From NCBI GenBank assembly GCA_021324115.1, contig JAJPJS010000004.1, positions 1-44,772 of the forward strand: DNA of 44,772 nt, read 5' to 3'. The position numbers and the translations under genes are program-made. The notes beneath the pieces are model-generated. The model did not search any database, was not told where the DNA came from, and was given only the letters and a program-made list of their open reading frames with translations. Shown here in pieces: positions 1 through 44,772 of this stretch; the first letter of the stretch is position 1, and each line of letters begins with the position of its first letter. This DNA is from Nitrososphaerota archaeon. Its GTDB lineage: Archaea > Thermoproteota > Nitrososphaeria > Conexivisphaerales > DTJL01.

Positions 1-1
1 A

Positions 2-160
2 CCTGAGGGTTCTGAACAGGTTGAGATGTACAAAGGAGCTGGGCATGGAGGTGAAATCAATCATAAGAAATTAGGCGACAACCTCGGACTTGAGTTTAAG
101 GCAAGGCATGTGGCACATGCATTAGACCCGATTGTGAAAAGAAGTCATGTAGCCGAATGA
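2..160 (+). CDS. C-terminal fragment of an unknown protein (open at window edge)
   Basis: An open frame enters from the left edge and runs for about 52 codons to a TGA at 158-160. The peptide includes HKKLGDNLGLEFKARH and ends KRSHVAE. I do not recognise the family. The stretch 10-84 has a degenerate second copy at 21988-22062, where the matching frame still reads NRKKLADNL but carries a stop. That argues that this frame was once real coding sequence and belongs to a family repeated in the genome. Its end overlaps the truncated 3' end of the ATPase gene on the other strand, so the junction may be a rearrangement point. Confidence 0.35.
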   Translation, partial: PEGSEQVEMYKGAGHGGEINHKKLGDNLGLEFKARHVAHALDPIVKRSHVAE

Positions 161-628
161 AAATGGATACAGTGCAAAGTCGACGTGACGGCCGGTCAGA
201 TGAGTCGCAAGGTCTCCTGATAAGAGACCAGAATTGCTTCCTGTTATGATTATCCTTTTTGTATCTCTCAGCCTGCTCACGAATATCTCCCATCCTTTCG
301 CATTCTGCATTTCGTCGAAGAGTAAAAATCCTACATCTCCGCCTTCCAACTCATAAATACCTTGGAGTAGAATGTTCAGCTCTCCCGCCTTCACGCCATA
401 TAATCTCTCATCATCGAAATTCACATAACCGAATTTCTTTCCTATCATCAAAAGAGAGGCGAGATTCGATTTGCCACACCTCCCCGCCCCGAGTATGGCA
501 AGAACATTAGAATACGATATGAACCTTGCAAGGTCTGGTGTTTTCCGCTGTATAATATCACTGGGCAGCCTTGTAAGCAAGGAATTTTTTTGTTCTGCAA
601 GCACAGACTTTGCCTGTTCGACATTCAT
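122..628 (-). pseudogene. Truncated AAA ATPase (AAA_14/DUF4143-type), N-terminal part only
   Basis: The 168-residue product has a Walker A motif GAGRCGKSN near residue 47, a Walker B motif FLLFDEMQN near residue 102, and a sensor-like ITGSNSGLL followed by LTGRHVDFALYPFSF. This order is typical of the archaeal and bacterial ATPases that carry a C-terminal DUF4143 domain and are usually about 400 residues long. Here the reading stops soon after the YPFSF motif, so the second half of the ATPase module and the whole C-terminal domain are missing. The last residues (GYMTSFHNRV) do not fit the family. The break lies close to the unknown plus-strand frame at the window edge. The remnant is probably non-functional. 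Confidence 0.7.
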
Positions 629-730
629 GTATACATCCAGGTGTTTGACTATATTGAAAGGTTGTTATTATGACCCCAAGCTTTTAATCAATGTTTGTGA
701 ATGAAAATACAATCACTGCCTCTTCCGTCA

Positions 731-920
731 ATGGTTATCTTGGAAAAGATTATGTCTGGGATTCCGAAGAAGGAGAGAAAGGTTGTGACCATAGACTAGA
801 CCAAGCTGAAGATTAACAGAAGACGTGTTTTTCTTCCTACGGACAACCATGGGCTTGGAACGAAAGAGCTTATCTCGCCCTGTTTGATAACAGCGCGATT
901 ATTTTTTCCACAAAGAAATT
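731..920 (+). pseudogene. Probable IS6-like transposase remnant
   Basis: The frame from ATG 731 reads IPKKERKVVTID, then a stop, then TKLKINRRRVFL and KELISP. This pattern resembles the start of the DDE domain of IS6-family transposases, in which an Asp follows a hydrophobic strand and is followed by ETKLKING-type sequence and a second strand. The in-frame TAG falls just after the presumed catalytic Asp, and nothing downstream continues the family. The end runs into the creatininase gene on the other strand. I call it from motif memory only; it is short and uncertain. Confidence 0.33.
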
Positions 921-1589
921 AAATAATAATTCGCCTTTTTTCTTGCTAGCCAACGTGGGATCGCCTATGACACTGATATCCGAAAATTCTTTCCAGCTGT
1001 GTGGATAGAACCCAAATGTCTCCGGTGGTTTAGGATAGTTCTTCTTTGCGTTCTCCATCCGGACCAAATCCGGTCTGAGATAAAGCATGATTGATGTCTC
1101 CAGTTCATCAGCATGAAATATCCCAGGTCTCCACAATTTACTTTTGCAGTATTTCGAATATGCTTCTTCATAGCCCGGAAATGTGAGATTCACTCCAGGA
1201 ATATCATCCTTGGTCAGTGCCTTAAATAACGCGTGAGTAACGGCTGCCGAATTAGGTATGTGACAGTTTACGACTGCCAGCATCTTGAACTTATACCGCT
1301 TAAGTTCCTTTCCTATACCAAGAATAAGGGACTGCAACAAATCTTCCTGTATACTGACGCTTCCTGGAAAATCCCTCAGTCCGTAGATAAAACCGTACTG
1401 GATGGTCGGCAGGACCGGCCATCCAGTTCTAGTTGACACCGCATTAGCCAAGGCCTCGGCAATTATGGTGTCAGTTCCCAAAGGTAAGTGAGTGCCATGC
1501 GGTTCCACCGATCCCACAGGCAGCAGAATTACGTTCTTGTTGGACTTCTCGAATGATTCTTGACTTAACTCGGCAAGACTTACTACCAT
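870..1589 (-). CDS. Creatininase-family amidohydrolase
   Basis: This 239-residue protein has the length and motifs of the creatininase / creatinine amidohydrolase family, metal-dependent cytosolic hydrolases that open cyclic amides or remove formyl or amide groups. The N-terminal motif LPVGSVEPHGTHLPLGTD supplies the expected metal ligands E29, H31 and D40. H110 lies in NCHIPNS, where most relatives have NGHGGN, and E162 lies in HADELETS. The changed H110 loop suggests a substrate other than creatinine. Archaeal relatives include formamide hydrolases of flavin and F420 biosynthesis, but this copy sits beside catabolic genes. It diverges from the PLP enzyme gene across about 93 bases. Confidence 0.9.
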   Translation of the reverse strand: MVVSLAELSQESFEKSNKNVILLPVGSVEPHGTHLPLGTDTIIAEALANAVSTRTGWPVLPTIQYGFIYGLRDFPGSVSIQEDLLQSLILGIGKELKRYKFKMLAVVNCHIPNSAAVTHALFKALTKDDIPGVNLTFPGYEEAYSKYCKSKLWRPGIFHADELETSIMLYLRPDLVRMENAKKNYPKPPETFGFYPHSWKEFSDISVIGDPTLASKKKGELLFNFFVEKIIALLSNRAR

Positions 1590-1682
1590 GGATAATTGAA
1601 TAAAAGCTCTGTGTTATTAATATTCAGGATGCGCCTTTGCGCTGCCACTACAGGGAAAACGACCCGAGTTCTCACAAATCAT

Positions 1683-2576
1683 ATGGAAGATTATATTAGA
1701 ACTGTCATTCGGTACAAGCGTATGGATAGACCATATCCGGGAATAGGCCGCACAAACTTGGTAAAGCTGGAAAAGCTGGGGCGACTATTTAATTGCAATC
1801 TGTACGCGAAACTGGAACTTCAGAATCCCACTCACTCACACAAAGACAGAGAGAGTAGGAAAATCATAGAGGAAATGATGGCTCGAAACAAAAGCGAGGC
1901 TGTCATTGCCAGCACAGGAAACGCAGCAATTTCCCTGTCAGCCCTGGGTAGAACAGCCGGGCTCAAAATACATGTGTTTTGCTCTGCCACGATCAGCCAA
2001 GAAAGAAAAGAACTCTTGGAGTTGTTAAAGGCTGAACTGCACCTAGTCAAAGGGGGATATCACGAAGCAGTAGAAGAAAGTGAGAAGTTTGCCACCAGTG
2101 AGGGAATATATCTCGCCAATCCTGGCAACCCAGCAAAGAGACTGGGAGATGCCGAGATCGGAGAAGAAATCGTGGAGGCATTGGGAGACGATTTAAGTGT
2201 TGTTGTTCCAACCAATAACGGAACTCTTCTGTCTGGCATCTGGGAAGGCGTTAAAAGGTCAAGAAATTCAAACATTGTGGCTTCGGTTGCTAAGGAGACA
2301 AAAATAGCAGAAAGTATAGCCGGTTTCCATCAGCTCGAAGGTGAACATCTAAAAAAAGTAATACAGGAGAGCCATTGCGAGATAATCGATGTGGACGATG
2401 GTGGAATACAGAGAGCTCTGAAGTCCTTGGCAACAGAGGGAATATTCTGTGAGCCAGCGTCAGCTGCAACATTGGCATCTCTGGAGGTATTACAAGCAAA
2501 AGGAAAGACGGTTGTGCTGGTAATCACTGGTAGCGCGTTCAAGTTTGCAAAAAAAGACCTTTCTAAAATATTCTGA
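1683..2576 (+). CDS. PLP-dependent enzyme, threonine synthase / dehydratase fold
   Basis: This is a fold-type II PLP enzyme. The cofactor lysine lies in THSHKDRES (K54 from this start), the phosphate-binding loop is STGNAAISLSALG, and a late ITGSAFKF resembles the TGHGLK ending of threonine synthases. Likely reactions are a beta- or gamma-replacement or an elimination on a hydroxy-amino acid; the substrate cannot be told. I chose ATG 1683 because conserved sequence starts soon after it. An in-frame ATG at 1629 lies about 27 bases after an AATAAA-like box and could be a leaderless start, adding 18 unconserved residues. The gene converges on the MFS gene, only 4 bases away. Confidence 0.87.
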   Translation: MEDYIRTVIRYKRMDRPYPGIGRTNLVKLEKLGRLFNCNLYAKLELQNPTHSHKDRESRKIIEEMMARNKSEAVIASTGNAAISLSALGRTAGLKIHVFCSATISQERKELLELLKAELHLVKGGYHEAVEESEKFATSEGIYLANPGNPAKRLGDAEIGEEIVEALGDDLSVVVPTNNGTLLSGIWEGVKRSRNSNIVASVAKETKIAESIAGFHQLEGEHLKKVIQESHCEIIDVDDGGIQRALKSLATEGIFCEPASAATLASLEVLQAKGKTVVLVITGSAFKFAKKDLSKIF

Positions 2577-2580
2577 TGGT

Positions 2581-3867
2581 TTAAACCGGAGTAATTTTCG
2601 TTCCTTTTGTTTCTTTGAGGCCGAAGATTGCGACAAATTGCAGTACTGCGCCGATAATCATGCCTATCGAGATGGCTATTCCTAGGTTTCCAAAACCGAT
2701 CCAGAACGGGACCAGTATGGGAGGCAGTCCCCCTCCAAGTCCCCTACCAACCATGAAGGCGAAATTTGATCCAGTAGCTCGCAGTCTTGTAGCAAAATGT
2801 TCTCCGAACCATACACCGAATTGTCCAATGAAACCCGCTGCGAAGTATACTCCCATGTATGCATAAAAGATAGGGAACGACCAGATATTCGTAAACGAGG
2901 GTTTCGCCTCTGCTTCTACCAGGAACCAGATGATCGCCAGAAAGCTGAGAATTCCATACACAATAGCCGTCTTTCTCCTTCCAATGGAATCGGACAGGAA
3001 ACCGTTGACTACGTATCCAACAATTCCAACCAATTCTGCGATCACTATCATCTGGGTGTAGGTAGGCACCGGAATCTTGTAGAAGACACCAAAGTACGTT
3101 GGGATAAACGACAGATAAGAATAAGTGAAGAATAGGTAACCGACAGCCATCAACGTGCAGAACAGAGTGTACCTGATAAATTTCCTAGAAAATATGTCGA
3201 CGATCGAACTCCTAGCTTCGTAACCTGGAGGCAGCTTTCCTTCTTTTTTGTACTGCATATACCTTAACCAGACCTTCGATTCTGGCGTAAACAACCTTAG
3301 GACAATGAGTACCAATGCACTCCCCCCAGCGATGAAGTAGGCGTAACGCCAACCCAGAGCTGGACCGAAAGCTGAAATTGTATAGCCAGCAGTTACGGCC
3401 CCCAGTAGAGAACCCCAGACGTACATGCTTGCCAGCCATCCACTGGCTTTGCCCCTCGTCTTTTCAGAGTAAGCTTCATTCAGCAACGAATAGCCTATGC
3501 CCCATTCTCCACCGACACCAAGGCCGGTCAGGAATCTGTAAAGGTAAAACTCAGGGATGCTGCTCGAAAAGCCTGCCGCAATCGTGGTAAGAGCGTAGAC
3601 CACGATAGTTATGAAAAGAACAGGTCTTCTCCCTATCTTGTCGGCGAGCCAGCCGAAGAAGATACCTCCTATGACGGAGGAAACCAGAACCAGGGTCAGG
3701 GCGAATGCGACGGTGGCTATCGTGACGTGGAAATACGTTGCCATGGGACCGAGAACGAACGAGGTAAGCAGCAAGTCATAACCATCGAACATGAAGCCAA
3801 GAAGTGCTGCTATGTAGATTGTAAGTTTCTCAACGTTAGTGTAAACAATAGGCGACTCTTGAGCCAA
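2581..3867 (-). CDS. Major facilitator superfamily transporter (metabolite:H+ symporter type)
   Basis: This 428-residue polytopic protein has the MFS signature GWLADKIGRRPVLF between segments 2 and 3, then RFLTGLGVGGEWGIG and a second copy-like motif LSDSIGRRKT in the C-terminal half. Such an arrangement fits the sugar-porter and aromatic-acid/metabolite symporter branches with 12 membrane segments. The long hydrophilic loop near residues 195-230 is the usual central loop. The TTG start at 3867 is preceded by AGGTGA about ten bases upstream, and an in-frame TAG sits just before it, which fixes the start. It lies among catabolic genes, so it probably imports their substrate. Confidence 0.93.
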   Translation of the reverse strand: MAQESPIVYTNVEKLTIYIAALLGFMFDGYDLLLTSFVLGPMATYFHVTIATVAFALTLVLVSSVIGGIFFGWLADKIGRRPVLFITIVVYALTTIAAGFSSSIPEFYLYRFLTGLGVGGEWGIGYSLLNEAYSEKTRGKASGWLASMYVWGSLLGAVTAGYTISAFGPALGWRYAYFIAGGSALVLIVLRLFTPESKVWLRYMQYKKEGKLPPGYEARSSIVDIFSRKFIRYTLFCTLMAVGYLFFTYSYLSFIPTYFGVFYKIPVPTYTQMIVIAELVGIVGYVVNGFLSDSIGRRKTAIVYGILSFLAIIWFLVEAEAKPSFTNIWSFPIFYAYMGVYFAAGFIGQFGVWFGEHFATRLRATGSNFAFMVGRGLGGGLPPILVPFWIGFGNLGIAISIGMIIGAVLQFVAIFGLKETKGTKITPV

Positions 3868-3989
3868 GTGCTATGTCACCTTTATTGAATCGGCATGCAT
3901 GAGAGCGTTCGTGATTTCCAAGAAAGTGTGTGCATAAAATCGATCCTCAAACTGTATTTCATCATTCACCTCGTGAATCGATACATATT

Positions 3990-3999
3990 GTATATAAGT
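3990..3999 (+). promoter_or_regulatory. TATA box of the aldolase operon
   Basis: The sequence GTATATAAGTA lies in the intergenic region between the divergent MFS and aldolase genes. Transcription would be expected to begin near 4015-4022, about 40 bases before the chosen ATG at 4059. Confidence 0.45.
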
Positions 4000-4058
4000 A
4001 TTATCAGATGAGAAGTGAAACCAGGGGAGATATCTTACCGAAATCAATATCTATTGCA

Positions 4059-4985
4059 ATGAATGACAGCTTTAACATGATAACGGGAATCATACCTGCT
4101 GTTGTTCTTCCGATGAACAAATCGGCGGAACCGGATCTGGACGAATACAAAAGATACTTGAAATGGGTCACGTCCGCCGGTGTCACAGGTGCCGCAGTAA
4201 ATGTGGACACCGGAGAGGGTCCAAATCTTACTCCGGAAGAACGTAGAGAAGTCGTGAAAGTGGCAAGAGCAAGTGTGGGGGGTAAGCTTGTGGTAGCTGG
4301 TATAATAGGAAGCTCGACGAAGTCCGCTGTTGCCGCGGCAACTGAAGCCAAGCGGGCTGGCGCAGACGCAGGTTTAATGTTCCCAAACTCTTCATTTGCA
4401 GGTCTGCCGCTGGATCCGACTGGACCCCTTGAGTATCACAGGTCCATCGCAGACGAAGCCGGACTTGATATCATACTATTTCAGCTGCAGCCAAGCTTGG
4501 GAGGAATAGAATATCCGCTGGAAGTATTGTTGAAGCTGGCACAGTTAAAGAATGTTGTTGCAATCAAAGAAGCAACCTTCGATGCCAGGAAGTTCTATGA
4601 AACTCTGAATGCATTTAAGAAGCATGCAAAGAGAGTTTCTTTCCTGACAGGAAATGACAATTTTGTACTTGAGTCCTTTGTGCTGGGTTGCGACGGCGCA
4701 CTGATAGGGTTCGGAACTCTCCCGGTAAAGGACCTCGTGAAGATGTTCGAACTGGTCAAGAAGCAAAATGTGAAAGAAGCTTCTGAGATCTGGGCAAGAC
4801 TGAAGCCACTCATGGAAGTCATTTACGGCTCTCCGGTAAGGAGCTACAGGGCAAGGACCAAGTATGCATTATCCGTCCTAAATGTAATAAGCGAGAAGGT
4901 CACATATATGCGTCCGCCTCTTATGAATGTAACCGAGGCGGAAAAGTCAGCGATCAGATCGGCACTCAAAGAGGCGGAGCTCTAG
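4059..4985 (+). CDS. DapA-family aldolase / lyase
   Basis: This 308-residue TIM-barrel protein belongs to the dihydrodipicolinate synthase / N-acetylneuraminate lyase superfamily, in which a lysine forms a Schiff base with a 2-oxo acid. The lysine is K170 in VVAIKEATFDA, and an N-terminal VDTGEGPNLTPEER matches the family's GE..LT loop. The usual catalytic Tyr in the I-x-Y-N-x-P strand is replaced: the sequence reads LFQLQPSLGG, with Phe141 at that place, so this is unlikely to be a true DapA. A 2-keto-3-deoxy sugar-acid aldolase or related lyase is more likely given the dehydratase nearby. Upstream in-frame starts lie before or at the expected transcript start, so ATG 4059 was preferred. Confidence 0.91.
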   Translation: MNDSFNMITGIIPAVVLPMNKSAEPDLDEYKRYLKWVTSAGVTGAAVNVDTGEGPNLTPEERREVVKVARASVGGKLVVAGIIGSSTKSAVAAATEAKRAGADAGLMFPNSSFAGLPLDPTGPLEYHRSIADEAGLDIILFQLQPSLGGIEYPLEVLLKLAQLKNVVAIKEATFDARKFYETLNAFKKHAKRVSFLTGNDNFVLESFVLGCDGALIGFGTLPVKDLVKMFELVKKQNVKEASEIWARLKPLMEVIYGSPVRSYRARTKYALSVLNVISEKVTYMRPPLMNVTEAEKSAIRSALKEAEL

Positions 4986-4994
4986 CAGGAGCTG

Positions 4995-5981
4995 ATGGAT
5001 TTGGACCAGCGGATGTACTTCGGGGTTACGCCTAGAGAATGGGGCGATTTCTTTCCAGATGCCTATGCGCAGACCAAAGCAGCGGAAGAAAATGGTTTCG
5101 ATTCGGTGTGGTTTGAGGAGCATCATGGGCATAACGAGTATCTACCCAGCCCCCTTTCTGCCCTAGCAATACTCTCCCAGCATACAAAAATGAAGCTCGG
5201 AACAAATATTGCGATACTCCCACTCTATCACCCGCTGAGGCTTGCCGAAGAAGTTGCCCAGTTAGATTGCATTACGCACGGAAGGGTGATACTCGGGGTA
5301 GCAGCTGGTTATAGAGAGAAAGATTTCAACAATTTTGGGGTGAGTCTGAAGGACAGGGCAAAAATAATGGATGAAGGCCTGATTCTTCTGGATAAACTGC
5401 TCAGGGATGAAAGGGTAGACTATGACGGCAAATTCTTCAGGCTGAGCGAAGCTACGGTTCAACCTAGACCTTACAGCAAGCCCAGGCCCCCCATCTGGGT
5501 GGGTGGCTGGCAGCCTGCTGCACTCAGAAGGGCTGCCAGGCTTGCTGATGCATGGTTTCCTGGGCCCACAGTTACATTCGGTGAAATCATTAAACTCAGG
5601 AAGATATATGATGACGAACTCAGAAAGATGGGCAAGCCGGTCTCTCCCCTGCCGATAATGAGGGATGTCTATGTGGCTGAAACCACGGAGCAGGCTCTCA
5701 GAGAATCAGAAGAGTCTTTCAATGATATGTATCAGGTTGACTACAGCTCTTCTGGTCATCCGCTGATCAGTGGACAAAAAAAGACGTTTGAAGAATGGGC
5801 GGAAGACAGATTCGTGATTGGAAACCCTGATGTGGCGATCGAGGCTGTTGATAGGTATCGGAAAGAAGGATTCAACTATGTGGTTCTGAGGGCTGCTTTA
5901 AGAAAGCTAACAAGCCAGCAGGTCATCTCCAGTGTAAGGCTTTTCGGTCAGAAGGTAATTCCATACTTCAATCAAAAGTAA
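4995..5981 (+). CDS. LLM-class flavin-dependent oxidoreductase
   Basis: The 328-residue product is a luciferase-like monooxygenase-fold protein: VTPREWGDFFP at the start, then GFDSVWFEEHHGH, TNIAILPLYHPLRLAEEVAQLD and GRVILGVAAGY, ending in a P-R-P-P-I-W-V-G-G strand motif. These proteins are cytosolic and use FMN or F420H2 to oxidise or reduce small carbon compounds. The EEHHGH segment resembles the FMN-dependent monooxygenase branch more than the F420 branch. The gene begins 9 bases after the aldolase gene, with a GCAGGAGCTG Shine-Dalgarno just before the ATG, so the two are co-transcribed. Confidence 0.92.
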   Translation: MDLDQRMYFGVTPREWGDFFPDAYAQTKAAEENGFDSVWFEEHHGHNEYLPSPLSALAILSQHTKMKLGTNIAILPLYHPLRLAEEVAQLDCITHGRVILGVAAGYREKDFNNFGVSLKDRAKIMDEGLILLDKLLRDERVDYDGKFFRLSEATVQPRPYSKPRPPIWVGGWQPAALRRAARLADAWFPGPTVTFGEIIKLRKIYDDELRKMGKPVSPLPIMRDVYVAETTEQALRESEESFNDMYQVDYSSSGHPLISGQKKTFEEWAEDRFVIGNPDVAIEAVDRYRKEGFNYVVLRAALRKLTSQQVISSVRLFGQKVIPYFNQK

Positions 5982-6028
5982 AAGAAAAAGGATAAATGCA
6001 GAGAGGTTGCCGTTTGACCCGATAGATT

Positions 6029-6421
6029 TTGGTGACGATTGACCATATAGGGATTGTCGTTGATGACATGTCAAGAGCTCTAGAAGTTTTTGAGAATGGG
6101 CTGGGTTTAAAGCTGAAGGAGCAAACGAATTATCCGAAACTCGGCATGAAGGTCGTGATACTGGAGGCTCAAAATATCAGTTTGGAGTTGATCGAGCCTG
6201 TCGGCCCAGGTCCATACTGGAATGGCGGAAAGCCACATCCTCATTACAACCACCTGGCTGTAGATATGAGAACCTTGGTTTCGGCCAACAGAAGATTTGC
6301 CAAGTCTGGCTTGTCCATCCTGCCGGGCAAGAGGAAAACCCGCAACGGAGGATACCTGCAGATACTTGATTCAAAAACTACAATGGGTCTGGCTGTTCAA
6401 CTGATTAGAAAGGGAAAATAA
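6029..6421 (+). CDS. VOC-family (glyoxalase fold) protein
   Basis: This 130-residue protein has one vicinal-oxygen-chelate domain of two beta-alpha-beta-beta-beta units: TIDHIGIVVDDMSRALEVF at the start, then LELIEP and YNHLAVDM. The two His residues and the Glu in LELIEP are at the places of metal ligands. Length and motifs resemble methylmalonyl-CoA epimerase and glyoxalase I relatives; the reaction is not clear. A TTG at 6029 or the following GTG at 6032 is the start. It is the third gene of the aldolase operon, 47 bases after the luciferase-like gene. Confidence 0.86.
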   Translation: MVTIDHIGIVVDDMSRALEVFENGLGLKLKEQTNYPKLGMKVVILEAQNISLELIEPVGPGPYWNGGKPHPHYNHLAVDMRTLVSANRRFAKSGLSILPGKRKTRNGGYLQILDSKTTMGLAVQLIRKGK

Positions 6422-6442
6422 TAAAAATAAAAAATAGAATCA

Positions 6443-7537
6443 TCAGGAAAAGGTTATGACGGCCCTGCCGACTATCTTTCCTTCTTTCAAATCCGAGTAG
6501 GCGTCGGCTGCTTGTTCAAGTCTGTAACTTTTTGATACGATACGTCCGGGATCAATGATTCCCCGCTCTGCGAGCCTTATAACCTCAGGCATATCTCTTC
6601 TTGTCCTTGCGCCATAGGAGCCCAGAATTCTTATGCTTCGTCTTACAAGTCTGGTTATATCGATCTCAACGGTCTTTTTCTGCCCGGCAATACCAACTAC
6701 AACAGCCCTGCCTCCATCTCTTACCGAGTTGAAAGCAGTCTGAATGGTTTCAGGTCTTCCAAGAGCTTCGAATGCGACGTCCACTCCTTCACCATTTGTT
6801 ATTCTGAAAATCTCGTCAGCAGCCTTGCTTACCGCTGAGTTAATTGTATGAGTGGCTGCTAGTTCTTTTGCCTTGGTCAGTTTTTCCTCGCTCACATCCA
6901 CGGCTATTATCTTTGAAGCCCCGACATGCTTGCAGATCTGCAGTATGTTCATCCCGACACCCCCCACTGCTACGACCGCAACATTTTCGCCCTGTTTGAG
7001 TTCTGCTTGATTCACCACGGCGCCGTATGCAGTGAATACTGCACAGCCAAGAATGCAGGAGGTCTGCAGGTCAAGCGATTCGGGCAGCCTGAATACAGAT
7101 GTAGATGGTACCACGGCATATTCTGCCAAGCCGCCCATGCTGTACATCCATACCGGGGTTCCATCTCTCCTGAACAGTCTTGTGTTGCCGTCATACAGTT
7201 TGCCCTGAAGGCGATTAAGTTTGAAGAAATTCTCACACATATCATCCAGTCCCTGCCGGCAGAATCTGCAGTAGCCACAGGGGATTATGAAAGGTGAGAC
7301 TACCCTGTCTCCCTTCTTGACCGATTTAACGTTCACACCAACTTCTTCGACGAGCCCCGATATTTCATGACCAAGGACTGCGGGGGAGGGGAACGCAACA
7401 TCGCCTTCCATAACATGCAGGTCCGTATGGCAGACGCCACAGGCAGCCACCTTTACCAGGACTTCGTCTTCTTTTGGTACTGGTTTCATCAGCTCTTCTA
7501 CGGACAGTCTACCGCCATCGAGCACCACTGCCTTCAT
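6443..7537 (-). CDS. Zinc-dependent alcohol dehydrogenase
   Basis: The 364-residue enzyme is a medium-chain NAD(P)-dependent dehydrogenase. Catalytic zinc ligands are C36 (CGVCHTD), H57/E58 (LGHE) and C165; structural zinc ligands are C87, C90, C93 and C101 in PCGYCRFCRQGLDDMC. The Rossmann glycines are in VGGVG (191-195), followed by an acidic residue in IIAVDVSEEK, which favours NAD. It is last in a three-gene operon (dehydratase, beta-hydroxyacid dehydrogenase, this gene) with gaps of 39 and 42 bases. It may oxidise a sugar or reduce an aldehyde made by the aldolase. Archaeal glucose and arabinose dehydrogenases of branched Entner-Doudoroff pathways are of this family. Confidence 0.95.
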   Translation of the reverse strand: MKAVVLDGGRLSVEELMKPVPKEDEVLVKVAACGVCHTDLHVMEGDVAFPSPAVLGHEISGLVEEVGVNVKSVKKGDRVVSPFIIPCGYCRFCRQGLDDMCENFFKLNRLQGKLYDGNTRLFRRDGTPVWMYSMGGLAEYAVVPSTSVFRLPESLDLQTSCILGCAVFTAYGAVVNQAELKQGENVAVVAVGGVGMNILQICKHVGASKIIAVDVSEEKLTKAKELAATHTINSAVSKAADEIFRITNGEGVDVAFEALGRPETIQTAFNSVRDGGRAVVVGIAGQKKTVEIDITRLVRRSIRILGSYGARTRRDMPEVIRLAERGIIDPGRIVSKSYRLEQAADAYSDLKEGKIVGRAVITFS

Positions 7538-7579
7538 GCCAGTCAGAAGCTTGTAAAAGCAGCAATAAAAATACAGCAG

Positions 7580-8443
7580 CTAATTCGTGCCTGAAAAAAC
7601 AAATTCAAAAAAGGTCTTTGCATCTTCATCGAGATCGATTGTCGAAGCAAGCGAGTCGATTGTTTCAAGGACCTTTGTGGAGATGGGTAATTTGGTGCTG
7701 TCTTTTAGCATCTTGATAGCGTAGCTCATATCCTTGAGCATTATCCTGGCAGTAGAACCAGTTTTGTTCCCATTCATCATCCCGCCTATCCAGTTGCTCC
7801 ACATCCAACTTTGCCCTGTGCTTGCGTTAATTATTTCGTACATCTTCTTTATGTCGACGCCTTGACTCTTTGCTATCGTCAGCGCCTCCCTGGCTATCAT
7901 GAGGTTGCCTATAGCGATCAGACTATTCAGAAGTTTAACCGCTTCAGCGCTACCCGAACCTCCCACATAGTACACCCTCTTGCCTATCGATTCAAAGATG
8001 GGCTTGCATTTCAGGAATGTTTCATGACTTCCGCCCACCATTACTGTCAATTCACCTCTTTCGGCTCCGGCCCTGCCCCCCGATACAGGAGCGTCAAGGA
8101 TATCAACACCAGCTCGTACCGCCTTCTCCGCTATCTGGACTATGGTGTATGGGGACACAGTGCTGAGTTCTATTATTACCCCGCCTTTCCGTATCCACCT
8201 TAGAATGCCATCTTCTCCCAAAGTGACCTCCTTTGATATCTCCTCTTTCGGAAGCGATAGCAGGACGACTTCCGAGTTTTTGGCAACTGCTTTGATCGAA
8301 TCTTCTTTTACCGCATTCGCCCTTACTGCAATCTCAACCCTGTCCTTTGCGACATCGTATACATGAACTTCGTAACCCTTTCTAAGAAGGTTTGTCACCA
8401 TCGGCAATCCCATCGTACCGAGACCTATGAAACCAAGTTTCAT
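7580..8443 (-). CDS. 3-hydroxyisobutyrate / tartronate semialdehyde dehydrogenase family
   Basis: The 287-residue protein is a beta-hydroxyacid dehydrogenase. It begins MKLGFIGLGTMGLPM with the G7-x-G9-x-x-G12 dinucleotide motif, has the substrate motif DAPVSGGRAGAERG (117-130) and the catalytic lysine K170 in SAEAVKLLNSL. Family members interconvert 3-hydroxy acids and their semialdehydes, for example glycerate with tartronate semialdehyde. D30 at the end of the second strand (VHVYD) favours NAD. It lies between the IlvD/Edd dehydratase and the zinc alcohol dehydrogenase in one operon, which fits a role in sugar-acid or hydroxy-acid breakdown. Confidence 0.94.
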   Translation of the reverse strand: MKLGFIGLGTMGLPMVTNLLRKGYEVHVYDVAKDRVEIAVRANAVKEDSIKAVAKNSEVVLLSLPKEEISKEVTLGEDGILRWIRKGGVIIELSTVSPYTIVQIAEKAVRAGVDILDAPVSGGRAGAERGELTVMVGGSHETFLKCKPIFESIGKRVYYVGGSGSAEAVKLLNSLIAIGNLMIAREALTIAKSQGVDIKKMYEIINASTGQSWMWSNWIGGMMNGNKTGSTARIMLKDMSYAIKMLKDSTKLPISTKVLETIDSLASTIDLDEDAKTFFEFVFSGTN

Positions 8444-8482
8444 ACTTTAACTGATTCTAGGTCGTTAGATAAGTCTTATTTT

Positions 8483-10150
8483 TCAGTCCGAAATGCTCCC
8501 CAGGACCGCACCCTTTGAGATGGGTTGTACTACCTCTGAATAAATGGACAGCCAGGATCTCTTCATTTTCTGCCTCTTTGGTCTCCAGGCTGCCATACGT
8601 GTCTTTAACTCTTCATCGCTGATCAATATATCCACCCTCTTCTTTTCCAGGTCGACAGATACCATATCTCCATCAGCGACCACCGCCAGAGGGCCGCCTT
8701 CTGCCGCCTCGGGCATCACCTGTCCTATCGTAAGCCCTCTTAATTCGCCAGAAAGTTCGCCATCTGTAATCACTGCGACCTTTTCGGCCAGGCCGGCCCC
8801 GTTAAGTGATGCAACGAAGCTTGCCGCGAATACGGTTCCTGGTCCTCCCTTGGGACCGAGACCCCTCAGGACTGCCACATCACCAGGCTTGAAGTCGTTT
8901 ATGTGATTGAAGGCGTCTTCTTCACTTTCGAACACCCTGGCTGGGCCTTTTAAGAACTTCATGTGAGAAGGTATTCCAGCATTCTTTACTATGGCGCCAT
9001 CAGGTGCAAGGTTTCCTCTGACTATTGTCAAACCCGCCTCCTTCTTGAATGGATTGTGCAATGGTCTGATGATTTCTTCATCCACTCCACCTACCTTCGA
9101 CAAGACCTCGCCAATCGAAATCCCAGCGACCGTCATTGCATCCAGGTGCAACTGTGGTGATAACTGTTTCATTACACCAAGCACGCCTCCCGCTCTTTCC
9201 AGGTCTTCGATTCTGTATTTGCCGTTGGGTCTTATTGATGTGAGCTGACTTGCACCATCTGCACACTTCTCGAAGCAAGCGACAACGTCAAAATCAAGCT
9301 CTGCTTCCGTAGCTATTGCCGCCAAATGCCTGACCACGTTGACAGAGCCACCTATAGCCTGAACCAGCCTGACTGAATTCTCGATCGACCTTTCGGTAAT
9401 TATGTCGCGTGGAAGTATATTGCGCTCTACAAGACTGACTATCTGTTCGCCTGACCTAGAAGCCATCTGGAAGAGTTTCTCGCCGCCCGCTCTTACCGGA
9501 GAGCTGCCAGGCAAAGACATACCCAGAGCTTCGCTCACCATGTGCATTGTATTGGCCGTTCCCAACCCAGGACAGACACCAGGACCGCAAACTGCAACGT
9601 CCGCCATTCTTTGCAAGTGTGCGAGGCTCATAAGGTTCTTCTTATATGCACCCACTCCCTCATAGACATCCTGCCAGTCAACACTTTCCCCATCCAGGTA
9701 TCCTCCGAGCTGATAGCCGCACGGCACGATTATAGTCGGTATGTTGAGTCTGGCAGCTGCCATTAGATGAGCGGGTGTTGTCTTGTCACACGATGAAAGA
9801 CACACCATGCCATCGAGCAACGCACCTTCAACCATCACTTCGATGTCATTCACGATCAAATCCCTGGAAGGAAGTATGTACCTGGCATTTTTACCAACGC
9901 TGGTTATTGCATCGCTTGGTGCGGTGGTTCTTATTTCAAAGGGTAGGCCTCCGGCACTTCTTATCGCTTCCTGCACCTTCTTGGAGACTTCATCAAGATG
10001 AATGTAGCATACGGAAAGATTCGAAGAAGAATTGACGACGGCTATCTTTGGCTTGTTGAAGTCCTCATCTTTTATTCCAATAGCCTTCCACTGCATCCTC
10101 TGTATTGCCCATAGCGTTGTTCCCGGTTCAAGAACACTTCTCAAATTCAT
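8483..10150 (-). CDS. IlvD/Edd-family dehydratase
   Basis: The 555-residue protein is an iron-sulfur dehydratase of the dihydroxyacid / phosphogluconate / sugar-acid dehydratase family. Three cluster cysteines are visible: C48 (SVCYIHL), C121 (SSCDKTTP) and C193 (GVCPGLGTANTM). The late active-site segment TDGELSGELRG corresponds to the TDGRFSG segment of IlvD. I chose ATG 10150 rather than an upstream start at 10216 because family sequence begins with LRS and a TATA-like box (10174-10181) lies 28 bases before it. It could be biosynthetic IlvD, but its place upstream of two dehydrogenases and near an aldolase and transporter favours a sugar-acid dehydratase such as gluconate or arabinonate dehydratase. 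Confidence 0.94.
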   Translation of the reverse strand: MNLRSVLEPGTTLWAIQRMQWKAIGIKDEDFNKPKIAVVNSSSNLSVCYIHLDEVSKKVQEAIRSAGGLPFEIRTTAPSDAITSVGKNARYILPSRDLIVNDIEVMVEGALLDGMVCLSSCDKTTPAHLMAAARLNIPTIIVPCGYQLGGYLDGESVDWQDVYEGVGAYKKNLMSLAHLQRMADVAVCGPGVCPGLGTANTMHMVSEALGMSLPGSSPVRAGGEKLFQMASRSGEQIVSLVERNILPRDIITERSIENSVRLVQAIGGSVNVVRHLAAIATEAELDFDVVACFEKCADGASQLTSIRPNGKYRIEDLERAGGVLGVMKQLSPQLHLDAMTVAGISIGEVLSKVGGVDEEIIRPLHNPFKKEAGLTIVRGNLAPDGAIVKNAGIPSHMKFLKGPARVFESEEDAFNHINDFKPGDVAVLRGLGPKGGPGTVFAASFVASLNGAGLAEKVAVITDGELSGELRGLTIGQVMPEAAEGGPLAVVADGDMVSVDLEKKRVDILISDEELKTRMAAWRPKRQKMKRSWLSIYSEVVQPISKGAVLGSISD

Positions 10151-10173
10151 TGAAGGGTACGCCGCCAAAAGCA

Positions 10174-10181
10174 CTTTTATG
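10174..10181 (-). promoter_or_regulatory. TATA-like box of the dehydratase operon
   Basis: On the minus strand the sequence CATAAAAG lies about 28 bases before ATG 10150, the distance expected for a leaderless or nearly leaderless archaeal transcript. It supports the shorter start of the dehydratase. Confidence 0.4.
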
Positions 10182-10238
10182 TCTTTCCGCAGTGGATGGA
10201 AAATGAATAAAAACATGATGTAAAAGCAAGAACACGAA

Positions 10239-11291
10239 ATGACTGGTTATCAGGATGTAAGATTCGGGTTCAAGGTTCCATTTTATCCGATTGATCTTGT
10301 CTTGAGTTCAGCTGTAGAAGTGGAGAGGGTCGGTTTCAGCTCGGTTTGGACCGCAGATCATATGGTGGGAATATCTTTGGATAGGAGGGATTGTTACTCC
10401 GCGTGGTCCATACTGAGCGCGCTGTCGATGAATACAAGCAAGGTCCTGCTGGGGACCTCTGTTTCCGATCCATGCAGGTTTCATCCGGCTACGATGGCCC
10501 AGTTTGCAATGACGATTGAGGAGTTGTCTTCAGGTCGTTTCATCTTTGGCATAGGGGCTGGTGAAGCGCAGAACACAATGCCTTACGGAATTGAGTGTTC
10601 GAAGCCTTTATCGAAACTCGGAGAAGCGATCGAAGTTATAAGGTTGCTTCTAACGGGAAACGAAATCAGCTTCTCGGGTCGGTATTATACGCTAAATAAA
10701 GCTTCATTGAAGCCGGGTCTGAGTGGAAGGGGTGTACCGATCTGGCTGGCGGCTAACTCTGGAAGAACCATAAAGCTCACAGCAAAGTCCGGGGATGGAT
10801 GGATACCTTTAGGCGTTGTCTTTGACCCTGAATCTTATGGTAGTACCTTGAAGAAGATGTTATCAATCAAGCGACAATTTAGGGGAGAAGAAGAGAAAAT
10901 TGAACCTTCACTCTTCCTTCATGTGGCAATTGCCGATGAAGAAAAACAGGCGCAAAAGATGGCCGAGGTTGCTGGGAAATTACAGGTTCTTGGTTGGCTG
11001 CCAGAAGCCTTCCCTGAGCTTTCAGAAGGAGAACGAGAAAGGTTAAACTTCAGCAAGCTTGTATTTGACGATTCAACAAGCAAGGTGTTGAGGGAAATTA
11101 TACCGAAGCTTTCTATGGAAGCTGTGCTGAAAAGAACTGTTGTCGGTAGTCCGAGTCAATGTTTGGAGAAGATAGACAGATATGTAAAAGCAGGCGCTAA
11201 ACATATCATCGTATCTTTCATGGGTGGAAATGATAGGTTACGGGAATCGATTCGATTTTTTAGCTCGGAAATAATTCAATACTACAGATGA
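10239..11291 (+). CDS. LLM-class oxidoreductase, probably F420-dependent (Mer/FGD-like)
   Basis: This 350-residue luciferase-fold protein has FGFKVPFYPIDLV at the start, GFSSVWTADHMVG, the non-prolyl-cis-like segment LLGTSVSDPCRFHPATMAQ and GRFIFGIGAGEAQNTMPYG. The TADH and GIGAGE motifs resemble methylenetetrahydromethanopterin reductase and F420-dependent glucose-6-phosphate dehydrogenase, and a C-terminal VVGSPSQCLEKIDRYVKAGA is typical. The likely cofactor is F420; the substrate is unknown and could be a sugar or a hydroxylated intermediate of the same pathway. It is divergent from the dehydratase operon, with 88 bases between starts, so the two probably share control. Confidence 0.92.
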   Translation: MTGYQDVRFGFKVPFYPIDLVLSSAVEVERVGFSSVWTADHMVGISLDRRDCYSAWSILSALSMNTSKVLLGTSVSDPCRFHPATMAQFAMTIEELSSGRFIFGIGAGEAQNTMPYGIECSKPLSKLGEAIEVIRLLLTGNEISFSGRYYTLNKASLKPGLSGRGVPIWLAANSGRTIKLTAKSGDGWIPLGVVFDPESYGSTLKKMLSIKRQFRGEEEKIEPSLFLHVAIADEEKQAQKMAEVAGKLQVLGWLPEAFPELSEGERERLNFSKLVFDDSTSKVLREIIPKLSMEAVLKRTVVGSPSQCLEKIDRYVKAGAKHIIVSFMGGNDRLRESIRFFSSEIIQYYR

Positions 11292-11924
11292 CTGACAAGA
11301 CTTATTGTAATCAAGATTGTGTTTATGATTTTAAAAGGTTGTTAAAAATGATTATAGGGAGAACTCTGGTTCTGGAATCTTTTTCATATCTGAAGCTGAA
11401 GTGAATTCGAAGCAAGTTGGATGGCATTGACCCGTACTCGCCTTATTAGAATCCAACATCGATGTTACTGAGCTAAAGTTGCACCAAGACCTTAGTACCT
11501 TTATTCACTTCATATTACACTTGGCGTAGTTGCAGACTTGTGATTGAAGCTCTGTTGCAGATTAGCTGAGCTGTTCCAAACCTTGGAAATATGACATTAG
11601 ATCTAGATGCAACTCTCCTCTCTGGAAGCTCTCTCTGAATGTCGTTTAAACCCAGTTCTGCATTTACCAGATACTTCTTGGTTCGATTCAGGATATGCCA
11701 TGTCAATTCAATCATCCGCCAGCTTCCAAAACCGCATCAAAATGTGAACATGTTTTAAAACTTGGAGAAATAGTGATTAGGCGCCCTGCAGTTGAATTTA
11801 TAAAATATAATTATATTGTAATGTCTTTAATGCACTCTTGAATATTACAGAGGGTCTGGTTATTCAACCCACCTAAAAAGAGGGAAGTTCCAGTCAGCAT
11901 ACTCGAAGTTGTAAGCCCGCCTAC
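11292..11924. other. Intergenic stretch without a convincing gene
   Basis: About 630 bases that separate the metabolic island from the accessory region. The longest frame (minus strand, 11515-11715, 66 codons) shows no recognisable motif, and stops are frequent in all frames. Local composition is A/T-rich around 11790-11840. This may be decayed sequence. Confidence 0.5.
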
Positions 11925-12590
11925 TTAAGGTCGTCTGATGGTATCTTCAGACTGTTCTCTATATTTTACCTGACCCTTGACAGGGTCATACCAATTCTTA
12001 AATTCTGATGGGTTGCTTACGGTGCGCACAGCAGCAAAGGCGACGATCTTAACGTTAGGATAAATATCAGCCAACCTCCAAGCGGCTCCCATAATAGTAT
12101 GTCCTCGTGTTATAACATCATCTATTAAGATTATGTCAGAGAACTCGTAGAAGCTTTTTAGGACACAAAGCGAATCATGATGCGCTTGCGGAAGAGGTCT
12201 GTCACTGGGTCTACTTGTTGATGACCGATTGACTGGATAAGCTCTTTTCAAGATTTTTATCCTCTTTCCAAGTCCCTTAGCCTCTAAAGCCAAGGCTATT
12301 CTGTCAGGCGCCCATAGAGCATCCTTGACCTGAAGTGAGCTACTCGGAATAGGTACGAGAGCCGAATCCACCTTGAAAAAATAGTTGAATGGCAATTGAT
12401 CCATTCTCTTTGTGATGTAGTTGGCAATCCATTGCGACATAAGCATTCCCTTAGGATCATTTCCCGTCTTGACCACACTATCGCTTTTAACGAACTGCAT
12501 TATTTTTCTGGCTTCATTAAACTTCTCTTCATTGACTTTACGAGAACAGTAAGATAGGAGTGAGCCAAATTCTATTTCCCGTAGACTCAA
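11925..12590 (-). CDS. Phosphoribosyltransferase (ComFC-like), partner of a DprA-like gene
   Basis: The 221-residue protein has a type I phosphoribosyltransferase signature IILIDDVITRGHTI, which binds the ribose phosphate of PRPP, preceded by VDSALVPIPSSSLQ and followed by a typical AFAAVRT strand. Unlike ComFC proteins it lacks an N-terminal zinc ribbon; instead it has about 75 residues of predicted helix. It is translationally coupled to the DprA-like gene upstream by a 4-base overlap (12587-12590), so the two products are probably made in fixed ratio and may act together. Linked DprA-like and PRTase genes have been noted by comparative genomics in predicted conflict systems, where they may handle nucleotides or signals. 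The function here is not shown. Confidence 0.82.
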   Translation of the reverse strand: MSLREIEFGSLLSYCSRKVNEEKFNEARKIMQFVKSDSVVKTGNDPKGMLMSQWIANYITKRMDQLPFNYFFKVDSALVPIPSSSLQVKDALWAPDRIALALEAKGLGKRIKILKRAYPVNRSSTSRPSDRPLPQAHHDSLCVLKSFYEFSDIILIDDVITRGHTIMGAAWRLADIYPNVKIVAFAAVRTVSNPSEFKNWYDPVKGQVKYREQSEDTIRRP

Positions 12591-13273
12591 AATTCTACCG
12601 TGTACTCCAGATTTGGTAGGGGTAAAGCTTCGAGCAGCTCGTCCACGCTTTCAAGCTTTCTTGCACCATACTTGATCATCTCCTTAGGCCAGCTCAGCGA
12701 TTTTGCAAATATCTCCTTCGATATGAAAAGCGGCCTCCCCAATCTCAAAGTCTCCCATCCTTGTGACAACGCACCGCTACTTTCTCCTGCTTCGACTATT
12801 ATCGATGCATCTGAGACCAATGCCATGGTTCTGTTTCTTAAGACAAAATCTCTAGGCTTGGTTATATGTCCCGAAGGATACTGACTTATCACCATCTGCT
12901 CTCTCATCATGATCTTCTGTAGTTCGCAGTTCTCTGGGGGATAGCATCTGTCAAGAGGAGTACCCAGTACGGCTATCGTTTTTCCTCTGCTCTCAATAGC
13001 AGCTGTATGAGCAGCGGTGTCAATGCCTCTAGCTAATCCACTGACGATGACTATTCCTTGTCTGCCAAGTTCGCTCGCTAACCTCCTTGCAGTTTCCAAG
13101 CCTTGCGACGACGCCTGACGTGTACCCACGATGGATACACGAGGCCCTGGGAGGGGTATATCGATGCTGCCGGAAACGAATAGAATTTTTGGAGCATATT
13201 TAGCCTCGATATCATTCAAAGCGTGACCTAGCAGTCCTTCTGGAGTGATCTGTCTGATTCCTGTAACCATCAT
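12587..13273 (-). CDS. DprA/Smf-like Rossmann protein
   Basis: The 228-residue product carries the DprA/Smf Rossmann-like domain: VSIVGTRQASSQGLE, IVSGLARGIDTAAHTAA, TIAVLGTPLDRCYPPENC and the FVLRNRTMALVSDASIIVEAG segment with its GSSGAL-type phosphate loop (ESSGALSQG). There is no N-terminal SAM domain or C-terminal winged helix, so it is a minimal form of about 230 residues against about 300-380 for competence DprA. The start is ATG 13273, or TTG 13276; a TATTTATA box 25 bases upstream indicates a leaderless transcript. It overlaps the phosphoribosyltransferase gene by 4 bases. A role in DNA uptake is not implied; the SLOG-like fold can bind nucleotides. Confidence 0.86.
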   Translation of the reverse strand: MMVTGIRQITPEGLLGHALNDIEAKYAPKILFVSGSIDIPLPGPRVSIVGTRQASSQGLETARRLASELGRQGIVIVSGLARGIDTAAHTAAIESRGKTIAVLGTPLDRCYPPENCELQKIMMREQMVISQYPSGHITKPRDFVLRNRTMALVSDASIIVEAGESSGALSQGWETLRLGRPLFISKEIFAKSLSWPKEMIKYGARKLESVDELLEALPLPNLEYTVEF

Positions 13274-13294
13274 CAATATCTACAGTAGTAGAGC

Positions 13295-13303
13295 CTATTT
13301 ATA
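13295..13303 (-). promoter_or_regulatory. TATA box of the DprA-like operon
   Basis: On the minus strand the sequence ATATAAATA lies about 25 bases before the DprA-like start codon at 13276-13273, with little room for a 5' leader. Confidence 0.5.
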
Positions 13304-13327
13304 TGTGATATGTTTGGATGAGATGGG

Positions 13328-14836
13328 TTAAGCAAGTCCTGCATCCATTGTTCGTCTATGGTTTGTGAATGGCCGGATCGCCTGATTTACTGATTTGCGC
13401 TCAATGTTTGCGTATGACCTCCAACTTGAAATTATCAATGTTATTGTCCATTCCTTTGCTAGTAGGTTGATAAATGCTACATTCATCCATGGCGTCAATA
13501 TAGCAAGAAGTCGAGGTAACAAAGTTTCGCGCGTGTAATCTTTACCAGAGTAGGCTTGCTCCAGCTGCTTCGCACATTCGTCGAGAGTTGTATGTGCCAC
13601 TGTACTTTTTCTAGGCTCATTTTCCTGTCGTGTTTTGTAAAACCTGACAATGTTGTCGAGGTCTGTGGCTTTCACAAAAAGTGGGGAATGCGTCACATAG
13701 ATAACCTGGAAATTAACAGAATCGGTTGATTTTGACAATCTCTCCAAGACAGATGAAAGATGCCTCTGCCTGCTCGGATGCTGATATAATTCAGGTTCTT
13801 CGATGGCAAGTGCAAGTGTCCTTGTATCTTCACCTGTTTGCTGCTTGGTGCTAAATTGTTCAGCGTTATGCTCAAGGAGAGCCATTATGAAGGCTCTTTG
13901 TGTGCCATGCCCCACACTCGCAACATCAGTTTTATGCTCATCTTCATTTAATTTCGCACTCACGCGAAAGCTTGAAAGGATGTCTATTTCTTCAGTACCA
14001 ACCTCCAATTCAGCTCTTACTCCAAGTGCAAAGTTGGTCAATTTCTTATTCAGCCCTTGTTCAACACTTTTCATTTCCTCTCCCTGCATGATTTTCCGGT
14101 ATTTTGTCTTGGTCTCCTGCTCGATTTCAGCGGCCTCTGGGTTCTTCCTTAACGCACTTCTGACCGTATGTTCAATCAATTTACCTAGCTCAGACCCACG
14201 CGCCTCTTCAGACTCCTCTTCGGCCTCCTTTACCGCAGGAATCAGCAGAAAATCTATGAATTGCTTGAGATATCCGGACCCAACATTTGTATAGCCAAAG
14301 AACTGGTACTCCTTTCGTGTTTTTTTACATCTATTTGGATTATGCTTCTCCCAAGATTCCAAAGCACCCAAAATGCCTTTTTTGGTTGTTTCTTCAGGCA
14401 GGTCTGGATAGATGTTGCGTAGCTCCGCATACTGCCTTTGCACCTCCTTAGCATCTCCAGCATTCCTTACCCGGTCAAAAACTGGGTTGGATAATGTAAA
14501 GCCAAAGTATTTTTGAAAGAACTTGTTGTCTTCCGAAGACACTTCCTTTATGATAATCAACTTATCATCATGAACGTATTCGTTGAATTTGCCCTTCTCC
14601 TCTTCTGTCAATTGGGAGAATTTAACTTCAATTTCGATCGGTTTGTTTGTGTTTCTGTTCCAGAAGTCCTCGATGCTGAATTTTACATTGGCTCGATTAA
14701 GAAATCCAGAGCCTTGAGGAGATTTGATTCGCTACTGCTATCATCGCCAACAATGATAGTCCCTTCATGAACAGAAACGGCAATATCCTTTAGAGAGCGG
14801 AAACTGCGGCTTCGAACTTCGCTGATGATTAGACAA
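13328..14836 (-). pseudogene. Decayed OLD-family ATP-dependent nuclease (AAA15 type)
   Basis: The 3' part encodes an ABC-type ATPase C-half with a signature-like VGHGTQRAFIMALLE, Walker B LALAIEEPELYQHPSRQ and switch histidine in YVTHSPLFV, as in OLD/AAA15 endonucleases. The N-terminal half lies upstream in another frame: SEVRSRSFRSLKDI and then GTIIVGDDSSSESNLLKAL, where a Walker A GxNxSGKSN is expected. One missing T near 14702-14705 separates this from FLNRANVKFSIEDFW. No start codon is found in the first frame. At the 3' end the sequence turns after LTPWMN into unrelated residues, so the TOPRIM nuclease domain is absent. Start, Walker A, frame and nuclease domain are all lost, so this is a pseudogene. 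Confidence 0.82.
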
Positions 14837-14859
14837 AATCACCAAAGTTTCGATTGGTG

Positions 14860-15123
14860 TCATAATGAAATAATTATGCAGGGCCTGACAACGCCTATTC
14901 TACGCCACCGAACCGAGCTTGGGTTACATAAGATATCGGGTCGTGTGACTAGCGTTTCATAATCCTGTCTTAGTTGAGTCGAGCCGCTCTTTGTATCAAC
15001 CACGATTCCGAGGTTCGGGTTCTGACTCGGATTGATGCTAAAGTCCCCCTTCTTGCCGCCACGAATTGTTGGGGCATACCTACCAAGGTCGTCCTTTTTG
15101 ATGTTCGGGCTGACATTGTTCAC
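14860..15123 (-). CDS. Unknown ORF, possibly a fragment
   Basis: This frame of 87 codons (open upstream to about 15163 without a clear start) reads NVSPNIKKDDLGRYAPT and later SINPSQNPNLGIVVDTKSG. I do not recognise it. The composition is balanced and the frame is G+C-rich in third positions compared with the adjacent OLD pseudogene, so it may be real or a remnant of a transferred gene. It lies between the OLD pseudogene and the G+C-rich zinc-ribbon pair. Confidence 0.3.
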   Translation of the reverse strand: MNNVSPNIKKDDLGRYAPTIRGGKKGDFSINPSQNPNLGIVVDTKSGSTQLRQDYETLVTRPDILCNPSSVRWRRIGVVRPCIIISL

Positions 15124-15295
15124 GCGCGATAGGAGGGCCCTGGCCGTGTGAAGGAGGCTGTATCAAAAAATTCTTACTGCGACGTCAAGTAAATCATATC
15201 ACTGAGGGATAGCATCAAAGTTCAATGCACACTTTCAAATCCGAACCTCTCTGGCGCTACCCGTTGGTCAAATCCCCCTAGACTTGGGTGTGCTC

Positions 15296-16864
15296 TCAAA
15301 TGGAGTAAGCTGTGAACTCCCTCTCGTCGCCCACGAAGGGAGACATTGAAGATGGCAACCCAGGTATTGCCAGCCAGCCGTTGCTGATTGTCCCTCCAAC
15401 GTAAACCAGCTGGGTGACCGATGGTATGCCTATCCTCAGCTTTCCCTGTAATCTCTGACGAACCCTCTCGAGATAAATGTTGGCCATCTTCTCTGCCTCA
15501 AGTTTGGTGGAGAATGGCGGTAAGACCGGTGAAGAAGGCGGGATGCGAGTCTTGGACGAAACCAGCGAAGCATAGCCAATCCCTGTGGTGAGGGTCTTCT
15601 CCCTCCCCATGATTCTGTCAGAGAAGGTCGATTCTGACCGGACGGAGAATATGTCGGTGACTAGAGCCTGCGGCTGGCTCAAGATGTACTGAGGCTGCAT
15701 GGTGAATGTCGCAGGAATCAGTATGCGCTCCTGCACCGCCTGGCCCTTCTTCATGAACAGGGCACCTGTCTCGAAAGAGTAGCTTAGGTCGGCAAGCCAA
15801 CACGCGACCCAGATCCCTCCGGTGCCTAGTCCGTTGATGGTGGGGTTGCCTCCTTTGGCCAAGCTTACGTCGTGGAAGAATGTCGCTAACTCTCTGAAAG
15901 TCTCAGAGTCAAGGTATTCGCCAGAGGAGAGACTTACCCCGCCGTTCGCTCTCGCCTTCTCGAAGCCCTTGACGTAAGTCTCGAACTTCGCCAGCGATTC
16001 CATATGGTTCGGGGTGTACGACCTTGATGCCCTGACCGACTCCAGGACGAGCTTCATGGACATCACTATTCCTCTTTCCGCCTTGATCGCTGGATACCAT
16101 GAAGCGATCGAAGGCTGGCGCATTACTTCTCCTTGTGCTCCGGCCAGGAACTTTTCGGCCTCCTCCAGCTTTCGTTCGGCTCCAGCCATGTCTCCGTCGA
16201 TCAATAGCGCAGTCCCCTCGCTGAGGGAGGCAAGACCCCGCATTCTGTTCGCCGCCCCAGTCCTAGACTTGTCCACTTCCAATGTCGTCGCAGCACCTTC
16301 GAAGTTCTTCGCAATCGTGTGGTAGCTGCGTGGGCCGGGTTCGAGGTAGATCCTCATCACGTTCGATAGGTACCCGTATGTTTCTGTGGTCGCCACTGCC
16401 TCGTTAATGAAAGCACTCTGGTCCTCGGACTGCGCAAAGGTCGCCAATTCATGGAACCTCGCCGCTTGCCCAAGCGTTTCCCTCGGGTCGCCCGTCATTC
16501 CGTCAATCATTCCACGAAATGGTTTGGCAAATGGCGGAAGGAAGAGCGGACTGGCGCCGAGTTTCGCCAGTTGCATCGTGATTGAGTTGACCTTGCTGTT
16601 CACCTGTCCTCTGACGATCTGTTCGAAAATCTGGGCCCTTGCCACCGGGTCCACGTTGGCAACAGTCATTGACGCAGCGGGGACTATGGATTTGACCCAT
16701 CCGTAGATGTCGGCCCTCAGTTGTGTTATGTACCTCTCGATCTCGACTCTTTGTTGGGCTGTCCCGCAGTAGGAGCAATTGATTATCTCGGTGTCTCCCA
16801 AGGCAGGAAGCGGGGCCCCGCAGTGCGGACACCTCAACGATTGGTAGTTCTGCATCCCGCTCAT
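15296..16864 (-). CDS. Zinc-ribbon protein with long helical region
   Basis: The 522-residue product begins with a rubredoxin-like zinc ribbon: CPHCGAPL and CSYCGTAQ supply C12, C15, C30 and C33. Residues about 40-330 look mostly helical, with stretches such as LLIDGDMAGAERKLEEAEKF that resemble TPR-type repeats. The last 150 residues look beta-rich. No catalytic motif or membrane segment is evident. It follows the 329-residue gene directly and the stop and start of the two lie within one ATGAG tandem repeat. Both genes are clearly richer in G and C than their neighbours, which suggests a shared origin by transfer. Function unknown; an adaptor or scaffold is a guess. Confidence 0.75.
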   Translation of the reverse strand: MSGMQNYQSLRCPHCGAPLPALGDTEIINCSYCGTAQQRVEIERYITQLRADIYGWVKSIVPAASMTVANVDPVARAQIFEQIVRGQVNSKVNSITMQLAKLGASPLFLPPFAKPFRGMIDGMTGDPRETLGQAARFHELATFAQSEDQSAFINEAVATTETYGYLSNVMRIYLEPGPRSYHTIAKNFEGAATTLEVDKSRTGAANRMRGLASLSEGTALLIDGDMAGAERKLEEAEKFLAGAQGEVMRQPSIASWYPAIKAERGIVMSMKLVLESVRASRSYTPNHMESLAKFETYVKGFEKARANGGVSLSSGEYLDSETFRELATFFHDVSLAKGGNPTINGLGTGGIWVACWLADLSYSFETGALFMKKGQAVQERILIPATFTMQPQYILSQPQALVTDIFSVRSESTFSDRIMGREKTLTTGIGYASLVSSKTRIPPSSPVLPPFSTKLEAEKMANIYLERVRQRLQGKLRIGIPSVTQLVYVGGTISNGWLAIPGLPSSMSPFVGDEREFTAYSI

Positions 16865-16879
16865 CTCATCTCATCTCAT
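16860..16879 (-). repeat. Four tandem copies of ATGAG at the gene junction
   Basis: On the minus strand ATGAG is repeated four times. The TGA stop of the 329-residue gene lies in the first two units and the ATG start of the 522-residue gene lies in the last unit, 6 bases further on. Changing the copy number would change the spacing between stop and start but could not fuse the frames, since the stop is formed by the first two copies. Confidence 0.85.
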
Positions 16880-17860
16880 CGAATTCGCCCTGTAACTTAC
16901 CGAACGTATTTCGGATCTCAAGAGATTCAGCTCGGATTCGATTGCTACTATCCTGGCGTTAAGCCGTTGCTCCAAGACACGCATTTCTGCCATTGCCTTC
17001 TCGTAGTATTCACGGGCAACTTCATCTGCCACGTTCCTTATCGAAGAGGAGCAGCTCTCGCACGCCACCACCGCGTTCTCTTCCAGAGTATGAGGAGTCT
17101 CCGAACCATACCTAGAACGGGTATAGAGGCTGACCGTGGCCGGAAGGAGCACGTAATGGAAGTCCTGACCCTGCATCTCACGGCCGCAGAACCAGCATCT
17201 ACCGAACTTGCTAATGTTCTCCAGCTTGGAATGGACCCCGGAGACGATTCCCATTGGGTCGGCTCCGGCAAGCTCCAAGTTTGTTGCTGCCTCGGCGAGG
17301 AGCGATACGCTCTTCTTTGGGTCGGCATCGGCGATACTGTTTGCCTCGATTAGACTTGCCAGACCCAGCAAATAGTACGCGCGCCTCTGAGGGTCTATCT
17401 CCTTCTTTTGGAGCCTCCAGATTGCTAAGTCGCTTCCAATCAGGTCCATGTATTTCTGGGCCAGACTTCTGACCGCTTCGACCCGAGAGATATCCCTCGA
17501 TTCGCCGTTGAGCATGCTTGTGGTGGCAATATCGAAGGACAGCACAGAAGCCTGCTGCGCGAGGCTCGTGGAATCAGCAGCGAAGCCCACGTTGAGCTGG
17601 GTGTTGGGTATCTGGTTCAACGCCTCGCTGCAGCTCTGCCATGCCTGACCTGTCTGAGTTGTCAGAGCATGGAACAGGCTCGCCAGTGCATACGCCTGTG
17701 AGGCTTTCTGCGAATCTCCTATGCTGGCGTAGTGCTTGGACGCCTCGACAAAGTGATGGACGGCGTCTGGCCATTTCTGTGGACCAAGGTTGACACCCTT
17801 CTCGTAGGCCTCTCTAAATTCGATTTCAGCCTTCTCAGCGGGTTGCTTGAACAGCTTCAA
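16871..17860 (-). CDS. Helical-repeat protein with zinc ribbon and coiled coil
   Basis: The 329-residue protein has a helical N-terminal region (about 1-215) with TPR-like pairs, for example WPDAVHHFVEASKHYASIG and SQKASQAYALASLFHAL. A four-cysteine zinc site follows: C222 and C225 (CWFCGREM) with C267 and C270 (CESC). A heptad-like coiled coil runs from about 275 to 320. It pairs with the downstream zinc-ribbon gene in an operon. The start is TTG 17860, 9 bases after an in-frame stop. That TTG overlaps the stop of a possible 9-codon leader ORF. No enzyme motif is visible; a structural or assembly role is a guess. Confidence 0.73.
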   Translation of the reverse strand: MKLFKQPAEKAEIEFREAYEKGVNLGPQKWPDAVHHFVEASKHYASIGDSQKASQAYALASLFHALTTQTGQAWQSCSEALNQIPNTQLNVGFAADSTSLAQQASVLSFDIATTSMLNGESRDISRVEAVRSLAQKYMDLIGSDLAIWRLQKKEIDPQRRAYYLLGLASLIEANSIADADPKKSVSLLAEAATNLELAGADPMGIVSGVHSKLENISKFGRCWFCGREMQGQDFHYVLLPATVSLYTRSRYGSETPHTLEENAVVACESCSSSIRNVADEVAREYYEKAMAEMRVLEQRLNARIVAIESELNLLRSEIRSVSYRANSMR

Positions 17861-17886
17861 GGGCAGCTACGCGAGAACCACGTCAT
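17857..17886 (-). other. Possible 9-residue leader ORF before the helical-repeat gene
   Basis: On the minus strand an AAGGAGG sequence is followed about 12 bases later by ATG and the peptide MTWFSRSCP. Its TGA overlaps the TTG start of the next gene as TTGA, the arrangement used for translational coupling. The ORF is very short and could be chance. Confidence 0.25.
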
Positions 17887-17892
17887 GACGTG
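17879..17892. promoter_or_regulatory. Perfect 14-base palindrome, candidate operator
   Basis: CACGTCATGACGTG reads the same on both strands and lies 19 bases before the TTG start of the helical-repeat gene. Dyads of this size near a start often bind a dimeric regulator; no regulator gene can be assigned. Confidence 0.45.
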
Positions 17893-18145
17893 CCTCGTGC
17901 CTCCTTACTACAATAGATAGCCGGGTGTCTTTTAGACGTTATGCAGTTGATTTTTGACATCTTTAAGCAGGTTTGATCCATACAGGTAATGCTCTCTGAC
18001 CATTCATACGTGCTCTGTGAGCCCACCAAAGGTAAGCGACACAGACTACATCAATTTCCACCTTGTCTCACTAAATTTCAGTTCCATGGAGGCAACAGGA
18101 CCTGGCCAGACGGGACTAAGGCGCCGTCTTACTTGTCAAAACGTT

Positions 18146-18157
18146 CTTATATTATTT
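18146..18157 (+). promoter_or_regulatory. TATA box of the PLD-fold nuclease transcript
   Basis: The sequence CTTATATTATTT lies about 25-30 bases before ATG 18177, so transcription should begin at or just before that codon, making the small leader ORF the first thing translated. Confidence 0.5.
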
Positions 18158-18176
18158 ATCAGATAGAGAATATCTT

Positions 18177-18218
18177 ATGAAATCAGTAAAACTAAAATGC
18201 GGTCGTGAAATTGAATGA
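18177..18218 (+). CDS. 13-residue leader ORF overlapping the PLD-fold nuclease start
   Basis: ATG 18177 opens a 13-codon frame, MKSVKLKCGREIE, whose TGA overlaps the ATG of the nuclease gene as ATGA (18215-18218). The position of the TATA box predicts a leaderless start at this ATG. The main gene has no Shine-Dalgarno, so its translation may depend on termination of this peptide. The length is too short for family recognition, so the evidence is only positional. Confidence 0.4.
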   Translation: MKSVKLKCGREIE

Positions 18219-19339
18219 AAGTAGAACATCTATCGTTGATCTCCCAGCCGGATAGTGATCAAGTTGGAAAAGTTCTTGAAAGGATGCTTACAAGTAAACG
18301 AGGAAAGAATCCCATTAACTTCTACATAATGAGCTCATATGTCAAGGCGAGCGGTATCAAAAGGTTGGAGGCAGGAATTAGAAAATTTAGAGATAACGGA
18401 GGAAAAGTATTCGCCATAGCAGGAATAGGACAACATAACACTAGCTCGGAGGGTTTGCGCGAACTTCTGAAAAATTCTGATGAAGTATGGGTATACCATA
18501 ATAGGTCTGATAGCACATTCCACTCAAAAGTGTACGCGATAGAAGATAGTGGAAAATCGGCATCATTGATCGTCGGTTCGAGCAATTTGACTGCTGGAGG
18601 ACTTTATACCAATTATGAGACTTCTGTTCTTTGCGATTTTGACTTAACAGATAAAGAACAAGCAGCTGCGTTTATGAGATTTAAAAAGATCTTTTACATG
18701 TACAAGGACCAGGCCGAATTTTGTAAACGGTTGACTCCATCCTTGATAAATCAGCTAGAAAATAAGGGATACCTCTGCCACGATAATGATCAAAAGACAG
18801 AGGCTATCAAAGAAACAGATACAAAAGAGAACGAACCAATTTTTGGCTATCTGAAAATAAGCCCACCTCCTTTGCCAATTAGTTCCGGTCGAAAACCAGC
18901 TAATTCAGGTGGAGAAAAATTAGGGTGGATACTTGTGCATACCAAATTTAATAACTCGGACGAATTACGTGATCAATTGAAAAGAAGATACGCAAGTTCT
19001 AAGGAATGGTATTGGAACAAAGTCGGCAAAGGCCCTTCAAAGGATGGTAAGCCATTCATAGCTTTGTTCGAGTGTGGCATCGATAAAAAAATCGTGGGTG
19101 ATGCGCGCGTTCATATTGTGCGGAAAAATAAGAAAATCAATGGGGAGGAATATGCTTTCTATTTTTCCCTTGAGGCATTGAGTTTTCCTAAATACAAAGT
19201 ACCTCTTTCGGATGTGTTAAAAGACCTTAGGATTAAACACCACCGTAGCGTCATAAACCTTGATAGCGAGATTTTGGCTAATTACAGAAGACTTGCATAT
19301 AGAGATTCTCAACCGCCATCATATCTTTTGATTAAATAA
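18215..19339 (+). CDS. Phospholipase-D-fold nuclease (restriction-like)
   Basis: The 374-residue protein has one HxK(x)n-GSSN motif: H103 and K105 in FHSKVYAIED, then LIVGSSNLTAGGLYTNYE. This is the single-motif PLD arrangement found in dimeric nucleases of the BfiI/NgoFVII type, which cut DNA without metal. Residues 1-200 form this domain; a linker rich in charged residues (195-215) leads to a C-terminal domain that starts PIFGYLKISPPPLP and may bind DNA or protein. No methylase or helicase gene lies beside it, so a stand-alone defence nuclease or a restriction gene that lost its partners are both possible. Codon use is A/T-rich compared with the preceding pair. Confidence 0.83.
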   Translation: MKVEHLSLISQPDSDQVGKVLERMLTSKRGKNPINFYIMSSYVKASGIKRLEAGIRKFRDNGGKVFAIAGIGQHNTSSEGLRELLKNSDEVWVYHNRSDSTFHSKVYAIEDSGKSASLIVGSSNLTAGGLYTNYETSVLCDFDLTDKEQAAAFMRFKKIFYMYKDQAEFCKRLTPSLINQLENKGYLCHDNDQKTEAIKETDTKENEPIFGYLKISPPPLPISSGRKPANSGGEKLGWILVHTKFNNSDELRDQLKRRYASSKEWYWNKVGKGPSKDGKPFIALFECGIDKKIVGDARVHIVRKNKKINGEEYAFYFSLEALSFPKYKVPLSDVLKDLRIKHHRSVINLDSEILANYRRLAYRDSQPPSYLLIK

Positions 19340-20055
19340 TAAAGCTCAAGCCTATCCCAGCGGTATCTTGCGACGGACACCTTCACAATAGCCTAATGCT
19401 TCGTATGCCTAGCTTCAAACTAGCACAATGATGTTGCGACCGAGGTTACGAACCAGATGCAGTGGCAGATTGCCTTTCGTTTATTGATGGTATTCTCCTT
19501 TGGCAAAGGCCCGTGCTGACTCTGGTATTATGTCCAGCATATTAGACCACGTTCATTGTCCTTTTAATGCCATCGATCTTACCGTACACTCTAATGGTCA
19601 TCTCGATTCTCACCCCTGTTTGCAATTTTCTATGTCTCCAGAAATTATCTTTGAGCAGATGGCAGATCTTTGTCAAGTAATCGCCAGGCGTAAACCTAGG
19701 ATTCCATAAGGGCGCCAAGTTTTGCACCTCGAATGAATCATGTGGGGTGGTACTAGGGGATTATGATGTCTGTTCCAGGAGTTGAACCTATTTGAATAGC
19801 ATCACGGTACCAGTGTCTATGTTCGGCTTGATTCTGCCGATGCCTGTATTGCTACATGATAGTTATCATCAGCGATAACTTCTTGAGTTACTCTGTGCCT
19901 GACATTATGTTCACGCGGTCCTGTTTCAACATCATCCACAAGGGGCGCTCTCTGGGCTAATCAATACCTATTGGGCTCCTGCTTTCTGTTGGGCACTTCT
20001 CTCACTGGGGATCCACCTTCGTCAGCCATTATTGAAACCTGATGCGCAATAGCGC
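19340..20055. other. Mostly non-coding stretch between nuclease and small ORF
   Basis: No convincing full gene. On the minus strand at 20059-19961, directly coupled to the 85-residue gene by an ATGA overlap, is a 32-codon frame (MSAIAHQVSIMADEGG...). After its TGA the same frame stays open for 47 more codons to about 19817 with hydrophilic sequence. It might be a decayed partner gene or chance. The rest holds only short frames. Confidence 0.4.
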
Positions 20056-20313
20056 TCATACAGTCTCTGAATGGCAAAGTAAGATCACCAGTTCCTCCTC
20101 TGTTTCGTCAACTCTGACCAATACCCTCTTTATCTGACCTCCCACCTTTCTGCGAAATTCGACTGTGAATCGTCGTGGTTTGCATTTGTAGTAGTTCCTC
20201 CAGGATTCGGGGGTCCATCTTACAACTGAAAGTATCTGATTCGGAGATGTAGTGTCTGCGTGCGCGTTCAGCCATTTGTATACGTCTGGGTTGAATCTGA
20301 TTTGCTTGTGCAA
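20056..20313 (-). CDS. Small basic protein of unknown function
   Basis: The 85-residue product begins MHKQIRFNPDVYKWLNAHA and has a basic middle, YYKCKPRRFTVEFRRKVGG, and a C-terminal strand RVDETEEELVILLCHSE. The general pattern recalls small RNase-like toxins and DUF4258-type proteins, which end in a similar strand, but no active site can be named. The start is TTG 20313. It diverges from the winged-helix gene, with A/T-rich sequence and a short perfect palindrome in the 113-base gap. The stop overlaps the ATG of a downstream 32-codon frame. Confidence 0.5.
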   Translation of the reverse strand: MHKQIRFNPDVYKWLNAHADTTSPNQILSVVRWTPESWRNYYKCKPRRFTVEFRRKVGGQIKRVLVRVDETEEELVILLCHSETV

Positions 20314-20381
20314 ATATTGATTTTATGGAGTACGCGAGTAGGTAATATATATATGCGTTGTTTGTGGTCTATTTTCATTTT

Positions 20382-20391
20382 AGGACGTCCT
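20382..20391. promoter_or_regulatory. Palindrome AGGACGTCCT upstream of the winged-helix gene
   Basis: This perfect 10-base dyad sits just before a CCTTAAATA TATA-like box and 36 bases before ATG 20427. Its place is right for an operator that would block promoter binding; the winged-helix protein itself is a possible ligand. Confidence 0.4.
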
Positions 20392-20395
20392 ATAT

Positions 20396-20405
20396 CCTTA
20401 AATAA
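20396..20405 (+). promoter_or_regulatory. TATA-like box of the winged-helix operon
   Basis: CCTTAAATAA lies about 26 bases before ATG 20427 and no Shine-Dalgarno is present, consistent with a leaderless transcript. Confidence 0.45.
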
Positions 20406-20426
20406 CCGCCTGGAGCCATAAGACTT

Positions 20427-21197
20427 ATGAGCAAAAAAGAGCCAACAGAGGGTCTTCCTAGAACTACTCGGAATAATGAAGCAGCTGTGGCTGCACGTTT
20501 GTCCCTGGGTTCTACCACGGATTCGGCTGTCATTGGAGTAATTCGACAACACCCCGGAATCTCAGCGTATGAAATTTCGAAGTTGCTTCGGTTCAATCCA
20601 GGGAGAGTGGATGGTAGCGTTTCCCGTCTTCAAGCAAGTGGAGAAATTGTTACCCGATACGTATTGCATGAAGGAAGGCTTACGAAAGAGATCTTTCCGA
20701 AGGGCTTTCTCCCAGAAAAACCAAAAGAGATAAGCATAGACATGGATCTTCTTAATTCTCCAGCAAAATGGAGTTCTGAAGTCAATGTATACGCATTGGA
20801 CCGAGCCACCATTGGGATTTCCCCTGACGAAATAGACGAATGGAATTCCAAAGCTCTTGTGAAGGAAAGAATGCAAGTTTCAAGGAATGATGGTAAGCTG
20901 GTCGTAGCGCTTTCGGAGAAGCTCCTTGATTTTTACATATGGGAAAACAGCTCTGCTGAAGTTTCGGTCGTAGGTGACAAAGCACTTGTGACGCTAAAGA
21001 CTATAATTCCTCTGCAGAGCCGTGGCGAACTGAATATCCGCTCCAGTGAATCCCCAGACAATTTCAGCAACTTTTTCATTTCATTCGGCAGAGAGACAAA
21101 GTTCGCTGGAACGTCCCCAAGAAAACCGATATTACTCCAAAAGAAGGAAGAAACAGAGGGAACCGAAGTCTTACTTATTCCAATGGTGAAAGAATGA
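20427..21197 (+). CDS. Winged-helix DNA-binding protein with unknown C-terminal domain
   Basis: The 256-residue protein has a winged helix-turn-helix at about residues 30-85: VIGVIRQHPGISAYEISKLL, then NPGRVDGSVSRLQASGEI and a wing TRYVLHEGRLTKEIFP. Residues about 90-256 resemble no family I know; they begin SIDMDLLNSPAKW, and the last third (LVTLKTIIPLQSRGELNI) is beta-rich. The protein is probably a transcription regulator or a DNA-binding adaptor. Its stop overlaps the start of the next gene by 4 bases, so the partner protein is made with it. The AGGACGTCCT palindrome in its promoter may be its own site. Confidence 0.7.
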   Translation: MSKKEPTEGLPRTTRNNEAAVAARLSLGSTTDSAVIGVIRQHPGISAYEISKLLRFNPGRVDGSVSRLQASGEIVTRYVLHEGRLTKEIFPKGFLPEKPKEISIDMDLLNSPAKWSSEVNVYALDRATIGISPDEIDEWNSKALVKERMQVSRNDGKLVVALSEKLLDFYIWENSSAEVSVVGDKALVTLKTIIPLQSRGELNIRSSESPDNFSNFFISFGRETKFAGTSPRKPILLQKKEETEGTEVLLIPMVKE

Positions 21198-21712
21198 TGA
21201 TCCAACAACAATTTGACTGGAAAAAGATGGAAGCTATCGGCTTCACGGTAAGAGAAGAGCCGTGGATAAGGTACAAGCTTGAAGACGGGACCGTTCTGCT
21301 AGCCAGATTTGTTATGACCAAAGCGTATAGGTCGGAAGATTACGACCCAAGCGGGCAACCAATCTATGCTTGGTCATCTCAAACTATCCTCACGACTTTA
21401 GTCGACAAAGAGAAGAAGGGTACACCTTCCCAGCCACCACCCACCTCAAGTAACCCAAGTGATTACAGCGGAGGGCCGGTGGACTTTGATAGAGTGGGGC
21501 CGGAGCAATGGAATATCTACGAACTTGAAGATGGAACTCTCCTTAGGATGAAACTCGAGATAACTAACATTATGAAAACAGACAAGTTCGCTGCAGACGG
21601 TGACCCCTTCTACATAATCTCAAGTCAGGTGATCCCTAGAGTGAAGGTTCCACCCAAGCTAATTCGAAAACCCACAGTGAAGGTTTCACGTGGCGCAGAC
21701 ATATATAAGTGA
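21194..21712 (+). CDS. Small protein with a tandemly duplicated domain
   Basis: The 172-residue product contains two similar units of about 50 residues. The first runs RYKLEDGTVLLARFVMTKAY...DPSGQPIYAWSSQ (about 26-65); the second runs IYELEDGTLLRMKLEITNIM...DGDPFYIISSQ (about 108-147). A proline-, serine-rich linker (80-92) joins them. The shared pattern YxLEDGTxLxxK resembles a small beta-domain found in uncharacterised archaeal proteins. The function is unknown. Overlap with the winged-helix gene suggests the two act together. Confidence 0.7.
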   Translation: MMIQQQFDWKKMEAIGFTVREEPWIRYKLEDGTVLLARFVMTKAYRSEDYDPSGQPIYAWSSQTILTTLVDKEKKGTPSQPPPTSSNPSDYSGGPVDFDRVGPEQWNIYELEDGTLLRMKLEITNIMKTDKFAADGDPFYIISSQVIPRVKVPPKLIRKPTVKVSRGADIYK

Positions 21713-21987
21713 CCCGAACGTCCGAGTCTGTATCCCTGAAAATAGTATACGCTGGGTGAAACGGATTAGGGCCGCGTTGGTATGGATCGAGAGGAAATGG
21801 GTGGTTTCGTCATAGAACCAGAGCCATCCGACATGTTCGATTAAGTTGTCCAATCAAAGGGAAGTGCTAAATTCCAATTTTGGTGCAAAAGAATCCCAAT
21901 ATCGCAGACCGAGTACGACGTACAGTAAAGAGGATAATGGCGAAAGATGTAAACAATAAATAGTTGCAACTTGCTTGACCTCTAATA

Positions 21988-22062
21988 TTCCGAAAGAGCT
22001 GTGGTGTACACGAAAACATAGCACAAGCATGAAACCAATCGTAAGAAATTAGCTGATAACCT
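21988..22062 (+). repeat. Degenerate copy of the window's first ORF segment
   Basis: Bases 21988-22062 match 10-84 best over AATC(A/G)TAAGAAATTAG and in-frame residues: this copy reads S-E, then Y-T-K-T, a stop, H-K-H-E-T-N-R-K-K-L-A-D-N-L; the first copy reads S-E-Q-V-E-M-Y and H-G-G-E-I-N-H-K-K-L-G-D-N-L. Changes fall mostly where the protein can vary, so both derive from the same protein-coding sequence. Confidence 0.45.
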
Positions 22063-22077
22063 ACCTCCGTTGACAAT

Positions 22078-22088
22078 ATTTATATAAT
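22078..22088 (+). promoter_or_regulatory. TATA box of the HNH gene
   Basis: ATTTATATAAT lies about 22-25 bases before the GTG start at 22106, consistent with a leaderless transcript. Confidence 0.45.
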
Positions 22089-22105
22089 TATGCGAGAAAA
22101 GAAGC

Positions 22106-22438
22106 GTGTTGAAGACGATATATGATGATTTGGTTTGGGGCAAAAGTTCTAGCAAAAAGAAAAGAAAGCGTCTGAATAAAACTGAGAAAATGTTGATTTT
22201 GAAATCACAGGGGAATAAGTGCGCCAGATGTCATAAAAGAATAACCCTTGATATTGCTGATTTTGACCATAAAAGGTCTTTGGCAAGTGGAGGCTCGAAC
22301 AGTTTGAGAAACTATCAGGCTCTTTGCCCTACATGTCACAGAAAGAAAACAAAAATTGATATTCGTAGAGCAGCTAAAAAACGGAGCAAGAAGCACAAGA
22401 CAAACCCATTTGAGATAGGTAAAATAAGATTATTCTAA
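22106..22438 (+). CDS. HNH endonuclease
   Basis: The 110-residue protein is a compact HNH nuclease. Residues about 36-78 contain CARCHKRI, DFDHKRSLASGGSNSLRNYQ and LCPTCHRKKT: the two CxxC/CxxCH pairs bind zinc and the DH pair with the NxQ and H form the beta-beta-alpha metal site. Flanking regions are strongly basic (KKKRKR at the start, KKRSKKHK at the end), as expected for DNA binding. It starts at GTG 22106 with a TATA box about 25 bases upstream. No methylase is adjacent, so a homing-type, phage-related or defence role are all possible. Confidence 0.9.
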   Translation: MLKTIYDDLVWGKSSSKKKRKRLNKTEKMLILKSQGNKCARCHKRITLDIADFDHKRSLASGGSNSLRNYQALCPTCHRKKTKIDIRRAAKKRSKKHKTNPFEIGKIRLF

Positions 22439-22533
22439 AAAATGAATACAAGATGCGTGATAACTTTAGTTTCAGTAGAGAAACTTCTTTTTAGGCAGAA
22501 AATTTAATAAATGTCTTTGGCGGAAGAAATTTT

Positions 22534-22659
22534 ATGCCAGAGGCTAGGCAGAGAAAGTGCAGCTATTGCAAGGGAACTGGTAGAGTTCCACCCAGTCTAG
22601 CCAATATAGAGGGTATATGCCCCGTCTGCAAGGGAAAAGGCTGGAACAGAATGAAATAA
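22534..22659 (+). CDS. 41-residue protein with two CxxCxGxG zinc-finger motifs
   Basis: This short gene encodes MPEARQRKCSYCKGTGR, then a linker and CPVCKGKGWNRMK. The two motifs CSYCKGTG and CPVCKGKG are the halves of a DnaJ-type zinc finger, normally found in fours in DnaJ or in pairs in small archaeal and bacterial proteins. The product is one complete zinc finger with hardly anything else. ATG 22534 is about 28 bases after an A/T-rich AATTTAATAAAT box, which supports a leaderless start. It may act as a protein-binding or RNA-binding module; the role is unknown. Confidence 0.75.
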   Translation: MPEARQRKCSYCKGTGRVPPSLANIEGICPVCKGKGWNRMK

Positions 22660-22789
22660 ATAGATTTTAGAACTGTCTGGTAGAACTACTTATGAGGCCA
22701 CCTTGGGTAGGTTGCTAAATGCTGCATTCAGATAAATATGGTCTCTCTATTTAAGTTGCGGGTTAAATAGTTTGTATAAAGTAATAGCA

Positions 22790-23173
22790 CTAAAGCCACT
22801 TCGCCTTCCGATATCTCTTTTCGAGCACTTTTCCCTCAACTAAAATATTTGAGCCAGGGATACTATCTATGTTGATGTTTTCCCTTCTGTAATTCTTGTC
22901 CTTAGCTCTTTGTATTTTCTGTCTCTTCGTCTCCCTATCCCAGCTGTTGGATTTCACCTCAACATGATGCGCCGAACCAGCAGGCTGTCCGATCATATTC
23001 ATCCTTTTTACCGTATAATCCCATCCTCCTTTCCTTTGATCGCGCCTAGTTACGATACTGCCACGCAGCAACTCCCTTTCGCGGTATATTTCTTCGCTAA
23101 TTTCCCCTTTCGCACGCTTGAACTCCGCACTTTCCCTCTTACTTTCCTTCTTTGATTTTGGGAAGAAACTCAA
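22790..23173 (-). CDS. Small PD-(D/E)xK-like protein
   Basis: The 127-residue product is very basic and has KGGWDYTVKRMN followed by HHVEVKSNSWDRETKRQ. The pattern D-x(n)-E-x-K fits the core of the restriction-endonuclease fold (D in WDY, E and K in VEVKS), as seen in small archaeal Holliday-resolvase-like and stand-alone nucleases. The N-terminal 40 residues are a charged helix (KSKKESKRESAEFKRAKGE). TTG 23173 is preceded by a TTTAAAATATT box about 25 bases upstream. The nuclease call is an inference from the motif and basic character. Confidence 0.55.
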   Translation of the reverse strand: MSFFPKSKKESKRESAEFKRAKGEISEEIYRERELLRGSIVTRRDQRKGGWDYTVKRMNMIGQPAGSAHHVEVKSNSWDRETKRQKIQRAKDKNYRRENINIDSIPGSNILVEGKVLEKRYRKAKWL

Positions 23174-23603
23174 CGTAATGTGCTGATTTAGTGAATATTT
23201 TAAAGATTATGAGCATAATCGAGCTGTAGACAAATTTAGGTTGATGTATTTCAAAACCCTCTACTCCTTTTGGTTTCGCTTGACAATGTGATACGTATGA
23301 GTATTTGCTGTTGGGCTTGCCTTGCTCTTCACTGGCGCCACTGCTACTACTAGAATTATACAAACGCCGTGTGCATATCTATCATACCTCTGTCATCAGG
23401 TCTAAATGCAGCCCGGCAGGGTAATGGAACCAAAGTGCCTTTAACGGAGATCAAAGGATCAAGAATAATACCGAATCAATTTATGCTGGGAAACTTCTGA
23501 AACTAGCCAAACATCCCAACCCCCCCAAAGAAAAACAATATTCAAGTAATTCCAGACATGGTGATAAAGAATAAAGCTTTAGAAGTTCGAGAATTAATAA
23601 GGA
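23174..23603. other. Intergenic stretch without a gene
   Basis: About 430 bases between divergent genes. It holds a likely promoter for the PD-(D/E)xK-like gene near 23195-23205 and one for the winged-helix membrane gene near 23565-23600, but no frame with recognisable motifs. Confidence 0.5.
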
Positions 23604-23639
23604 TTGGCAGCAGATTCAAGTGCAAAAGAAGAAAGATCG

Positions 23640-24086
23640 ATGAGGTTGCTCCAGCCTAAAATTCGCATTCTCTTTTACGTATACAAAAAGGGTAAAGTAG
23701 CCGACAATATATCAGCACTCGCAAGAAATCTTTCATACAAAAAAGATAGCTGGGTAAATAACAGAGTGAACGAATTGCTCACTGATGGATATCTGGAGAG
23801 AGTTGTAATAGGAAATAATTCTTACTTCAGGCTAACTGAGAAAGGAAGAAAGAAAATTCAGATGGTCGTATTGCCAAAAGTACTTGCTGCTGTTATAGCT
23901 TTGCTCTCTTTAATACCCCTCGTCTGGGCATTTGGCGAGACTGTGCTAAAAATAGAACTATCAAACGTAACCCTGATGATCGGGGGTATTGCTTTACTTT
24001 CTCTGGCCTTTGCTCTATATTTCGTCATAGACAGATTAGAGAATCAAATGCTAAGGCTGAAATCTAAACCTCACCGAAGTTCGTAG
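23640..24086 (+). CDS. Winged-helix protein with two C-terminal membrane segments
   Basis: From ATG 23640 the product is 148 residues (an in-frame TTG at 23604 would add 12). Residues about 5-75 form a winged helix: IRILFYVYKKGKVADNISAL, SWVNNRVNELLTDGYLE and a wing ending FRLTEKGRKKIQ. Two hydrophobic segments follow: VLAAVIALLSLIPLVWAF and MIGGIALLSLAFALYFVI, so the DNA-binding domain would face the cytoplasm and be tethered to the membrane. Membrane-bound regulators of this form are common in archaea. It heads a likely operon with two further membrane-protein genes, 51 bases downstream. Confidence 0.72.
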   Translation: MRLLQPKIRILFYVYKKGKVADNISALARNLSYKKDSWVNNRVNELLTDGYLERVVIGNNSYFRLTEKGRKKIQMVVLPKVLAAVIALLSLIPLVWAFGETVLKIELSNVTLMIGGIALLSLAFALYFVIDRLENQMLRLKSKPHRSS

Positions 24087-24137
24087 AGCAGCTCTTCGAG
24101 GATTCCACTTGCATACACGATACCCTTATGCTTAGGT

Positions 24138-24305
24138 ATGAAATCTACTGTGTGGCTGATAGTATTCGGAACCGTCCTGTTGCTCTTAGGTTTCGCGCTG
24201 GAACAGGTTATGCAATCTGTTGCAACTGTTTCAATTCTTTTGGGAGTAATTTTTGTCATCATTGGTATACTGCTGATAATAGCTGAATCTAGGCATGGAG
24301 AATGA
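24138..24305 (+). CDS. 55-residue membrane protein with two segments
   Basis: MKSTVWLIVFGTVLLLLGF forms the first membrane segment and VATVSILLGVIFVIIGILLI the second, separated by a short EQVMQS loop; the tail is SRHGE. No family is recognisable. Its TGA overlaps the ATG of the next gene (24302-24305), and it lies 51 bases after the winged-helix membrane gene, so the three appear to form one operon. It may be a small subunit or a stability factor of the following protein. Confidence 0.65.
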   Translation: MKSTVWLIVFGTVLLLLGFALEQVMQSVATVSILLGVIFVIIGILLIIAESRHGE

Positions 24306-25018
24306 TGAATTCAAGTAAATACAATGATAATAATGGGAAAAGTAACAGATCTTTTTATTACATCTACAAATTTAAGGTATTTTACATCTTCCTATTGAGT
24401 TATGTGATTATCAACACAATTTACATTTTAGGCTTCAGATTCTGGGGAGAGAAGGCAATTGTTGTGTTCTTAACCTCCCCTTATAATCCTCTTGAGAACT
24501 TTTCAGGAATGTATACCTCTCCCTTTGAGGGTTTGGGATTCAATTTCTTATCAGTTGTATTTTTTCTTCTCTTTGCTGAAATCTACTATCGTAAAAGCCA
24601 AGCAAACAAAGTGATTAGAATACTTCCTTTAAAACTTCTATTTCTCTGCTCAATAATTGCAAGCTACGAAACTGCTGCAATCAGATGGGTGATGTGCGGC
24701 TTTCCTTCGAGCGGTACTTCGGTAATAGGATTTAGCTTTTTAGCATACATCAGTTTCATGTTGGTTGCCAATGCAAGAAGCTCGCTATGGACAGGGAAAG
24801 TAAAAGACCATCGCACTCGCATAACAATTCGGTATTACTTGGCAGTAGTAACCGTCATCTCGATGATTGCCCTGCTATACATCGTTAAGAATGGATCAGC
24901 TTGGCTACATATAGCAGGCGGCATTTTTCTTTTGGCAAATGTTACGGTCTATCTCATGACCGGAAGGCATATCTTCAGCAATAAAGAGGCAGCGCACCAC
25001 GATACTAAGCTACATTAG
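24302..25018 (+). CDS. Six-segment membrane protein, possibly rhomboid-like
   Basis: The 238-residue protein has about six hydrophobic segments (near 25-45, 78-95, 110-126, 140-156, 178-195 and 202-219). S140 in SSGTSVIGFSF sits at the start of segment 4 and H203 in WLHIAGGIFL at the start of segment 6, the places of the Ser and His of the catalytic dyad of rhomboid proteases. The usual GxSG is GTSV here and the fit of segment 1-2 loops is loose, so a pseudoprotease or an unrelated six-pass protein remain possible. It is translationally coupled to the 55-residue gene. The N-terminal 20 residues are polar and contain no signal peptide. Confidence 0.55.
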   Translation: MMNSSKYNDNNGKSNRSFYYIYKFKVFYIFLLSYVIINTIYILGFRFWGEKAIVVFLTSPYNPLENFSGMYTSPFEGLGFNFLSVVFFLLFAEIYYRKSQANKVIRILPLKLLFLCSIIASYETAAIRWVMCGFPSSGTSVIGFSFLAYISFMLVANARSSLWTGKVKDHRTRITIRYYLAVVTVISMIALLYIVKNGSAWLHIAGGIFLLANVTVYLMTGRHIFSNKEAAHHDTKLH

Positions 25019-25458
25019 CCATAGCTGAGATGAATATCAATTCATGTCTTTTGGCAATCAATAGCAGGTTAACGATCCTAACCATTAACTTCGTCTACGT
25101 AGAGAACCTTTGATGCGCGCTCCTTTATCTCCTTAGTATGACCTCGGATAGATCGATATTCTGACAATTTTTTTATTTTTATGGACGAGCAGAGTCGGCA
25201 GGAGCAGGGACGTGAACGGATAGACGAATATTGAAATCTACCTTGACTCGCACAATAATGAGAAGATATTGCACAAAACAAGATGCTTTCCTGAACACAG
25301 GTATTTGGATCATGTAGACGACGGGTGATACAAGAGGCCTGTACCATCCGTAGAATAGAAATCAATATTGTCTGCATACTACACTGGCAAGAGGTTGCAT
25401 ATACCCTTCGTTCTCCACCTTACACTTAAATTTATAACCAACTCTTAACGATATTTAG
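25019..25458. other. Intergenic stretch with a promoter, no gene
   Basis: About 440 bases. No frame with family motifs. A TATA-like CTTAAATTTATAA lies at 25425-25437, about 28 bases before GTG 25459. Confidence 0.5.
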
Positions 25459-26310
25459 GTGTTGTATAGAACAAAGTCTGTCGAATATAGTTTAACAGTA
25501 CGACAACTTTGTATGTTTGTAATTGACAAACAAGCTACGGTCGAGAATGTTATTCGATTGCCCATAGATGATGAGGTTAAGGACTTGGTCACAGAAACAG
25601 TTGTGAAGTCTTTCGTTCGAAAGAAGAGAGCTGTCACTTACCCATTGCAGCAGAGTTCCCCCATGATTACTTTGCTTTATGCATCACAGGGTAATACTTT
25701 TTGCGAACAGGCTGAAAAAATAGCAAGACAGTACTGGGAAACACTAAGATCGCGCTCCGCACTCGTCATATTTGTTAGATTTCTCCGTACTTCTTCAGAG
25801 CACGTTGGAATATATCAATTTGGTAGTGCCGCCGTTTTTGCGTTTCTACCCCAAAGGAAAGAACTTAAAGTGATCAGGGATGCATTCAGTAAGATAGAGA
25901 AATCTGCAGTCTACCCTTCAGTTATATCCGACAAAGATGCGTTCATTTTTCAGCGGGTAAATGCCGAATACTTCAGGCGGTTTCTAGCAGTTAATTCACC
26001 ACCTACACCAGAGGAAGCACTGGAACAATCCATCAAAGAAAAAGGCATAAATTCTCTAGGCAGCCTGCTTGCTATCTGCGATGAAATCCCCGCCGCCAAG
26101 CAGGCCAAAATAAAAGTTGAAATGGGCGGAATCGTCGCAAAAATTCGTTTAGATCAAGTCAGAGAAATATTAAGCAGAAAGGAAATGAGTTACATATTGC
26201 TTAAAGTAGGTGCCGGAGCAAGTGTGAAAGTTGGTTCCACACGTCTTACTGTTGATGCAGAAGGTCTTCCAGAATTCAAAGAACTTCTGAGTCGCCTGGG
26301 TCTTGATTAA
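25459..26310 (+). CDS. Unknown protein in operon with an AlbA_2 protein
   Basis: The 283-residue product starts at GTG 25459 (leaderless, given the TATA box 28 bases upstream). No family is recognised. Residues 60-150 look like an alpha/beta domain (PMITLLYASQGNTFCEQAEK, SALVIFVRFLRTSS, AAVFAFLPQRKELKVI); the C-terminal third (AAKQAKIKVEMGG...GAGASVKVGSTRLTV) looks beta-rich. Its TAA overlaps the ATG of the AlbA_2 gene by one base, so the products are likely partners. Confidence 0.65.
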   Translation: MLYRTKSVEYSLTVRQLCMFVIDKQATVENVIRLPIDDEVKDLVTETVVKSFVRKKRAVTYPLQQSSPMITLLYASQGNTFCEQAEKIARQYWETLRSRSALVIFVRFLRTSSEHVGIYQFGSAAVFAFLPQRKELKVIRDAFSKIEKSAVYPSVISDKDAFIFQRVNAEYFRRFLAVNSPPTPEEALEQSIKEKGINSLGSLLAICDEIPAAKQAKIKVEMGGIVAKIRLDQVREILSRKEMSYILLKVGAGASVKVGSTRLTVDAEGLPEFKELLSRLGLD

Positions 26311-27521
26311 TGGATCCCTTAGCCGGATTGTTCAGTTTTATTCTGTCATATAAGGAAACGATAAGAGAGGATTTCAATTCCATTATAATGGAGAGAGGAT
26401 ATGAGAAGAATGACATGACCAAAATGGAGGAATTGTATAACTCATGTCATAATGCTGGGATCCAATTAGATTTCACAGTTTATGTAGTTGCAGAGGACGG
26501 ATCAAAATCCATACTTATTACGAATTCCGAGCTAAAGGAAGAAGGTCTTAGAGCACTATTGGATTTGACTCATGAGGATGATAGGGTCGAAATGGAAGTA
26601 ATTTTGGCTGGAATAAAAAGCCTTCAAGATATAGGGCAGAGAGCAAAGGAATTGGATAAAGTCCTTTCCAGATTCACCAAAAGTATCTGCATATCTGCTT
26701 ATATAAATAAAAGCGACATAAGTAGATTCTTAAACACACAACATCCCGTTCCAGGTTGCAATTACCATTTCTGGGTCCAGGGTAAATATATGTGGGAAAG
26801 TTTAGCGTCAGACCCTAAAGATTTCTTAAAATTTCTATGGCAAAGAGATTTTCCCATCTTCTTATTGTTAGATATGACGAAGACTTTAGTACTTAATTTC
26901 TGTATATTATCGAATGCATATCTCACGGAACCGGTTGATCAGAAAAAGCTGGAGGGTTATCATATTGTCCAATACATAGCCAAGAAAATCCTAGATCACG
27001 ATGTAGCCTTACCTTATCTTATGCGAATGACAATGTCATGCCCTGATGAGGAATCGGCTAAATATATAAGGGAAATGATGCCAAAAAGAATTGTGAAGGT
27101 AGGGTTTCCATTTACTGAAGACCAATTCTATGACTTCAAGAAAGATTGCAATCCAAGTGAGGTTGTTAAAGACATAATATCGTTTGCGAACTCCTGTGGA
27201 GGTTTACTTATTTATGGTGTAAGCGATGATGGTATAGTCTCAGGAATAAGCGTAAAGAATGTGAAGGATAGTATCACAAATGCGATAAATACTCAACTGA
27301 CACCAGGTGCACCAATCCCAAGTTATAAGATAATCGATATTCCATTGGATGATGGCAAATCGATAATAACTGTGTTGGTTTACCCGCCAAATGTAAATGA
27401 AACATATTATTTGAGGAATGGACTAAGGCCCTTCAGGCTAGGAAGCAGCACTACATACATTCCTACGGACGACGGTATACGCGAACAACGAAAAATGCTA
27501 GCCAAATCTATTTGTGAATAA
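26310..27521 (+). CDS. Protein with C-terminal AlbA_2 (Schlafen-type) domain
   Basis: The 403-residue protein carries at about 255-400 an AlbA_2 / Schlafen AAA_4-type domain: VGFPFTEDQFYDFKKD, VVKDIISFANSCGGLLIYGV, DGIVSGISVKNVKDSI, then PIPSYKIIDIPLDDGKSII and VLVYPPNVNETYYLRNG. These domains are found in transcription regulators and in prokaryotic defence proteins, usually at the N-terminus with a helix-turn-helix or effector behind; here the domain is last. The first 255 residues are mostly helical and unrecognised. It is coupled to the preceding unknown gene. The pair sits in an accessory region rich in nucleases. Confidence 0.8.
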   Translation: MDPLAGLFSFILSYKETIREDFNSIIMERGYEKNDMTKMEELYNSCHNAGIQLDFTVYVVAEDGSKSILITNSELKEEGLRALLDLTHEDDRVEMEVILAGIKSLQDIGQRAKELDKVLSRFTKSICISAYINKSDISRFLNTQHPVPGCNYHFWVQGKYMWESLASDPKDFLKFLWQRDFPIFLLLDMTKTLVLNFCILSNAYLTEPVDQKKLEGYHIVQYIAKKILDHDVALPYLMRMTMSCPDEESAKYIREMMPKRIVKVGFPFTEDQFYDFKKDCNPSEVVKDIISFANSCGGLLIYGVSDDGIVSGISVKNVKDSITNAINTQLTPGAPIPSYKIIDIPLDDGKSIITVLVYPPNVNETYYLRNGLRPFRLGSSTTYIPTDDGIREQRKMLAKSICE

Positions 27522-27639
27522 ATTCAGACACGTAATTGATACCACGGCAAATATGCATAGGCAGGGAATCGATCAAATCCCTTCTGCCATGAACGCCTCG
27601 TGACTTTAATCCGCCTAACTCTTCTGACTAACCTTAATT

Positions 27640-28122
27640 TCATTGTCTATTCAGAGCCTGCCAGAGTTCTGGTCTCTGCCAGCTTACATTAAAAATGTCC
27701 TGAGTCGTCACGACCTCAACAAGAGTCTGTCTGCTAAAATGCTCGTCCTCACTCCAGACAGGAGAATTTATCTGAAGAGCGAGAGCTATAAACTCTGTGT
27801 CATTTGGGTCGATATCTTTCATTTGTTTGTAAGCAGTGGTGTATTCTGGTCCATTCCTGTCAATAGGTACAACCTTAATGTATGAACTTATCGTGTCTGT
27901 AAAATCAGCAAGCGAAAGATTTGGTCTTTTCTTGAACCATTCATCTTTATGTTTCCAGATCTCATCGATAGCTACGTATGGAGCATAAAGGTCAAGAACG
28001 AGACTCCTTATTATCCTCCCAGCCAGTCCATGGGGATTTAGCATAAAGCTGACTAATTCTGTCGTATCTACTACGTAGCTGGTTGCTAACTTGATGCCGA
28101 TTCTTGTAAACCTGATTGACAA
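27640..28122 (-). CDS. PIN-domain toxin (VapC-like)
   Basis: The 160-residue protein is a PIN-domain RNase. D19 in SYVVDTTELVSF, the D-E pair in YVAIDEIWKH, the acidic cluster in DIDPNDTEFIALAL and the final D in VWSEDEHFSR are at the places of the metal-binding acidic residues. The preceding gene on the same strand encodes a ribbon-helix-helix antitoxin, 71 bases upstream. The start is TTG 28122, since no ATG lies before the first strand; about ten extra residues precede it compared with typical VapC. Confidence 0.85.
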   Translation of the reverse strand: MSIRFTRIGIKLATSYVVDTTELVSFMLNPHGLAGRIIRSLVLDLYAPYVAIDEIWKHKDEWFKKRPNLSLADFTDTISSYIKVVPIDRNGPEYTTAYKQMKDIDPNDTEFIALALQINSPVWSEDEHFSRQTLVEVVTTQDIFNVSWQRPELWQALNRQ

Positions 28123-28193
28123 TTGACCGAAAACTGTTACAATGACCTTATAATCATTATATCCTGTTGTATTTTAGTCTTTAAACACTCTCA

Positions 28194-28433
28194 CTAGCCA
28201 TTCGCAGCGAGTAATCTCCTTCTTGTCTCTATAACTCTCCTTGCAGCTTCTTCGTCCGTTATTCCCGGTTCTTCCAGCTCACGAAGTAGTTTCTCAGCCT
28301 GAAGGTGTTTTTCGAACGCTTTCGTTGCTACTCTGCTCCAGTTCACCTCTGGATGCTTTCTCATTTCTATGAGCAATTCCTCGGGTAGAGTTATGTTGAA
28401 GTGTACCATCTTTTTCCTCTCTTCTGCCAGCAT
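28194..28433 (-). CDS. Ribbon-helix-helix antitoxin (VapB-like)
   Basis: The 79-residue product has an RHH DNA-binding fold: strand VHFNITLPEEL, then helices IEMRKHPEVNWSRVATKAFEKHL, followed by a charged helical tail that would grip the toxin. ATG 28433 is 17 bases from the predicted transcript start. An internal ATG at 28409 is an alternative. It lies upstream of the PIN toxin in the same direction. A perfect inverted repeat before the gene is the likely site of autorepression. Confidence 0.82.
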   Translation of the reverse strand: MLAEERKKMVHFNITLPEELLIEMRKHPEVNWSRVATKAFEKHLQAEKLLRELEEPGITDEEAARRVIETRRRLLAANG

Positions 28434-28446
28434 ATCACATTACACC

Positions 28447-28462
28447 TACGTATTAGTACGTA
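28447..28462. promoter_or_regulatory. Operator of the VapBC-like operon
   Basis: TACGTA-TTAG-TACGTA: two copies of a 6-base palindrome separated by 4 bases, forming a larger dyad. It lies between the TATA box and the antitoxin start, over the expected transcription start. RHH antitoxins commonly bind such pairs as a dimer of dimers. Confidence 0.65.
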
Positions 28463-28470
28463 TCAATATG

Positions 28471-28479
28471 TATATAAAC
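28471..28479 (-). promoter_or_regulatory. TATA box of the VapBC-like operon
   Basis: On the minus strand GTTTATATA lies about 25 bases upstream of the operator's centre and 40 bases before ATG 28433. Confidence 0.55.
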
Positions 28480-28624
28480 TATTTGGCATCAAAGTATGGA
28501 TCATTGAATTAACCCTGAGGCTTCTTCGAAATCATATTGACACAGGTTGTCTGACCAATCAAAACCAGCCTTCTCATCTTGGTTCGCCTGTTTGAGACGT
28601 TGACTCAAAATGACGTGTATAGTC

Positions 28625-29113
28625 CTAATCAAGAAGCATTATGGAAAGTATCCCCTTGTTTTCTCTCATCAACCTCCATTTCTCAAGCATTCTTCTGTAG
28701 TTTGCACCAAGCCTTTCAGGAGGAGTTCCCCGCCAGATAAAGGACGAGAATTCGAAGCCATCTACCAGAGGTTCGCCCTGCACTTCAGGTGCTGCTACAG
28801 CTATTGCTACATCTGAACGGCTCCTGAAGGCTATAGGAAAGACACCAACGAGGTATGCCTTCTTGGTTTGAAGGCCGTATTCTGATGATATCCTGTGAAT
28901 GCAGTCTGCAAGACCTTCACCAAAGAGAATTCTGCCACCGATGAAGGCCCAGACGTTTCTGTACGGAGCTATCCTTCTGTATCCATAGAGTATTTTGTTA
29001 TCTCTTTCGAATATGATGTCCAGTGTTGCAATCGGTAGACGGAGCTTTACCTTGTTCCAAAGGTCTTCTTCGAGCCAATTTTTCTGCTGAAATTTCTTTG
29101 CCTCTTCTGTCAA
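28625..29113 (-). CDS. Nudix hydrolase (GDP-mannose mannosyl hydrolase-like)
   Basis: The 162-residue protein contains a Nudix-like box GGRILFGEGLADCIHRIS followed by SEYGL. Compared with the G-x5-E-x7-REUxEExGU consensus, one residue is missing and the REUxEE core is reduced to RISSE, which recalls GDP-mannose mannosyl hydrolase (Gmm), whose box is also altered. YRRIAPYRNVWAFIGGR before the box and FIWRGTPPERLGANYRR near the end agree with the Gmm group. Its place at the edge of a glycan gene cluster fits control of nucleotide-sugar pools. The start is TTG 29113. Whether it still hydrolyses substrate is unclear. Confidence 0.78.
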   Translation of the reverse strand: MTEEAKKFQQKNWLEEDLWNKVKLRLPIATLDIIFERDNKILYGYRRIAPYRNVWAFIGGRILFGEGLADCIHRISSEYGLQTKKAYLVGVFPIAFRSRSDVAIAVAAPEVQGEPLVDGFEFSSFIWRGTPPERLGANYRRMLEKWRLMRENKGILSIMLLD

Positions 29114-29698
29114 CCATTCATTGCAACACTTTTATGTTCAAATTAATCGTAAGATAAGCTAGTAAGGTCTGTTGTAAGTATCCACTACCAGCTTCTTACC
29201 ATCGGAGGATAGCTTCTTTTATGCATGGAACCATTATACCTGTTAAGAACTTCGTTAACCACGCTCAAGCTCACCCCCGCCTCCTTTACTACAATTTCAA
29301 TTAGAGCCTTCAAATCAAACAAAAGGTGCAGGATGTGGTTCAACTTACCATGCCTAAATTAAGTTTCCTCATTTCTTAGATGACCTAGCCAGAGCTGCGG
29401 CGAGGGATTCTGTTGCTATCCTCTCACGTAGACTGAAGTGGGCACCTGATCTTCACATCTTCATATTTTGATATAACCAGTAACCCCTTCAGGACCGTCA
29501 TTAATTCTTGCGATATTTGTTGCGAAGGAATTCCAGACTTCATGTCTAGGAGGGGATTAAAAAGATGCAGAGAAAAAGTAGACCGAACATGACGGAAGCA
29601 TACCGATATTATTGGCGAATATATCCGTAAGTTCATGAGACTGGGTTCTTTCTATCATATTGCACTTTGCAGCAGCTTATCAAAACATAAATTCTTGG
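29114..29698. other. Fragmented sequence without an intact gene
   Basis: Short frames that look like decayed coding sequence lie on both strands. On the minus strand near 29188-29340 a frame reads LLFDLKALIEIVVKEAG and ends KRSYPPMVRSW. On the plus strand near 29355-29460 a frame reads DDLARAAARDSVAILSRRLK. Neither is recognisable. The stretch separates the defence-like region from the glycan cluster. Confidence 0.4.
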
Positions 29699-30601
29699 CT
29701 AATGCGAGGTTTCTTTGTTGTGGGCCTTTATCAAGCCCAAGGGCTGTGTACCTGTGCACTCTACAGTAAACCCAACACGTGAGAGCAAGCTTGGAAGATC
29801 TGCCGGTCCATCGTGATACTCCAAGATGATTTCACCAATCCTACTGAATGTTTCTTCCTTTGTATTTCTGAGAACAGAAAACTCACAACCCTCACAGTCC
29901 ATCTTAAGCAGGTCTATTCTGGGAAGGTCATATCTCTCTATCAGAGATTCTAGGGTGGTTGTTTCAACTTGGATCCTGTTACTTTGTGCAAAATCTATAA
30001 CTTTTGACAGACCCTCTGTTGGATTCAATGTGGACATGTTTGGCGACTCGTTAGGTATCAGAAATTCGGTGATGCCATTTGATGCAGATAATGCTGCATT
30101 GAGCAGAACTATCTTTTGCTGTAAGTCATTCATGCGTATATTCTCTTGAGCGAGTTGGTAGGATTCAGGGTCTGGCTCTAGCGCCAAAACCTTTAACGCG
30201 CCTCGAGTTGCAAAATATATTGCAGAATCTGAGTTTGATGCACCTACATCTATAACATATTCCCTTGATTCTAAGCCATAAATTTTGTCCTCAAATATCT
30301 CTTTTATATGCCCCAAGTCCCAGCCTTTTTTGTACCTACATTTTAAGTACACGTCTTTTTTCAAAATTATATAATCATTCATCTGTTCTACGATCTTCCA
30401 TCCATGATCCAGAAGAATGAGCAATTCGTAAAGCTTCCCTGGCTTTATTCTTAATATTGCCCCTGACTTTGACTTAAAGAAGACATAACCTTTTGTTCTT
30501 GCAATCATGGAAGCTAAAATCAACCTGAATGGACTCTTGGATTGCTTGAATAATAGCGATACGTAATTCAGCCCAAGTCGAACAAACTGTTTCAGATTCA
30601 A
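29699..30601 (-). CDS. FkbM-family methyltransferase
   Basis: The 300-residue protein has the SAM-binding motif YVIDVGASNSDSAIYFA near residue 118 and an acidic loop LALEPDPESY, followed by the FkbM signature LLKMDCEGCEFSVLRNT (about 225-241). FkbM proteins O-methylate sugars and polyketides and are frequent in surface-glycan clusters. The first 95 residues are an N-terminal extension of unknown role. TTG 30601 is the start. It lies 28 bases downstream of rfbA in the same direction, so it likely shares the transcript. Confidence 0.9.
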   Translation of the reverse strand: MNLKQFVRLGLNYVSLLFKQSKSPFRLILASMIARTKGYVFFKSKSGAILRIKPGKLYELLILLDHGWKIVEQMNDYIILKKDVYLKCRYKKGWDLGHIKEIFEDKIYGLESREYVIDVGASNSDSAIYFATRGALKVLALEPDPESYQLAQENIRMNDLQQKIVLLNAALSASNGITEFLIPNESPNMSTLNPTEGLSKVIDFAQSNRIQVETTTLESLIERYDLPRIDLLKMDCEGCEFSVLRNTKEETFSRIGEIILEYHDGPADLPSLLSRVGFTVECTGTQPLGLIKAHNKETSH

Positions 30602-30629
30602 ACTAAATCCCTACGAAAATTTTTTGTAT

Positions 30630-31697
30630 TCAAACTTCTACCTCTGAATAGTCGCTTATATGCAACTTTAGAGTCTTTCTTGCGGTTGAATTGTTTGATT
30701 TGATCTTTGCATTTCTTCCAACTAGGCTATCTTCCAGATTCAAAATTTCTTCTATCGATGTGTTGTCCATTATTATGCTGTATTCTATAGAGCTCTTTTT
30801 TATATTGCAGGAATCGCCTATGCTTGTATAGGGTCCTATGTGAGAATCTATTACCCTTGTATTTCTTCCGATTATTGCAGGACCCCTTACAGTGCTATTT
30901 TCTACAATTGTCCCTTCTGCTATACTTACCCTTCCTTCTATTCTTGAATTCAACGCCTTTCCATCTATCTTACTCTCTATCCTCTCGTCAAGGATTGTGG
31001 CGTTTAAAGCTAGAATATCATTCTTCTTTCCAGTATCAGCCCACCAGCCATCGACAAATGAATAGCCTACCTTATACCCATCATCTATCATCAGCTGTAT
31101 TGCATCTGTAATCTCTAACTCATTCCTCCGGCTTGGTTTCAACTTACCAACAATCTTAAAGAATGATGGGCTGAAGAAGTAGACACCAACTACAGCATAG
31201 TTGGATATGTGTTCCTTTGGCTTTTCGACAAGCTTTACTAGTTTACCATTGCCATCAAGCTTCGCAACGCCAAAGCGCTGAGGCTCATCGACCTCCTTCA
31301 GCAGTATCATCGAGTCCAGCCTCTCATTCGTAAATAATGATGCATATTTTGCAATACCATATTGAAAGATGTTATCGCCTAGGTAAACTACAAAGTCATC
31401 TTCACCAACAAATTCTTTGCAGAGGCTTACTGCATGGGCTATACCTAGAGCCTTACCCTGATTGATGTATGTTATTTTTACCCCAAACCTTGAACCATCA
31501 CCGTAGTATTCTCTTACAAGCTCGGGAAATGTTTCACCCAGTATTATAGCTATGTCTTTGATGCCCAATGATATAAGATCCTCAAGAACGTACTGGGATA
31601 CAGGTTTGTTCGCTATAGGTATAAGCTGCTTTGGACCTGCATATGTTAATGGCCTGAGCCTTGTCCCCTGGCCTCCGTGCAGTATTACGCCTTTCAA
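30630..31697 (-). CDS. rfbA: Glucose-1-phosphate thymidylyltransferase (long form)
   Basis: The 355-residue enzyme makes dTDP-glucose from dTTP and glucose 1-phosphate, the first step to dTDP-L-rhamnose. It starts MKGVILHGGQGTRLRPLTYAGPKQL..., a nucleotidyltransferase signature (residues 7-25), and has VVYLGDNIFQYG and EKPKEHISNYAVVGVYFF. Residues about 240-355 carry hexapeptide repeats (IEGRVSIAEGTIVENSTVRG), giving a left-handed beta-helix as in the long archaeal and actinobacterial RfbA forms. It is the last of four rhamnose genes. The start is TTG 31697; 29 bases separate it from rfbC. Confidence 0.95.
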   Translation of the reverse strand: MKGVILHGGQGTRLRPLTYAGPKQLIPIANKPVSQYVLEDLISLGIKDIAIILGETFPELVREYYGDGSRFGVKITYINQGKALGIAHAVSLCKEFVGEDDFVVYLGDNIFQYGIAKYASLFTNERLDSMILLKEVDEPQRFGVAKLDGNGKLVKLVEKPKEHISNYAVVGVYFFSPSFFKIVGKLKPSRRNELEITDAIQLMIDDGYKVGYSFVDGWWADTGKKNDILALNATILDERIESKIDGKALNSRIEGRVSIAEGTIVENSTVRGPAIIGRNTRVIDSHIGPYTSIGDSCNIKKSSIEYSIIMDNTSIEEILNLEDSLVGRNAKIKSNNSTARKTLKLHISDYSEVEV

Positions 31698-31726
31698 GCT
31701 ACATTTACCACTCTATCAACTATATC

Positions 31727-32296
31727 TTAAACATGCTTGAGAGGTGATTGATGATTATTCTTTAGCTCTCGAAGGGTAGGCCATTTTTTATCCTTTTCTG
31801 AAAGCAGAGGATTATCGATAGGCCATCTGATTCCAAGCTCTGGATCATTCCATATTATTCCCCCTTCATGGCTTGGTGCATATGAATTGTCAACCGCGTA
31901 TTCCACCTCAACCAGGTCGCTCAGAGCAAGGAAGCCATGAGCAAAGCCCCTCGGCACATAAAGCATGTACCTGTTTGATTCTGATAGATTGATTGAATAG
32001 TATTTTCCATAGGTCTTTGACCCTGCCCTTATATCTACAGCCACATCAAGTATCTCTCCTCTTAAACATCGAACAAGCTTCGCCTGCTCGTGAGGATTGC
32101 GTTGAAAATGCAAACCTCTAAGCACTCCCTTTGAAGATCTGCTGTGATTTATCTGAATTATATCCATCTTGATTCTTGCTTCTTCAAAGTCCTTTTTTGT
32201 AAATGTCTCCATGAAGAAACCTCTTTCATCTCCAAACAGCCTGGGCTTGACAATAAACAATCCATTCAGCGTAGTCTTCTCAAATGCAAAAGGCAT
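31727..32296 (-). CDS. rfbC: dTDP-4-dehydrorhamnose 3,5-epimerase
   Basis: The 189-residue cupin-fold enzyme epimerises C3 and C5 of dTDP-4-keto-6-deoxyglucose. Family markers are RLFGDERGFFMETF, the catalytic histidine in VLRGLHFQ, KLVRCLRGEILDVAVDIR, YVPRGFAHGFLALSD and the C-terminal GGIIWNDPELGIRWP. Length is typical (180-190). ATG 32296 lies 4 bases after rfbD, so the genes are coupled. Confidence 0.96.
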   Translation of the reverse strand: MPFAFEKTTLNGLFIVKPRLFGDERGFFMETFTKKDFEEARIKMDIIQINHSRSSKGVLRGLHFQRNPHEQAKLVRCLRGEILDVAVDIRAGSKTYGKYYSINLSESNRYMLYVPRGFAHGFLALSDLVEVEYAVDNSYAPSHEGGIIWNDPELGIRWPIDNPLLSEKDKKWPTLRELKNNHQSPLKHV

Positions 32297-32300
32297 AATC

Positions 32301-33191
32301 TTACCCTCTCTTCGGAGTGTTTAGTTCTTCTTTCAACCTGTATAATGAATCTTTAATTGATGCAGGTTTTCTCATAAGAATACTGCTTGCTTTTGTCACA
32401 TCAAGTGAGCTGTCCCTTGGCCTAGGGGCATACCAGTTCATTTTGCTCATGTCGACTGGATTGATAAGGGAGGGATTCAAAGACCATGTCTTGCAAATTT
32501 CAAGTGCAAATTCAAGCCTGCTCACCCTACTTGCACCTGAAAGATGCAAAATGCCTTTAACTCTTCTTTCAAGGCATTCCATTATCATCTCTGCTAGGTT
32601 TGTATTAAGCGTTGGAGAAACAAACTGGTTCATAGCAACATTTACTGTTTTGCCTGAGCTCAATGAATCTAGAAGCCATAGTGCAAAGTTAACTTTTCCC
32701 GAAGAAGGAGTGGACCCATAGATAACGCTTGTCCTTGCTATAAGATAATCTGATAGAAGCTCCTTGATAGACTGCTCTCCCATTAGCTTGGTATGGCCGT
32801 AGAAATTTATTGGTCTTGGGATATCTTCTTCGTTGTACATTCCCTTTTCTCCATCGAATACATAATCAGTGCTGATATAGACAAGGAATGCTCCCAAGTC
32901 TTTGGCTGACTTTGCGATTGTTGTTGTTGCGTCATAGTTAATTGCTTTAGCTAGGGTATGATCCCTTTCACATCTATCTACATCTGTTAGAGCAGTTGTA
33001 TGGACGATTGCATCTGGCTTTATCTTTCTCAGTATCTCCGTAACCTGATTCTTATCCCTTAAGTCTAGACGAACCGGAATCCCTGTTGATGGGGCATGTT
33101 CATTGTAAAGAGAATAGACTTCGTGCCCTTTTACCATTGCCAAAAGAGCCGAACCAAGAAGACCTCCTGCGCCTGTAATTACTAACTTCAA
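32301..33191 (-). CDS. rfbD: dTDP-4-dehydrorhamnose reductase
   Basis: The 296-residue short-chain dehydrogenase reduces the 4-keto group in the last step to dTDP-L-rhamnose. It has VITGAGGLLGSAL (dinucleotide loop), DAIVHTTALTDVDRCE, YISTDYVFDGEKG and the catalytic Y-x-x-x-K in FYGHTKLMGE. TTG 33191 starts 6 bases after rfbB. The order of motifs and the length agree with RfbD. Confidence 0.95.
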   Translation of the reverse strand: MKLVITGAGGLLGSALLAMVKGHEVYSLYNEHAPSTGIPVRLDLRDKNQVTEILRKIKPDAIVHTTALTDVDRCERDHTLAKAINYDATTTIAKSAKDLGAFLVYISTDYVFDGEKGMYNEEDIPRPINFYGHTKLMGEQSIKELLSDYLIARTSVIYGSTPSSGKVNFALWLLDSLSSGKTVNVAMNQFVSPTLNTNLAEMIMECLERRVKGILHLSGASRVSRLEFALEICKTWSLNPSLINPVDMSKMNWYAPRPRDSSLDVTKASSILMRKPASIKDSLYRLKEELNTPKRG

Positions 33192-33197
33192 TCCAGC

Positions 33198-34208
33198 TTA
33201 CCACCTCGTCTTCCAAGGAGTCGGGTGAAGAATCTTTTCATCAGCAAGAGGTTTCCACCATCTTTCATTATTTACATACCAGTTCACAGTCTTAGATAAT
33301 GCCTTATGGAACGTATGCTTTGGCCTCCATCCTAGCTGATTCCTTATCTTCGAACTATCGAGGCTGTACCTGAGGTCGTGCCCGGGTCTGTCTTCGACAT
33401 ATTCGATAAGCGTAGTTGGCTTATTCATAAGTTTCAAGATTGTAGAAACTACCTCTATGTTTTCAAGTTCATTGCCGGAGCTGATGTTATATATTTCTCC
33501 AGCCTTGCCTTTATTTAGCACGGTTTCTATGGCCTCGCAATGGTCCTCTACATATATCCAATCTCTGACATTCTTACCTTTACCATAAAGAGGGATCTTT
33601 AACCCTAGCTTTGCTCTGATTATCGTTTTTGGTATCAGTTTTTCAGGAAACTGATAAGGTCCAAAGTTATTTGTGCATCTTGTGATTATTGTATCAAGGC
33701 CATAAGTTCTATGATAAGCATGTATAAGCATGCTCGCGGCAGCCTTTGATGCTGCATAGGGAGATGATGGGTTGAGTTCATCATCTTCCGTGAAAGAGCC
33801 TGATGAGATGTCGCCATACTCTTCATCCGTGCCAACATGAACCAGTCTTACATTATTTCTAGCTTTCCTCATAGCTTCGAGAATAGAATAAACGCCCAAA
33901 ATGTTTGCTTTGATGAACTTTTTAGGGCTTGATATACTTCTATCGACGTGAGTTTCGGCAGCGAAGTTTACTATTGCATCTACCTGACCTACGATTCTCC
34001 CGATGGTTTTTTCATTCGAGACATCAGCTTTGATAAATGTGTAGTCAGAAGCTTCTGCTAGATCTCTAAGATTTTCCTGATTAGAACCATAGGATAAACT
34101 GTCCAAATTAATGATTTTGGAATCTTTGTTTTTAACGAAGCGTCTGATAAAGTTGCTACCTATGAAGCCTATGCCTCCCGTTACCAGAATGTTCACTTTG
34201 GGTATCAC
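33198..34208 (-). CDS. rfbB: dTDP-glucose 4,6-dehydratase
   Basis: The 336-residue enzyme makes dTDP-4-keto-6-deoxyglucose. NILVTGGIGFIGSNFIRRF binds NAD, VNFAAETHVDRSI is the RfbB signature, VHVGTDEEYGDI contains the T-D-E triad residues and YAASKAAASMLI supplies the catalytic Tyr and Lys. EDRPGHDLRYSLD near the end is also typical. GTG 34208 or the GTG four codons later starts the gene. It is first in the B-D-C-A operon, downstream of the epimerase pseudogene. Confidence 0.96.
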   Translation of the reverse strand: MIPKVNILVTGGIGFIGSNFIRRFVKNKDSKIINLDSLSYGSNQENLRDLAEASDYTFIKADVSNEKTIGRIVGQVDAIVNFAAETHVDRSISSPKKFIKANILGVYSILEAMRKARNNVRLVHVGTDEEYGDISSGSFTEDDELNPSSPYAASKAAASMLIHAYHRTYGLDTIITRCTNNFGPYQFPEKLIPKTIIRAKLGLKIPLYGKGKNVRDWIYVEDHCEAIETVLNKGKAGEIYNISSGNELENIEVVSTILKLMNKPTTLIEYVEDRPGHDLRYSLDSSKIRNQLGWRPKHTFHKALSKTVNWYVNNERWWKPLADEKILHPTPWKTRW

Positions 34209-34248
34209 ATAATACCCATTATCTTCTGCCTTTAAATTTATGGCATGG

Positions 34249-34599
34249 TTATCCTATTGATCGCACCAATATAGCTTTCCACACGAATTTTTTGATGACC
34301 TTGCAATCTTTAATCTACCCTTTATAGTTCATCTCTAGCGTCTTGTTGAGATCAAGTTCACCTGATGGGTCATTGGAAAATGATACAAGGTCAAGGACTT
34401 CGTCGGTACCATAAATGATAGAGCGATCAAAGGTCCTTATGTCATCCTTTATCGATTTCGCTCTGTCAGCAACGGTAGAAAGAATATCTTTGCCGAAAAA
34501 GAACCTGTCCAGGCATATAAGATTATAACCTGCTGATACGAGCTTCTCTGCCAGAACAGAGCCGATATATCCTCCTGCACCGGTCAGTAAAACCTTCAT
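34249..34599 (-). pseudogene. Truncated NAD-dependent sugar epimerase/dehydratase
   Basis: The first 94 codons encode the start of an extended SDR enzyme: MKVLLTGAGGYIGSVLAEKL with the G-x-x-G-x-x-G loop, then LVSFSNDPSGELD and TLEMNYKG, at which a TAG stops the frame (34315). In the same frame after the stop, KVIKKFVWKAILVRSIG still resembles the next family segment (K-x-x-V-x-R-x-I-x-x-S-S), with an end at 34249. The other 200 or so residues, including the catalytic Tyr-Lys motif, are missing. It is therefore a dead gene between the broken methyltransferase and rfbB. Confidence 0.8.
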
Positions 34600-34744
34600 T
34601 TTTTCAGACTAAAGGTTATGATTATGCTGTATTTAACCTAGCAGCGAGGAACAAGGAAAAAGTAAGTTGATGGTGAAAAATGGAAACTTTCTTTTGTAAC
34701 GTGCTTGGGAAGAAGTATAATGCACGTTTCTCCATATGGTGAGG

Positions 34745-35417
34745 TTATGCCAAAATTCTGAAAATTCGATCAATAAGAAAGTGGTAAATTTTGGATAATA
34801 ATCCAAATACCAAGAGTCTAGTCCTACGATGAAGTGGCATGTCTTCTGGGTTCGGTGCGGTAAGGGTTCTCCTCCCCAGAATGATTGAGTACAATGCAAT
34901 ATCGCGAAAATTAACCCTTTTCTGATTCAAAATCTTCTTTGCTATTAGAAACACCTCGGGTCCGGGGACCTTCTTCAGACTGATTATTTCAAAGTCAGCA
35001 AAAATATGCTTCATATCCTCTGGCTCGTACCTCCAGTAGTCATAAGGGTATGCGTGAAAAGGAAATCCCTTTGAGCATGTTGTGATATATATATCCACCG
35101 GGCTTTAAAACATCTTTCATATTGCTGATTACTTTTCTCCAGTCCCTTACATGCTCCAGCATCTCTGTAGAAATGACGACATCAAATGAATCTGGACCAA
35201 AGTGATCTACAAGTCTTTCTGCTGGTAATACCACATCAACCCCTTTGCCTGGCTGAATGTCTACGCCAATATATTCAGCAGGGTAGCAGAATCTTTCGAT
35301 TATAGGTCTTACGCTACCGTTGACATAGGCTGAGCCTATTTCCAGCACTTTTTTGCCTCTGAAGTGCTCTACTTTGGCCTCATTCAGAAAGAATTCGATT
35401 ACGGTCACATGACACAT
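34745..35417 (-). pseudogene. SAM-dependent methyltransferase split by a frameshift in an AT repeat
   Basis: The first frame (35417 down to 35040) has VLEIGSAYVNGSVRPIIERF, IGVDIQPGKGVDVV, FDVVISTEMLEHVRDW and VLKPGGYIY, a class I methyltransferase. The second frame (from about 35098 down to 34745) carries on exactly where the first breaks: ITTCSKGFPFHAYPYDYWRY and PEDMKHIFADFEI. The switch lies in a run of five AT units at 35085-35094; one more AT unit would restore a single protein of about 225 residues. Either the gene is dead, or the tract varies in length and switches the gene, or the base call is wrong. It probably methylates a sugar. Confidence 0.85.
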
Positions 35418-35531
35418 ATCAAGAACCTGCTAAGGCAACGCTAAAAGACTATACGGAATTATCAACTGGCCTGCATATAGCTATTTGGGGAAGTACGCTA
35501 CCGCGTGATAGGGATGTGATGCAGTGAACTT

Positions 35532-36527
35532 CTACCCAAATTGGCGGAATGGTGCCCCGAGCTTGGAACCCAGAATCCAGATCAGTTTTCTTTGGTAGTA
35601 CTTCTTCAATTCGGGGTCTCTCGTCATGAGCAAGTAACCAAGCATCTCAATCTGACGGAAAATTACTTCGTATAACAGCAGAGAGACAACAAGACGAAGC
35701 TTACTCTTTCCATATTTAAAAAAGAGTGCAAATTTCGGGTCAGTTCCCGAAATTCCTGTATTTATTTTACTGTAGTCTCTACGTCTCGTCTTTGAAACTT
35801 TATGATACACGCGGGCTGCTGAAGAATAAACTATTCGGAAGCCTGCGCTCTTCGCTCGAACACAAATATCATAGTCTTCCCCGCCCTGCGGGAAGTTTGT
35901 CTCGTCCAATAGGCCGACTTTTGTGAGAACTTCAGAACTAATCAGCATAGCACAACCCGAGACCCAATCCCGATCAGAAATGTTGTCATATATCGGTGAG
36001 TCTCTACGATTTAATCCCTCGTCGCGTATATAACCTATGGGCCAATATATCCTGCCGCCCACCGAGTTGAGGAGACTTTTGCTGTAATAGTAGTAAATTT
36101 TTGCACCAACGATTCCAACCCCACGCACTCTGGCAGCAGAGACCATCTTGTCAATGATATCTGGCTCTACAATAGTGTCATTATTTAATAATAATACATA
36201 CTTTGCCCCAAGTTTCAAGGCCGTCCTGATCTGTATGTTCGATGCCTTCGCGAATCCGAGGTTTGATTTACTTTGGATGCAAAGTGGTCTGCATTGATGA
36301 GTTCGTATTGTCTCAAGCTCGTCCCGCTCGGAGCCGTTGTCCAAAACAATGACTTCGGTGTTGGGGTAGATTTGGTCTTTGAGCGAGTCCAAGCATTCTA
36401 AGGTGTCTGCTAGCCCATTGTAATTGATTATGAGCACTGCTACTAGCGGATATACCTGGTCATTTCCCACAATTGAACCTGCCAGTTGAAGAGAGGGATT
36501 CTTCCTCACGTCTACTGATACAATCAC
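35532..36527 (-). CDS. GT2-family glycosyltransferase
   Basis: A GT-A-fold family 2 transferase: VAVLIINYNGLADTLECLDSL at the start, VIVLDNGSERDELE, the D-x-D-type motif LLLNNDTIVEPD, and GEDYDICVRAKSAGF with the E-D catalytic pair. GTG 36527, 5 bases after the preceding gene, was preferred to a start at 36620 that overlaps that gene by 89 bases with no family sequence. The predicted length is 331 residues. The C-terminal 60 residues include a hydrophobic LRLVVSLLLYEVIFRQI that may rest on the membrane. NNDT-type GT2 proteins often transfer rhamnose, in agreement with the rfb genes. Confidence 0.9.
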   Translation of the reverse strand: MIVSVDVRKNPSLQLAGSIVGNDQVYPLVAVLIINYNGLADTLECLDSLKDQIYPNTEVIVLDNGSERDELETIRTHQCRPLCIQSKSNLGFAKASNIQIRTALKLGAKYVLLLNNDTIVEPDIIDKMVSAARVRGVGIVGAKIYYYYSKSLLNSVGGRIYWPIGYIRDEGLNRRDSPIYDNISDRDWVSGCAMLISSEVLTKVGLLDETNFPQGGEDYDICVRAKSAGFRIVYSSAARVYHKVSKTRRRDYSKINTGISGTDPKFALFFKYGKSKLRLVVSLLLYEVIFRQIEMLGYLLMTRDPELKKYYQRKLIWILGSKLGAPFRQFG

Positions 36528-36531
36528 AGCG

Positions 36532-37380
36532 TTATCTGTCCGAGTCAAGTGGATCTGTGTGGTGTCTTGACTTCGAGGCAATAGTCCACAGGTGGAACGG
36601 GGGGCAAGAGCCTCTGGCAAGCACTTCGTAGCCAGTGTATCCTAGGGCACGTTCGAGCAGAGTGTGATTGAACACATGATGATGCATAGCCCTATACACG
36701 TAATTATTTTTACACCGTAGTTCAAACTGTACACGGTTTCCAGCGTCAGGGTCTAGGGTCAGGTCATGTAAAGCCAATACTTCCTGAAGATGCGTTATGT
36801 CATCCTCTAGCGTATTGTTGGAGTAATCATCGACCAGATGTCGAAAACTGGTTACTGATCTTCGATGGTCGAATGTAAATTTTTTGTCTGGAACAACCAA
36901 TATCAGCGAACCCCTTTCCTTTAAAACCCGATTCCACGCGAAGAGCGCTTTCAGAGGATTCGCTATGTGTTCTAACACGTGTGAAGACGCAACGAAGTCA
37001 TATTTCCTGTCTGGGATACGATGGAGGGTGGTCGCATCAGAAACGATGTGACTGGAGTATAAGCCTTGAAGCTCATTAGGTGTGAAACTTCTGTTCCAGA
37101 TCGTTTTGCTTGCGTAGTCAACATTATCGATTCTCCCTGCGAGCGCGTATATCGGAAGTGGTGCGTTAATGCGAAAGATGCCACTGGGTCCACCAATCTC
37201 TAGCCCGTATTTCCCACGGATATGTGGGATGATACTCCGAAAAGACTCCAGGGGCTTTCCTGCCAACCTGTTTTCAACTACAAATTTCAAGAATTGCGTA
37301 AAACCATATTCCCTAGTCCAATACAGTGTTCTCTTAAGAGGTATTATTCTTGTGAATTTTGTCACGAAATTATTTCCCAA
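36532..37380 (-). CDS. SAM-dependent methyltransferase of the glycan cluster
   Basis: The 282-residue protein has a class I methyltransferase core: YGLEIGGPSGIFRI near residue 58, VSDATTLHRIPDRKYDFVASSHVLEH near 112-138, NRVLKERGSLILVVPDK. The C-terminal part contains HHHVFNHTLLERALGYTGY. A variant first motif (E-I-G-G-P-S-G) is typical of the group found beside glycosyltransferases. The TTG start at 37380 is 22 bases after the GT2 gene; a later in-frame GTG is an alternative. It stays intact while three others in the cluster are broken. Confidence 0.85.
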   Translation of the reverse strand: MGNNFVTKFTRIIPLKRTLYWTREYGFTQFLKFVVENRLAGKPLESFRSIIPHIRGKYGLEIGGPSGIFRINAPLPIYALAGRIDNVDYASKTIWNRSFTPNELQGLYSSHIVSDATTLHRIPDRKYDFVASSHVLEHIANPLKALFAWNRVLKERGSLILVVPDKKFTFDHRRSVTSFRHLVDDYSNNTLEDDITHLQEVLALHDLTLDPDAGNRVQFELRCKNNYVYRAMHHHVFNHTLLERALGYTGYEVLARGSCPPFHLWTIASKSRHHTDPLDSDR

Positions 37381-37402
37381 CTACTCAGCGACAACACGCT
37401 TA

Positions 37403-38353
37403 TCAGGTTGTATCTTCGGCAATGTGATAGCCGGCGGGAAACTGTTCCAGCTTAAAACCAAGTCGAAGAGCCTTTACAGCCGCAGTCAACCCTTCAGCTA
37501 AGACTAGGGGCATGAACCAACGTACAGTTGCATACAGGAGTCTAACAAGGGAGATTTTCCCTTCGCGAAACAATATCCTGGCATTTCTTACAATAAGGTA
37601 GTACCTGAAACTGGGCTCGTATAGTACTTCCAGTTTGCCGAGATGCTTAATCATTCCAAGTGAATGGCTTGCAAGAACTGCATTTAGCTGCAACACCCTG
37701 AATCCCGCTTCTTTGACCTTGGTGCAAAAATCATAATCTACCCAATCTAGGAAAAATTCTTCTCTGAAACTGATTGTCATCGCCACTATTGACTTGATCA
37801 TGCTCCCGCTTATGATTATGAATGTGGGTTCCATCAGACGAAGTGTACCCTTTTTTCGAATCGTCAAACTATCAAGAAATAGCAGAGATATCAGTTTCGA
37901 AAAAGTACCATTCAACTTGGTTTCGCGGTTTAAAGCACCCATGACACCCACATTGCTAGGATTCCCTGCAAACCTCAACTTGCTGAGTAATGTAAATGCA
38001 TAGTGGGGCGACAGGACTGTGTCTTGGTCTAGCAGAAGGATCCAATCAGGTGAGAATCTCTGCATCGCTAAGGCTTTGCCAAGGTTCAAAGCAGCCGCCA
38101 AACCCAAGTTCATTGTGTTCCGAACAACAACTACCTTTCCGCGTTCATCGATTAGGCGAACGGATTTTAGGATATCCAAGTAATTGGAAGAATTGTTATC
38201 TATGATTATGACCCGATGACATTGAGCTAGTGCACTGCGGAGCGCTTGGTTAAATCGTTTTGGATCGGGATTGTAGGTGACCAATAGGCATACAACCACT
38301 TCCTTGTCCTTGTACTTAATCAGTTGGTCCGTGTCTATCATCCCAAGGCTCAT
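37403..38353 (-). CDS. GT2-family glycosyltransferase, rhamnosyltransferase-like
   Basis: The 316-residue protein has VVVCLLVTYNPDPKRFNQAL, VIIIDNNSSN, NLGLAAALNLG and the LLLDQDTVLSPHYA motif, which is typical of rhamnosyltransferases of the RfbF/WbbL type; DWVDYDFCTKVKEAGFRV holds the catalytic acidic pair. The C-terminal portion has two hydrophobic stretches. The presence of a complete dTDP-rhamnose operon 3 kb away supports dTDP-L-rhamnose as donor. It begins the run of glycan genes from ATG 38353. Confidence 0.9.
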   Translation of the reverse strand: MSLGMIDTDQLIKYKDKEVVVCLLVTYNPDPKRFNQALRSALAQCHRVIIIDNNSSNYLDILKSVRLIDERGKVVVVRNTMNLGLAAALNLGKALAMQRFSPDWILLLDQDTVLSPHYAFTLLSKLRFAGNPSNVGVMGALNRETKLNGTFSKLISLLFLDSLTIRKKGTLRLMEPTFIIISGSMIKSIVAMTISFREEFFLDWVDYDFCTKVKEAGFRVLQLNAVLASHSLGMIKHLGKLEVLYEPSFRYYLIVRNARILFREGKISLVRLLYATVRWFMPLVLAEGLTAAVKALRLGFKLEQFPAGYHIAEDTT

Positions 38354-38806
38354 GGATGCACATCATCCCCCCAAAGCAGCGATGGCATAATCTCAAATGC
38401 ATGCAGTTTCCTCAATCATGGTGTCAAAAAAACTCCGGAGGTATAGTCTCGCCGAAAAAGAACCGCAAGACCCTTTTACGAGGTCTTGGCTCCATCTCAT
38501 ATTTTTAGTAGTGACTTGCCAAACATTCAGGTTTTTCTTGAAGAAGAGTGGGGATAGTTTGCCTTAATGACGATGCAGTCACAGCGTTTTCTATCATTTC
38601 TACCATTCCTCCACTGTAGTTCTCAGTTGCTTCGAGATGTTCGAGACCCGGACTTTGTCTGGCGCGGGGGGTAGCAATTCAGCACAAAAAAATTCGTATA
38701 GCAGAGAAATATAGAAAATGTTCGTGTGCACTAGTCTAAATTGTTTTTGAGACAGCTGCCTTAAGAATATCCGTACTCGACAACCCGAAATCAACTTTGA
38801 TGGTAT
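38354..38806. other. Intergenic stretch, no gene
   Basis: About 450 bases between the GT2 gene and the broken methyltransferase. The longest frame (38600-38794, minus, 64 codons) shows no motif. It may contain the promoter of the GT2 gene. Confidence 0.45.
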
Positions 38807-39530
38807 TTATGCCTTCAGAAGCCGTTTTAGAATCGGTTTCAACGTCCTTCTAGCTTGAGGCAGAACTATCTTCATTATCAAATCTGCCACCATGGCATAG
38901 TCAACATAAACATCCTGGGTGCACCACCTTTAGAACATGGTTCAGTCGAGGACTCGGTAACGTCGATAGATGCTTTTCGTCAACGTATCAAACGGGATTT
39001 TGTCTGTATCTAGGCTCTATCCTCTGGTTGTCCCAGATCTCCCAACGGATATAATCCCACTGATACAAGCCGTGATCCCTAAACAACTCTTCGCAGTATG
39101 TTGGCCATCTTTCATTCACATGTTGCGTACCTCCTTGGAATGGGATGGCCACGGAAAACACTTTACAAGGCTCCAAATTTGGTAGCGACCTAACAAAAAC
39201 TTGAGGGTACTTGTAAGGTATGTGCTCGATAACTTCTAAACAAATAGCAACGTCAAATTTTCTTCCGACGCAAAGAGGTGCAGTAAGGTCATGAGGAAGA
39301 AAGGGCAACCCTTTGATGTATTCAGTTACCCAAGGTCCATCTATTCCTAATACATCCTGCACGCCCATTTTCATGGCTACTTTCAGAAAGCTACCTATAC
39401 CGCAACCCACATCCACAACGCTCTTTGGCGCAAAGTATTTGATGATAAGTGGCATTATCTCTTCTGCTGAAGCCATCGTAACTGAAACAGAGTTTTCGTA
39501 GAATCTTTTGCTATAACTCATCCTCCTCAT
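38807..39530 (-). pseudogene. SAM-dependent methyltransferase with a stop and a frameshift
   Basis: The first 180 codons have VVDVGCGIGSFLKVAMKMG, VLGIDGPWV, FDVAICLEVIEH and the tail WDNQRIEPRYRQNPV, at which a TGA (38988-38990) stops the frame. The family continues with Y-V or Y-I and here the same frame goes on as YVDEKHLSTL and LKVVHP after the stop. Near 38914-38918 an extra base puts the rest in another frame: DVYVDYAMVADLIMKIVLPQ and KRLLKA, ending at 38807. With those two repairs the protein would be about 240 residues. The presence of two lesions favours real decay over a single read error. Confidence 0.8.
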
Positions 39531-39578
39531 CGCCTAACACCAACTGGGACATGCACTTATATCACACAGAACAGTAAA

Positions 39579-40820
39579 TTAAAGCGCATCCAACCCACCC
39601 TGATTATCGAACAATGCCTTCATTAGCTCGTCAGCAAAAGTTCTTGTCGAAAACCGAGAGACAGCCCATTCTCTCGCGTTGGCCCCCATCTTGTCGCATT
39701 CCTCAGGGTGACTATAGAGAAACTCAAGCTTTTCGGCCAAAGTTACTGGATCTTCAACTGGAATCAGGAAACCGGTTACACCGTCTTTTATCATTTCGAC
39801 CATGCCTCCGCTACGGGTGCCGATTACCGGCGTGCCGCACATCTGTGCCTCTATGACTGAAAAGGGAAATGCGTCCTGGGTGGAGGGAAGCACGTATACG
39901 TTTGCTCGAGAATACGCGTCGATCAGCTCATTGATAGGTATATGCCCCATGAACTTATAATGTGCGGTAAGGCTGTGTTCGTATATATAATGCAAAACGC
40001 GCTTGTAATAGCCGGTCGTTCCATTGATTCCGAATCCACCAACAGGGCCGATTACCGTGAAAATTACGTTGCACACCCCTAGTCGGTTCACAAGAATATT
40101 CGAAGCCTCAGCTAGGATATGCAGACCCTTTTGTGGTACAATGCGTCCCACATAAAGCACATTGAATACGGCAGTAGACTTTGGGACCGTAGGGCGGAAA
40201 AGGTTAGGGTCAACTCTAGCATGCTGCACCACCACTAAGTTTGAGCTCGGAATCCCACAGCGGACCATGTCTCTTTTGTTGGTTTCACTTTGGGCAATCA
40301 CCTTGACGCGACCTAGAACCCACCTTCCTAGGTATGCGTATCTTAATTTAATGACTTTGGATGCTCTGCTTTTGGCGACCAGTATCCACTCTCCTCCAAG
40401 CTCGGTATAGATCATCTTCTTCCTAAGGCTGGGGAAGAAGATGGAAAGAAACACAAACCAGAAATGATACGTGTGAATTCGGTTTGCGCGTGCGAATGCA
40501 CCTCTGAACCTGATCAGGCTAATGAGTGAAAAAAATAAGGAATCAACATTCAGCAAAACAGAAGGTGCCAAGTCGCCGAACAGCCTGTATGACAATGCTC
40601 TTGCAAATTTGCTATTTGAAATCCTTGGTATCGCAACCCGCATTTCGAGGCAGCCGTTCTTACCATGACTTACTGTGATCTCATTCTTTCCGGTGTTGAT
40701 GATTAAAACATTGACACTCTGACACATGCTGAGCCAAGCATTCATAAAGACTCGAGCAGACCCCTCATTAACTGTATCTCCATCGAGTCCCCATACGCTA
40801 ACAATAAATTTTCTGCTCAT
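39579..40820 (-). CDS. GT4-family glycosyltransferase
   Basis: The protein has two Rossmann-like halves. The N-terminal half includes FIVSVWGLDG and EGSARVFMNAW; the C-terminal half has NVLYVGRIVPQKGLHILAEA, VYVLPSTQDAFPFSVIEAQM (the E-x7-E region) and CGTPVIGTRSGGMVEMI with GVTGFLIPVEDP. It would add a sugar from a nucleotide donor, retaining configuration, on the cytoplasmic face. ATG 40820 is chosen over a TTG five codons upstream. The product is about 413 residues. Confidence 0.92.
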   Translation of the reverse strand: MSRKFIVSVWGLDGDTVNEGSARVFMNAWLSMCQSVNVLIINTGKNEITVSHGKNGCLEMRVAIPRISNSKFARALSYRLFGDLAPSVLLNVDSLFFSLISLIRFRGAFARANRIHTYHFWFVFLSIFFPSLRKKMIYTELGGEWILVAKSRASKVIKLRYAYLGRWVLGRVKVIAQSETNKRDMVRCGIPSSNLVVVQHARVDPNLFRPTVPKSTAVFNVLYVGRIVPQKGLHILAEASNILVNRLGVCNVIFTVIGPVGGFGINGTTGYYKRVLHYIYEHSLTAHYKFMGHIPINELIDAYSRANVYVLPSTQDAFPFSVIEAQMCGTPVIGTRSGGMVEMIKDGVTGFLIPVEDPVTLAEKLEFLYSHPEECDKMGANAREWAVSRFSTRTFADELMKALFDNQGGLDAL

Positions 40821-40855
40821 GGGCACAACTTGCAAATATCATCTTAGTGCTACTG

Positions 40856-42511
40856 TCAAAATGCCGGAGGTAGAAGATAGCTCTTTCCGTCATCAAACAC
40901 CAAGTCATGCTGATATATTACTGATATCTGAATCGGATATCCATATAGGTGCTGCTGATAATAGGAATACTCTGGATAAATTATATTATATGAAGAATCT
41001 GAATAGGGAAAGCTCAACATGGGTTCTTGGTAATAATTGAAGTTTGTTTCCGGATGCATGCTTCCAATTATTCCGGCGGTTTTGGGGTCGGTCGACAATA
41101 CCAAGTTACCTAATTGGTACTTCAAAAAATAACTGGCTGAGGCGATCTCTTCAGGATACACAGCAATCGTTGAAATCTGATGGTAGGTGAGTGCGAACAT
41201 CGAGGGAGCACACAAGGTTATGGCGATTACCGTTATCGAGGCAACTAGTACTTTATTCTTGGAGAAAGCGTAGAGTAAGAACGGAATGCTGAAGAACACG
41301 ACGAACTGCGGAGCAATCAAGAGGTCAAACCCCCCACCCGAGCCCAGGCTAGCCAGTAGCGCCGTGAGTCCAAACGCCACGACGCCGATAGAACCAACTG
41401 ATAAGATGGCAGCCGCTGTGTGCTGCCGTATCCACTTCCTACGCTTTAGGACTATGAATCCCAATGCCAGCAAAGATCCCATGATGGAGGTCAGCACTAT
41501 GTCGAAATAGTCCATGGTTGCGACCCATGCAGGGACGCCCAGCGTGTTCGCAGAAGCCACTTTGAAAGCGTATCCGAATGCGTTCCCGGAGAGGATACTT
41601 AGAAACGCATTATAAACTCCCGGGACTAGGCTGCCAAAGTAGTTCATGGCGAAATATGTGAAATACGCCACGTATATAGTGAAAAAAACTAGCAGATAAT
41701 AACTGAGATTAGTGTAAACACGCCCGAAGAACATTGGCAGTGTCATGGCAGCTATTATAAAAACGGCGTCGAGTGGATCGTAGAAATGACTTATCGTCAT
41801 CCCGGCAAAAAGCACTGCCGCGGGAACAAGGCTTCTTCGTCCAAAGGGTGGCTTGACTAAGAGAAGGAAAGACGAAAAAAGAGTTACTCCCAGTGCAGCA
41901 GGAAAGAAGAGTGTGAGGTTCCCAGCCTCTAGAGAGAATGCGAAAAAGAGTGGAATAGACAGCGCGGTTACTGTGTTCTGCTTTACCACCCTGCTTGTGA
42001 TTTCATAAACAACTGAACCGGTGACAAGATAAAAAGAGGTTTGCAAAAAAGATGCCGAAAGCTGGTAACTTACGCCCAATATTTTCGCAAATGGATAGGT
42101 CAGCAACGATATCCCGGGGTACTCTAGGTAGCCAACGTTCGCTGGCAGAGGTTGCGAGAAGTGATGGAAGATGGCCAAGTAAGCTGTATCGGTTAAGGTA
42201 ATACCATATTCATGATCAACACCAAAGGGTTCCATCTTATATGTAAGTAAACCAAAGAGGAGAGATGTGGTCAGTACGTAGAAGGCAATTACTCCCCTTT
42301 TTTCCCTGTTCAAATGGGCCAAAAGAACAAAGGATGCGACAAATACAGAAAACAGTATCGAGAAAGCGACAGGCTGTTGGATTATTTCCAGCGGATCGAC
42401 TTGTGAGAACCCTTGGAAGAATTTGAAAGGATACATCAAGATCATTAGAAGACATGCCCAATAGACACCTGCAGGAATGGTACCTGCAAATTTATTCAGA
42501 ATCCAAGTCAC
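40856..42511 (-). CDS. Large polytopic membrane protein, perhaps GT-C-type or glycan-handling
   Basis: The 551-residue product has about 11-13 hydrophobic segments spread over residues 10-440 and a hydrophilic C-terminal 110 residues (NLVLSTDPKTAGIIGSMHPE...). The acidic loop after the third segment, EPFGVDHEYGITLTDTAYL, resembles the first extracytoplasmic loop of GT-C glycosyltransferases that use lipid-linked sugars. PANVGYLEYPGISLLTYPFAKILG follows. No other family feature can be named. The position between glycosyltransferase genes suggests a role in lipid-linked glycan assembly or transfer. GTG 42511 is the start, 35 bases before the next gene. Confidence 0.65.
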   Translation of the reverse strand: MTWILNKFAGTIPAGVYWACLLMILMYPFKFFQGFSQVDPLEIIQQPVAFSILFSVFVASFVLLAHLNREKRGVIAFYVLTTSLLFGLLTYKMEPFGVDHEYGITLTDTAYLAIFHHFSQPLPANVGYLEYPGISLLTYPFAKILGVSYQLSASFLQTSFYLVTGSVVYEITSRVVKQNTVTALSIPLFFAFSLEAGNLTLFFPAALGVTLFSSFLLLVKPPFGRRSLVPAAVLFAGMTISHFYDPLDAVFIIAAMTLPMFFGRVYTNLSYYLLVFFTIYVAYFTYFAMNYFGSLVPGVYNAFLSILSGNAFGYAFKVASANTLGVPAWVATMDYFDIVLTSIMGSLLALGFIVLKRRKWIRQHTAAAILSVGSIGVVAFGLTALLASLGSGGGFDLLIAPQFVVFFSIPFLLYAFSKNKVLVASITVIAITLCAPSMFALTYHQISTIAVYPEEIASASYFLKYQLGNLVLSTDPKTAGIIGSMHPETNFNYYQEPMLSFPYSDSSYNIIYPEYSYYQQHLYGYPIQISVIYQHDLVFDDGKSYLLPPAF

Positions 42512-42917
42512 CCATCTATAATACTAGGCTTAGACATAAGCATAGACCCTTCTAAACATCGCTGTTAAATTTCGAATGGAAGGAGGCATCTGAGACGAAC
42601 CTTTTACTCATATACTTTTACTTTCTTTTCACTGTTGGGCATTGTCCTGAGAGTCCTTATTAGCTTAGATGGGAATCTTCGCGCTCGGACCAAACTTGTT
42701 GCGAACTTGCTTATAGATTAAAAACGCTTTTTCCCTCGGCTCTCTTGGCATGCCTCCAAAGGTCTAAGAACAGAGTGGGGCTGCGCAGTGCTCTGATTGA
42801 TAGCTTGCATGTTCGGATAACAAAAATTGCTAAACGGTTTGCTCTCATTGCTTAAGATTTGTGACCGGAAGAGGGTCTTGACCACTTGCGTGAACCTCAG
42901 AAGCCCCAGAACGATGC
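42512..42917. other. Intergenic stretch, no gene
   Basis: About 400 bases between the large membrane protein and the broken methyltransferase. Stops are frequent and no motif is seen. It may hold the promoter of the downstream (minus strand) genes, since TAGTATTATAGAT lies just before GTG 42511. Confidence 0.45.
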
Positions 42918-43694
42918 TTATTTTGAAGAGTTGGACTTGATAGCGATGATCAAGATGGCGTCACAGTTTTCGGAGCTTATCTGTTCTAAGGCAATCGTCG
43001 CAATATGATAATTCAGTGGTGGTGCTAGTTTCTTGACAAGTTTCTTCGACTTGATGTACATCAGGTACTGTAGGTAGCCCCTTTTTGATATTGCATTAAT
43101 CGCTTTCGTAGTTTTGCCTGCTGAACGAGCTAAGTCGATTACTAGGCATGAATTGTCTGAATACTCGGGCTATAATGAAGCCGGTAGCATGCAATATTTC
43201 CCGGAGTTCTTTAGGGGAATACCCGTATATACGGAATTTGGATGCGTCTTTGATTATGAAACTATCTCCCCCGGCAATTAGCCCGTTTGGGGTACTCAAA
43301 CAGAGTATACCGCCAGTCCTAAGAATTCTGTTTGCTTCAGCTAGGTATAGTGATGGGTTCTGGACATGCTCAGTTACATTGGAAGAAACAACAGCGTCAA
43401 ATACTTCTCAGCGTAGCCCGTATTATAGGGTTTGTGATATATAAATCTGAAGTTCGAAGTTCCGAACCTGTCTTTGAGTCTGTTAGCGTAGTTAATTCCT
43501 TGGCAGTCAATATCAAAACCAATAACAGTGCAATTCTTTGATAGATAGAAAGTTGTAAAGCCATACCCAAAACCGTAGTCGGCAATAAGATTCCCTTTCA
43601 GTTGGGTGCGAAAGAACCTGATGCGAGATACGTCGTAGTCAAAATTCACTTCGTACATTTCTCGGAGAATAGTAAGATTCGTCAGAATGGGCAC
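42918..43694 (-). pseudogene. SAM-dependent methyltransferase with two frameshifts
   Basis: Three pieces in different frames join into one protein. Piece one (43694-43400) has IADYGFGYGFTTFYLSKNC and VIGFDIDCQG. After a missing T near 43399-43401, piece two reads DAVVSSNVTEHVQNPSLYL and RILRTGGILCLSTPNG, down to FRQFMPSN near 43140. Piece three, in another frame, reads VIDLARSAGKTTKAINAISK and ends near 42918. The core motifs and the post-core C-terminal tail are both present, so the gene was complete before decay. About 258 residues would result. As with the other two, single-base indels are the only lesions. Confidence 0.8.
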
Positions 43695-44003
43695 CGAGGC
43701 TATCTCGGGATTTCTACACTTCCGCCTGCTACTCCGTCAGCTACCATATTCAAACAAGGCCAAGTGCTACTAGCCAACATGTAAATTGCTTGCAGCCGAA
43801 TCCTCACGGAGTTCCGGGGACCTTGAATGATGCCAGTTTTGGTTCCAGACATCCTGATCCCGACTCTTGCAGCCCCCAAAGTTTTGAAAAACTTAATGCC
43901 AATAATCAATACAATATGGGTTCTGCTTATACTCATACGGAAGCACAGAAGATAACGTGGAGCTGATTTGTGACATTTGTGATGAGTCTTTAGAAATCCG
44001 AAG
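43695..44003. other. Intergenic stretch, no recognised gene
   Basis: About 310 bases between the GT4 gene and the broken methyltransferase. A minus frame of 105 codons (43700-44017) is open but overlaps the end of the GT4 gene and shows no family motif. Confidence 0.4.
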
Positions 44004-44772
44004 TCAAGTGGTAGCAAACTTGTTTGTCATTTTCCTACATATCTCCTTCATACGATTCGCCCATAGTTCGGGTGTAAAGTGTTCTTCGATGATTGCACGG
44101 TTCCTTCGACCCATCATTTCGCGCCTCTCAGGGGCTGTCTCTATGAATTCAATGATTGCTTTCTCCAAAGCAGAGCGGTCTCCAATCGGTACAACCTTAC
44201 CTCCAAAGTTCAAGCGTTCGAGCTCCCTAAAGTATCCGGTAGCGGTGATGATCAGCGGTCTTTTGCAGGCCATAGCCTCCAACACCACGTTAGCGGCAGT
44301 TTCAAAGAACGATGCATGGACAAACAAATCACATGCTGCATATAGTTGGACAAGTTGTTCAAGTGGAACTTCACTAACCAAGATCACATTACGTGCATAC
44401 CTGCTCGAAAGGAGTTGCTCTAGAACACTCCTTGACGCTTTATCAGTACTATAATCATCATTCTTGCCCAGCAAGAGGAAATAAGTATTTGGGTACCGTT
44501 CGATGATTTTCGGCACAGTACTTAATATCAAGGGAGCACCCTTCCACCTTGTCATAGAACCGGGAACTGCAAATATCAAGAATGCGTCGTCTGATACGCC
44601 TATTTTTTGCCTAATGGAAGACTCTTGCCATTTGAACGAATCTTTGTCAACACCAATAGGAATCAAAGAAACCTTGCCCATAGCACGAAATCTTTTTATC
44701 ACTTGACTGTAAGATTGCATTGCTGAAGCTGATTCGAATACTATACCATCACTCTGAAGAAGTTGGAATGAT
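44004..44772 (-). CDS. GT4-family glycosyltransferase, C-terminal part (cut by window edge)
   Basis: The frame is open from the right edge; an internal ATG at 44720 is not the true start, since the upstream frame reads SDGIVFESASAM and is consistent with the family. The visible part contains VSLIPIGVDKDSF, LIFAVPGSMTRWKGAPLIL, the donor-site segment LYAACDLFVHASFFETAANV and VVLEAMACKRPLIITATGYF. The end NRAIIEEHFTPELWANRMKEI is typical of GT4. The N-terminal half lies outside. It belongs to the same minus-strand glycan cluster. Confidence 0.88.
   Translation of the reverse strand, partial: SFQLLQSDGIVFESASAMQSYSQVIKRFRAMGKVSLIPIGVDKDSFKWQESSIRQKIGVSDDAFLIFAVPGSMTRWKGAPLILSTVPKIIERYPNTYFLLLGKNDDYSTDKASRSVLEQLLSSRYARNVILVSEVPLEQLVQLYAACDLFVHASFFETAANVVLEAMACKRPLIITATGYFRELERLNFGGKVVPIGDRSALEKAIIEFIETAPERREMMGRRNRAIIEEHFTPELWANRMKEICRKMTNKFATT

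Follow-up and report, generated by a model that had tools for sequence, protein, structure and literature searches.

A putative phase-variable methyltransferase gene in a mosaic rml-type glycan cluster of an archaeon

It is well established that bacteria switch surface-sugar genes through repeats, which is one of their main routes of surface variation against phages and hosts. In a 2025 review of phase variation, archaea appear only as a topic for future work (PMC11868660), and our own literature search, for which most subscription papers were out of reach, found no archaeal repeat-driven phase variation. Criteria by which families of phase-variable genes can be recognized are given by the GeneTack survey of conserved frame-transition clusters (PMC3711429). 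Here we analyze 44,772 nucleotides of a Nitrososphaerota archaeon (assembly GCA_021324115.1, contig JAJPJS010000004.1, positions 1 to 44,772; hereafter the window). Like archaeal dTDP-L-rhamnose (rmlBDCA) clusters, the window conserves all four rml genes together with glycosyltransferases, FkbM and methyltransferases, and in contrast to them it adds a conserved truncated epimerase gene and several lineage-specific pseudogenes. We consider it rather probable that this is a mosaic rml-type cluster losing genes of all classes by lineage, in which one methyltransferase gene, MT1, is a putative phase-variable (contingency) gene.

The genes of the cluster described here lie on the reverse strand, as does the ATPase gene at 13328–14832. 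RmlA (an RmlA-type sugar nucleotidyltransferase, 30630–31697), RmlC (31727–32296), RmlD (32301–33191) and RmlB (33198–34208) were identified with Pfam and are encoded together, as in an rml (dTDP-rhamnose) cluster; all four genes are intact, as are those for an FkbM-type methyltransferase (29699–30601), a family-2 glycosyltransferase (35532–36620) and a family-4 glycosyltransferase (39579–40835). The SAM methyltransferase gene MT4 (36532–37380) and a second family-2 glycosyltransferase gene (37403–38353) are intact here and frameshifted in the related genome G062, and another family-4 glycosyltransferase gene (44004–44771) is cut by the contig end. Between the sugar-transfer genes lies an intact gene for a 551-aa protein of unknown family (40856–42511), which has no match in Pfam or NCBIfam and of which an N-terminal piece occurs truncated in genome G001. 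Pfam also confirmed methyltransferase and epimerase domains in the broken pieces of the cluster, and an HMM of coding potential, trained on the core genes, did not recognize the atypical glycan genes. Elsewhere in the window, two genes at 55% GC (15296–17860) stand within a stretch of 40–45% GC and were likely inserted from another source.

Scanning genome contigs for RmlA led to two metagenome-assembled archaea, FK5.bin12 (L045, G061) and YP4.bin50 (L046, G062), in which RmlA is 89% identical. FK5.bin12 matches the window at 29699–35192 with 82.6% DNA identity and YP4.bin50 matches it at 35584–44771 with 78–84%; the left end of the window, by contrast, finds its match in the host's own family. 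The core DNA of G061 and G062 hardly matches the host genome, G000, in the one 20-kb stretch compared, and the 16S of the two shares only 79.5% identity with that of the closest sampled relative of the host, the host assembly itself having no 16S. A cluster this similar in genomes with distant cores has therefore been transferred laterally across deep lineages, or else the contig is chimeric or misbinned. Relative to G062, dS is approximately 0.33–0.39 to the right of 38.8 kb and 0.60–0.66 to the left, a step that points to a mosaic with its junction at a family-4 glycosyltransferase remnant (38511–38615; 35 aa, 51% identical to the intact enzyme at 39579–40835). The best explanation for the window is a mosaic surface-glycan cluster of the rml type that circulates horizontally and from which all gene classes are lost lineage by lineage. 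Two side observations concern the relatives: in FK5.bin12, an ORF close to the rml cluster contains a perfect array of 15.5 copies of the 6-base unit GGGAGT (L045, 7430–7522), encoding a Gly-Ser run, and G062 carries glycosyltransferase and epimerase modules twice (L080, 9659–18190), one copy decayed and one intact.

The initial annotation of the cluster had described three methyltransferase genes (34745–35417, 38807–39530 and 42918–43694) and an epimerase gene (34249–34599) as broken, and our analysis agrees, finding no intact frame in any of them. Assembly error is unlikely as a general cause of the breaks: none of approximately 45 matched core genes is frameshifted in the stretches sampled from this genome, and the lesions in the relatives' assemblies differ from those in the window. 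The further claim, that decorating enzymes had been broken selectively in an otherwise intact cluster, does not hold, given that the window also contains the glycosyltransferase remnant and a broken gene for a defence-type AAA_15 ATPase (13328–14832), and that the broken genes in this or homologous loci include those for glycosyltransferases, an oxidoreductase and an ATPase. Comparison with relatives, which the annotation had proposed as a check, likewise goes against it: G062 has MT3 intact and MT2, MT4, two family-2 glycosyltransferases, two epimerases and a Gfo/Idh-type oxidoreductase (assigned by inspection of its translation) split or frameshifted. Of the decorating or epimerase genes in the window, 4 of 6 are broken, compared with 1 of 10 others (P = 0.04), but the difference is P = 0.24 for methyltransferases alone against the rest, and P = 0.08 for methyltransferases against glycosyltransferases in the window and G062 combined. 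Hence, there is a weak and non-exclusive excess of broken decorating genes, and phage- or host-driven selective loss of decorating enzymes, which this excess would favor, is very unlikely in view of the glycosyltransferases and oxidoreductase broken in G062, its intact MT3, and the remnant and ATPase gene broken in the window.

Most of the broken genes are products of ordinary decay. MT2, a SAM methyltransferase pseudogene (38807–39530), has a stop codon at 38988–38990 and a 1-base insertion approximately 75 bases further on. In MT3, also a SAM methyltransferase pseudogene (42918–43694), the frame switches near 43400 and near 43100, the latter at a 53-base deletion relative to the intact copy in G062. 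Both thus carry several unrelated inactivating lesions, and a repeat origin was rejected because none of these lies on a repeat. With dN/dS near 0.3 relative to G062, MT2 and MT3 have broken recently, having worked through most of the period since divergence. The glycosyltransferase remnant and the ATPase gene, which is frameshifted and C-terminally reduced compared with a 626-aa intact homologue in YP4.bin50 (L046), are decay products of the same ordinary kind. Loss of methyl decorations, one cause put forward in the annotation, fits MT2 and MT3 as ordinary decay and is unsupported as selective loss. A further ATPase-like ORF of 168 aa near the contig end (1–628) has repeated partial matches in G001 and is possibly part of a broken multicopy family.

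The epimerase gene has a different history. What remains of this NAD-dependent epimerase/dehydratase is an N-terminal piece (34315–34599) comprising codons 1–94, or approximately 30% of a protein of 326–340 aa, and it ends at an identical codon in both the window and FK5.bin12 (L045, 605–889), two lineages that share the deletion of everything downstream and are separated by a dS of approximately 0.9. Over the 94 codons dN/dS is 0.14, the changes are distributed 9, 14 and 40 over the three codon positions (P = 1e-8), and the piece keeps a normal identity to full-length homologues. The gene was shortened before the window and its relative diverged and has apparently stayed under strong purifying selection, possibly as a retained short NAD-binding protein.

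MT1 (34745–35417) encodes a class I SAM-dependent methyltransferase by its Methyltransf_23/11 Pfam domain, has intact homologues (L148–L154) and matches no NCBIfam equivalog above its cut-off. In the window it consists of two overlapping frames that change over at an (AT)5 tract (35085–35094) in the codons of a GGYIYITT motif, the only place where the frame is broken. This tract is the sole dinucleotide run of at least 5 units in the cluster, from which long homopolymers are absent. Relative to FK5.bin12, dN/dS is 0.05–0.33 on both sides of the tract, and with a single lesion at the tract, neither scattered lesions nor lost conservation, MT1 does not look like an ordinary pseudogene. In FK5.bin12 itself (L045) the tract is interrupted and in frame, and a separate 1-base lesion lies further along the gene. 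No relative of MT1 was found in the viral contigs searched. An invertible switch was considered and is unsupported, since the cluster contains no inverted repeats and no direct repeats of consequence.

A search of several hundred genomes found members of the MT1 family in 12, and we compared the tract among 12 well-preserved members from deep-branching archaea, which are copies from different species or paralogues and not strains. Six of the 12, the window included, have an uninterrupted AT tract; five of these are out of frame and one, in G130, is in frame, so that both kinds of allele occur at one site among relatives. The frame offsets at the tract are −2 bases in the window, −4 in G343, −2 in G246, −4 in G176 and +2 in the second copy of G155, each a whole number of AT units. 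The remaining six copies are intact, with an interrupted tract that is in frame, showing that the tract is not fixed across the family. Both states meet in G155 (L175), where of two paralogues approximately 7 kb apart (8106–8822 and 15059–15750) one has an interrupted tract and is intact, and the other has an uninterrupted tract and is out of frame. Codon usage predicts an uninterrupted tract in 0.35 of 10 copies, whereas six have one, a comparison that treats the copies as independent and is weakened by shared descent. The tracts measure 9–14 bp, which makes them the longest or joint-longest coding AT tracts in the samples of G155, G246 and G000, but they are short in absolute terms and compared with many bacterial contingency loci. 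Beyond the family, G246 has a candidate second switch, an in-frame (TA)6 (L176, 12516–12527) in a glycosyltransferase-like gene that lies 3 kb from its split MT1.

Sequencing or assembly error at repeats is another conceivable source of such breaks, given that many of the compared sequences are metagenome assemblies and one YP4.bin50 contig has low coverage. However, the break occurs at the same site in five unrelated assemblies, one of them a single-contig genome of 2.15 Mb, and the core genes of G000 show no excess of frameshifts. The other coding AT tracts of at least 9 bp in G246, G155 and G000 are also in frame throughout (0 of 19 break the frame), compared with five of six uninterrupted MT1 tracts out of frame (Fisher P = 1e-4). 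We therefore regard error as highly improbable.

The out-of-frame copies are otherwise intact. None of the five has a second frame break or a stop anywhere in the gene, and per half they keep 86–99% of the residues that are invariant in intact copies, the window having the weakest C-terminal conservation of the copies compared (86%); intact copies, left out one by one, keep 88–100%. On the gene tree the out-of-frame copies are scattered and not grouped, so the breaks in separate lineages look independent. These observations bear on the possibility that MT1 is dispensable and the AT run a mutational hotspot, with slippage as the commonest first inactivating lesion and a loss that is effectively permanent and followed by decay. 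Genes neighboring MT1 do decay, most intact copies have interrupted tracts, and two copies with an interrupted tract are broken elsewhere in the gene (L045 and copy 2 of G390), so MT1 can be lost outright. However, with no second lesion and little reduced conservation, permanent loss would need five very recent losses, and the AT tracts of other genes have not gone out of frame, which leaves this explanation unlikely. The retained coding constraint on both sides of the tract fits another alternative, in which the genes are not off and the out-of-frame copies are expressed because RNA polymerase slips, or ribosomes shift frame, along the AU run; as all offsets are even, slippage by dinucleotide units could restore every frame. 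The offsets vary among copies, so that no one programmed ribosomal shift fits all (a single shift of conserved direction and size was rejected on this ground), and G130 retains an in-frame tract of the same kind. We consider expression by such slippage distinctly improbable.

Phase switching by repeat slippage is, with moderate confidence, the best reading of the MT1 sequences, and of the causes proposed in the initial annotation it survives for MT1 only, the one gene with a sole lesion, at an AT tract that is out of frame elsewhere by whole units. The codons for GG-Y-I-Y-I form the uninterrupted AT run; strand slippage in replication would gain or lose AT units and shift the frame, and the shift would turn the full-length methyltransferase off or on. 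Slippage by whole AT units would explain the site, size and independence of the breaks, and its reversibility could account for five lineages being out of frame at once and yet undecayed. The rate of switching may be low because the tracts are short. Split or intact MT1 adjoins rml genes in G343, G176, G130 and G076, and with G246 and G390 included its neighbors are rml genes, FkbM or an intact epimerase gene, so its target is probably a surface sugar, the methylation of which would be altered by switching. Reversibility within populations, a surface-sugar target and selection for switching are what we infer from this pattern. Whether the whole glycan-linked methyltransferase family is a true contingency locus throughout these deep archaeal lineages, switched by the AT run at the GGYIYITT motif, is in our judgement finely balanced. 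If so, archaea would have bacterial-style phase variation of surface sugars, and a recurrent switch at one site would show how the coat met by viruses and neighbors varies. Genes of this type are easily misannotated as pseudogenes and discarded, and a switch at one site is directly testable from raw reads.

With the clusters of the GeneTack survey (PMC3711429), the MT1 family shares a frame break found repeatedly, in several lineages, close to a slippery AT stretch, which is one of the criteria of that paper for phase variation; the MT1 break differs in lying on a dinucleotide repeat with offsets that differ among copies. With the bacterial SSR contingency loci in surface-glycan and methyltransferase genes, for example of Campylobacter, Neisseria and Haemophilus, it shares a short repeat within the reading frame, changes of repeat units that break or restore that frame, a gene that is otherwise intact and a sugar-coat context. 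In contrast to those loci, MT1 is archaeal, and its putative switch is a dinucleotide AT run of only 9–14 bp encoded by a conserved methyltransferase motif.
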